Source: Oscillospiraceae bacterium (GTDB lineage: Bacteria > Bacillota > Clostridia > Oscillospirales > Oscillospiraceae). Taken from it: a DNA stretch of 35,319 nt. Below the pieces are notes generated by a model. It was not told where the DNA came from and searched no databases. It saw only the letters and a list, made by a program, of their open reading frames with translations. The stretch lies in contig JAFVCD010000001.1 of the NCBI GenBank assembly GCA_017479425.1, positions 1 through 35,319 on the forward strand, read 5' to 3'. Positions 1-35,319 of this stretch are shown here, piece by piece. Numbering within the stretch: the first letter of the stretch is position 1; every line of letters begins with the position of its first letter. The translations under genes were made by a program, and so were the position numbers.

Positions 1-560
1 CTTACTGTGTTTGCATTCTGCGGCACTGCGCTCATTGTTACGGTAAGAGATTCGGCTGTCACATCGCTGATGGAATAGACGCCGTCTGTAATTGTTATAT
101 CTTTGAGCGATCCCCTTATCGTGCCTTCGCTGTCCTGCGCGGTGAACGTCGGGCTTCCGGTGACGTCAAGAACGTACTTATCGCCGGTCAGCGAGATCTT
201 CTTGCTGAACGCACCGCTTACTGTGTTTGCATTCTGCGGCACTTCGCTCATTGTTACAGTAAGAGATTCGGCTGTCGTATCAGCGATGGAGTAAGAGCCG
301 TCTGTAATTGTTATATCCTTGAGCGATCCCGTTATCGTGCCTTCGCTGTCCTGCGCGGTGAACGTCGGGTTTCCGGTGACATCAAGTGCGTACTTGTCGC
401 CGGTTACGGTGATTTCACCGAACGCGCCCTGAATGGTGTTTTCTTTTTGGGGCTTGGAACTCATTACGACAGTAAGAGTATCGGCAGTCGTGTCGGTAAC
501 TGCATAGATGCTGTCAGTAATTGAAATATCCCCGAAAACACCCTTAACGGTACCCTCACC
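1..560 (-). repeat. Tandem 213-216 bp coding repeats
   Basis: The block starting CTTACTGTGTTTGCATTCTG at position 1 recurs at 217, almost identical for over 80 bases. A more diverged third copy is aligned around 424-433. The period is therefore 216 then about 213 bp, i.e. 72 and 71 codons, and the reading frame is kept. The near identity of the two leftmost copies points to recent duplication or gene conversion, and the array continues beyond the window. Confidence 0.85.
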
Positions 561-2228
561 GCCAGAAATAACGAGATCGGGCTTGCCGGTGACGTCAAGA
601 GCATACTTACTGCAGTCCGTTACAGTTATCTCTTCGGTAAATTTGCCCTTGATTACTGCTTCGCCGCTCTCGATCTGAAGCGACTCAGCCTTTGTTACGT
701 CAATGTTAAACTTGCTCTCAGCAGTCGCGCCCTTGAGGCTGATGTCCTTGAAGGCTCCGGTTAAGGCGCCCTCGCCGCTCTTTATCGTTACGGAAACGCC
801 CTCAGTGCCCTTAAGCTTGGCGTTTGCTTTGTCCGCCGTGAGGTCACCGACAACAGTTACCTCGTGGTCGCCGGTATTGAGCTCGGTGAAGGTTCCCTGA
901 ACCGCCGCATTATCCTGAGTTATCGTAAGACTGTTGCCGTTGCCGGTATAAGTAACGGCTATCTGCTGGCTCGGCGTGTCGGTGGTTTCTCCCTTCCAGC
1001 TTCCGGAGATGTTCTCATACTTATAATTTGAGCCTGCAGGGAGAATTCCGTTCCACTCCTTGAATTCTGTGTCCTGCTTGACTGTAACGCTGTTTATTAC
1101 AACGGGATTATCTCCATCCTTATACTCCGCGGAGATGGTCTTGTCCTTCGGAACTGTTATGGGGTACTGAACGCTGTTTACAACAGTGGATATCTCCTTG
1201 AATTCGCCGTAAGCCCACACGCCCTTTTCAATGGTGCTGAGCTTAACCTTGCCTGCAGTGCTTATTACAGTGCCGGTCGCGTCAGCCGCCGCGCCGCCTC
1301 TGGCCTTTACTGTTCCGTTCTCAACAGTGAGCGTGCTGCCCTCGAGGGATACGGAAATATCGGCAGAGCCGGTGCTCTTTACGGTTGTATTGCCTTCAAG
1401 CTGCCACGCGCCCGAGGCAACTGTATAGTTGCCGGCGGGAAGCAGATAGTAGCCGTTGATCTTCTTCCAGCTTGTAATAGTCTGCGCCTCGACCGGCTGC
1501 ATCACATTTCCGTCGATCGTCAGCTTTACGCCCTTATTGACGGTTATGTTGCTGCCTTCCTTCTGCTCGACTGTTCCTATTACGGTTGTGCCGATAACAG
1601 AAACTTGTGCGCCGGGATTGACTGTGAGCTTATTGAAATAGCCGCTTATAATAGCGTTCCCGTTAACAGTGACGTTTTTGGCGTCAGCTTCGCCGGAAGC
1701 GCCGACTACGGTATAAGTTCCGCCGAGCGTTACGTCGCCAACCGGTCTGACCCGGCCGCTGACGCTCTTGAAGTAGCCTTGTACCGGAGCGGTTTTTCCC
1801 TGAACGACTACGAGATTATTGAACGAAACTCCCGTCGTCGTGCTCTGCGCTACTCCGGTTATGGTCTTGCGTCCGTTTGACACGTTGTAGCTCAGCGTGC
1901 CGGAGCCCTTTATGCTCGTCGGAAGATCAACGCTGAGCTCGACAAACTCGTCATCGCCCACGACAACGCCGGTCGCCGTAACGGATTGTGCGGTCAGATA
2001 GCTTACTCCGGTGGTGTTTGTTTCAACATAGCTTTTGCTTAGATTTGACCCTGTCTTGCCAAGTGCAAAATTGCCGCCGGTTGCCATCGAATAGCCCGTA
2101 AGCGAAGCGGAGCTTATCACGAAGGGCTCATCGGCTGTGCCCTTGTTTGCCGCTAACGCCGTCGCTGCAAGACTGTACAGCATAAGCACCGAAAGAGCAA
2201 ATGAAATAATGCCTAATATTTTTTTCAT
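1..2228 (-). CDS. Secreted repeat-containing surface protein (3' end outside window)
   Basis: The reading frame stays open from an ATG at 2228 to the left edge, giving 742 codons and no stop, so the C-terminus and any anchor are unseen. The start MKKILGIISFALSVLMLYS followed by AATALA is a typical Sec signal peptide with likely cleavage near residue 26. The ATG follows an AAGGGG ribosome binding site about 10 bases away. The rest is rich in Thr, Val, Gly and Ser, with many short beta-like strands of the form GxFxxIxV, which suggests a beta-solenoid or stacked beta-sandwich adhesin. Near the left edge (residues about 600 to 742) it enters tandem repeats of 71-72 residues with the cores VTGxPTFTAQDSEGTI and TAESLTVTMS. 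It is the last gene of the surface-protein operon seen here, 54 bp after the SLH protein gene. No enzymatic motif was recognised; a role in cell-surface structure or adhesion is inferred. Confidence 0.8.
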   Translation of the reverse strand, partial: MKKILGIISFALSVLMLYSLAATALAANKGTADEPFVISSASLTGYSMATGGNFALGKTGSNLSKSYVETNTTGVSYLTAQSVTATGVVVGDDEFVELSVDLPTSIKGSGTLSYNVSNGRKTITGVAQSTTTGVSFNNLVVVQGKTAPVQGYFKSVSGRVRPVGDVTLGGTYTVVGASGEADAKNVTVNGNAIISGYFNKLTVNPGAQVSVIGTTVIGTVEQKEGSNITVNKGVKLTIDGNVMQPVEAQTITSWKKINGYYLLPAGNYTVASGAWQLEGNTTVKSTGSADISVSLEGSTLTVENGTVKARGGAAADATGTVISTAGKVKLSTIEKGVWAYGEFKEISTVVNSVQYPITVPKDKTISAEYKDGDNPVVINSVTVKQDTEFKEWNGILPAGSNYKYENISGSWKGETTDTPSQQIAVTYTGNGNSLTITQDNAAVQGTFTELNTGDHEVTVVGDLTADKANAKLKGTEGVSVTIKSGEGALTGAFKDISLKGATAESKFNIDVTKAESLQIESGEAVIKGKFTEEITVTDCSKYALDVTGKPDLVISGGEGTVKGVFGDISITDSIYAVTDTTADTLTVVMSSKPQKENTIQGAFGEITVTGDKYALDVTGNPTFTAQDSEGTITGSLKDITITDGSYSIADTTAESLTVTMSEVPQNANTVSGAFSKKISLTGDKYVLDVTGSPTFTAQDSEGTIRGSLKDITITDGVYSISDVTAESLTVTMSAVPQNANTV

Positions 2229-2251
2229 ATGCGTTTTCCCCTTCTTTCTTT

Positions 2252-2275
2252 CCCCTCCCCTTTTTCGGGGAGGGG
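2252..2275. other. Perfect 9-bp inverted repeat between two surface-protein genes
   Basis: CCCCTCCCC (2252-2260) and GGGGAGGGG (2267-2275) can form a strong stem with a 6-base loop. A T-rich tract follows only on the plus strand, where no gene would need terminating. In the minus-strand transcript the stem sits between the stop of the SLH gene and the ribosome binding site of the next gene and has no U-tract. It is more likely a processing, stability or partial-attenuation hairpin setting the ratio of the two surface proteins than a full terminator. Confidence 0.6.
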
Positions 2276-2282
2276 TTTTATT

Positions 2283-5200
2283 TCACTTTATCAGCGACTT
2301 TATGATAACGCCGTTAAGTCTGTTTGAAATCGCAGCGCACTGCTCTCTCGAGAGTGCGGAGCTGCAATCGACTCTGCCGTTTGCGCCGTTGATAACGCCG
2401 TTTTTGATGCAGAGCGCAACGCTCGCCTTTGCCCAGTCGGGAACCTCGGCTCCGTCCGCGAAATTTGCAAGTATTCCTTCGATCTCAGCGTCGGTCAGCT
2501 GCTCGGAAGCTCCGAATACCTTCAGCGCTCTTCCGACCATTACCATAGCCTCAACGCGGCTGACACGGTTTGCGCCGCCGATGGAGCCGTCGGGATATCC
2601 CGTGATGACGCCGAGATCCTTTGCTACCGCAAGCGCCTCATAGTCCCAGGAGGTCGTTGAAACGTCGGGAAGAACAGTGCTTGTCTCGCGGGTCATCATA
2701 CCGAGAGTGCGCATAAGGATAGTCGCAAACTCACTGCGTGAGCAAGCGCCGGTGCGGTTGAACGTACCGTCGGGCAGGCCCTTCAGTATCTCTCTGGCAG
2801 CCGCGCTCATAATGTCGCCGTAAGCCCAGTCGGTATCCTTGATATCAGAGAAGTGGGTTCTGCAGGTTTCAAGCACTACAGTGCCATTGTCTGTGAGAAC
2901 TACGTCTACAAACGCCTTGTCACCGATCATATTGAGCTTGAAGGGCAGCGGGGTCATCTTTCCGGTGCTGTCATAGAGGATAACAGCAGTTACATCATTG
3001 ACGGATACTGTATCAGCAATTGCAAAGGATGCTGTGACGGGTGTCTTTATATCGTCCCTGCCGCCGAGCTCTACTGCGGTCGCACTGAGGACTGCGCTGT
3101 CGCTGTCCGAGGCCTTAACTTCAGCCTTATCGAGCGCAGTTACAGTCATCTCGCCGTTATTGCCGAGAGCGGACGCAGGAAGCTCAGCCTTAAATATAGG
3201 AGTATCGATCTCAAGATCGCTGCCGGGCGTGTAGAGTATCTTGTAGCTCTTGGCGTCAAGCTCGCTTCTTACGCTCTTGCCCTTTGCAGCGTCGATAACG
3301 GCAACGCCGTTTTCATCAAGCGTAACATCGACCGCGGTCTTGTCAACCGTTGTCTTGGACTCTTCTGCGCCGATGACCCCATCTTCGCCGCCGGAGGACG
3401 CGCCGCCGGATATACCGCCGCCGCCTGAGCCGCCGCCGGAGGGATTTGAAGGCTCGCTCGGCTGAGAAGGCTGAGAGGGCTGAGAGGGTTCAGAAGGTTC
3501 AGAAGGCTCAGAGGGCTCAGAGGGCTCAGAGGGCTCAGCAGAGTCGCTGTCCTTGCGGACTACGGTCATAGCAGTTAGCACCGCCCCGTCAGGAGCCTTA
3601 TAGGTTGCGCTTATGATGCCGGATTCGGAAGAGCCGAACTTCACCTCTCCGTTTTCAACCGAGGCGTCGCCTCTGAACGCATCGTATTGAACATCATCGA
3701 CGACCTCTTCGTTGTAGGAGCCACTGCCGGCTGCATAGCGCGCGACAGTTTCAAGCTTGGTAGCATTACCCGACTTGAAGGTGCGGATGACGATATTCTG
3801 CGCCACCTTATAATCACCGTTCTGAACCGTCACAACAGCAGTATTGGTGTTGCCGGCGGCGTCAGACGCGACAAACGTGAGCTTGGAGGTTGCGTTCTTG
3901 GAGTTGAGAGCCACAGAGCCAGAGAATGTTCCGTTCTCATCAACGCTGAGCCGCGTTCCTGCCGTGCTGTCATCAACATAGACGGTAACGGTCGAATCCT
4001 CGGCATTCGTTACGCCGGAAATGTCGACTATTCCGTTCTCTGCAAGCGCGCCGGGTGCCGGTGTGTCAATATAGAGGGTCGGCGCGGTGTAATCCGCCGT
4101 AATGCGGATAGACTTGATGGAGGTATCCTTTGTGGCATTGTTGCGGACAAATGCGCTCAGCATTATCGTTGCATCGTTCTCGCCGAGAGAGGCGATGCGG
4201 ATAGTGGCTTCGGTATTCGCGGTGAGCGCAGCTTCCGTGACAGCCTCGGTGCTGTCTCCGACAAAGAAATACACCTTTTCACTGCCATTATAGAGCTTGA
4301 AGGTGGCGTCGCAGTCGGTTTTGACCTTAAGCTCAGGCTCAGCCTTGTTGGTATTCAGGCTGTAATAGGCAAAGGTCTCGTCCTTGTAGTTTGCCTCTGC
4401 GCCGGTGATCGTGAGCTTGGGCTCAACGGGCTCTGGCAGGAGAACAAGCTCGGTATAATCCGTAAGCGCAGAGTAGTGGTACTTCTCTCCTCCCTCAAGG
4501 ATCTCGGTAGCAGCCGACTTTACCCTTGCCTTGTAAGAGTTGCCGGTCTGGAAGCCGGAATATGTGATGCTGGTTCCGATAACCTTTCCTTCCTCATCGA
4601 CATTCTCTGTGATCTGTTCGCTCCATGTACCGAGAGTGAAGCTGTAAACGCCGTCGCCCTCATCGGTAAGGTCGTCGCGCGAGATGAGAAGATCGGTGTA
4701 GTACGCCCAATCGTTGCCGTTTTCATCGTAGAAGTTCAGCACGAAGGAATCGGCCTTGTCATCACTGGGCTTAAAGCTGACCTTAAGCTGTCCGTTGCCG
4801 CCGACTTCGAGCTTAGCGTCGGTTACGGGCTGCGGAGACTTCGGGTCAACGAGCGTTACGAAATTGTCAGTCTGTTTATTAGACTGGCTGTTGCCGGAAT
4901 CAAGAATGGCTCTGAGGTAATAATTTCCGGAGTCAAGAAGCTCGTTTAGATTTACGCCGGGCTTGTCGAGGACAGTGCAGTTCTCAATATCATCAATGGC
5001 TGCGGTTACCGTCTGCACCGCCGTCTTGGTATCCGGAATGACTGCGCTTCCGACGAGCATACCGAGAGAGCCCTGCTCTGCGTCACTGCCATCGGGTGTG
5101 AGGAAGAACTTGACGGTATCGCCCGCCTTGGCGAATCTTGCGGAGGCGCTCATGGTAAGCTTGCTGCCCTCCTGAGTGAGCGAAACATCAGTCAGCTCGG

Positions 5201-8200
5201 AGGTTCTGCCCACCTTGAGAAGCGCCATATCGGCGTTCTCGCTGAGAGTGAGGGTCAGCTCTGAACCTGCATTGAATCTCTCATAGGGAACTGTGATGTA
5301 AAGGAGCTTCTGAGTGGTGCCGTCCATATCGCGCTCAAGGGTGTAGCTGTAAAGCGCGTCTGCCGGAGCGCTCTCCGGAATTGAATAGACGGTGTTTCCG
5401 AACTCATCAGTGCTCGTTTCGTAAGGTACAACAGCGTGATCAGTGCCGTCAAGCTTTGCAGTTACAGTCGGCGCATCTTCGAGGTACTCAATCTCGACAA
5501 GCGCGTCAGCCGCCTTATCGGAGTTATAGACCTTTGTGCCGACGGGAACGGTATAGGAAGTGCCGTCAACGGTTATGCCGCCGAGACCTGCGGAGCGGTA
5601 GATGAGCATCTCGTCCGAGCCGAGGCGTCCGCGATACACAAGCTCCTGACCCGCCGCTTCGGGATCATAATCGCTCGTTGCGACGTAGCTTATATTCTGT
5701 CCTATGCTGATAAGGGACTGTGTTCCGGTGTCCTCATCGGTGTGGATGATGTATGCGAGCGCGTCCTCCTTGGCGGTGCCGTCACTCTCGACCCAGAAGT
5801 CGATATCGCCGCCGTAGTAGTAGGAGAGGCAGACGGAGACGAACGGAATGATGGTGAAGCCGCCGGTAATGCGCTCAAGGTTTATGCCGAAGAACGCTCT
5901 TGCAAGGCTCAGTCCGCCGACAACGGGAACCTTGGCGGGGATCTTGACCGCTGCATTTGCATAAGCGTCAAAGTCGAAGCCGCCGTTCTCACGCTCGCCG
6001 ATAAAGAGCGCACCCTTTCCGACGAGAACTCCGAGATCAGCTATATCAATAAGTATCTTGGCGGAGAGGAATGCCGGGCTCTGCCACTGGATCTGGATCT
6101 CCGCAAGATTAACCAGCGGAAGAGATACGAGCCAGAGCTCAAGCTCAAGGCTGCCCACAATCTTAAGACCGGTCATCTTGAGGAGCATATCGATATTGCC
6201 TATGAGAGCAATACGGCTTGCAACTGAGCCGAGACCCATCGGTATGGAAACCGTTATGCCGCCTGCGAGCTGAAGAGGCATAGAGCCTACGTTCTCTCCG
6301 GTCATGATCCCATAAACGGTGTCAGCGAGGTTGCGGACGGCAACTCTGACTCTCGTCATATAGGTATTCGGCGCGATCTGGATGCCAGGAATTGCCTGAC
6401 GCTGGCCATCTACCTCAGTAGAGTCGGACTTGGCGAAATACTGGAACGCAAAGCAGTCCGGAAGGATGAGCCCGCTCGGTACCTCTTTGAAGGTAAAGCC
6501 TACATAGAAGCCGCCGAGCACGGGAAGCTTGAACTTGCCGCTCATCGCTAAGAGCGTCTGCCTCTCCCTTGAGTATTCTCTGTAATGTCTGACAAGCAGC
6601 GCTGCACCGGCCTCGGCAAAACGTCCGCTGGAGGCCATCTGATTTGTGGTTCCGGCCTGTGTGTCATCATACCCGCCGCCGTAATACTTAGTTGCGGCCT
6701 TCAGAATGCCGATATCCTTCCAGATATCAAAGCCTACGTTCGCGTCAGTGCCGTAGTAGCCCTTACTGTCGAAGGAAACCTCGTCAATGTCACCGCGGAA
6801 AATGGACATATTGACAAAACCGCCCATTCTGAGCTGATAGCTGCCCTTGTTTGAGTTGAGGCGGAAATCAACAAGCTCGAGCTGCATTGAGCCGGGGTTG
6901 TAGTTCTGTGTCGGAACGATGCCGAGCTGATTGAAATAAACGTCGCCCTCTGCGATCATCTCCATCGGGTTTGCCTGTTCGTAAGTAAGGCCGTTCAGAT
7001 GAGCCTTATATCCGTTCGTTGAAGCGGTAAGGCTGGAAACGTCGTAGATATTGGAGTCGTTGAAGCGCTCGGAATACTCGTCGACTCTGTCATTCAGAAA
7101 CAGCGTCTTTGCAAAGCCGTCGTAGAGATCGATGTTCCACTTCTGATTATAGAAGGTGTATTTCGCTCCGCTGACGGAGAGCTTGCCGTTTCCGTTCAGA
7201 GTCCAGTGATAGAGCTGAAAATCGTCTGTAAGCTTGCCCTTCTGCGCTTCTGAGAGCACAGCCTCTGTGGTAACGCCGAGCTGGGCGCGGTATTCAGAAG
7301 CAAAGCCCGCGTTATTCTTGAAGGAGTCGTAAATGCTCTCCTTTGAGAGCGTGATGGTTTCGCCCTGATAGGTTACAGTGCGGTTGATGACTGCCGGCTC
7401 GACTGATGTATCGACGATATAGCCGTCGGTCGTCGCCTTCACCCTGCCCTTGATCTCAAGAAGCACCTCTCCCTTGCTCCATTTCATCTCGGTCGTCCAG
7501 TTGAGAGAGTTGCTGTACTGAGTGTATGGGTTTATGGCGTTTTTGTATTCCTCGAGGTCAGCCTCATTTGCAAAAACCTGCACATCGTAGTAAGGAACGA
7601 GAGCACCTGATTTCTGAGTGTTGTAGACTGCACCCGCCTTGTCAACATGAAGGCTCGCGTTATTAAGCGCGCTTACAATATTCTCATATTTCTTATAATC
7701 ATTTGCAGACAGCGACTTGTAGCGGCGCGCTACCACGAGATAACCGCCGGTGCGAAGGCGCGATTCCTTAAGAGTATTGACGTCGATCTGCGCTTCGGAA
7801 ACAAAGCTCAGCAGCTCAGCGTTATCTCCCCTGAACCTCACCTCTATCGCGTATTTGCCGATTGGAAGAGTCGGGTCAGCCGCAAGTGCGTTGTTGGAGC
7901 TTGCGTCCGGACTTGCTTCATAGGGACTTGCCGCCGCTGCGGAAATGAGCGTGCCGCCAGTGTAGTCGATATTCATTATACCGGTAGCTCCGTCCTTATC
8001 GACGAGGCTTATGTCCGCCGGATGAACGAGATATCTGTCGCCGGTGAGAACATTCTGAAGGTAGACGTTGAAGTTGCGGTTCGGATAATCATTATTGTCT
8101 CCGGCATCACCGAGCGCGTAGGCGCCGAAGTTCGTAACGCCGACGGAGATGATCTTCTCATCGGAGTAATACGCCTGCTCAGGGGCGACGGAGTAGGCTC

Positions 8201-9767
8201 TGGACTGCATCATCTCGCCCACAGCCGGGAGCAGAATGAAATCTGTGCGGATGGATGAGGTATCCTCAACCGTGAACGCGGTCTTTTCCGCCGCGGCCTT
8301 CTGCTCCATTTCAGGGCTTGTAACCTGGATCATGTACTCCTGAGTCGTCGGCCATGCTCTGCCCTCTGCTACGACCTTGTAGCGGAAAACGCACATATCG
8401 CCGGCAGTGAAATAGTTGACATCCTGATCCTGACTCGTCTTGCTCTTTTTATAGGTAGATCTGAGCGATCTGCCTGAAAGCGTTGCAGGCTTGCCGTTTT
8501 CATAAACAACCTGACCGTTTACCGTTTTGACAAACTTGAGATCTCTGTCAAGAGTAAGCGTCGCCTGAATCTCGGAGTGCTTCATTTCGGAGTTCTCGCT
8601 GCACTGAACCTGAACTGCGATCTCAAAGATTCCGTCGCCGAGATATTTGGTTTTCGCGTCGTTGGTTTCAAGCTGGAGCTTCTGGTCGATGAAGGTGAGG
8701 ACGAACTCGCTGTTGTCATTCGTGATCTCGCCCAGTCCGTAGACGACGCGATAGGAGCGTGTGGTGCCGTCGGCAACGCTCACCGGCTCCCAGAAGTAGG
8801 CAACCGCGCTGTCGGCGGAGCCGTACTTATTCGTATCGGTGGTGAAATCGAGGTGACTGTCGACTTCAACTTCGTACTTGGAGTTTGCAAGGTGTGCCCA
8901 GTGACCGACGACGATCTTGTCGCAGAGCGAGGTGTTGAGCGCAGTGCCCTCGCTGACCTCGACGTTGACGCTGTTGAAGCCGTAGGCATAGATGCTCGTT
9001 GCAAGAGGATCGGTGTAGCCGCCTCTGTCGCGCATCATAAAGTAGTTTGCGATGTCGTAGTAATTCTTGTTCGATTCATCGAGGGTAACGCCGTCAACAA
9101 CGTCGCCCGCCTTGGCGTTTCTTACCATTGTGCGCTCAACGGTAGTTACGTTTTCCTGGATCGTTCCGTTCTGATAGGCGGGGCCGTCGTTTGTTCCGAC
9201 CATCGTATCCACGAGTACACGGGTACCGACCTCGATGTCTGCGCCGGAATTATTGTTTACCTTGTAGTCTACGAATACCATACCGGAGGTATCGGTATTT
9301 TCCGAGGCGTTCAGGGTGATTATCTGGTCGATCGCGATCGTTCCGCCGGAAACGGTGAGCGTCCACGTTGTGGAAAGCTTCTGTGTTCCGTTTTCATCGG
9401 TCGTGATCTTCGGCTCGGAAAGAAAGCTTTTGAGATTATTCCCTCCATCAAGGTCATAGCCGTTTCCGAAGATGTAATCTCCGGTATAACCACCTGCAGT
9501 GATCCGAAAGGTGGTAAAGGAGGTATCGTCCTCGTCATAGGTCATGTTCAGATTCCGGTCGTTCTTGCGAATAGGCTGACCGTCCACTGTCCTGATGGCA
9601 AAGCGTCCGTTTGACTTGTTAACTACGACCTTGATATAGTCGTTTTTAATTACCGCCGTGTTCTCTGCGCCCTCTCGGAGAGAGTCCGCCAACGTTTCCA
9701 TTGGCAGGACAGTCAGCATGAGAGCCGCAACAAGCATAACGGATACTATTCTTTTAAATAGCTTCAT
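2283..9767 (-). CDS. Giant S-layer-homology anchored surface protein (2494 aa)
   Basis: It starts at an ATG preceded by GGGGGAGG at 9 bases and opens with a signal peptide (MKLFKRIVSVMLVAALMLTV, cleavage near ETLA|DS). The C-terminal ~190 residues hold three SLH domains, seen as FSDIKDTDWAYGDI with GLPDGTF, LPDVSTTSWDYEAL with GYPDGSI, and a third ending in INGANGRVDCS. SLH domains bind pyruvylated secondary cell-wall polymers, so the protein should coat the envelope. Just before them (residues about 2075-2116) is a flexible SEP/SQP linker running into Gly/Ser. A fibronectin-III-like domain lies around residues 1645-1780 and an Ig-like domain around 1890-1990 (APTLYIDTPAPGALAENG). The large N-terminal and central part is beta-rich and not assigned to a family. 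It lies between two other giant secreted proteins with gaps of 17 and 54 bp, so the three are probably co-transcribed. No catalytic motif was seen. Confidence 0.9.
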   Translation of the reverse strand: MKLFKRIVSVMLVAALMLTVLPMETLADSLREGAENTAVIKNDYIKVVVNKSNGRFAIRTVDGQPIRKNDRNLNMTYDEDDTSFTTFRITAGGYTGDYIFGNGYDLDGGNNLKSFLSEPKITTDENGTQKLSTTWTLTVSGGTIAIDQIITLNASENTDTSGMVFVDYKVNNNSGADIEVGTRVLVDTMVGTNDGPAYQNGTIQENVTTVERTMVRNAKAGDVVDGVTLDESNKNYYDIANYFMMRDRGGYTDPLATSIYAYGFNSVNVEVSEGTALNTSLCDKIVVGHWAHLANSKYEVEVDSHLDFTTDTNKYGSADSAVAYFWEPVSVADGTTRSYRVVYGLGEITNDNSEFVLTFIDQKLQLETNDAKTKYLGDGIFEIAVQVQCSENSEMKHSEIQATLTLDRDLKFVKTVNGQVVYENGKPATLSGRSLRSTYKKSKTSQDQDVNYFTAGDMCVFRYKVVAEGRAWPTTQEYMIQVTSPEMEQKAAAEKTAFTVEDTSSIRTDFILLPAVGEMMQSRAYSVAPEQAYYSDEKIISVGVTNFGAYALGDAGDNNDYPNRNFNVYLQNVLTGDRYLVHPADISLVDKDGATGIMNIDYTGGTLISAAAASPYEASPDASSNNALAADPTLPIGKYAIEVRFRGDNAELLSFVSEAQIDVNTLKESRLRTGGYLVVARRYKSLSANDYKKYENIVSALNNASLHVDKAGAVYNTQKSGALVPYYDVQVFANEADLEEYKNAINPYTQYSNSLNWTTEMKWSKGEVLLEIKGRVKATTDGYIVDTSVEPAVINRTVTYQGETITLSKESIYDSFKNNAGFASEYRAQLGVTTEAVLSEAQKGKLTDDFQLYHWTLNGNGKLSVSGAKYTFYNQKWNIDLYDGFAKTLFLNDRVDEYSERFNDSNIYDVSSLTASTNGYKAHLNGLTYEQANPMEMIAEGDVYFNQLGIVPTQNYNPGSMQLELVDFRLNSNKGSYQLRMGGFVNMSIFRGDIDEVSFDSKGYYGTDANVGFDIWKDIGILKAATKYYGGGYDDTQAGTTNQMASSGRFAEAGAALLVRHYREYSRERQTLLAMSGKFKLPVLGGFYVGFTFKEVPSGLILPDCFAFQYFAKSDSTEVDGQRQAIPGIQIAPNTYMTRVRVAVRNLADTVYGIMTGENVGSMPLQLAGGITVSIPMGLGSVASRIALIGNIDMLLKMTGLKIVGSLELELWLVSLPLVNLAEIQIQWQSPAFLSAKILIDIADLGVLVGKGALFIGERENGGFDFDAYANAAVKIPAKVPVVGGLSLARAFFGINLERITGGFTIIPFVSVCLSYYYGGDIDFWVESDGTAKEDALAYIIHTDEDTGTQSLISIGQNISYVATSDYDPEAAGQELVYRGRLGSDEMLIYRSAGLGGITVDGTSYTVPVGTKVYNSDKAADALVEIEYLEDAPTVTAKLDGTDHAVVPYETSTDEFGNTVYSIPESAPADALYSYTLERDMDGTTQKLLYITVPYERFNAGSELTLTLSENADMALLKVGRTSELTDVSLTQEGSKLTMSASARFAKAGDTVKFFLTPDGSDAEQGSLGMLVGSAVIPDTKTAVQTVTAAIDDIENCTVLDKPGVNLNELLDSGNYYLRAILDSGNSQSNKQTDNFVTLVDPKSPQPVTDAKLEVGGNGQLKVSFKPSDDKADSFVLNFYDENGNDWAYYTDLLISRDDLTDEGDGVYSFTLGTWSEQITENVDEEGKVIGTSITYSGFQTGNSYKARVKSAATEILEGGEKYHYSALTDYTELVLLPEPVEPKLTITGAEANYKDETFAYYSLNTNKAEPELKVKTDCDATFKLYNGSEKVYFFVGDSTEAVTEAALTANTEATIRIASLGENDATIMLSAFVRNNATKDTSIKSIRITADYTAPTLYIDTPAPGALAENGIVDISGVTNAEDSTVTVYVDDSTAGTRLSVDENGTFSGSVALNSKNATSKLTFVASDAAGNTNTAVVTVQNGDYKVAQNIVIRTFKSGNATKLETVARYAAGSGSYNEEVVDDVQYDAFRGDASVENGEVKFGSSESGIISATYKAPDGAVLTAMTVVRKDSDSAEPSEPSEPSEPSEPSEPSQPSQPSQPSEPSNPSGGGSGGGGISGGASSGGEDGVIGAEESKTTVDKTAVDVTLDENGVAVIDAAKGKSVRSELDAKSYKILYTPGSDLEIDTPIFKAELPASALGNNGEMTVTALDKAEVKASDSDSAVLSATAVELGGRDDIKTPVTASFAIADTVSVNDVTAVILYDSTGKMTPLPFKLNMIGDKAFVDVVLTDNGTVVLETCRTHFSDIKDTDWAYGDIMSAAAREILKGLPDGTFNRTGACSRSEFATILMRTLGMMTRETSTVLPDVSTTSWDYEALAVAKDLGVITGYPDGSIGGANRVSRVEAMVMVGRALKVFGASEQLTDAEIEGILANFADGAEVPDWAKASVALCIKNGVINGANGRVDCSSALSREQCAAISNRLNGVIIKSLIK
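3450..3540 (-). repeat. Ser-Glu-Pro / Ser-Gln-Pro linker repeats
   Basis: Consecutive 9-bp units close to GGCTCAGAG encode repeated SEP and SQP triplets just N-terminal to the SLH part of the surface protein. Such low-complexity linkers act as flexible spacers, and the DNA repeats are prone to slippage, so the length may vary between strains. Confidence 0.85.
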
Positions 9768-9784
9768 TATTTAGCCTCCCCCTT

Positions 9785-12700
9785 TTATTCTGCATCGGCG
9801 TTGATGAAGAAAGTGGTGAATTCTCTCTCTCGCTCGGCATTGCGAACGACAATAGTATACCAGCCGGTGCCCGGAAGATCATTTGCGTTAAGGGTGATCT
9901 GCGCCGTTGCGACGTCATTCTTTACTTCAACGGTCATCTCCTTGGAGAGAACGCCGAAGTACTTCATCTGTCCCTCGCGGAAGATGCCCTGCTTTACTGT
10001 GATGTAAAGCTTTGCCTCCTTATTTCTGACCTTTCCGAAACCGACAAGGTCAAATAGATCGTAGCGGCTGATATCGAGGACGATTTCCTTGTTTCCATTC
10101 CTGTTCACAAGCGAGGCGTCCTTGCTGGAGGAGCAGAAGAGAACGCCGTTTCCGTCCCTGATGAGCATTCCGTTTGCGGGAAGAATATAAACCGTTGTCG
10201 CACCGTAGCCGGTGTTGCCGGCCTTATCAGTCGCCGCAAGTACGATTGTATATGCGCCCGGCACCGATGTTTTGATCTTAGTGCCCTGAAGTGCCACTGT
10301 CACGTCATTTACGTCTGAGTCGTCGGTAATCACGACGTTTTCCCTGATCCAGGAGAGCACCTCATTCTCAGTCTTGTCCCCTGCTGTTGCGTCCATCGAG
10401 ATGACCGCAGGGAACCTGACAACAGGCGCGTTTCTGTCAAGGCCTGTTACCTTGATCGTGTAAAGCACGGTGTTTCCGAGAGAATCGGTGAGATACTGAT
10501 TATAAACGCCGTTATTCTCGAAGGTCTTTTCAATGGTGTATCTTCCGTTTTCATGAGTTACGGGAGTAGCGCCCTTGATTTTTCCGTCATAAACGGGGTT
10601 ATTCTCACTATAATTACCGGTTACGGTCGCCTTGATTTTCTCAACGCCGTTTTCGACAAAGCTCTCACCGAGAACTATGCTGTCAGGCGCCTCGACCTCG
10701 GTAACGATGCCGGTAACCTCGACTTTCTTCGAGAATATCCTGCCGCTCTCATCAGTGGCGGTGATAAGATAGGTTCCGTTTCTCGTCACGCTGTACGTCA
10801 TCGTGCGGCTGACGTCATTTCCGTTTACCTCAACTGCCTTTGCAACCTTTGTCGCGGGCATCGGCTTTAGGACAAGCGTTACGCCGTTTGAGATGAGCGA
10901 CGCGCCCTCTCCGAAGGTTTCAAAGCCCTCATAGCTCTCGGTTACGTCGAGGGTAAGCGGAGTTGTATCGAGCCAGGTAACATTTGCAGTTACGTCTGCG
11001 GTGTTGCCCACCTCGTTTGCGATCGTAAAGACCGCGGTGCCGTTTTCCCTGAATATATAAGTATTCGAGGCCCCGACGCTCACAAAATCACCGCTCTCTC
11101 CCTTGAATCTGAGATTGGTAACTGTGATAATCTCATCGCTCGAGACAGTTGCGGCGACGGTCTGCGCGGCAAAGTGCCTGCCCTCGTCGCTCCACTTGAG
11201 CTTGTAGGTCGGCTGACTGTCGTTGATATTGCTGACAACGTAGCTCACAAGGCCATCCTTGCTGTAGCTGCCGTTGAACGCGACTGTTTCATCGGAGCTC
11301 GTACCGTCCTTCTTGGTGAAGGTGAGCTTAACTCCTGTCGCGGCGTTTACCTCTCGGAGGGTGCTGCGCTTAATGAGGATATAATCCTCGCCGCTTCCCT
11401 GCGCGTTATCGGCTACCTCGAGCTTCGCATAGTCAGCTTCTGCGGTCACGTTCTCGCCGTTGCGGAACTTCATAAGGACATTGACGTTTCCGCTTCCGAG
11501 CTTGACCTTGATAACGCTCTCAAGCGGGCTCCAGCGCTTCCAGGTTACGGCGTCATCGCCGCTCTGTACCGCAACCGAATACTCGGCTCCGATGCATAGA
11601 GCGGAGGAATCGAGATTTTCAAGTCTTATGACCGCATATCTTGAATTGTTTTCTGTCTTAATGTCCAGAAGCTTAAGGCTCGGCTGCGCCACGGGACCGG
11701 AGACAGTATTTTTACCGTTCAGGTTGAAATTCTGATTTCTGACCTCTTCTCCGACCTTTGCCCAGACGCGAACCGCGGTCATATCCTTATAATCCGAGCT
11801 TCTGATATCGAGCTCTGCGGTATAGGTCTTCCACTCTGTGGGCTCTGCCGCGTCAGGTGCGGTAATTGCATACTGAATATTTGTCGCCTTGGAGGCGCTG
11901 ATCTCAACCACTATGCCCTCATCGGAGGAGCCCAACTGGTTTATAGTGATCTCTCCGACGCTGCCTGCAAGCGGATATGCCTTATCTACTGTCTTTTTGA
12001 CCTCTTCGCCCTTGGAATTCTTGAAGGAATAGAGAAGATGTATGTAATAGTAGCCGCTTACGCCGGTCTTTTCCGGCATCTCATAGCGATATGTGGTATT
12101 TCCATCAGTATCGGCAACCTTCGTCCCGGTAATGGCTTCGCCCCAGTCGGTATCGGTTTCCGGCTTCTGAGCTTTGTCATCGATAACGGCTCTTACCGTG
12201 AATTCCTTGCTCGATGAGAAGATATCGGTGCCGTAAGCGGTGCCGTAGATGTCGGCGTGGACTCCGGTTATACCGTCAAATGGTATCGTGCCCTCCGGGT
12301 CGGAAATATTGCAGATGATTTCAGCATCGCTGTTGACCTTGACGGTAAAATCGCTCTTTACAACAATCTTGTTTCCGTTTGCGGTGGTGTCCTCTGTGTA
12401 GACGAACAGCCTGTATTCGCCGGTCTTGACGTTTGCGTCAGCCGAGGAGACTGTGAAGGTCTTTTCCTTGCCGGAAACAGACTCGACCTCAGTCCAGCCG
12501 TTTACCTCGGTCACGTCTATCTCAGCATCCTTTGCGGCAAACTGATACTTGACGGTCTTTATGCCCGTGTTATCCGTGACCTTGACGTTTAACTTGACGT
12601 CCTCGGTATTGTCGGTGCCCTCAACGGCGGTAAACTCAGCGGCAGGAGCTGCCATATCGACGTAATCGGAGATGGCGAACGCCCAGTTTGAATCGTCCTT

Positions 12701-15700
12701 TTTGTACTTTTCCTGCGACCAGCCGGCATAATTTACCGCGCTCGCCATGAACTGCACGTCCGCTGTGTGGACTGCGTCCGCAAACTCATAGTATCTGCGA
12801 ACGACGCTGACCTTCATTTCATCGCTGCTTGCCGCGAGCATATCGGTATGGAATGCACTTCTGCGAGTTTCATCGGGGATATTCTGTGCTGTTCCGAGCT
12901 TGTTTACTAAGCTTCCCTCATTCTCCTTATAGACGCTATATCCCGTAAAGCTCGGAGCCGAGGTTTTGAGCGTGACCGTCTCGGCGGCCTTCGCCCTTCT
13001 TGAAGCGGAGCTGAGGTCGAGCCTGATGTAATCGTCGTCCTTCCTGCCGAAATACTGATTGTAGGTGGTTCCCCAATCCGCAGGCTCGACTTCTACAGGC
13101 GTATAGCCGAACTCGTAGTATTTATTCTCCTCAAACTCAGGCGCCGTGATCCAAGTTACCGGCTCAAAGTCTGTGCTTGAAGCGGAATAGTAATAGAATG
13201 CGCTGTCCCAATCCGCCGGCTTCTCGTTCATCGCAGAGGCAGATGCCGCACGGATATAATAGCTTCCGCTCTCAGGATATTCTGCCGTATAGGCTGTATA
13301 AACCCTGTCGCCCTTTGTAAGGAAGCTTGCGTACTCAGTGCTCCAGTTTGCAGGCTCTGCGCTCTGAAGCGCGTAGCTTACGCGGTAATAGGTTACGCCG
13401 GAATCGTAGGACGCAGATGTATTCTTCACATACTCTTCGCCGCTCAGAACGTAGTAATCGTCGTAAACGTCGTCCCACGCGTAGTAAACGTCCACGGTCT
13501 GGCTGTTCTCATCTGTGGTGGTTTCGGCCACTCCGTTCTCGTCGTAGCCTCTGACCTCAGTAATATCCTCTTCCGTTCTGAACTCAGCCGGAGAATACTC
13601 CGCTGCATAATAAGTATCTGGCGCAAACTCCGGAGCGAGCGTTGCCGCTTCGTAAGCTGTACCGTTATATATATAGTAGCTCTCGTTCCAGCTCGGATTG
13701 CCGGAAGCTTCAGAGTAACTGTCTTCTCCGGTTTTTGTATAGTAGGTTGTGCCGCTCTCGAATACGGGAGGCGCGCTCTCCTTCCACGAATCGAACCCGT
13801 TGTATTCGGCGGGGGCAAGCATATAGTAGTCTGCGTAGACGGTTTCCCAATTTGCAGGCTCTTCGCTGAGCTCGGTATAGGTATTGCCGCTCTTTGAATA
13901 GACATCGCCGGGATTGAACGCCGGGGCGTACTTCTCAGCCGCGGATACGTAGATCGGGGCGCCGTTTTCATCGGAGTCGCGGACGTACATCTCGTCAGCA
14001 TTTTCTGCTGTCAGCGCAGCGTCCGTCGCGGGATAGAGGTCATAATACACGCCGCTTCTGAACTCGGGAACGCCCGATATGCGCTCGAGCTTCTTATAGC
14101 TCTCGCCGTCCTTATAATAATAATGTGTATAATCGTCTGACTCGTCATAGACGTAAGTGCCGCTGTCGCTTACGGAGTATGTGCCGTCAGCATTTCTGAC
14201 GTACTTTATAGTTCCGCTGCCCTCATGGTACGGATCCCAGCCGTCAGGCTTCTCGGTAAGCGGCGCATAGCCGATCTCATAGATCTTGCCCGCCTCGAAT
14301 ACGGGGAAGCTTTCGCCCTCTCTGAACTTCAGATAGCTGTCACCGTTTTTGTAGTAATAATCGGTGTATGCGCTTTCCCAGTCAGCGGGCTCGCTCTCCA
14401 CCGGCGTAAACATCTCCGAGATATTTACGTTGAGCACCTCGGCGAGCTTTGCGAGATAGCCCGAGGGATTTGTCTTGTAGCTCGCGTCGGAATACTGCAT
14501 AAGCTGACGCGCGGAATCCCACGTCATATCTGAGGTGAATACCACAAGATGCCAGTCCCCTGCCCCGGTCTTTGCCGGAATGACTCCGCCTGCCGAGGTC
14601 GCTGAGAGCATATAGTCCTTTCCGCCGACGGTGACCTTTGAATCGTTGCCGGCTATGAGGGAGTATGCCTTGACCTTCTGATAATTGTTCGCCTTGAATG
14701 CGTCCGCTACCTGCTGAGCCTGCTCATTGCCGTCGACCCAGACGTAATAAACTATTCCGGCGCTGTTATCATTACCGGAGGTGGTATTGGAGGTGTGGTA
14801 CACACCGGAGCCCGTTTCAGCGACGTTTATCTGATAGGAGCCGTCGCCGAGCACCTTTATCTCGATCTCAGGCGCGGTATTGTCAACTCTGAGCTTCGCC
14901 CAGTTCATATTGGTTCCGTTGGAGGAAACGCCGATCGGCTCCGTGAGCGGATTGCCGACATAATCGGTCAGTATATAGGAGCCGGCGTTCGCCGTTTCAA
15001 CATAGATTCCCTCTATTTCAAGAGGAGAGGAGGAGTCGGCAATATAGCTGTAATAGGTATCCCTCTGCCACTGCGGCGCGCTTGCGCCGGTGACCTTTGT
15101 ATAGCCTGTATCTCCCTTTACATAGTAGTTTCCATAGGTCGTATCCCACGTCTGCGGCTGAACAGCCAGAAGCGTGTACATATCCGGAACGCTGGCGATG
15201 AAGTGCAGCTGCTTTGTTCCGATTCCGCCCTCATAGTCTGCAATAAGACCGTTATTCAGCTTGAGATACAGATCCTCGGGCGCATAGCCCGTTTCAGTGC
15301 CGTTGTCAAAGAACTCTCTGAGCTTGACTGTCTCGGAGAAATTGAGATAGATATCAAACGAATCGCCCTTGTTGAGCACGAGATCGGTGAGTATCTCGGG
15401 CTGAACAGCGTTCGAAGTCTTTGAATAAGTCGGCGTAACGGCGTCGATAACAAAGTCAAAGCCGCTCGAGGCAGAGGTATCGACCGCAAACGGATTTGTC
15501 ACGCCGCTCTTCTGATAATTGGATTTTGTGATATTAACTGTGCCGGTGATTACGCTTCTCTTGTTGTAATATCCCTCAGAGCCGGGCGCAATAGAGGAGA
15601 TCGAGGCCTCGTCCACAAGAACGTAGGTATTGCCATCCTTATAGTAGGTCTTGCCGTACTCGAAGCCGCTCGTCGCCTTCTCATAGAGAAGGTCGGTGGA

Positions 15701-17035
15701 ATAGACGCCATTTGAGCCCTTGTACTCAATCAGCTTTCCGCCGATCTTCAGCGGGTTGCCCGCGAGGTCGTGGAAGGAAGCGAGCACGATGCTGTCGATA
15801 AGGCTGAAGGTATTGTTGCTGCTCGCAAGTCCTATCCAGTCGCCATCACCGGGCACGGGATTGTTTCCGAAATAATCGCCGTCAGAGGCCTTCCACTCGT
15901 AGTGAAGTCCCTTCACAAAGCCCGCGAGTGCATTTACTCTCTCGCTCTCTGTGGTGAGAACGTCATTATTGAATGTGTTAGTGAGATTCATATAAACCGG
16001 CTCGCCCTGACGGGTGTAGCCCGTGCCCTCGGTGTTGTTGAAGAGGACGCGGCTTCCGAGCTGGCTCAGAAGCTCATAGTGGTCGGTATTCCTTCTCGTC
16101 GGCTCGCTCAGCGAGGTCTTGACCGCCTCGGAGAACTCAAAGTCGAGGGTTATTCTGCCGTCAGTGCCGAGAAGGATCTCCGGCTTGCCGTTGGCATATG
16201 AGAGGTTTCCGTTCGCATCGAGAGTATAGCCGTTAAGACGGGGCTCATCGCACTTGCGGAAGAGCAGAACGCAGTCGCCGATGCCGACGTCTTTATCCGC
16301 CCAGCCGTTACTGAACTTGCCGGCGCTCTTATCGACCTTCCACTCAATGGTAATGGTATCGTTCGCGCTGACGGAAACCCAGCCGCCGGAGCTGAATTCC
16401 TTTTTCTTTCCCTCGCTCTTTCCGCTGCTGCCGAGAGTTTCGGAGCCCTTCTTGATCCAGCCCCAGACGTAGGTGTGGTCATCCGGCCAGGACTTGCGCG
16501 CCTCCTTACCAGGCGAGGTATAGCCCTTGAAGTACATCTGGAGCTTACCTGACTCAGCAAGAGTCTTGAGGGTCGGGTTCTCAGCGATCACGATCTTCAG
16601 ATTGCCGCTTTTCTTGCCCTTGTCGTTGTAGGTACCGACATTCAGCGAATTGACATACTGACCGGAGCCGTAGTTGACCTTCTGGCCGTTTGAGCGCGAA
16701 AAGCCCTCCGCCGGCTGAGAAAGCCACTTGCCGTTGTAGATTCCGAAGCAGTTCATCATGTTGTATTCGTCGATATTGCCGGTCTGCCCGTTGCCTGATA
16801 TCTTTCCTCCGACTCCTCCGACAGTCAGGTCTTCAGCGCCGAATTTTCCGTTTACGATAAGAGCCGCGCTCCCTCCGGTGCCGATACCCGCATCGTAATA
16901 TTTTCCGGCTGCGCTCGTATCAACGTCGGGTCTTTCCGAGCCGAGCGCCTTTACCGGCATACTCAGTGCAGGAATCATTCCCAGCACCATAACGGCGCTG
17001 AGAACGGAGCATAAAAACCGATTCATCTTCTTCAT
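9785..17035 (-). CDS. Giant secreted protein with aromatic YY-repeat region (2416 aa)
   Basis: The N-terminus is a signal peptide (MKKMNRFLCSVLSAVMVLGM, cleavage near residue 31 at VKA|LG). Residues about 875-1345 contain roughly eight degenerate units of ~45-60 residues with the pattern P-A-D/N-W...Y..YY....G..Y.......P.F..G..YY....Y, e.g. EPADWESAYTDYYYKNG and EPANWETVYADYY. Related single units occur near residue 628 (QTWDTTYGNYYVKGDTGY) and near 455. The C-terminal half is a string of beta-sandwich segments, including an Ig-like module around residue 2200 with TDKAGNTGYGATTVYI. No SLH, LPxTG, LysM or choline-binding repeat was found, so the anchoring is unknown. It could bind the neighbouring SLH protein, whose gene follows after 17 bp. 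No enzymatic motif was seen; function unknown, surface or adhesive role inferred. Confidence 0.85.
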   Translation of the reverse strand: MKKMNRFLCSVLSAVMVLGMIPALSMPVKALGSERPDVDTSAAGKYYDAGIGTGGSAALIVNGKFGAEDLTVGGVGGKISGNGQTGNIDEYNMMNCFGIYNGKWLSQPAEGFSRSNGQKVNYGSGQYVNSLNVGTYNDKGKKSGNLKIVIAENPTLKTLAESGKLQMYFKGYTSPGKEARKSWPDDHTYVWGWIKKGSETLGSSGKSEGKKKEFSSGGWVSVSANDTITIEWKVDKSAGKFSNGWADKDVGIGDCVLLFRKCDEPRLNGYTLDANGNLSYANGKPEILLGTDGRITLDFEFSEAVKTSLSEPTRRNTDHYELLSQLGSRVLFNNTEGTGYTRQGEPVYMNLTNTFNNDVLTTESERVNALAGFVKGLHYEWKASDGDYFGNNPVPGDGDWIGLASSNNTFSLIDSIVLASFHDLAGNPLKIGGKLIEYKGSNGVYSTDLLYEKATSGFEYGKTYYKDGNTYVLVDEASISSIAPGSEGYYNKRSVITGTVNITKSNYQKSGVTNPFAVDTSASSGFDFVIDAVTPTYSKTSNAVQPEILTDLVLNKGDSFDIYLNFSETVKLREFFDNGTETGYAPEDLYLKLNNGLIADYEGGIGTKQLHFIASVPDMYTLLAVQPQTWDTTYGNYYVKGDTGYTKVTGASAPQWQRDTYYSYIADSSSPLEIEGIYVETANAGSYILTDYVGNPLTEPIGVSSNGTNMNWAKLRVDNTAPEIEIKVLGDGSYQINVAETGSGVYHTSNTTSGNDNSAGIVYYVWVDGNEQAQQVADAFKANNYQKVKAYSLIAGNDSKVTVGGKDYMLSATSAGGVIPAKTGAGDWHLVVFTSDMTWDSARQLMQYSDASYKTNPSGYLAKLAEVLNVNISEMFTPVESEPADWESAYTDYYYKNGDSYLKFREGESFPVFEAGKIYEIGYAPLTEKPDGWDPYHEGSGTIKYVRNADGTYSVSDSGTYVYDESDDYTHYYYKDGESYKKLERISGVPEFRSGVYYDLYPATDAALTAENADEMYVRDSDENGAPIYVSAAEKYAPAFNPGDVYSKSGNTYTELSEEPANWETVYADYYMLAPAEYNGFDSWKESAPPVFESGTTYYTKTGEDSYSEASGNPSWNESYYIYNGTAYEAATLAPEFAPDTYYAAEYSPAEFRTEEDITEVRGYDENGVAETTTDENSQTVDVYYAWDDVYDDYYVLSGEEYVKNTSASYDSGVTYYRVSYALQSAEPANWSTEYASFLTKGDRVYTAYTAEYPESGSYYIRAASASAMNEKPADWDSAFYYYSASSTDFEPVTWITAPEFEENKYYEFGYTPVEVEPADWGTTYNQYFGRKDDDYIRLDLSSASRRAKAAETVTLKTSAPSFTGYSVYKENEGSLVNKLGTAQNIPDETRRSAFHTDMLAASSDEMKVSVVRRYYEFADAVHTADVQFMASAVNYAGWSQEKYKKDDSNWAFAISDYVDMAAPAAEFTAVEGTDNTEDVKLNVKVTDNTGIKTVKYQFAAKDAEIDVTEVNGWTEVESVSGKEKTFTVSSADANVKTGEYRLFVYTEDTTANGNKIVVKSDFTVKVNSDAEIICNISDPEGTIPFDGITGVHADIYGTAYGTDIFSSSKEFTVRAVIDDKAQKPETDTDWGEAITGTKVADTDGNTTYRYEMPEKTGVSGYYYIHLLYSFKNSKGEEVKKTVDKAYPLAGSVGEITINQLGSSDEGIVVEISASKATNIQYAITAPDAAEPTEWKTYTAELDIRSSDYKDMTAVRVWAKVGEEVRNQNFNLNGKNTVSGPVAQPSLKLLDIKTENNSRYAVIRLENLDSSALCIGAEYSVAVQSGDDAVTWKRWSPLESVIKVKLGSGNVNVLMKFRNGENVTAEADYAKLEVADNAQGSGEDYILIKRSTLREVNAATGVKLTFTKKDGTSSDETVAFNGSYSKDGLVSYVVSNINDSQPTYKLKWSDEGRHFAAQTVAATVSSDEIITVTNLRFKGESGDFVSVGASNTYIFRENGTAVFTIANEVGNTADVTANVTWLDTTPLTLDVTESYEGFETFGEGASLISNGVTLVLKPMPATKVAKAVEVNGNDVSRTMTYSVTRNGTYLITATDESGRIFSKKVEVTGIVTEVEAPDSIVLGESFVENGVEKIKATVTGNYSENNPVYDGKIKGATPVTHENGRYTIEKTFENNGVYNQYLTDSLGNTVLYTIKVTGLDRNAPVVRFPAVISMDATAGDKTENEVLSWIRENVVITDDSDVNDVTVALQGTKIKTSVPGAYTIVLAATDKAGNTGYGATTVYILPANGMLIRDGNGVLFCSSSKDASLVNRNGNKEIVLDISRYDLFDLVGFGKVRNKEAKLYITVKQGIFREGQMKYFGVLSKEMTVEVKNDVATAQITLNANDLPGTGWYTIVVRNAEREREFTTFFINADAE

Positions 17036-17050
17036 ATTGTCGCTCCTTCC

Positions 17051-17728
17051 TTATTTAGAACCCGGGGTATATCTTTCCACAGCCGCTCTGAGCTGAGCGG
17101 TAGTGGGTGATGTACTGACTCCGTTCATCGTTCTGAGCGTTGCCGAGCTCATTCCGATGACAGTGCCGCGCTCGCAGATTATCGGGCCCCCGCTCATTCC
17201 GCTGGCTAAATCAGCTGAAACGAGCAGTCTGTCCACGCCGTTTATAACCGCTCCCGGCGAGGATACTATGCCGTCCGAAATTATCTTAGCGGTTTTAAGC
17301 GGATATCCGATGGCGTACGCTCTCTCGCCATACTCGGCGTTGTCCGCCTCGAGCGGGATATAGCGATATCCGCCGGGCTTTTCCGGTAGCTTCAGCACGG
17401 CAATATCCGTCAGGTCGTTTCTCTCAAGCACCTCGAGAGTGACCTCCTCGCCGCCCGGCATAACGGCGTGAACCTCAGCCGCACCCTTGACAACGTGTGC
17501 CGCCGTTACGGCTATTCCGCTCTTTGTAACGGCAAAGCCGCTGCCGGAGGTTTTGAGCTTGCCCTCCTCATTCAGCGCTCTTATGTAGAACACAGCGTCC
17601 GCCGCATTGGAATAGGTCTCCCTGCCGTCCAGCGATGCTCTTCCTGCCACGGCTCCCATAAGGAACACGGCGGCAAGCGCTATGCACATAATAAGTACGC
17701 CGATGCGCTTTTTGTTTACCGCAATCAA
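17051..17728 (-). CDS. Membrane-anchored trypsin-like serine protease (HtrA/DegP-type, no PDZ)
   Basis: This is a 225-residue S1C-like protease with one N-terminal membrane segment (residues about 9-29) acting as anchor. The triad is visible: His78 in VTAAHVV, Asp108 in NDLTDIAVLKL and Ser179 in SGMSGGPI, where families usually have GNSGGP. Unlike classical HtrA it has no PDZ domain after the protease domain. The start is TTG at 17728, chosen because GGGAG lies 9 bases upstream and no in-frame ATG precedes the membrane segment. The stop is 15 bp before the 2416-residue surface protein, so this is the first gene of the surface operon. Processing or quality control of the giant exported proteins outside the membrane is a reasonable inference, not shown by the sequence. 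Confidence 0.9.
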   Translation of the reverse strand: MIAVNKKRIGVLIMCIALAAVFLMGAVAGRASLDGRETYSNAADAVFYIRALNEEGKLKTSGSGFAVTKSGIAVTAAHVVKGAAEVHAVMPGGEEVTLEVLERNDLTDIAVLKLPEKPGGYRYIPLEADNAEYGERAYAIGYPLKTAKIISDGIVSSPGAVINGVDRLLVSADLASGMSGGPIICERGTVIGMSSATLRTMNGVSTSPTTAQLRAAVERYTPGSK

Positions 17729-17801
17729 TAAAATCAGCTCCCTTCTTTTTCCGGTTTCCGCCCTGCGGCGAAAGCATAGTTTGTCAATTTTCCATAGTAA
17801 T

Positions 17802-17830
17802 ATTTTAACCTTTTGTCACACCTCGGACAA
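17802..17830 (-). promoter_or_regulatory. Candidate sigma-A promoter of the surface-protein operon
   Basis: Read on the minus strand: -35 TTGTCC (17825-17830), 17-bp spacer, -10 TAAAAT (17802-17807). It lies about 75 bp before the protease TTG start. The -10 matches the consensus at 5 of 6 positions and the -35 at 4 of 6. Confidence 0.5.
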
Positions 17831-17859
17831 GGGGTTGCCACGGAATGTGGCAACCCCTT
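17829..17859. promoter_or_regulatory. 13-bp perfect inverted repeat, candidate operator between divergent promoters
   Basis: AAGGGGTTGCCAC (17829-17841), a 5-base spacer, then GTGGCAACCCCTT (17847-17859). Each outer end overlaps the -35 box of one of the two divergent promoters by two bases. That placement suits a regulator binding site that represses or co-ordinates both directions. It could instead form an RNA hairpin, but no gene ends here to need a terminator. Confidence 0.5.
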
Positions 17860-17885
17860 GCACATTTTTTCTGTTTGTGTATAAT
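17858..17885 (+). promoter_or_regulatory. Candidate sigma-A promoter of the XRE-REC / kinase operon
   Basis: -35 TTGCAC (17858-17863), 16-bp spacer, -10 TATAAT (17880-17885, perfect consensus). It is followed by an AT-rich leader of about 40 bases, CGGAGG at 17918 and the GTG start at 17929. Confidence 0.65.
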
Positions 17886-17928
17886 AGATATTAGTCATAT
17901 TGTATAAAACATTTTTCGGAGGATCAAC

Positions 17929-18534
17929 GTGCAAAACCCGGATGAATTTGCAAATATAATCAAGGAGCTGCGCTTAAAAAAGGGTCTTTCCCAGCAGCAG
18001 CTTGCGGAGCAGATGATGGTCTCGCGCAGCGCAGTGTCAATGTGGGAGCTCGGTTCGCGGCTTCCGGACATCAATATGCTTGGCCGCCTTGCGGACTGTC
18101 TCGGCGTAGAGCGTCATATCCTGCTCGACGCGATTCAGTCCGAGCCGGGTGAGACAGTAAATATAATCGTAGCAGAGGACATCCCGATGCTTCTTAACGG
18201 CGCTGTCCGTCTTATCGAGAGCGAGGTTCCTCAGGCAAATATCGTGGGCTTTGAAAGCGGCGCCGAGGCGCTCGAATACGCCCGGTTCAACCGCGTTTTG
18301 GTAGCGTTTCTCGACATCGAGCTCGATGATAAAATGAACGGGCTCGAGCTTGCGCGAAAGCTGCTCGAGATCGACCCCCACACCAATATCATTTTTCTCA
18401 CAAACTTCGCTGAATATATGACACAGGCTATCTACGACCATTGCAGCGGCTATATTCTTAAGCCGCTGAGCCGTGAGCGCGTCCGGCACGAGCTCAAGAA
18501 CCTGCGCTTTCCGGTGAGAGGGTTTGAATTATGA
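17929..18534 (+). CDS. XRE-family HTH fused to a response-regulator receiver domain
   Basis: 201 residues. Residues about 8-62 form a Cro/C1 (XRE) helix-turn-helix (LSQQQLAEQMMVSRSAVSMW). Residues about 76-195 form a CheY-like receiver with the acidic pair Glu83-Asp84, phospho-acceptor Asp129 in VAFLDIEL, Thr158 in FLTNF and Lys178 in YILKPLS, so phosphorylation should be possible. The order is reversed from ordinary response regulators, which carry the receiver first and, when paired with LytS-type kinases, usually end in LytTR. The GTG start at 17929 is supported by CGGAGG 5-6 bases upstream. The stop overlaps the kinase ATG by 4 bases (ATGA), indicating translational coupling with its likely partner. 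It probably binds DNA near its own divergent promoter region; the targets are inferred. Confidence 0.92.
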   Translation: MQNPDEFANIIKELRLKKGLSQQQLAEQMMVSRSAVSMWELGSRLPDINMLGRLADCLGVERHILLDAIQSEPGETVNIIVAEDIPMLLNGAVRLIESEVPQANIVGFESGAEALEYARFNRVLVAFLDIELDDKMNGLELARKLLEIDPHTNIIFLTNFAEYMTQAIYDHCSGYILKPLSRERVRHELKNLRFPVRGFEL

Positions 18535-20255
18535 AAAAGCATAAAAACAGACAGAGGGCATTGGACATCATCATCGCATCATCGCTTGCCGCAGTTATTG
18601 CGCTCACAGCTTTTCTGTGGTTCGAACCGGGAATGAAGGGCGTTGCTCCGTCATTCTCTCCTTTTCTCATTCTTCGCCCAACGCAGGTGCAGGATGAGGT
18701 CATTGCTGACTACGCCGGAGTTCAGCGCGTATATGAATTTGATCTGACGAGCGCGTCCGGCATACGAAGCGGAGTGCTGTTCGTGCATCTTCGCCACACC
18801 ATCGCCATCGCTGAGAAGGACGGTATTATAATAGCGGATACCGGCGAGTCCGAGTCGTGGCATATCGGGCATACACCCGGCAACTACTGGCTTTCGCTGC
18901 CGCTCTCTTCCGAGGACGCCGGCAAAACGCTTCGCATAACTCTCACCCCGGTCTATTCCGGCTTCCGCACTTTTGAGCCTGTATTTCTCGTTATGGACAG
19001 GCAGACTCTCCTACACACAGAGGTATTGCCGGACGAAGCTCCGGTCCTGATCATCGGCTCAATAACGGCAATAATCGGCTTTCTGCTTATGCTGCTCGCA
19101 CTTTTTCTCGGGCTGGAGGCTCGTGACCGCCGTCACGTTTTCTATCTCGGCGCAGTTTCCTGCGCGGCAGGAATATGGAAGCTCTGCGGTCTTTCCGTTC
19201 TGCCGCTGCTGCTTGAATGGTATGGCAGGCAAAAGCTTTTATGGTACATCGGTGCAACGGCGTATCTGCTGATGCTTGTGCTGTCGCTGAGATTTCTTTC
19301 TTTGATGCGTAATGGCGAAAATGACCGCGTCGGAACTCTATGCTGCTGCTTCGGCGTTTTCGGCACAATCGCAATAATTGCGCTGCAGGTATTCGGAATC
19401 GTTGAGCTGCACGAGGTACTGATCCCCTACGGCGTCGGTATGGCGGCGCTTCATCTTATCTCACTGCTTGGACAAAAGCCTGAGCGCGCGGCTTTATTAT
19501 GGCTGATCCCGACCTTTGCGGCTCTCGCGCTCGACCTTATAATCTTCTCGCGCGAAGGGCGCTTCCCTACCGCCCCGACATTCATAGTCTGGATACTGCT
19601 TAATCTTATCGTTCGCGGCATAATCTTTCTTCGCCAGGCAATCCGCCGCAAGCAGGAGCTTCAGGAGAAGGACGCAGAGCTTCGCGGTGCAAAAATCCAG
19701 AATCTCATCAGTCAGATTCGTCCGCACTTCATATACAATACCCTTGCCTCGATCAGTATGCTCTGTGACAGCGATCCGAAGCGGGCTTCTGAGGTTGTAG
19801 GAAGCTTCAATAACTATCTGCAAGCCAACTTCACAGCCCTCTCCGCCACAGAGCCGATCGCTTTCGTGGCTGAGCTTGAGCACACCAAAGCATATCTGAA
19901 CGTGCAGATGGCGCTTTATGAGTCAAGGCTCATCGTCGAATATGACACCGATTACATCACCTTCCGCCTGCCTCCGCTTACGCTTCAGCCGATAGTTGAA
20001 AACAGCGTTAAGCACGGAATCGGAAAAACGCATCACGAGGAGCGGATCTTTATATGCTCGCGTGCCGTGGAAGGTGGAGCAGAGGTCATCGTTGAGGACA
20101 ACGGAACGAAGTACGAGCCCTCGCTGAACAGTTCGCTTCACGTCGGACTTGAAAACATACGCGAGCGGCTTTCAATGATGTGCGGCGGAACTCTCAGTAT
20201 TGCGCCTCGCGCAGACGGCGGCACTATTGTGCGCATTTTTGTACCGAAGAAATAA
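18531..20255 (+). CDS. LytS/YpdA-like sensor histidine kinase with 7TMR-DISM-like sensor
   Basis: 574 residues. An N-terminal membrane segment (about 12-30) is followed by an extracellular beta-rich domain (about 40-165), then seven or so membrane segments (about 175-370), like the 7TMR-DISM sensor class. A short coiled coil (RRKQELQEKDAELRGAKIQ) leads to a His_kinase domain with phospho-acceptor His399 in QIRPHFIYNTL. The HATPase part has the N-box LQPIVENSVKHGIG, G1 VIVEDNG and G2 GLENIRERL. It should autophosphorylate on His399 and pass phosphate to Asp129 of the overlapping XRE-receiver gene. The signal is unknown, though the extracellular domain could sense an envelope or carbohydrate cue. 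Transcription likely ends at the hairpins downstream of 20266. Confidence 0.93.
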   Translation: MKKHKNRQRALDIIIASSLAAVIALTAFLWFEPGMKGVAPSFSPFLILRPTQVQDEVIADYAGVQRVYEFDLTSASGIRSGVLFVHLRHTIAIAEKDGIIIADTGESESWHIGHTPGNYWLSLPLSSEDAGKTLRITLTPVYSGFRTFEPVFLVMDRQTLLHTEVLPDEAPVLIIGSITAIIGFLLMLLALFLGLEARDRRHVFYLGAVSCAAGIWKLCGLSVLPLLLEWYGRQKLLWYIGATAYLLMLVLSLRFLSLMRNGENDRVGTLCCCFGVFGTIAIIALQVFGIVELHEVLIPYGVGMAALHLISLLGQKPERAALLWLIPTFAALALDLIIFSREGRFPTAPTFIVWILLNLIVRGIIFLRQAIRRKQELQEKDAELRGAKIQNLISQIRPHFIYNTLASISMLCDSDPKRASEVVGSFNNYLQANFTALSATEPIAFVAELEHTKAYLNVQMALYESRLIVEYDTDYITFRLPPLTLQPIVENSVKHGIGKTHHEERIFICSRAVEGGAEVIVEDNGTKYEPSLNSSLHVGLENIRERLSMMCGGTLSIAPRADGGTIVRIFVPKK

Positions 20256-20268
20256 ACGGCGTGCCATA

Positions 20269-20298
20269 TAAAAAGGGTCCGGAAATTTTTCCGGACCC
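20269..20298 (-). terminator. Left terminator hairpin flanking repeat element A
   Basis: GGGTCCGGAAA pairs with TTTCCGGACCC (20275-20298). An A-run at the left edge gives a U-tract only for minus-strand transcripts, so it best terminates the deformylase operon after read-through of element A. On the plus strand it is followed by TCAATG, a poor terminator for the kinase gene. Confidence 0.75.
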
Positions 20299-20300
20299 TC

Positions 20301-20464
20301 AATGCGTAGACAAAGTCTCCGCATCGAACATATTTTGCGCTTTGAGAGTGCAAAATATGACGCCTGCGGGCGGGTTATGCGACGTGAAGGGGCCTCTTGG
20401 CCGGCCCCTTCACAGAACCCCGCCACCTTTATCCAACGCTGTTCTTTTTTTGTCTACAGTCTGA
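20301..20464. repeat. Hairpin-rich repeat element, copy A
   Basis: This 164-bp segment matches 27839-27999 over its whole length with only scattered differences. It carries a short terminal inverted repeat (GTAGACAAA at 20306-20314, TTTGTCTAC at 20449-20457). Internal hairpins include a CATATTTTGC stem with a 7-base loop (20329-20359) and an 11-bp stem of GTGAAGGGGCC with GGCCCCTTCAC (20384-20413). It lies between the convergent kinase and deformylase genes and is flanked by two copies of one terminator hairpin. No convincing ORF is present. It could be a MITE- or REP-like element or a structured 3'-UTR RNA. Confidence 0.88.
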
Positions 20465-20465
20465 T

Positions 20466-20495
20466 GGTCCGGAATTATTTCCGGACCCTTTTTTT
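20466..20495 (+). terminator. Right terminator hairpin flanking repeat element A
   Basis: GGTCCGGAATTATTTCCGGACC (20466-20487) is followed by a run of seven T (20489-20495), so it is a good intrinsic terminator for the kinase transcript. Its stem is nearly the same as the left copy at 20275-20298. The T-run touches the deformylase stop codon at 20494. Confidence 0.85.
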
Positions 20496-20904
20496 ATATC
20501 AGTATTCCGTCGCAGTGGTCGATCTCGTGCTGAATTATCTCGGCAGTCCAGCCGGTAAAGGTCTTGAAGCGCGGCTCAAGGCGCAGATTTTCATATTTCA
20601 CCTTGACGCTCTTAAACCGCTTCGTTCTGCGTATTCCGGAGAGCGACAGACAGCCCTCCTCAACCTCGTAAACGCCGGAGAACTTCACGATTTCGGGGTT
20701 CAGCATGACCATATACTCGCCGCCATTGTCAAAGGCGATTATACGCCTCAGAACGCCGATCATATTCGCCGCCATACCGACGCAGCCGTCCTTGTGGTAC
20801 CGGAGCGTATCGACGAGGTCGAGTGCGGTATCGAGATCCTCTCGCGTCGCGGGGAGCGATTTCTGCGCGAGGAAAACGGGATCGTGTACAATTTCTCTGA
20901 TCAT
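20494..20904 (-). CDS. def: Peptide deformylase, short clostridial type
   Basis: 136 residues. The enzyme removes the formyl group from the N-terminal Met of new proteins in the cytoplasm. Motif 2 is EEGCLS with metal ligand Cys85; motif 3 is QHEIDH with ligands His126 and His130 and catalytic Glu127. Motif 1 reads GCVGMAANMIG, with Asn47 where classical enzymes have Gln (GxGxAAxQ). This change and the lack of an extended C-terminus fit, from family knowledge, a short deformylase group common in Clostridia that sits beside a classical housekeeping copy elsewhere. The ATG overlaps the stop of the upstream phosphatase gene by 4 bases (ATGA), so the two are coupled. The Asn may alter activity or substrate preference. 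Confidence 0.88.
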   Translation of the reverse strand: MIREIVHDPVFLAQKSLPATREDLDTALDLVDTLRYHKDGCVGMAANMIGVLRRIIAFDNGGEYMVMLNPEIVKFSGVYEVEEGCLSLSGIRRTKRFKSVKVKYENLRLEPRFKTFTGWTAEIIQHEIDHCDGILI

Positions 20905-22211
20905 TTTGCGGGGATCACCAGCCTCTGACCGATTTCGATCACATACGGTGAGGAAATGCCGTTAGCCTCGGCAAGCCTTCCGAAGTAAACTCCTGAGCCG
21001 TAGTATTTTCTTGAGAGATTCCAAAGACAGTCGCCGGGCTTTACAATATAGGTAACGCTCTCCGGCTCGTCTGAGAGGTTCGCTCTCAGCGAATCGAGCT
21101 CACCGTCGGTAAGCCCAAGCTCCGCAAAGTACTCCTCAGCCTCTTTTGCGAGGTCGGCAGAGCAGATATCCTCAACGCCGAAGGCACGCTCAAGGCTCTT
21201 TACTATGTTGCCGGCCGCGATGCGCTCCCAGCGCTCGTCGCCCTTCTCAACGCCGTAATAGTTATAGTACGTCACCATGTAGTCATCGATAACCTCGTCG
21301 GCAGAGGCGCCCATAAAGCACTCTAAAAGCGCCGTCACAAAGCCGGCTCTGTCCTTGCCCTCGGCGCAGTGGACTGCGTAAACGCCGGGATTTGCGGCAA
21401 AGAATCTGAGACCCTCAGCAAGCTTCAATTTGAAGTCTTGCGATGTAAAATCCATGCCCGTGCTGAGCGGTATAAAATATATCGAAGAATAATAGCTCTC
21501 GCCGTACCCGTCAAAGGACTCCGCCTTCTCGCGCGTGTCAGCGAGATTCATAACGACGGTCACGCCGGCTTCGCGGAGCGCGGAATCGGCGTATTTGTTG
21601 CGGTTATGCTCGGGATTTACGGGCGAAGAGGTGCGGTAGAGCTTATTTTTACCCATGCCCGTTGTTGTAACGGCGCGGAAATTTGCAAATTCGCTGTCAG
21701 TAAGGCTCGGATAGTCCTCCCTCACGTCGGTATATACGAGCTTATGGAGGAGATATTCATCGTAATACCCGCCCTTTTCCCTGAGCGAAAGCGTGAATTT
21801 TACCGGTCCTTCAACGCCCTCGCAGTAGCTCCACGAAAAGCTCTTGTCGGGGTAGGTCGTCTTGCGCGCAATTTTGTAGGTCGAGGCAAAGTCGCCCATG
21901 TTGATGGCGAGGACAAGATATTCATCCTCCGAGCGCGCGAAAACCGCAGGAGTGCCGGAGTCAACGTCGGAATAGTTCGAGCAGAGCGGAAGCTCGAGGC
22001 TCGTATCGAGAAATTTCACCGCAACAACATCGCCGTACTCATACCCGGCGGCGAAGAAATCGGAAATTTTAACAGAGATCGTTACATTTCCGTATTTGAG
22101 TATAGTATCCTCCGTCGCCTCACCCGTTATCTCGGGAACAGCCGCAAAAGCTGAGGCACAGACCGCGCAGATAAGCGCGAGCGCAAGCATAGCCGAAGCA
22201 GCCCTTTTCAT
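20901..22211 (-). CDS. Secreted tyrosine-phosphatase-like protein with C-terminal LysM
   Basis: 436 residues starting with a signal peptide (MKRAASAMLALALICAVC, cleavage near AFA|A). Residues about 30-140 resemble the C-terminal beta domain of SAM hydroxide adenosyltransferases (YGNVTISVKI, CSNYSDVDSGTPA, YLVLAINMG); this is a tentative likeness. Residues about 145-340 are a Y_phosphatase3-type domain with P-loop VHCAEGKDRAG: Cys282 as nucleophile and the Arg of CX5R intact. Residues about 387-434 form a LysM domain (YIVKPGDCLWNLSRKYYG), which binds peptidoglycan or related glycans. The protein should dephosphorylate an extracellular substrate (phosphotyrosine, phosphoinositide or other) while bound to the wall. 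The ATG follows GGGGAG at 8 bases. It lies 12 bp after the GNAT-like gene and overlaps the deformylase gene. Confidence 0.88.
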   Translation of the reverse strand: MKRAASAMLALALICAVCASAFAAVPEITGEATEDTILKYGNVTISVKISDFFAAGYEYGDVVAVKFLDTSLELPLCSNYSDVDSGTPAVFARSEDEYLVLAINMGDFASTYKIARKTTYPDKSFSWSYCEGVEGPVKFTLSLREKGGYYDEYLLHKLVYTDVREDYPSLTDSEFANFRAVTTTGMGKNKLYRTSSPVNPEHNRNKYADSALREAGVTVVMNLADTREKAESFDGYGESYYSSIYFIPLSTGMDFTSQDFKLKLAEGLRFFAANPGVYAVHCAEGKDRAGFVTALLECFMGASADEVIDDYMVTYYNYYGVEKGDERWERIAAGNIVKSLERAFGVEDICSADLAKEAEEYFAELGLTDGELDSLRANLSDEPESVTYIVKPGDCLWNLSRKYYGSGVYFGRLAEANGISSPYVIEIGQRLVIPAK

Positions 22212-22223
22212 ACTCCACTCCCC

Positions 22224-22802
22224 TTAATCAAGATTAAAATGATAGAGCGCGACCTTATTCTCGCCCGCCCGTATTATCGTCAGCAGCTCGTCCTGCAGCT
22301 CATCATCTCTGTCGCCGCGCTCAGCGAGGAGAATTTTCGAGTACTCAGCCTCGATGGTATCGCAGAGCTTTGCAAACACGGCTCCGCACCTTTCTGCAAG
22401 GCTTCTTTTGACCTCATCGTCAGCGCCGATCCTAATATCGAGCCGCCTTTTACCGAAGAGCTCCCGCGCGAGCAATAATAGATTTTCGGAGGCTGAGAGA
22501 AGCGTCTCCGTCCCCTCAAAAATCGGCTCAAAGAAGCCCATGATCTCAACGGAGTTAGTTCTCCATCTGTCGAAAAAGGCGCAGGTGCCGATAAGAACTC
22601 CGTCCGGCTCGCTCTCAATTATGATCGGGAGCATCTTTTTGCTTGTGGAAGCGAGCTTTATAAAGTCGCGTATCATCGGGAGCCTGCTGTCGGCAAAGGA
22701 GCAGTGCATACTCAGCCGCTCGTAGAAATCATGAATCGCATCGGCGTCCAGCGCTTCGAGAGATCTGTATCTGAATCCGCCGATTACCCGGTTTACCTCC
22801 AT
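22224..22802 (-). CDS. GNAT-like acetyltransferase family protein
   Basis: About 192 residues. The start is placed at the ATG at 22802 because GAGGT lies 5 bases upstream; a TTG five codons earlier is also possible. The layout is GNAT-like: N-terminal YRSLEALDADAIHDFYERLS, strands around LPIIIESEPDGVLIGTCAFF, then a C-terminal LDIRIGADDEVKRSLAERCG resembling the acceptor-site half of the fold. The acetyl-CoA loop (R/QxxGxG/A) is not clear, so activity is uncertain and it may be a degenerate member. It is the first gene of the operon with the secreted phosphatase and deformylase. Substrate unknown. Confidence 0.6.
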   Translation of the reverse strand: MEVNRVIGGFRYRSLEALDADAIHDFYERLSMHCSFADSRLPMIRDFIKLASTSKKMLPIIIESEPDGVLIGTCAFFDRWRTNSVEIMGFFEPIFEGTETLLSASENLLLLARELFGKRRLDIRIGADDEVKRSLAERCGAVFAKLCDTIEAEYSKILLAERGDRDDELQDELLTIIRAGENKVALYHFNLD

Positions 22803-22835
22803 AACGCACCTCAACAAGTGTATTTGTAGGACTAT

Positions 22836-22866
22836 AAAAAACTTACCGCAGACAAGCTGCGGTAAG
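22836..22866 (-). terminator. Intrinsic terminator after the diguanylate cyclase gene
   Basis: CTTACCGCAG (22842-22851) pairs perfectly with CTGCGGTAAG (22857-22866) around a 5-base loop. On the minus strand it is followed by six T. It begins 7 bases after the stop of the GGDEF gene. Confidence 0.9.
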
Positions 22867-22872
22867 AGATAA

Positions 22873-24249
22873 TCATGACTTGAGCTGTCGCTGCCTCATT
22901 CCCGGCTCGTAGAAGCAAACGCCTCTTCTGCCGTTATCCTTGACGTGGTACAGCGCGACGTCAGCCTCGTGGAACATCTCCTGCGAATCGTTGTTGCGGT
23001 GGCACATTGAAACTCCGGCGCTGAGTGAGATTGCCGGAATGCCATCCGACGAGTTTTCAAGATCGCTGTTGATCTTCGTGATCTTGTTCTCGATAAGGTG
23101 ACGGACACTCTGATCGATATGCACCATCATGACTACGAATTCATCGCCGCCGATCCTGCAAACGTAATCGTCGGATCGGAAGTTCTGCTTCAGCACCGCG
23201 GCGATCTTTTTCAGCACCCTGTCGCCCATCTCGTGGCCGTAGGTATCGTTGATATTCTTGAACTTATCCGCGTCAAAGAGCAGTATCGCGGAGGTCGAGA
23301 GATCGAAGCTCGTCTTTATAAGGTCGTAGCCCGCGCGGTTGTAGGCGCCGGTCAGCTCATCATGCGACGCCTTGAACGAAAGATTTTCAATGCTTCGCTT
23401 GTAGGCTGCGTACATAATGTTATAAGTGCTTGCGAGGTAGCGGAACTCGTTTGCGCCGACGATCGGAAGGCTCTGATCCTGCTTTATGTGCTCGACCGCG
23501 CGTATGATCGGGTTAATGCCGAGCGTTGTCATAAGCCATAGCATAACGAGAACGAAAGCGGTCTGGAGCGCGACCATGACTATAAGCCAGACAAGGTCGA
23601 CGTGCATACGCTCCTCCATCCTGTCCTGCGTGGAGTAGGTAACGCTTTTCAGTTCCTCAATGCACTGGGAGAGATGGTCTCTTATAATGCTCTTGTGGTT
23701 ATAATAATCTTCATCGTGCAGAAGCCGCGCAGAGAGCAGAAGCTTTTCGCCTGCCGGCAGAGCCGCGTCCTCGGACGAGAGCTCTATGTTTTTCATGCTG
23801 TCCGGAATTATCGCGTCCTCATGCGTTGAGAGCACCAGCATCATCGCATAGTACTCCTTCTCCATCAGCGCTACGGATTCACTCATCGCGTTTTTGATCT
23901 CACTGAGCGCTGGAGAGTCGGGCAATATCTTTTCTATCGTCTCGACCGATTTTTCCCTTCTGCGAACGGTCTCAGCCTCGTTAATATAGTTATAAAGATG
24001 CTTCATATCGCCCATTACGGTGAAGCACTGAGCCTCCTCGGTGAGGTAATCCGATCCGCTGAGAAGCTCCTCAGCCGCGTCCTCAAGGACGATGTATGAC
24101 TCCGTTGCGTCGGAAAGCGCGCGGAAGGATTTGAGCGCTCTGTATGTGATTCCAAGCAGGACAACTGCAATCGCTATCGTTACGATAAACATAGCGATAA
24201 ATGTCGCGCGCAGAGACAGACCTGCGTTGTCTTTATTGTTTTCGTGCAT
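22873..24249 (-). CDS. Membrane diguanylate cyclase (GGDEF) with helical extracellular sensor
   Basis: 458 residues. Two membrane segments (about 13-35 and 221-243) enclose an external, mainly helical domain of about 185 residues of the four-helix-bundle type. A HAMP-like linker follows, then GGDEF (about 285-450). The active-site motif GGDEF is intact at residues 367-371, and the inhibitory I-site RxxD is present as Arg358 to Asp361, five residues upstream, so it should make cyclic di-GMP and be product-inhibited. FDADKFKNINDTYGHEMGD is the usual metal/GTP region. Start ATG with GGAGG 9 bases upstream. It is a single-gene unit with its own terminator; the signal is unknown. Cyclic di-GMP often controls surface adhesion in clostridia, but no link to the nearby surface operon is shown. 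Confidence 0.93.
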   Translation of the reverse strand: MHENNKDNAGLSLRATFIAMFIVTIAIAVVLLGITYRALKSFRALSDATESYIVLEDAAEELLSGSDYLTEEAQCFTVMGDMKHLYNYINEAETVRRREKSVETIEKILPDSPALSEIKNAMSESVALMEKEYYAMMLVLSTHEDAIIPDSMKNIELSSEDAALPAGEKLLLSARLLHDEDYYNHKSIIRDHLSQCIEELKSVTYSTQDRMEERMHVDLVWLIVMVALQTAFVLVMLWLMTTLGINPIIRAVEHIKQDQSLPIVGANEFRYLASTYNIMYAAYKRSIENLSFKASHDELTGAYNRAGYDLIKTSFDLSTSAILLFDADKFKNINDTYGHEMGDRVLKKIAAVLKQNFRSDDYVCRIGGDEFVVMMVHIDQSVRHLIENKITKINSDLENSSDGIPAISLSAGVSMCHRNNDSQEMFHEADVALYHVKDNGRRGVCFYEPGMRQRQLKS

Positions 24250-24546
24250 TTTTCAGGACCTCCGGACTGATACGCACGCCGCAAAAGGCGAAGCAAAAGC
24301 CCCCGGCGCAAAGCTGACTGTCCGCAGAAGCCGATGGGCAGTATAATATAATTGGCATTAAATTGTCATTTTGTATCAATAATTATATGTCATAATTCCT
24401 TAAAAATCAAGGTTTTCTGCGGTATTCACGCGTTATTCTACATTATGTCCGGGTGGTGTACAAATAATACAATTAGTCTATTCAATAAAGTATAATATAA
24501 TTAGTCATATTATAAATGTTACGCTAATATTACAAAAAGAGCCGCA
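24250..24546 (-). promoter_or_regulatory. AT-rich upstream region of the diguanylate cyclase gene
   Basis: No gene in this 297-bp stretch. The most gene-proximal promoter-like pair on the minus strand is -35 TTGTAC (24458-24463) and -10 TAGAAT (24435-24440) with a 17-bp spacer; the -35 is weak. The part at 24470-24520 is very AT-rich and contains two AATTAGTC direct repeats about 30 bp apart. Confidence 0.35.
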
Positions 24547-24559
24547 TCAAGCGCGGCTC
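24534..24559 (-). terminator. Terminator overlapping the end of the small 90-aa gene
   Basis: GAGCCGC (24539-24545) pairs with GCGGCTC (24553-24559), and on the minus strand it is followed by TTTTTGTAATA. The upstream arm lies inside the last codons of the gene, so translation runs into the hairpin. Confidence 0.8.
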
Positions 24560-24819
24560 CTCAAATATTTTTCGTACTGCTCCTGAAGCCAGAGCTTCAT
24601 CTCCTCGACCCCGGGCTCATCGTAGGTATATTCGCGCTCCTCCACATCCTGCGCCTTCTCGTAGGACAGCGCTGTATAGGTCGAGCACAAGACCTTGCCC
24701 TCCTTCGTATCCGGCTTTATGCGATAGCGGAAATCTTCGAACGCGGCGCCTATTGAGCCGGTCAGAATCGTCGATTTATTTAGCTCATGCGGTGAGAGCT
24801 TTTCAAAATACGGGTGCAT
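24547..24819 (-). CDS. Small conserved-looking protein of unknown function (90 aa)
   Basis: Not recognised. 90 residues, soluble, rich in Glu and Tyr, with a helical C-terminus (EEMKLWLQEQYEKYLRSR). The ATG has AGGAA 7 bases upstream and lies 2 bp after the esterase stop, so it is the last gene of the flavoprotein-esterase operon. There is no signal peptide, membrane segment or metal motif. Expression with the esterase suggests a related role, but nothing in the sequence shows what it does. Confidence 0.7.
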   Translation of the reverse strand: MHPYFEKLSPHELNKSTILTGSIGAAFEDFRYRIKPDTKEGKVLCSTYTALSYEKAQDVEEREYTYDEPGVEEMKLWLQEQYEKYLRSRA

Positions 24820-24821
24820 AG

Positions 24822-25655
24822 TCAGTTCCTTTCTGAAATAACGGCGCTCACCTTTTCGATAAAACGCTCTCGGGCTTTTACGCTTATATCAAGCTCGGGA
24901 TAGAGCATATCGAAGGAGTGGATATCCGTATCATAAATGTCAGCCTCGGCGTAAACGCCCGCTGATTTGAGATTTTCGACAAAGGTCAGCGTTTCTGTGT
25001 AAAACGGCTCTCCCGAGCCGACAAAGGTGTAGCAAGGCGGCAGGTTGCGATAGTCCTTCTGCCTTGCGGGCGCTGCGTAAGGCTCAACCTCGCCTTTTGC
25101 GTTCTTGCGGAGGTACATTCTCCAGCCAAAGCGGTTTCGGCGGCTGTTCCATATTTTGCCGCGGTTATCGCGCGAGGAGGCGGTCTCAAGGTTGTCTATC
25201 ATCGGGTAGAGCGGAAGCTGGAGCGCGACCTTCACCTCTCCCCTGTCGCGCGCCATCATGCACACAGCCGCGGCAAGACCGCCGCCCGCACTCTCCCCGC
25301 CGACGATTATGGTATTCGCATCCGCGCCATAGCGCGAGGCGTTGAGGTCGAGCCACTTGAGAGCGGCATAGGAGTCCTCGACCGCCGCGGGATACGGCTT
25401 CATAATCGAGAGAGTGTACCCCGGCGCGACTACGACCGCGCCGAAAGCGCGCACAAGGTCAATGGCGCGTGACATATAGACCATTTCCTTCAAGCCGGCG
25501 AAATATCCGCCGCCGTGAAGCCAAAGCACCGCCGGTGCGTTCGCCTTAGGCTCCTGCGGAGTTATTACTATGACCGGGACGCTTCTTTTGCCGACGGTTT
25601 TAATTCTCAATATCTCGGCGTTGACATCCTCGGGTTTATCAAGGGATATGTACAT
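24822..25655 (-). CDS. HSL-family alpha/beta hydrolase (esterase)
   Basis: 277 residues of the hormone-sensitive-lipase type (Abhydrolase_3). The oxyanion-hole motif HGGGYF is at about residues 45-50, the nucleophile elbow GGESAGGG with its Ser near 120, and the catalytic His is in DTDIHSFDML near 250. The usual acidic residue region reads VGSGEPFYTE, with Glu where most members have Asp. No signal peptide, so cytoplasmic; it likely hydrolyses short acyl esters of unknown identity. Start ATG with AGGAGA 6 bases before. It sits 9 bp after the flavoprotein gene and 2 bp before the small 90-residue protein, all in one operon. Confidence 0.9.
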   Translation of the reverse strand: MYISLDKPEDVNAEILRIKTVGKRSVPVIVITPQEPKANAPAVLWLHGGGYFAGLKEMVYMSRAIDLVRAFGAVVVAPGYTLSIMKPYPAAVEDSYAALKWLDLNASRYGADANTIIVGGESAGGGLAAAVCMMARDRGEVKVALQLPLYPMIDNLETASSRDNRGKIWNSRRNRFGWRMYLRKNAKGEVEPYAAPARQKDYRNLPPCYTFVGSGEPFYTETLTFVENLKSAGVYAEADIYDTDIHSFDMLYPELDISVKARERFIEKVSAVISERN

Positions 25656-25664
25656 ATTCTCTCC

Positions 25665-26294
25665 TTATTTCCCGTCCGGGAACGAGGTAAACGCGCGGTT
25701 TTCCTCCCTTGCGGGAAGTCCGTTTTTCTCCCTCTCTGCGGCTATTGCGCGGATGAGAAACGCCGCATTTCTGCCGAGGACGCGCATCGTCTGCAAGCCC
25801 TCCAGGTCCTTTTCGACGTCCTCGCGCGTAAAGCCGTGCACCATGTTCCAATACTGACTCGAAACGACCGGCATCTCGGAGATTGTAAAATACTTGTTGA
25901 GTATGTCAAAGGTCGCTGTGTTGCCGCCCCTGCGGCACGATACGACCGCGGCGCCGACCTTCATCCGCTTTGAAAACGAGGTTGAATAAAAAAGTCTGTC
26001 GAGCAGAGCGATAAGCGAGCCGTTCGCTGAGCCGTAATACACCGGCGAGCCGACGATAAGGCCGTCCGCAGTCTCGAGCTTCGGCGCAAGCTCATTGACA
26101 AGATCGTCGTTATATACGCACCTGCCGAGCTTCTCACACGCGCCGCAGGAAGAGCAGCCGCGTATCGCGCTCCTTCCGATATGTACAAGCACTGTGTCGA
26201 TCCCCTCCTCATTTAGGGTCTTTTCGACCTCCTCGAGCGCTCTTGCAGTACAGCCCGCTTTTTTCGGACTTCCGTTTATAAGCAGTACCTTCAT
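25665..26294 (-). CDS. Iron-sulfur flavoprotein / NADPH-dependent FMN reductase family
   Basis: 209 residues, flavodoxin-like fold. The FMN phosphate loop is GSPKKAGCT (about residues 8-16), followed by a compact Cys motif CSSCGACEKLGRC (CX2CX2CX5C, about 46-58) typical of Isf-type flavoproteins carrying a [4Fe-4S] cluster. VGSPVYYGSANG is the isoalloxazine-binding loop. It probably transfers electrons or reduces oxygen, peroxide or small organics in the cytoplasm. It is the first gene of an operon with an esterase and a small protein. Start ATG with GGAGG 8-9 bases upstream, and a -10-like TATAAT at 26313-26318 on the minus strand without a good -35. Confidence 0.9.
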   Translation of the reverse strand: MKVLLINGSPKKAGCTARALEEVEKTLNEEGIDTVLVHIGRSAIRGCSSCGACEKLGRCVYNDDLVNELAPKLETADGLIVGSPVYYGSANGSLIALLDRLFYSTSFSKRMKVGAAVVSCRRGGNTATFDILNKYFTISEMPVVSSQYWNMVHGFTREDVEKDLEGLQTMRVLGRNAAFLIRAIAAEREKNGLPAREENRAFTSFPDGK

Positions 26295-26508
26295 TTCTCC
26301 GCCTCCGGTTTAATTATACTGAGATTATGCCACAGAACATAAAAATATACAAGAAAAAATCCGGCGTGAACCGGCAATGTCATTAAGATATTTGCAGACA
26401 ATTCTTCCTGCGTGATCTCCCTCCACCTCGAGCAGAAGCCTTGCTTGCGAAGCATAGTTTTTTTCGGCAGACACACCTTCTGCATATTTGCCATACCCTT
26501 TTTCAAAG

Positions 26509-26540
26509 GAATGAGCACACCGTTTCCGATGTGCTCATTC
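26509..26540. terminator. 11-bp perfect hairpin, possible terminator of the 93-aa gene
   Basis: GAATGAGCACA (26509-26519) and TGTGCTCATTC (26530-26540) around a 10-base loop, 67 bp after the stop of the gene at 26607 on the minus strand. The following tract is only moderately T-rich on either strand. The remainder of 26295-26606 holds no gene I would support. Confidence 0.5.
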
Positions 26541-26606
26541 TTTCATGCCGTTTTGCCCTTGCCGATGTCTTTATCTTAATGGCATTGGCGTTAACCGGCG
26601 TTTATT

Positions 26607-26888
26607 TTATTCTCTATGGCCTGCAACTCTTTTTTCGGAGAGAAGATCGGCAAATTTGCCGTTGCCGAATACGATAAAGGTGTAGCTCTCTCCGCTTTTG
26701 AGATGAAGTATGGTTTTTGCTACGCTCGTTTCAAAGGAGGCGATATCACCGAAGGGAATGCGAAGATTTCTGAGCTTCTCGGGTACGGTGAGCTTTCCCG
26801 TTTTGTATGTAACCGCAGAATCGTCAACCGTAAGACTTCCGCCGAGCACGCCGTTCCGGACGAGGCTTGCAACGAAGACCTTATTCAT
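26607..26888 (-). CDS. Small protein of unknown function, PH/GRAM-like appearance (93 aa)
   Basis: Not assigned to a named family. 93 residues with alternating beta strands and one late helix: VRNGVLGGSLTVDDSAVTY, LRIPFGDIASFETS, ILHLKSGESYTFIVFGNGKF. This pattern (tested strand, IPFxDIxSFE, then xxLKSGExYTFIVFG) resembles bacterial PH-like or GRAM-like domains. No signal peptide or membrane segment. The ATG has GGGAGAG 6 bases upstream, and a good promoter is seen at 26924-26952. It is divergent from the LUD gene. Confidence 0.7.
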   Translation of the reverse strand: MNKVFVASLVRNGVLGGSLTVDDSAVTYKTGKLTVPEKLRNLRIPFGDIASFETSVAKTILHLKSGESYTFIVFGNGKFADLLSEKRVAGHRE

Positions 26889-26923
26889 ATTTTCTCTCCC
26901 TGATTAATTTAATTGCTGTAAAT

Positions 26924-26952
26924 ATAATATCATGGAAGAGACGTCATTTCAA
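26924..26952 (-). promoter_or_regulatory. Candidate sigma-A promoter of the 93-aa protein gene
   Basis: Minus strand: -35 TTGAAA (26947-26952), 17-bp spacer, -10 TATTAT (26924-26929), about 35 bp before the ATG at 26888. Confidence 0.6.
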
Positions 26953-26972
26953 GGTGATTTTCCGATTTTATG

Positions 26973-27001
26973 TTGACTTTATGTGCCGCAGCCCGTAAAA
27001 T
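26973..27001 (+). promoter_or_regulatory. Candidate sigma-A promoter of the LUD-domain gene
   Basis: -35 TTGACT (26973-26978), 17-bp spacer, -10 TAAAAT (26996-27001). The ATG of the next gene is 175 bp downstream, so the transcript would have a leader of about 165 bases. Confidence 0.6.
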
Positions 27002-27007
27002 TAAATA

Positions 27008-27175
27008 AACCCCTGAATAAATCGAAGTGAGCAGATTTTTCGTCTGATAAAGATTAAAAAGCGCAGAAATACCTTGTGTATTTCAAGTTTTCGTGACAAA
27101 ATCAGGCGGAAAATACGCCGCCAAGACGCCTGCGGCGATTCTTTCAGAGGTTCCCTAAAAAAACGGAGGTGCGGC
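27008..27175 (+). promoter_or_regulatory. Long structured 5' leader of the LUD-domain gene
   Basis: About 168 bases without a supported gene. Visible structure: a 7-bp hairpin GAAATAC/GTATTTC (27066-27084); and a CGCC segment at 27116-27119 that can pair either with GGCG just upstream (27105-27108) or, extended to CGCCGC, with GCGGCG downstream (27132-27137). Competing stems of this kind are seen in attenuators and riboswitches, but I recognise no known class. GGAGG at 27165-27169 is the ribosome binding site. Confidence 0.4.
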
Positions 27176-27805
27176 ATGAACGAAAACATAACAAAAAGGA
27201 ACACACTGCTTGCAAAGAAGGTCATAAAGGGTCTCGGCACACGAAATATGACCGGCTATTGGGCCGAAAGCCGTGAGGATGCGCTGAAAATCGCCCTCTC
27301 ACTCATTCCCGAGGGCGCGAGCGTTACGATGGGCGGCGCAATGAGCGCCCACGAAATCGGGCTTGTGAGCGCAGTTAAGGACGGCAATTACAATTTCATC
27401 GACCGCGACGCCATGACGGACAAGCGCGCCGCTATGCTCGCCGCCTACGACGCCGACGTTTTCCTCGCCGGCTGCAACGCAGTAACTGAGGACGGCATAC
27501 TCGTCAATATCGACGGCAACGCAAACCGCGTTTCCGCCATCGCTCAGGGACCTAAGAAGGTCATTTTCATCGTAGGCATGAACAAAATCACGCCAGACCT
27601 CGACTCCGCCATGAAGCGCGCGAGAAACGTCGCCGCGCCGATAAACGCTCAGCGCTTTGGTCTGTCCACTCCCTGCTCCGTGACCGGCGCCTGCGCCGAC
27701 TGCAAGAGTCCCGACACGATATGCTGTCAGTTCCTTATCACGCGCTACTCGCGCCACAAGGACAGAATCCATCTCATACTTGTAGACGATAATCTCGGAT
27801 TTTGA
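27176..27805 (+). CDS. LUD-domain protein (lactate-utilization / YkgG-like)
   Basis: 209 residues. The start is the ATG at 27176, with GGAGG 6 bases upstream; the frame is open further back but lacks a better start. The LUD (DUF162) fold fills the protein: AKKVIKGLGTRNMTGYWAES, EGASVTMGGAMSAHEIGL, then ADVFLAGCNAVTEDGILVNID and GPKKVIFIVGMNKI. Members with the CSVTGACADCKSPDTIC segment near the C-terminus are widespread stand-alone LUD proteins in anaerobes, where the role is not established. Relatives LutB/LutC take part in lactate oxidation. The Cys residues in that segment could bind metal. It is cytoplasmic and apparently monocistronic, ending at the terminator at 27811. Confidence 0.88.
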   Translation: MNENITKRNTLLAKKVIKGLGTRNMTGYWAESREDALKIALSLIPEGASVTMGGAMSAHEIGLVSAVKDGNYNFIDRDAMTDKRAAMLAAYDADVFLAGCNAVTEDGILVNIDGNANRVSAIAQGPKKVIFIVGMNKITPDLDSAMKRARNVAAPINAQRFGLSTPCSVTGACADCKSPDTICCQFLITRYSRHKDRIHLILVDDNLGF

Positions 27806-27808
27806 TGC

Positions 27809-27838
27809 AAAAAGCGCCCCCCTTGAGTGGGGCGCTTT
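27809..27838. terminator. Left terminator hairpin flanking repeat element B
   Basis: AAAGCGCCCC (27811-27820) pairs with GGGGCGCTTT (27829-27838), starting right after the LUD stop codon. An A-run on its left gives a U-tract for minus-strand transcripts. The copy at 27999-28023 has almost the same sequence including the TTGAGT loop. Confidence 0.8.
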
Positions 27839-27999
27839 AATGCGTAGACAAAGTCTCCGCATCGAACATATTTGCGCCCAATGAGCGCAAATATGACGCC
27901 TGCGGGCGGGTGATGCGACGTGAAGGGGCCTCTCGGCCGGCCCCTTCACAGATCCCCGCCTCCTTTATCCAACGCTTTTCCTTTTTGTCTGCAGTCTGA
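27839..27999. repeat. Hairpin-rich repeat element, copy B
   Basis: 161-bp counterpart of 20301-20464. Terminal inverted repeat: GTAGACAAA (27844-27852) and TTTGTCTGC (27984-27992). The central stem CATATTTGCGC/GCGCAAATATG (27867-27895) is 11 bp with a 7-base loop. It differs from copy A in both arms yet still pairs fully, which indicates selection on structure. The stretch of the GTGAAGGGGCC hairpin is unchanged. Again it lies between convergent genes (LUD and alpha/beta hydrolase) inside a duplicated terminator. Confidence 0.88.
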
Positions 28000-28023
28000 A
28001 GCGCCCCCTTGAGTGGGGCGCTT
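27999..28023. terminator. Right terminator hairpin flanking repeat element B
   Basis: AAGCGCCCC and GGGGCGCTT with a loop containing TTGAGT, overlapping the stop codon (28023-28025) of the minus-strand hydrolase gene. It is a near copy of 27811-27838 with one C fewer. Confidence 0.8.
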
Positions 28024-28814
28024 TAACTATCTATGAAGTCAAAAGCTCTCCTGTAGAAATCGCCGGACTCGTCATAAAGTCCGTGACCGAGTTCGGGGTA
28101 GATATACATATCGCTGTACGGGATGAGCGCGTGAAGCTCCTGCGCCGCGTCAGCACCGACGATTTTATCTCTCCCGCCGCCGATTATGAGCGTCGGGCAG
28201 GCTATTTTCCCGATCTCACCGCGCTTGTCGAAGCTGAGAATCGCCTCGCAGTTGGCTCTGAACCGGTCGTAGCTCTTCGGCTTTCCGATCAATCCGAGAA
28301 GCGGGTACATTTTGCGCATCGCTCTGAGGTATCCCTCAGAGTAGCTCTTTTCTGCCGTGTCGCGCATAAGCGCGCCGTGATCGCCGCGGTCTGCAAGCTC
28401 GAGCCAACGCGAGATATTCTCACATATAATATCGTTCACCCCAGCCGCGCTGACGGCGAGCACGAGCCGTTCGACCCTCTCCGGCGCGATAAGCGCGAGA
28501 GAGGCGGCTATCATGCCGCCCTCAGATACGCCGAGAACAGAGAATTTTTTTACCTTCAGCTCATCGAGGGCGCAGAGCTGGTCGCGCGCCATATCGTCAA
28601 TGCTCGCGCCGATTTTCAGCTCACTTTTCCGGCTGAAAATATACACGCGGCGGTCTTTGAGAAACGGAATGTACGGCGGCATTAGCGCGAGCGCCTTGCC
28701 TTGCACCGTAGTAAGCCCGTCGGAGAGCCCGGGAAGCACGACGACCGCTCTCTTGCCCGTTCCAAACGCGGCGTAATCCATGCCGCAGGCAGTACCGGAG
28801 TCAATATATTTCAT
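28023..28814 (-). CDS. Alpha/beta hydrolase
   Basis: 263 residues, alpha/beta-hydrolase fold. Nucleophile elbow GVSEGG with Ser near residue 97, acid in GGGRDKIVG near 216 and His in ELGHGLYDE near 244: the full triad is visible. The N-terminal VVVLPGLSDG holds the oxyanion-hole region. No signal peptide, so cytoplasmic; substrate not predictable, as the family includes esterases, lactonases and peptidases. The ATG has GAGAGG upstream and lies 11 bp after the asparaginase stop, so it shares that transcript. Confidence 0.9.
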   Translation of the reverse strand: MKYIDSGTACGMDYAAFGTGKRAVVVLPGLSDGLTTVQGKALALMPPYIPFLKDRRVYIFSRKSELKIGASIDDMARDQLCALDELKVKKFSVLGVSEGGMIAASLALIAPERVERLVLAVSAAGVNDIICENISRWLELADRGDHGALMRDTAEKSYSEGYLRAMRKMYPLLGLIGKPKSYDRFRANCEAILSFDKRGEIGKIACPTLIIGGGRDKIVGADAAQELHALIPYSDMYIYPELGHGLYDESGDFYRRAFDFIDS

Positions 28815-28825
28815 ATTTTAGCCTC

Positions 28826-29791
28826 TCAGTATTTAAGAAACATCCCGCGCAGCTTTTCGATATCGCGCGTTACAGTAAGTCCGAGGCGCAAAAGCACCGC
28901 CGCCTTCTGCGGTGAGAGAGAATCGGATGCGATGGCCAATTTGCTCATGAGCGTGTCCTGCGTTATAAGGCTGTCGTTTACTCGGGAGCTGATGACAACG
29001 GGAACTGACAGCGAGTCTATAACCTCGAGATACGCGCGGCTGAACTCCCCCGCACCGGCGCCGGCAATTACAATTCCTTCGCAGCGCTCCGCCATATATC
29101 TGATAACATCCGGGTCGGAGTCCACGGCAAAATAGCAAATTCCGACCTTCGGAAGCGCCGAAAGCGGCTCTATGTCAAATTCCGTATCACAGGTATGGGC
29201 TCTGTCCGGCCAGTCTGAGAGATATACATCGCCATCGCGTACAACGCCGATTGCGCCGGACTGACCGGCTGAGATAGCCATAACGTGATAGGTATTCGTC
29301 TTTGTAACAGAGCGCGCGGAGTAAATTCTATCGGAAAACACCGCCATCACTCCGCGGTTGCAGGCGTTTTTCGCCGCCGCAACACATACCGATTCGTATA
29401 GATTCATCGGCCCGTCCGGTGAAATCGAGGTCGAAGGACGCATTGAGCCCGTCAGCACAACCGGCTTGCGGGTCTTGACCGTGAGATTCAGAAAATAAGC
29501 AGTTTCCTCAAGCGTATCGGTGCCGTGGGTCACGACAAAGCCCGCAACGCCGTCATCTCTCGAAAGGGCGTTGATTCTTTTTGCAAGGTCGAGCCATATC
29601 GTGGCGCTTATATCGTCGGAATTGAGGTTGCACACCTGCACAGTTTCAACCGGCGCAACAGACGCTATCTCCGGCACGGCGGCGATAAGCTCATCCGCTG
29701 AGAGCGCGCCGGAGGTATATCCGAGGCTTCTGCCCTTTCTGCCGACTCCGGCGATGGTGCCGCCGGTGGCAAGGATTACGACTTTTCTCAT
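28826..29791 (-). CDS. ansB: L-asparaginase (type II-like, probably cytoplasmic)
   Basis: About 321 residues. Converts L-asparagine to aspartate and ammonia. The catalytic Thr12 is in ATGGTIAG, Tyr25 in GYTSGAL, and the second-site Thr91-Asp92 in THGTDTLEE; VVLTGSMRP and a Lys in SVTKTNTYH complete the usual site. I place the start at the ATG at 29791, which has GAGAGGTGAG just upstream; a GTG five codons earlier is in that same binding site and less likely. No signal peptide, unlike E. coli AnsB, so it probably acts in the cytoplasm. It is the first gene of an operon with an alpha/beta hydrolase; promoter at 29811-29839. Confidence 0.92.
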   Translation of the reverse strand: MRKVVILATGGTIAGVGRKGRSLGYTSGALSADELIAAVPEIASVAPVETVQVCNLNSDDISATIWLDLAKRINALSRDDGVAGFVVTHGTDTLEETAYFLNLTVKTRKPVVLTGSMRPSTSISPDGPMNLYESVCVAAAKNACNRGVMAVFSDRIYSARSVTKTNTYHVMAISAGQSGAIGVVRDGDVYLSDWPDRAHTCDTEFDIEPLSALPKVGICYFAVDSDPDVIRYMAERCEGIVIAGAGAGEFSRAYLEVIDSLSVPVVISSRVNDSLITQDTLMSKLAIASDSLSPQKAAVLLRLGLTVTRDIEKLRGMFLKY

Positions 29792-29810
29792 GCTCTCACC
29801 TCTCACGAAA

Positions 29811-29839
29811 AGTATATCACAACCCTAAAGCAGTTGCAA
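29811..29839 (-). promoter_or_regulatory. Candidate promoter of the asparaginase operon
   Basis: Minus strand: -35 TTGCAA (29834-29839), 17-bp spacer, -10 TATACT (29811-29816). The -35 hexamer is its own reverse complement and is shared with the divergent promoter. Confidence 0.55.
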
Positions 29840-29861
29840 AAATATTTTTAGGTGTTATAAT
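29834..29861 (+). promoter_or_regulatory. Candidate promoter of the NlpC/P60-like lipoprotein gene
   Basis: -35 TTGCAA (29834-29839), 16-bp spacer, -10 TATAAT (29856-29861), about 30 bp before the ATG at 29894. Confidence 0.65.
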
Positions 29862-29893
29862 TGCGATATATACAGATAATTTGGAGGAACACA

Positions 29894-30556
29894 ATGAAAT
29901 ACAGAAGATTACTCGCGCTTTTGCTTGCCGCGCTTATGCTCGCCGCGCTCTTCTCCGGCTGCAGGCAGAAGGAGGAAGAGCCTAAAGAGGAAGCTAAGAC
30001 CGAAGAGCCGGCACCTGCTCCCGCGCCAGAGCCTCAGCCCGAGCCCGAGCCTGAACCCGCACCCGAGCCTGAACCTGAACCCCAGCCCGAGCCGCAACCT
30101 GAGCCCGAGCCTGAGCCTGAACCCCAGCCCGAACCGGAGCCCGAGCCTCAGCCCGAGCCCGAACCGGAGCCGACAGTCGCAAGCACCACGGCAGAGAAGA
30201 TTGTAGCGCTTGCTAAGGAGCTTATCGGAACAGAGTACGAGTCCGGCGGTCAGGGTCCCGACACCTTTGATAACTCCGGCTTTGTCTACTACGTCTGCAA
30301 GGAAAACGGCGTAAAAATTCCGCGCAGAAGCTCTGAGATCGCCTCAGCCGGCGAGGAAGTCGGTCGAAGCAGTCTGCTCCCCGGCGATATTGTAGTATTC
30401 TCGAATGAAATAGGCGGCAGCGCAGGATTTGTCGGAATCTACGTCGGCGGCGATCAGTTTATCGCCTGCAACAACTCAAAAACGCCAACCAAGCTTCAGA
30501 ACATGGCCGTTCAGTATTGGGAGGATCGCTTCCTCAGCGGCAGAAGAGTTGCATAA
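29894..30556 (+). CDS. Lipoprotein with Pro-Glu spacer and inactive NlpC/P60 domain
   Basis: 220 residues. The start at 29894 has TTGGAGG 7 bases upstream and opens a lipoprotein signal with lipobox LFSGC (Cys near residue 21). Residues about 40-95 are a low-complexity spacer of alternating Pro-Glu and Pro-Gln that would hold the domain away from the membrane. Residues about 97-220 show the NlpC/P60 fold ([17 protein letters not shown], then [27 protein letters not shown]). The nucleophile position, normally Cys in DCSGF, is Asn127 (FDNSGFV), and the general-base His of GHVGIYVG is Phe179 (GFVGIYVG). The third polar position is also not the usual His. It is therefore very probably a pseudo-enzyme binding peptidoglycan stem peptides or a partner rather than cleaving them. 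Monocistronic, terminator at 30651. Confidence 0.9.
30016..30168 (+). repeat. Low-complexity Pro-Glu / Pro-Gln coding repeat
   Basis: Repeated CCCGAGCCTGAA-type units encode alternating PE and PQ residues in the lipoprotein spacer. Such tracts can change length by slippage in frame. Confidence 0.85.
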
Positions 30557-30650
30557 CACAAAACGGACTGTCAAAATGCCCGACCGTGATAAGGCAGTAA
30601 TTTTGAAAACGGTCAAAAAACAGCTGAATTAGCGCGGTTAAGGCAAAAAA

Positions 30651-30691
30651 CACCGAGATTACAGAATTGTAGTCCCGGTGCTTTTCTGTTT
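30651..30691 (+). terminator. Intrinsic terminator after the lipoprotein gene
   Basis: CACCGAGATTAC (30651-30662) and GTAGTCCCGGTG (30669-30680) pair at 11 of 12 positions around AGAATT, followed by CTTTTCTGTTT. The stretch 30557-30650 before it holds no supported gene. Confidence 0.75.
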
Positions 30692-30764
30692 ATAAAAGAA
30701 ATCCGCACATTCGTCTTTTCCGCCGCTCTGCGCTACAATATGGGCGAAGGGATGCGGGAACGCT

Positions 30765-30959
30765 GTGAAATACGTAAAGCAGCCTAAGAGACACATTGTA
30801 CTGGACGACTTTGAATGGCGGGCTATGGTCAAGGGGATCAATGAATACCGCAAGCAAGTCATTGACGAGGACGGATGCGTGGAGGTCGTGAACGAACTGC
30901 TGATCAAGATCATCGACGCGCCGGCAAAGAAAATCAAAGTGATGGAGGTTTCAAAATGA
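30765..30959 (+). CDS. Small protein linked to a mobile-element remnant (64 aa)
   Basis: 64 residues from a GTG start, with a GGGAA-like site just upstream. The protein is mostly charged and helical (LDDFEWRAMVKGINEYRKQ, then VVNELLIKIIDAPAKKIK). It overlaps the ATG of the TnpV remnant by 4 bases, so the two were once translated together. From family knowledge, small proteins with a DEFE-like start and an IDAPxKK ending often sit beside tnpV in clostridial mobilisable elements, so I infer a mobile-element origin. Function unknown. It may still be expressed, although its partner is broken. Confidence 0.55.
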   Translation: MKYVKQPKRHIVLDDFEWRAMVKGINEYRKQVIDEDGCVEVVNELLIKIIDAPAKKIKVMEVSK

Positions 30960-31180
30960 AAGACAGTTGGATCGGACAAGTCGGTATCTGGGGGCAGAGG
31001 CACTACCGGTTTTTGAAAGAAAACAAGCCCACCGTCTTAAGCGTGATGCGGATGAACGGAAATCTGAAATCCTATCTCCGTGAAGTGGACGAACAGGCGT
31101 AGGAAATGCTCTTTCAGTTGGTAAAGCAAATGGCGACGGGGACGGCTTCGACGGATTGTTCCGTTTTGAAAAGAAGATGA
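30956..31180 (+). pseudogene. tnpV: tnpV remnant (Tn4451-type transposon-encoded protein), interrupted by TAG
   Basis: The product begins MKDSWIGQVGIWGQRHYRF and continues to LKSYLREVDEQA, matching the TnpV core seen in Tn4451/Tn4453-like mobilisable elements (IGxxGxxHxxxLKE...L..YL.DIDEQA). A TAG at 31100-31102 stops it after 48 residues. The frame then goes on as EMLFQLVKQMA, the expected continuation, before losing similarity. Intact TnpV is about 110-130 residues and starts with ~25 residues missing here. No recombinase gene (tnpX) lies nearby, so the element is not functional in this window. Confidence 0.75.
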
Positions 31181-31202
31181 AATAACCCACAGCGGCAGGA
31201 TT

Positions 31203-31262
31203 GATATGCTCCTCTATGAGAGAAAGTGAAAGATAAAACTGTCATCATAGAGGGGGCATATC
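31203..31262. repeat. Long imperfect inverted repeat downstream of tnpV remnant
   Basis: GATATGCTCCTCTATGA (31203-31219) faces TCATAGAGGGGGCATATC (31245-31262), a stem of 17-18 bp with one bulge and a 25-base loop. It lies immediately after the tnpV remnant, and probably marks the end of the old mobile element or is a structure belonging to it. Confidence 0.7.
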
Positions 31263-31346
31263 AGTCGCTCCCCACCGCTATTACTATATCAGATGTTCTT
31301 AGTATACACCATTCGTACTCCCGAAATCCCTTCACCTGGGTATATG

Positions 31347-31386
31347 AAGGGGTTGTAACGTTTTTTTCGCTACAACCCCTTTGTTT
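31347..31386 (+). terminator. Terminator-like hairpin at the right side of the mobile-element remnant
   Basis: AAGGGGTTGTA (31347-31357) pairs with TACAACCCCTT (31371-31381), followed by TTTGTTT on the plus strand. The loop contains a run of seven T. The rest of 31103-31463 holds only the pseudogene tail and the inverted repeat. Confidence 0.65.
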
Positions 31387-31463
31387 ACTCGGTCATTATT
31401 ATTAGTAATACAGATATTCGCACAATCAGTCTGCTATGAGAATTAGCGCATGTCACAAAATTT

Positions 31464-32423
31464 TTAGGCCTTGTTAAACTTTTCTTTCCCCTGCTTGCAA
31501 CGTGGGCATTTCCAGTCCTCTGGAAGATTATCAAAAGCAACGCCGTCATGTTCGGCAGGATCATAAACATATCCGCATATGGAGCAGATATATTTGCCGG
31601 TTCCTTCCTTTTGGACAAAATAGTCTTCGCTGGGCCAAATTGTCTTTGGCGGGTTGTCAAGATCCATGACTCTCTTTGCTTCAAGATTTTCATACCCCAA
31701 AGGTGTATGTGTTCCGCAATAAACCGTTGGGTGGTTACGAATGAATTCACGGATCGTATTCTGTGTGCTTCTCGTCATGTAGATGTCATCGTACACAATG
31801 GAAAGCTTATCGGCGTAAATAGCTTCATCCGTGTAGGAGATATCTCCGTGCAGCATATAGAACAGTCCCTCATCCTCCGCGATCACAATGCTGTTTCCAT
31901 ATGTATGGCCGGGTGCGGGAATCATACGGACTCCCGGAGCAATGATCTGACTTCTGGTAAAGTTGTAATACGGCCCGTCCGTGAAGTCAACCGGGGTCAG
32001 GCCGGGATGATCCTTTAATGCTTTTACTTCGTCTGTCTCAAGTTCAACTCTGTTCACATAGAACTTTGCATTCGGAAAGCTTCTGATCTCACCGGAGTGA
32101 TCACTGTGCTTGTGGGTCAGAATGATTTTCGTAACTTGAGAGGGATCATAGCCAGCCGTCCTGAGCGCGGATACATAGTCCTCGATCCATCTGCCCATAT
32201 AGGAGTGAGCTTTTCCATCCCATACAGCGCCGGGCGTTTCTTTGGGAAGTCCCGTATCGACCAGGATAACGTCGTCACCTGTATCGATCACATAGTTCTG
32301 AAGGGACGCACGGTATTTCACATTGTTGTCAAAGTGCTCCATACCGTCTTCACCCCCGAAGGCAAAGCCCTGCGCGTGAAAGCCTTTTTCAAAATATTTG
32401 ACTGCTTTGATTTTCATCTTCAT
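31464..32423 (-). CDS. Metallo-beta-lactamase-fold hydrolase fused to rubredoxin
   Basis: 319 residues. The first ~250 are an MBL domain with metal motif THKHSDHSG (HxHxDH, about residues 103-110), later ligands His in APGHTYGN (~172), Asp in HGDISY (~193) and His in GTHTPLG (~238). The arrangement resembles the lactonase/hydrolase branch. The last ~45 residues are a complete rubredoxin: [12 protein letters not shown] and [10 protein letters not shown] supply the four Cys for one iron, with the usual Pro, Trp and Phe. The pair hints at a redox-linked hydrolase, or an electron-accepting diiron oxygen or nitric-oxide reductase analogue, although the flavodoxin domain of such enzymes is absent. 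The ATG overlaps the YjbR-like stop by 4 bases. Last gene of the redox operon. Confidence 0.93.
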
Positions 32424-32842
32424 TTACCTTTCTTTAAAAGTGCATTTCGTTTGACCAGAGGAACGATCTGGTTCTTCGCTTTTGCTTTTGTCGCTGCGTA
32501 ACTCTCGTCCAGCCATCGGCACACTTCTTCAAATGGGACAGTTTCGTCCAATATGATCGAGACCCAGTTCCATTTGCTGCTTGGATATCCGCGTAGATAG
32601 CCTCTCTGCTGTACCAGCAAGTCAGCCAACAGAGGATCCCTTATCTTCAGACTCACGATCTCTGTGTTGCCCTCTCCTTCCATGCCGAAAGATTTTTTAG
32701 GCTTCACAATGAAAACCGCAAACCATCTTCCGGTGTCCGCATGGCGAAGGACAGCGTAATCTTCCTGCCTGAACGGAAGCTGCTCGCTCTCTATCCCATA
32801 TTTTGCTTTCACATAAGCTTCCAGACGCGCTCGAATCTTCAT
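32420..32842 (-). CDS. MmcQ/YjbR family protein
   Basis: About 140 residues. The start is set at the ATG at 32842 ([16 protein letters not shown]), because the extra 24 residues upstream look non-coding and overlap the spacer after the DtxR gene. The family pattern is clear: [31 protein letters not shown], then [23 protein letters not shown] and [11 protein letters not shown]. YjbR-like proteins have a CyaY-like fold; DNA binding has been suggested, but the function is not settled. It is 84 bp after the DtxR-type regulator and overlaps the MBL-rubredoxin gene. Confidence 0.85.
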
Positions 32843-32926
32843 AACTTCTGTTCCTTCCGCGTGTCGCTGTGCTTCACTCTGCCAGAAGCCCTCTCCGCTC
32901 CCACGATTCCACACAGTGCCGACACT

Positions 32927-33319
32927 TCACACAGACATTTGCCTGTTCCCGGCGCAATAGGCCTTCATGGCTGAAAAAGTCTCATCGCTCACATGGTGCT
33001 CCATGTGACAGGCGTCATTCTCCGCAGTCTCCGGATCAATACCCAAGCTGATTAAGGCATCCGTCAAGAAACGGTGTCTTTCATAAATCCGCTCGGCAAT
33101 CTGAAGACCGGATTCGGTCAGATGCAGGTAATTCTGCGCGTCCTTACAAAGAAGATCCGCAGATATCAGCGCATGTACTTTTACGCTGACGCTTGCCTTG
33201 GTTACGCCAAGCTGTTCCGCCAAATCCACCGAACGAACCGCTCCAGTGCGGTTCTGTATCATCAGCACGGCTTCCAGATAGTTCTCGTCCGCCGTCGTAA
33301 CACGTGACTTTGCGCTCAT
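32927..33319 (-). CDS. DtxR/MntR-family metal-dependent transcriptional regulator
   Basis: 130 residues. Residues about 8-65 form a winged HTH (VRSVDLAEQLGVTKASVSVKV), followed by the dimerisation/metal domain. Ligand positions: His82 (RHRFL), Cys104, Glu107 and His108 in DACHMEHHVSDE. The Cys follows the iron-responsive DtxR/IdeR pattern rather than MntR, which has Glu there. The N-terminal ligand (Met in DtxR, Asp in MntR) is Asn13 here (ENYLE), which may weaken or change metal choice. No SH3-like third domain. It lies 3 bp after the peroxidase stop and probably regulates this operon in response to iron or manganese. Confidence 0.9.
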   Translation of the reverse strand: MSAKSRVTTADENYLEAVLMIQNRTGAVRSVDLAEQLGVTKASVSVKVHALISADLLCKDAQNYLHLTESGLQIAERIYERHRFLTDALISLGIDPETAENDACHMEHHVSDETFSAMKAYCAGNRQMSV

Positions 33320-33322
33320 GAT

Positions 33323-33862
33323 TCACAGCAACGCCTTCACGCAGGCTTCTACCTCCGCCATATCCGCGGTAGGCTCAAACCGTGCGGCAACATTGCCCTC
33401 TCGGTCGATCACAAACTTGGTGAAGTTCCATTTGATATCCGGCTTCTTGGCCCAATCGGGATCGGCCTCAGAGAACTTTTTCTCCAGAAGTGCCTTGTAC
33501 TGGTGCTCACCGAATCCCTCAAAGCCCTTCTGAGATTTGAGATAAGTATAAAGAGGCAGCTCGTTTTCGCCATTCACATCCGATTTCTTCATCTGCGGGA
33601 AGGTGGTATTGAAATGCATGGTACAAAACTCGTGGATCTCCTCATCTGTTCCGGGAGCCTGACCGCCGAACTGATTGCAGGGGATGTCCAGAATCTCCAG
33701 CCCCTTGTCGTGGTAAGCCCTGTACATCTGCTCGATCGGCTCATACTGAGGCGTAAAGCCACAGCCTGTGGCGGTGTTGACGACCATAACGACCTTGCCG
33801 CGATAATCCGCCAAATCCAGCTCCTCGCCGGTTCCGGTAGTAATTTTGTAATCGTATATCAT
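33323..33862 (-). CDS. Glutathione peroxidase family thiol peroxidase (Cys type)
   Basis: 179 residues. Peroxidatic Cys34 in NTATGCGFTPQY, Gln68 in CNQFGGQ and the Trp/Asn pair in WNFTKFVID form the usual active site. It has Cys rather than selenocysteine. Cys80 in HEFCTMHF lies 46 residues after Cys34, the spacing of the resolving Cys in thioredoxin-dependent members, so thioredoxin rather than glutathione is the likely reductant. No signal peptide; cytoplasmic defence against hydrogen or lipid peroxides. It follows the small membrane peptide by 25 bp and is followed 3 bp later by the DtxR regulator. Confidence 0.93.
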   Translation of the reverse strand: MIYDYKITTGTGEELDLADYRGKVVMVVNTATGCGFTPQYEPIEQMYRAYHDKGLEILDIPCNQFGGQAPGTDEEIHEFCTMHFNTTFPQMKKSDVNGENELPLYTYLKSQKGFEGFGEHQYKALLEKKFSEADPDWAKKPDIKWNFTKFVIDREGNVAARFEPTADMAEVEACVKALL

Positions 33863-33887
33863 TTTGTTACCCCCATTTCGCTTGATT

Positions 33888-34046
33888 TCAGCTTCTTCTG
33901 CCTTCTTTTTTCACCCAGAAATGCCACTTGGGTGCCTTGGGCATGGGTTCATGCTTGATCAGTGCCCGTATGACACGCCGGTGGGTGAAGCAGCAGCAGA
34001 GCAGAAGTACACAGACGACAATCAGAACAATGTAACCGGGTTTCAT
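33888..34046 (-). CDS. 52-residue Cys-rich single-pass membrane peptide
   Basis: An ORF of 52 codons plus stop on the minus strand. The ATG at 34046 has AGGAGG 9 bases upstream. The sequence starts MKPGYIVLIVVCVLLLCCCF, one membrane span with four Cys in its outer half, and continues THRRVIRALIKHEPMPKAP to a basic KWHFWVKKEGRRS tail that should face the cytoplasm. It is 14 bp after the radical SAM gene and 25 bp before the peroxidase gene. I recognise no family. It could be a small membrane partner of one of the redox enzymes, or a substrate of the radical SAM enzyme. Confidence 0.72.
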   Translation of the reverse strand: MKPGYIVLIVVCVLLLCCCFTHRRVIRALIKHEPMPKAPKWHFWVKKEGRRS

Positions 34047-34060
34047 AAAACATATCCTCC

Positions 34061-35170
34061 TTAATCAGCCTTTCCGGCCAAAATACTTTCTACAAGTTCA
34101 CGTTTCTCATAAAGGACGCAACCGCCCTCATGGTCATCCATCAGCACGCCTCCGTCGCGCAACGCCATAAAAAGCGGAGAGTGAAGGGCGTCACGAAGGG
34201 ACGTGTTCCTAACGTTGATGTCCGAGTATGGAGAGAATGGACACGGCTCCGCGCCGCCGTGGGAATTGATATGGAAAAAACCGCGTCCGGCTGCCACGCA
34301 GCCGCCGGAACTCTTTTCATCACCGGGGAATGAGACGTAGACCATCTCCGGATGCTCCGCACGCAGTCGCCTGATCTCGCCGGTCAGATATTCGCGCTCT
34401 GTTTCTCCGGGAGCCAGCTCCTTGCTTTCCTCTGTGACGGGGACAAATTCAACGTAGATCACGACCTTGCATCCGCGATTCGAAAGGGATTGCAAGAATT
34501 TCTCGGAAGTGACCTCTCGGATGTTCTCCGTCGTTACCGTGACTGAAGCGCCGAAGATCAGTCCGCGGCGATCCAGCTCTTCCATATTGGCAATCAGGCG
34601 GTCATAGATGCCCTTGCCTCGTCTGGCGTCCGTGATCTCACGCTCTCCTTCGATGCTCATCACCGGCAAGAGATTCCGGCAGCGGTCAAAGAGCTCAAAA
34701 TATCGCTCATCCATAAAGGTTCCATTCGTAAAGATGGGGAACATGATGTTCTGCTTCTTTCCGGCCGCCTCAATGATGTCCCGACGAAGCATCGGCTCTC
34801 CGCCTGCCAGGAGGATAAAGCTGATGCCCAGCTCATCCGCCTCGTCGAAAATCCGCAGCCACTCCCCATCGGTAAGCTGGCTGACGGGTTCAGCATCCAC
34901 TGTCGCGTGATTACAGCGGGAATAGCAGCCTGCACAGTGCAGATTGCATTTGCTGGTGATGCTGGCGATCAGGAAAGAGGGAACATGCTCCCCGGCGTCT
35001 TCCAGCTTTCTGCGCCGTTTGGACGCCGCCTTGCTTGCGGCGGTAAACTTCAGCAGAAACGCGCTTTCTCTGGGGTTTTTCAAGGTTGCCTTGACCGCAT
35101 CGGCGATAACGCCTTCAACCCCTTTTGTCAGGTATTCCTGCAAATCAAAAGTATTATCCATATTACTCAT
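34061..35170 (-). CDS. Radical SAM protein with SPASM-like C-terminus
   Basis: 369 residues. The cluster motif is CNLHCAGC (Cys75, Cys79, Cys82), with SAM-binding GGEPMLR and the SIEGE strand following. A Cys-containing C-terminal part (SGGCVAAGRGFFHINSHGG, AEPCPFSPYSDINVRN, then GGCVLYEKR) looks like a reduced SPASM/twitch region for an auxiliary [4Fe-4S] cluster. Such enzymes modify peptides or act as sulfatase-type maturases; the substrate is unknown. The ~65-residue N-terminal extension is helical and basic. The ATG overlaps the MarR stop by 4 bases and has GGAGG 7 bases upstream. The next gene encodes a 52-residue membrane peptide, a possible partner or substrate. Confidence 0.92.
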   Translation of the reverse strand: MSNMDNTFDLQEYLTKGVEGVIADAVKATLKNPRESAFLLKFTAASKAASKRRRKLEDAGEHVPSFLIASITSKCNLHCAGCYSRCNHATVDAEPVSQLTDGEWLRIFDEADELGISFILLAGGEPMLRRDIIEAAGKKQNIMFPIFTNGTFMDERYFELFDRCRNLLPVMSIEGEREITDARRGKGIYDRLIANMEELDRRGLIFGASVTVTTENIREVTSEKFLQSLSNRGCKVVIYVEFVPVTEESKELAPGETEREYLTGEIRRLRAEHPEMVYVSFPGDEKSSGGCVAAGRGFFHINSHGGAEPCPFSPYSDINVRNTSLRDALHSPLFMALRDGGVLMDDHEGGCVLYEKRELVESILAGKAD

Positions 35171-35319
35171 GTATGTGCCTCCATTCGGATCAAGGCCTTA
35201 TCCAGAAGCTGTTTCAGCAAAAGCAGTTCCTCCTTCGGCAGATTGATGCAGCCCTGCATGGCTGCGGGAACGCAGATGGCTCTCTCCTTTAGAGCTTCGC
35301 CTGTCTCCGTAAGAGAAAG
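35167..35319 (-). CDS. MarR-family regulator, C-terminal part only
   Basis: The last 50 residues of a protein whose start lies beyond the right edge. The visible sequence LSLTETGEALKERAICVPAA, with a following helix ELLLLKQLLDKALIRMEAH, matches the wing end and C-terminal dimerisation helix of MarR-type regulators. Many of these sense oxidants or phenolic compounds. Its TGA overlaps the ATG of the radical SAM gene by 4 bases, so it is the upstream gene of the redox operon and may regulate it. Confidence 0.8.
   Translation of the reverse strand, partial: LSLTETGEALKERAICVPAAMQGCINLPKEELLLLKQLLDKALIRMEAHT

What the first reader, a model, noticed from the sequence alone, without database searches (positions are those of the whole stretch)
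27809..28025. Second copy with a different duplicated terminator
Copy B repeats the arrangement with an unrelated hairpin (AAGCGCCCC..TTGAGT..GGGGCGCTT). Two independent loci with the same element but different, locally duplicated terminators make coincidence unlikely. They imply a mechanism that targets or copies terminator hairpins, such as a hairpin-directed transposase acting in trans or template switching at hairpins.
Basis: partly seen in the sequence, partly recalled or inferred. Interest (0 to 1): 0.8.

Follow-up and report, generated by a model that had tools for sequence, protein, structure and literature searches.

The report
Mobile element that duplicates its hairpin
A tiny gene-less mobile DNA element of gut bacteria inserts at DNA hairpins, often at gene ends, and the whole hairpin ends up copied on both sides, an outcome that an earlier paper had drawn only as a possibility.

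Summary
Window 27838-27998 holds a 161-bp element between two copies of one terminator-like hairpin; 20300-20463 holds a second copy inside a different duplicated hairpin. The element is a multi-copy MITE: 36 places in this genome, 80 listed stretches in two goat-gut Oscillospiraceae MAGs. Of 97 copies with both flanks, 82 have direct repeats above the 99th percentile of mismatched flanks, usually the hairpin itself (within 2 nt in 70 of 76). Orthologous empty sites hold one hairpin (5 sites); two non-hairpin sites overlap by 7 bp. The right end matches that of IS1182-type insertion sequences of the same genus, and four complete IS1182 elements of the family are flanked by 29-35 bp hairpin repeats. 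Best reading: an IS1182 DDE transposase acting in trans joins the element to the 5' feet of an extruded hairpin, a route drawn hypothetically in PMC5678879. The REP/Y1 idea is not supported. Unexpectedly, the element's core is a covarying structured motif found in 60 of 400 family genomes, sometimes with other ends.

The parts
27812..27837 (+). Copy B, left copy of the target hairpin (9-bp stem AAGCGCCCC/GGGGCGCTT), 6 nt after the stop codon of the upstream gene
27838..27998 (+). Copy B of the 161-bp MITE (first base T where most copies have C)
27838..27853 (+). Copy B, left terminal inverted repeat (TAATGCGTAGACAAAG)
27865..27895 (+). Copy B, internal hairpin P1 (its sequence differs between the genera compared)
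27897..27908 (+). Copy B, P2 segment CGCCTGCGGGCG of the conserved core
27920..27949 (+). Copy B, P3 hairpin GTGAAGGGGCC...GGCCCCTTCAC of the conserved, covarying core
27984..27998 (+). Copy B, right terminal inverted repeat (TTTGTCTGCAGTCTG); one base from the right end seen after IS1182-type transposase ends in genomes G181 (C49) and G270
27999..28023 (+). Copy B, right copy of the target hairpin; its last base lies in the stop codon of the convergent gene
20273..20299 (+). Copy A, left copy of its (different) target hairpin GGGTCCGGAAATTTTTCCGGACCC
20300..20463 (+). Copy A of the MITE, 164 bp
20464..20489 (+). Copy A, right copy of its target hairpin (loop differs at two positions)
27074..27805 (+). 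LUD-domain protein gene, convergent neighbour on the left of copy B
28023..28814 (-). alpha/beta hydrolase gene, convergent neighbour on the right of copy B
18531..20255 (+). sensor histidine kinase gene, left neighbour of copy A
20494..20904 (-). peptide deformylase gene, convergent right neighbour of copy A

Best explanation
The feature is a non-autonomous transposon (MITE) of about 160 bp, very probably moved in trans by an IS1182-family DDE transposase. Shown: it is multi-copy, its right end is that of IS1182-type ISs of the genus, most copies sit between two copies of a hairpin specific to that site, and the empty sites found have one hairpin. Inferred: the transposase recognises an extruded hairpin or cruciform; [quoted passage not shown] On linear AT-rich targets the same enzyme would make a duplication of about 7 bp. 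Where the target is a terminator between convergent genes, as at both window copies, duplication leaves each neighbour with its own terminator, which would make insertion nearly harmless and could explain the high copy number.
For: Multi-copy: 36 places above 70 bits in the own genome, dozens in G181, 80 stretches listed in MAGs RGIG1539 and RGIG3191. Site-specific repeats: 82 of 97 above control. Duplication length minus hairpin length is within 2 nt in 70 of 76, r = 0.73; in the 65 exactly abutting cases the duplication starts with A in 57 and ends with T in 62; T-rich and A-rich sides are equal (27 against 25 of 65). Empty sites with one hairpin: L103, L104, L118, L124, L100; two non-hairpin sites with a 7-base overlap, L119 (exact) and L149 (diverged sequence). 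IS link: in G181, contigs C42 and C49 begin inside an IS1182-type transposase C-terminus and 13 bases after its stop reach TTTGTCTACAGT(T/C)TG followed by a hairpin; G270 has TTTGTCTACAGTCTG plus a hairpin after such a C-terminus. Four complete ISs (L169, L219, L229, L243), all over the NF033551 cut-off (385-401 bits against 270), with ends of the type CAGNYTGTCRARAAA, are flanked by 29-35 bp hairpin repeats. The stem-loop duplication route was drawn as a possible pathway b in PMC5678879 (Discussion part 1 of 2 read).
Against: No IS1182 transposase was found in the window's own genome, an 84% complete assembly. The complete IS with exactly this element's two ends was not seen: in G181 only C-terminal fragments at contig starts, which score 25 bits against a cut-off of 270 and give no NCBIfam or Pfam match at the thresholds (1e-5, 1e-4); they align to the complete transposase L169 at 41% identity. 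The left end (CAATGCGT) departs from the right end (CAGACTGT). 15 of 97 copies lack a significant flank repeat: L003 has different hairpins at its two ends, L005, L017, L027 and L099 have a hairpin on one side only, and a few have short repeats of 6-8 bp. Two full ISs (L224, L233) have different hairpins at their ends. In 6 of 80 copies with hairpins on both sides, and in one of the four complete ISs, the loop of one hairpin copy is inverted, which a simple staggered cut does not produce.
Confidence: 0.85

Rival explanations
1. The element is moved by a REP-type Y1 (HUH) transposase that recognises hairpins.
For: Y1_Tnp matches exist in the own genome (3) and in G306 (1).
Against: G181, 98% complete with dozens of copies, has none. 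The element has terminal inverted repeats and target duplications, which Y1 elements lack (recalled), and shares its right end with IS1182-type ISs.
Confidence: 0.02
2. The element inserts between two pre-existing tandem hairpins, or carries the hairpins with it, so nothing is duplicated at insertion.
For: Most copies show a hairpin on both sides.
Against: Five orthologous empty sites hold a single hairpin. Hairpin sequences differ from site to site. The two flanks are identical over 18 bp or more in 36 of 97 copies.
Confidence: 0.02
3. Same transposase, but the target is a single-stranded hairpin (lagging strand or R-loop), not a double-stranded cruciform.
For: Hairpin stem scores are mostly 8-13 (75 of 97 right-hand hairpins), short for spontaneous cruciform extrusion (recalled). 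Inverted loops in some copies point to replication-type template switching.
Against: No bias of the element towards the T-rich or A-rich side was seen (27 against 25 of 65). Orientation relative to the replication fork was not tested. Joining two ends to one strand would not by itself duplicate a hairpin (inference).
Confidence: 0.25
4. The duplications arise from template switching or segmental duplication at hairpins with no transposase.
For: Inverted loop copies (L093, L131, L138) look like template-switch products.
Against: Precise element ends, direct whole-hairpin repeats in most copies, 7-bp overlaps at non-hairpin sites, and the same pattern around complete IS1182 elements.
Confidence: 0.03

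Closest known systems
IS1272 / TnSha1 (IS1182 family, Staphylococcus)
   Same: IS1182-family transposase; hairpins, many of them terminators, as targets; no primary sequence consensus (PMC4923244 passages and Discussion part 1 of 2; PMC5678879 passages and Discussion part 1 of 2)
   Different: IS1272 and TnSha1 delete or replace the hairpin and give no target duplication; here the whole hairpin is duplicated. PMC5678879 drew hairpin duplication only as a possible pathway.
Other IS1182-family members, e.g. ISPse1 and ISCaa15
   Same: Transposase family; terminal inverted repeats of 16 and 18 bp
   Different: Listed with 4-bp direct repeats (PMC3281130 passages; PMC3196728 passages); here whole hairpins, or about 7 bp at non-hairpin sites. 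I recall that ISfinder lists direct repeats of 0-60 bp for the family; no call confirms this.
REP elements and REP-associated Y1 transposases
   Same: Short, dispersed, hairpin-bearing extragenic repeats moved in trans (recalled)
   Different: This element has terminal inverted repeats, target duplications and IS1182-type ends; the transposase class differs
Terminator-like MITEs such as SPRITE and RUP of pneumococcus
   Same: Short mobile elements; SPRITE bears terminator-like hairpins (PMC10969869 passages)
   Different: The term IS1182 does not occur in that review's main text, and the passages seen mention no whole-hairpin target duplication

Membership tests
IS1182-family MITE | Ends matching those of an IS1182 IS in the same or a related genome | tested here: met
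   Right end TTTGTCTACAGTCTG found after IS1182-type transposase C-termini in G181 (C49; C42 with one change) and G270. The left end of that IS was not seen, so this is met for one end only.
IS1182-family MITE | Autonomous IS1182 IS present in the same genome | tested here: inconclusive
   None in G000 (84% complete); C-terminal fragments in G181; a complete IS1182 element in G117 of the same genus.
IS1182-family MITE | Short, multi-copy, no conserved gene | tested here: met
   157-165 bp, dozens of copies, single-base indels between copies; that it encodes nothing is inferred from these indels.
IS1182 family with palindromic targets | Insertion at hairpins | tested here: met
   82 (right) and 86 (left) of 97 ends abut a hairpin against 31 of 2502 random positions.
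IS1272-like stem-loop replacement | Loss of the hairpin, no target duplication | tested here: not met
   Repeat above control in 82 of 97 copies; five empty sites have one hairpin.
REP / Y1 system | Partner Y1 transposase in every carrier; no terminal inverted repeats | tested here: not met
   No Y1_Tnp in G181, though 3 in G000 and 1 in G306; terminal inverted repeats present.
Known Rfam RNA family (for the core) | Match above gathering score | tested here: not met
   No match in the window; in 7 loci searched at E up to 1, none of 12 listed matches reached its family's gathering score.

The most novel reading that the evidence does not exclude
The core (P2, linker, P3, preceded by a hairpin P1 whose sequence differs between genera) is an undescribed structured motif that spreads through the family by riding on hairpin-targeting transposases. 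It is found in 60 of 400 genomes and 29 of 106 genera, with compensatory changes, and is carried with IS1182-type ends in several genera and with at least two other kinds of end in others. It may act as an RNA or as folded single-stranded DNA. Insertion itself may process the two folded target hairpins separately, which would give both direct and, in a minority, loop-inverted hairpin duplications.
Probability: 0.35. Interest if true: 0.8.

Novelty: new variant of a known kind. Interest (0 to 1): 0.6.

Why it matters
A whole-hairpin target duplication was proposed in 2017 as one possible outcome of structure-directed DDE transposition (PMC5678879), beside the deletion seen with IS1272. Here are about 68 distinct natural insertion sites (82 copies less 14 that one search shows to be shared) plus four complete ISs showing that outcome, with duplication length following the hairpin, empty sites, and 7-bp overlaps at non-hairpin sites. 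This gives a ready comparative system for asking how one transposase family duplicates, deletes or ignores a hairpin, and how an element can insert into a terminator and leave both neighbours with one. The shared structured core points to a mobile motif that is not in the Rfam copy searched.

Tried and rejected
PF13586 in the own genome: no match. NF033551 in the own genome: no match. REP/Y1 partner: rejected. IS6-type ends for the cores with GTTGCAAAAT ends: I suspected IS6 from memory, but no IS6 transposase (NF033587) and no DDE_Tnp_1_6 (PF13751) was found in the 7 genomes searched, so their partner is unknown.

Loop inversion as a proven product of insertion: not shown. At element-free hairpins compared between species, 1 of 56 was inverted (55 direct or identical), against 6 inverted and 67 direct between the two copies around an element (Fisher p = 0.14). 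From I left out 56 comparisons whose partner no longer forms a hairpin (55 direct, 1 inverted). From, where eight pairs scored as inverted, I dropped L125 (different hairpins chosen) and L004 (one-point difference) on inspection; five further pairs scored equal. The shared insertion L023 (direct) / L140 (inverted) suggests at least one inversion after insertion.

Sites not used as empty sites because the locus is rearranged: L028/L163 against L152, L026 against L146, L096 against L137, L146 against the window.

Literature: ten searches of the open PMC library listed no paper that I recognised as describing this element or an IS1182 whole-hairpin duplication as observed fact. I saw passages or part of the Discussion of only five papers; no preprints are held, and most subscription papers are missing. 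A FEMS review on ISs was not held. One search repeated a listing without need.

Full report
What is in the window. Copy B (27838-27998, 161 bp) and copy A (20300-20463, 164 bp) are copies of one element. Each lies between two copies of a hairpin, and the two hairpins are unrelated to each other. Both copies lie between convergent genes: a LUD-domain gene and an alpha/beta hydrolase gene for B, a histidine kinase and a peptide deformylase for A. At copy B the left hairpin starts 6 nt after one stop codon and the right hairpin ends inside the other stop codon, so the ancestral site was probably one terminator shared by two convergent genes (inference).

It is a multi-copy element. The window lies in a 1.77-Mb, 44-contig assembly, 84% complete. 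Copy A as query finds 36 places above 70 bits there, 30 of them nearly full length. A pattern from the left end lists 80 stretches (possibly a capped list) in two MAGs, Oscillospiraceae RGIG1539 and RGIG3191 from goat gut. Several contigs of genome G181 have exactly the lengths of RGIG1539 contigs, so I take the two to be the same MAG. The element is 157-165 bp, mostly begins CAATGCGT(A/C)GACAAAG and ends TTTGTCTACAGTCTG.

The flanks. I took 112 loci (32 of G000, 80 of the two MAGs) and found 118 element matches; 98 had both ends and at least 45 nt of flank, 97 of them different. Of the 97, 82 have a flank-to-flank direct repeat above the 99th percentile of 3000 mismatched pairs. The repeats are 15-34 bp, or 19-34 bp without L133 (a wrong alignment) and L151 (partial). 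The repeat abuts the left end exactly in 75 and the right end exactly in 68 of 82. Where it abuts within 2 nt, its length equals the length of the best hairpin within 2 nt in 70 of 76 (r = 0.73). Among the 65 exactly abutting cases the first base is A in 57 and the last is T in 62; the stem continues by at most one pair outside the repeat in 54; a T-rich side lies right in 27 and an A-rich side left in 25, so no orientation bias is seen. A hairpin with a stem of at least 8 abuts the right end in 82 and the left end in 86 of 97 copies, against 31 of 2502 random positions. The two flanks are identical over 18 bp or more in 36 of 97. About 15 of the 97 are shared orthologous insertions (my reading). 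Of the 15 without a significant repeat, L003 has two different hairpins, L005, L017, L027 and L099 have a hairpin on one side only, and others have short repeats.

Empty sites. Comparing the three genomes at the same loci, five hairpin sites without the element hold one hairpin: the flanks of the filled site overlap there by 24-29 bases (L118 for L010, L103 for L006 and L142, L104 for L008 and L089, L124 for L145, L100 for L149). Two sites without a hairpin show a 7-base overlap: L119 for L020, where the sequence agrees, and L149 for L100, where it has diverged. A third 7-bp repeat, AGTATAT, flanks a relative in G061 (L285, read); L148 and L123 have repeats of 8 and 6 bp. So the repeat is made at insertion, is usually the hairpin where there is one, and is about 7 bp where there is none.

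The enzyme. In G181 two contigs start inside the C-terminus of an IS1182-type transposase and, 13 bases after its stop codon, reach TTTGTCTACAGT(T/C)TG followed by a hairpin; a third contig start encodes part of the same C-terminus. These fragments score only 25 bits with NF033551 and give no family match on their own at the thresholds; their link to the family rests on the genome search and on 41% identity to L169 over the C-terminus. In G270, same genus, the same 15-base end follows a related C-terminus (55% identity) and is followed by a hairpin. Of 33 loci with IS1182-type matches, five (four distinct ISs, in G117, G271, G209 and G066) showed long exact repeats at IS spacing: hairpins of 31, 30, 29 and about 35 bp, next to ends of the type CAGNYTGTCRARAAA; their proteins pass the NF033551 cut-off with 385-401 bits. 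In a scan of 24 such loci most ends that I could recognise by eye abut a hairpin, while two ISs with both ends (L224, L233) have different hairpins left and right. No such gene was found in the window's own, incomplete genome.

How it probably works. IS1272, of the same family, replaces or partly deletes its target hairpin (PMC4923244, PMC5678879; passages and part of each Discussion). [quoted passage not shown] That is what the present sites show. The steps shown here are one matching end, the hairpin target, the duplication and the empty sites; cruciform extrusion, attack at the 5' feet and gap repair are inferred. Two other IS1182 members in the papers seen are listed with 4-bp repeats. One copy sits in a hairpin with a 7-base TTGCAGA loop next to a T-arm and a CCA end, which I read as a tRNA-Cys remnant (ARAGORN calls no tRNA there). 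Structure therefore seems to matter more than being a terminator.

What does not fit. In 6 of 80 copies with hairpins on both sides (L009, L093, L124, L131, L138, L140), and in the complete IS L243, the loop of one copy is inverted relative to the other; L093, L131 and L138 are exact reverse complements over 27-33 bp. Inversion of loops between species at element-free hairpins was 1 of 56 where both sides form a hairpin, which is not significantly lower (p = 0.14). The shared insertion L023/L140 argues for at least one later inversion. Template switching between the two hairpins during gap repair is a possible cause (idea only).

The core. More distant relatives found by DNA search in the family, 15 of 200 genomes in all including G000 and G181, mostly share only the middle of the element. 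A covariance model of 14 core sequences finds it in 60 of 400 family genomes and 29 of 106 genera, often in many copies; some of these matches are weak (E up to 0.001). On 50 aligned matches (49 distinct) the two helices are 97.8% paired, with 88 cells changed on both sides against 21.5 (sd 6.2) in shuffles and at most 29 when slid; the count of further pair types does not exceed the shuffles (255 of 500). The alignment was fitted to the model, which favours it. A third hairpin, P1, precedes the core in most of the 31 loci folded and has a different sequence in different genera. Rfam has no match at gathering score in the window, and none of the 12 E-value matches in seven loci reaches its gathering score. 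Several of these relatives have IS1182-type ends and hairpin repeats (e.g. L074 37 bp, L284 32 bp, L296 37 bp, L298 24 bp). Exact repeats of 12 bp or more were found in 23 of 56 loci scanned, a count that includes tandem copies and non-hairpin repeats. Others have ends with GTTGCAAAAT or TGTCTCA, and no partner transposase was found for these in the two searches made. The core thus seems separable from its ends; its function is unknown.

Verdict. Observation confirmed; a hairpin-directed transposase in trans is right, but of IS1182 (DDE) rather than REP (Y1) type. A new variant within a known kind: a MITE family with a target-duplication mode drawn only as a possibility in the papers I could read.

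Noticed in passing
L071-L082, L246-L314; window 20361-20413 and 27897-27949: The middle of the element is a conserved, covarying structured motif in 60 of 400 genomes of the family (29 of 106 genera), with no Rfam match at gathering score where searched, carried with several kinds of transposon ends.
   Followed up: partly
L009, L093, L124, L131, L138, L140, L243: The two hairpin copies around the element are loop-inverted relative to each other, in some cases exact reverse complements.
   Followed up: partly
L130 around 1950-2150 (minus strand): A copy of the element lies in what looks like the anticodon arm of a tRNA-Cys 3' remnant next to a tRNA cluster.
   Followed up: partly
L214 and L215 ends (G000 C19, C18), L068 end (C15), L012: Another dispersed repeat with a hairpin (AAGGTTGAAACTTGTTTCAACCT) and a shared stretch of about 120 bp ends at left ends of this element, which suggests nested insertion.
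   Followed up: no
L266 (G030) and L310 (G075): Two core-bearing relatives are flanked by 25- and 36-bp direct repeats that are not simple hairpins.
   Followed up: no
window 2283-17035 (minus strand) and 1-413: Two very long open reading frames (2494 and 2416 aa) fill much of the window, and a 197-nt tandem repeat (89% identity) lies at its start.
   Followed up: no
window 30005-30178: A run of Glu-Pro-type repeats (GAGCCTGAACCC units) inside the open reading frame 29861-30556.
   Followed up: no
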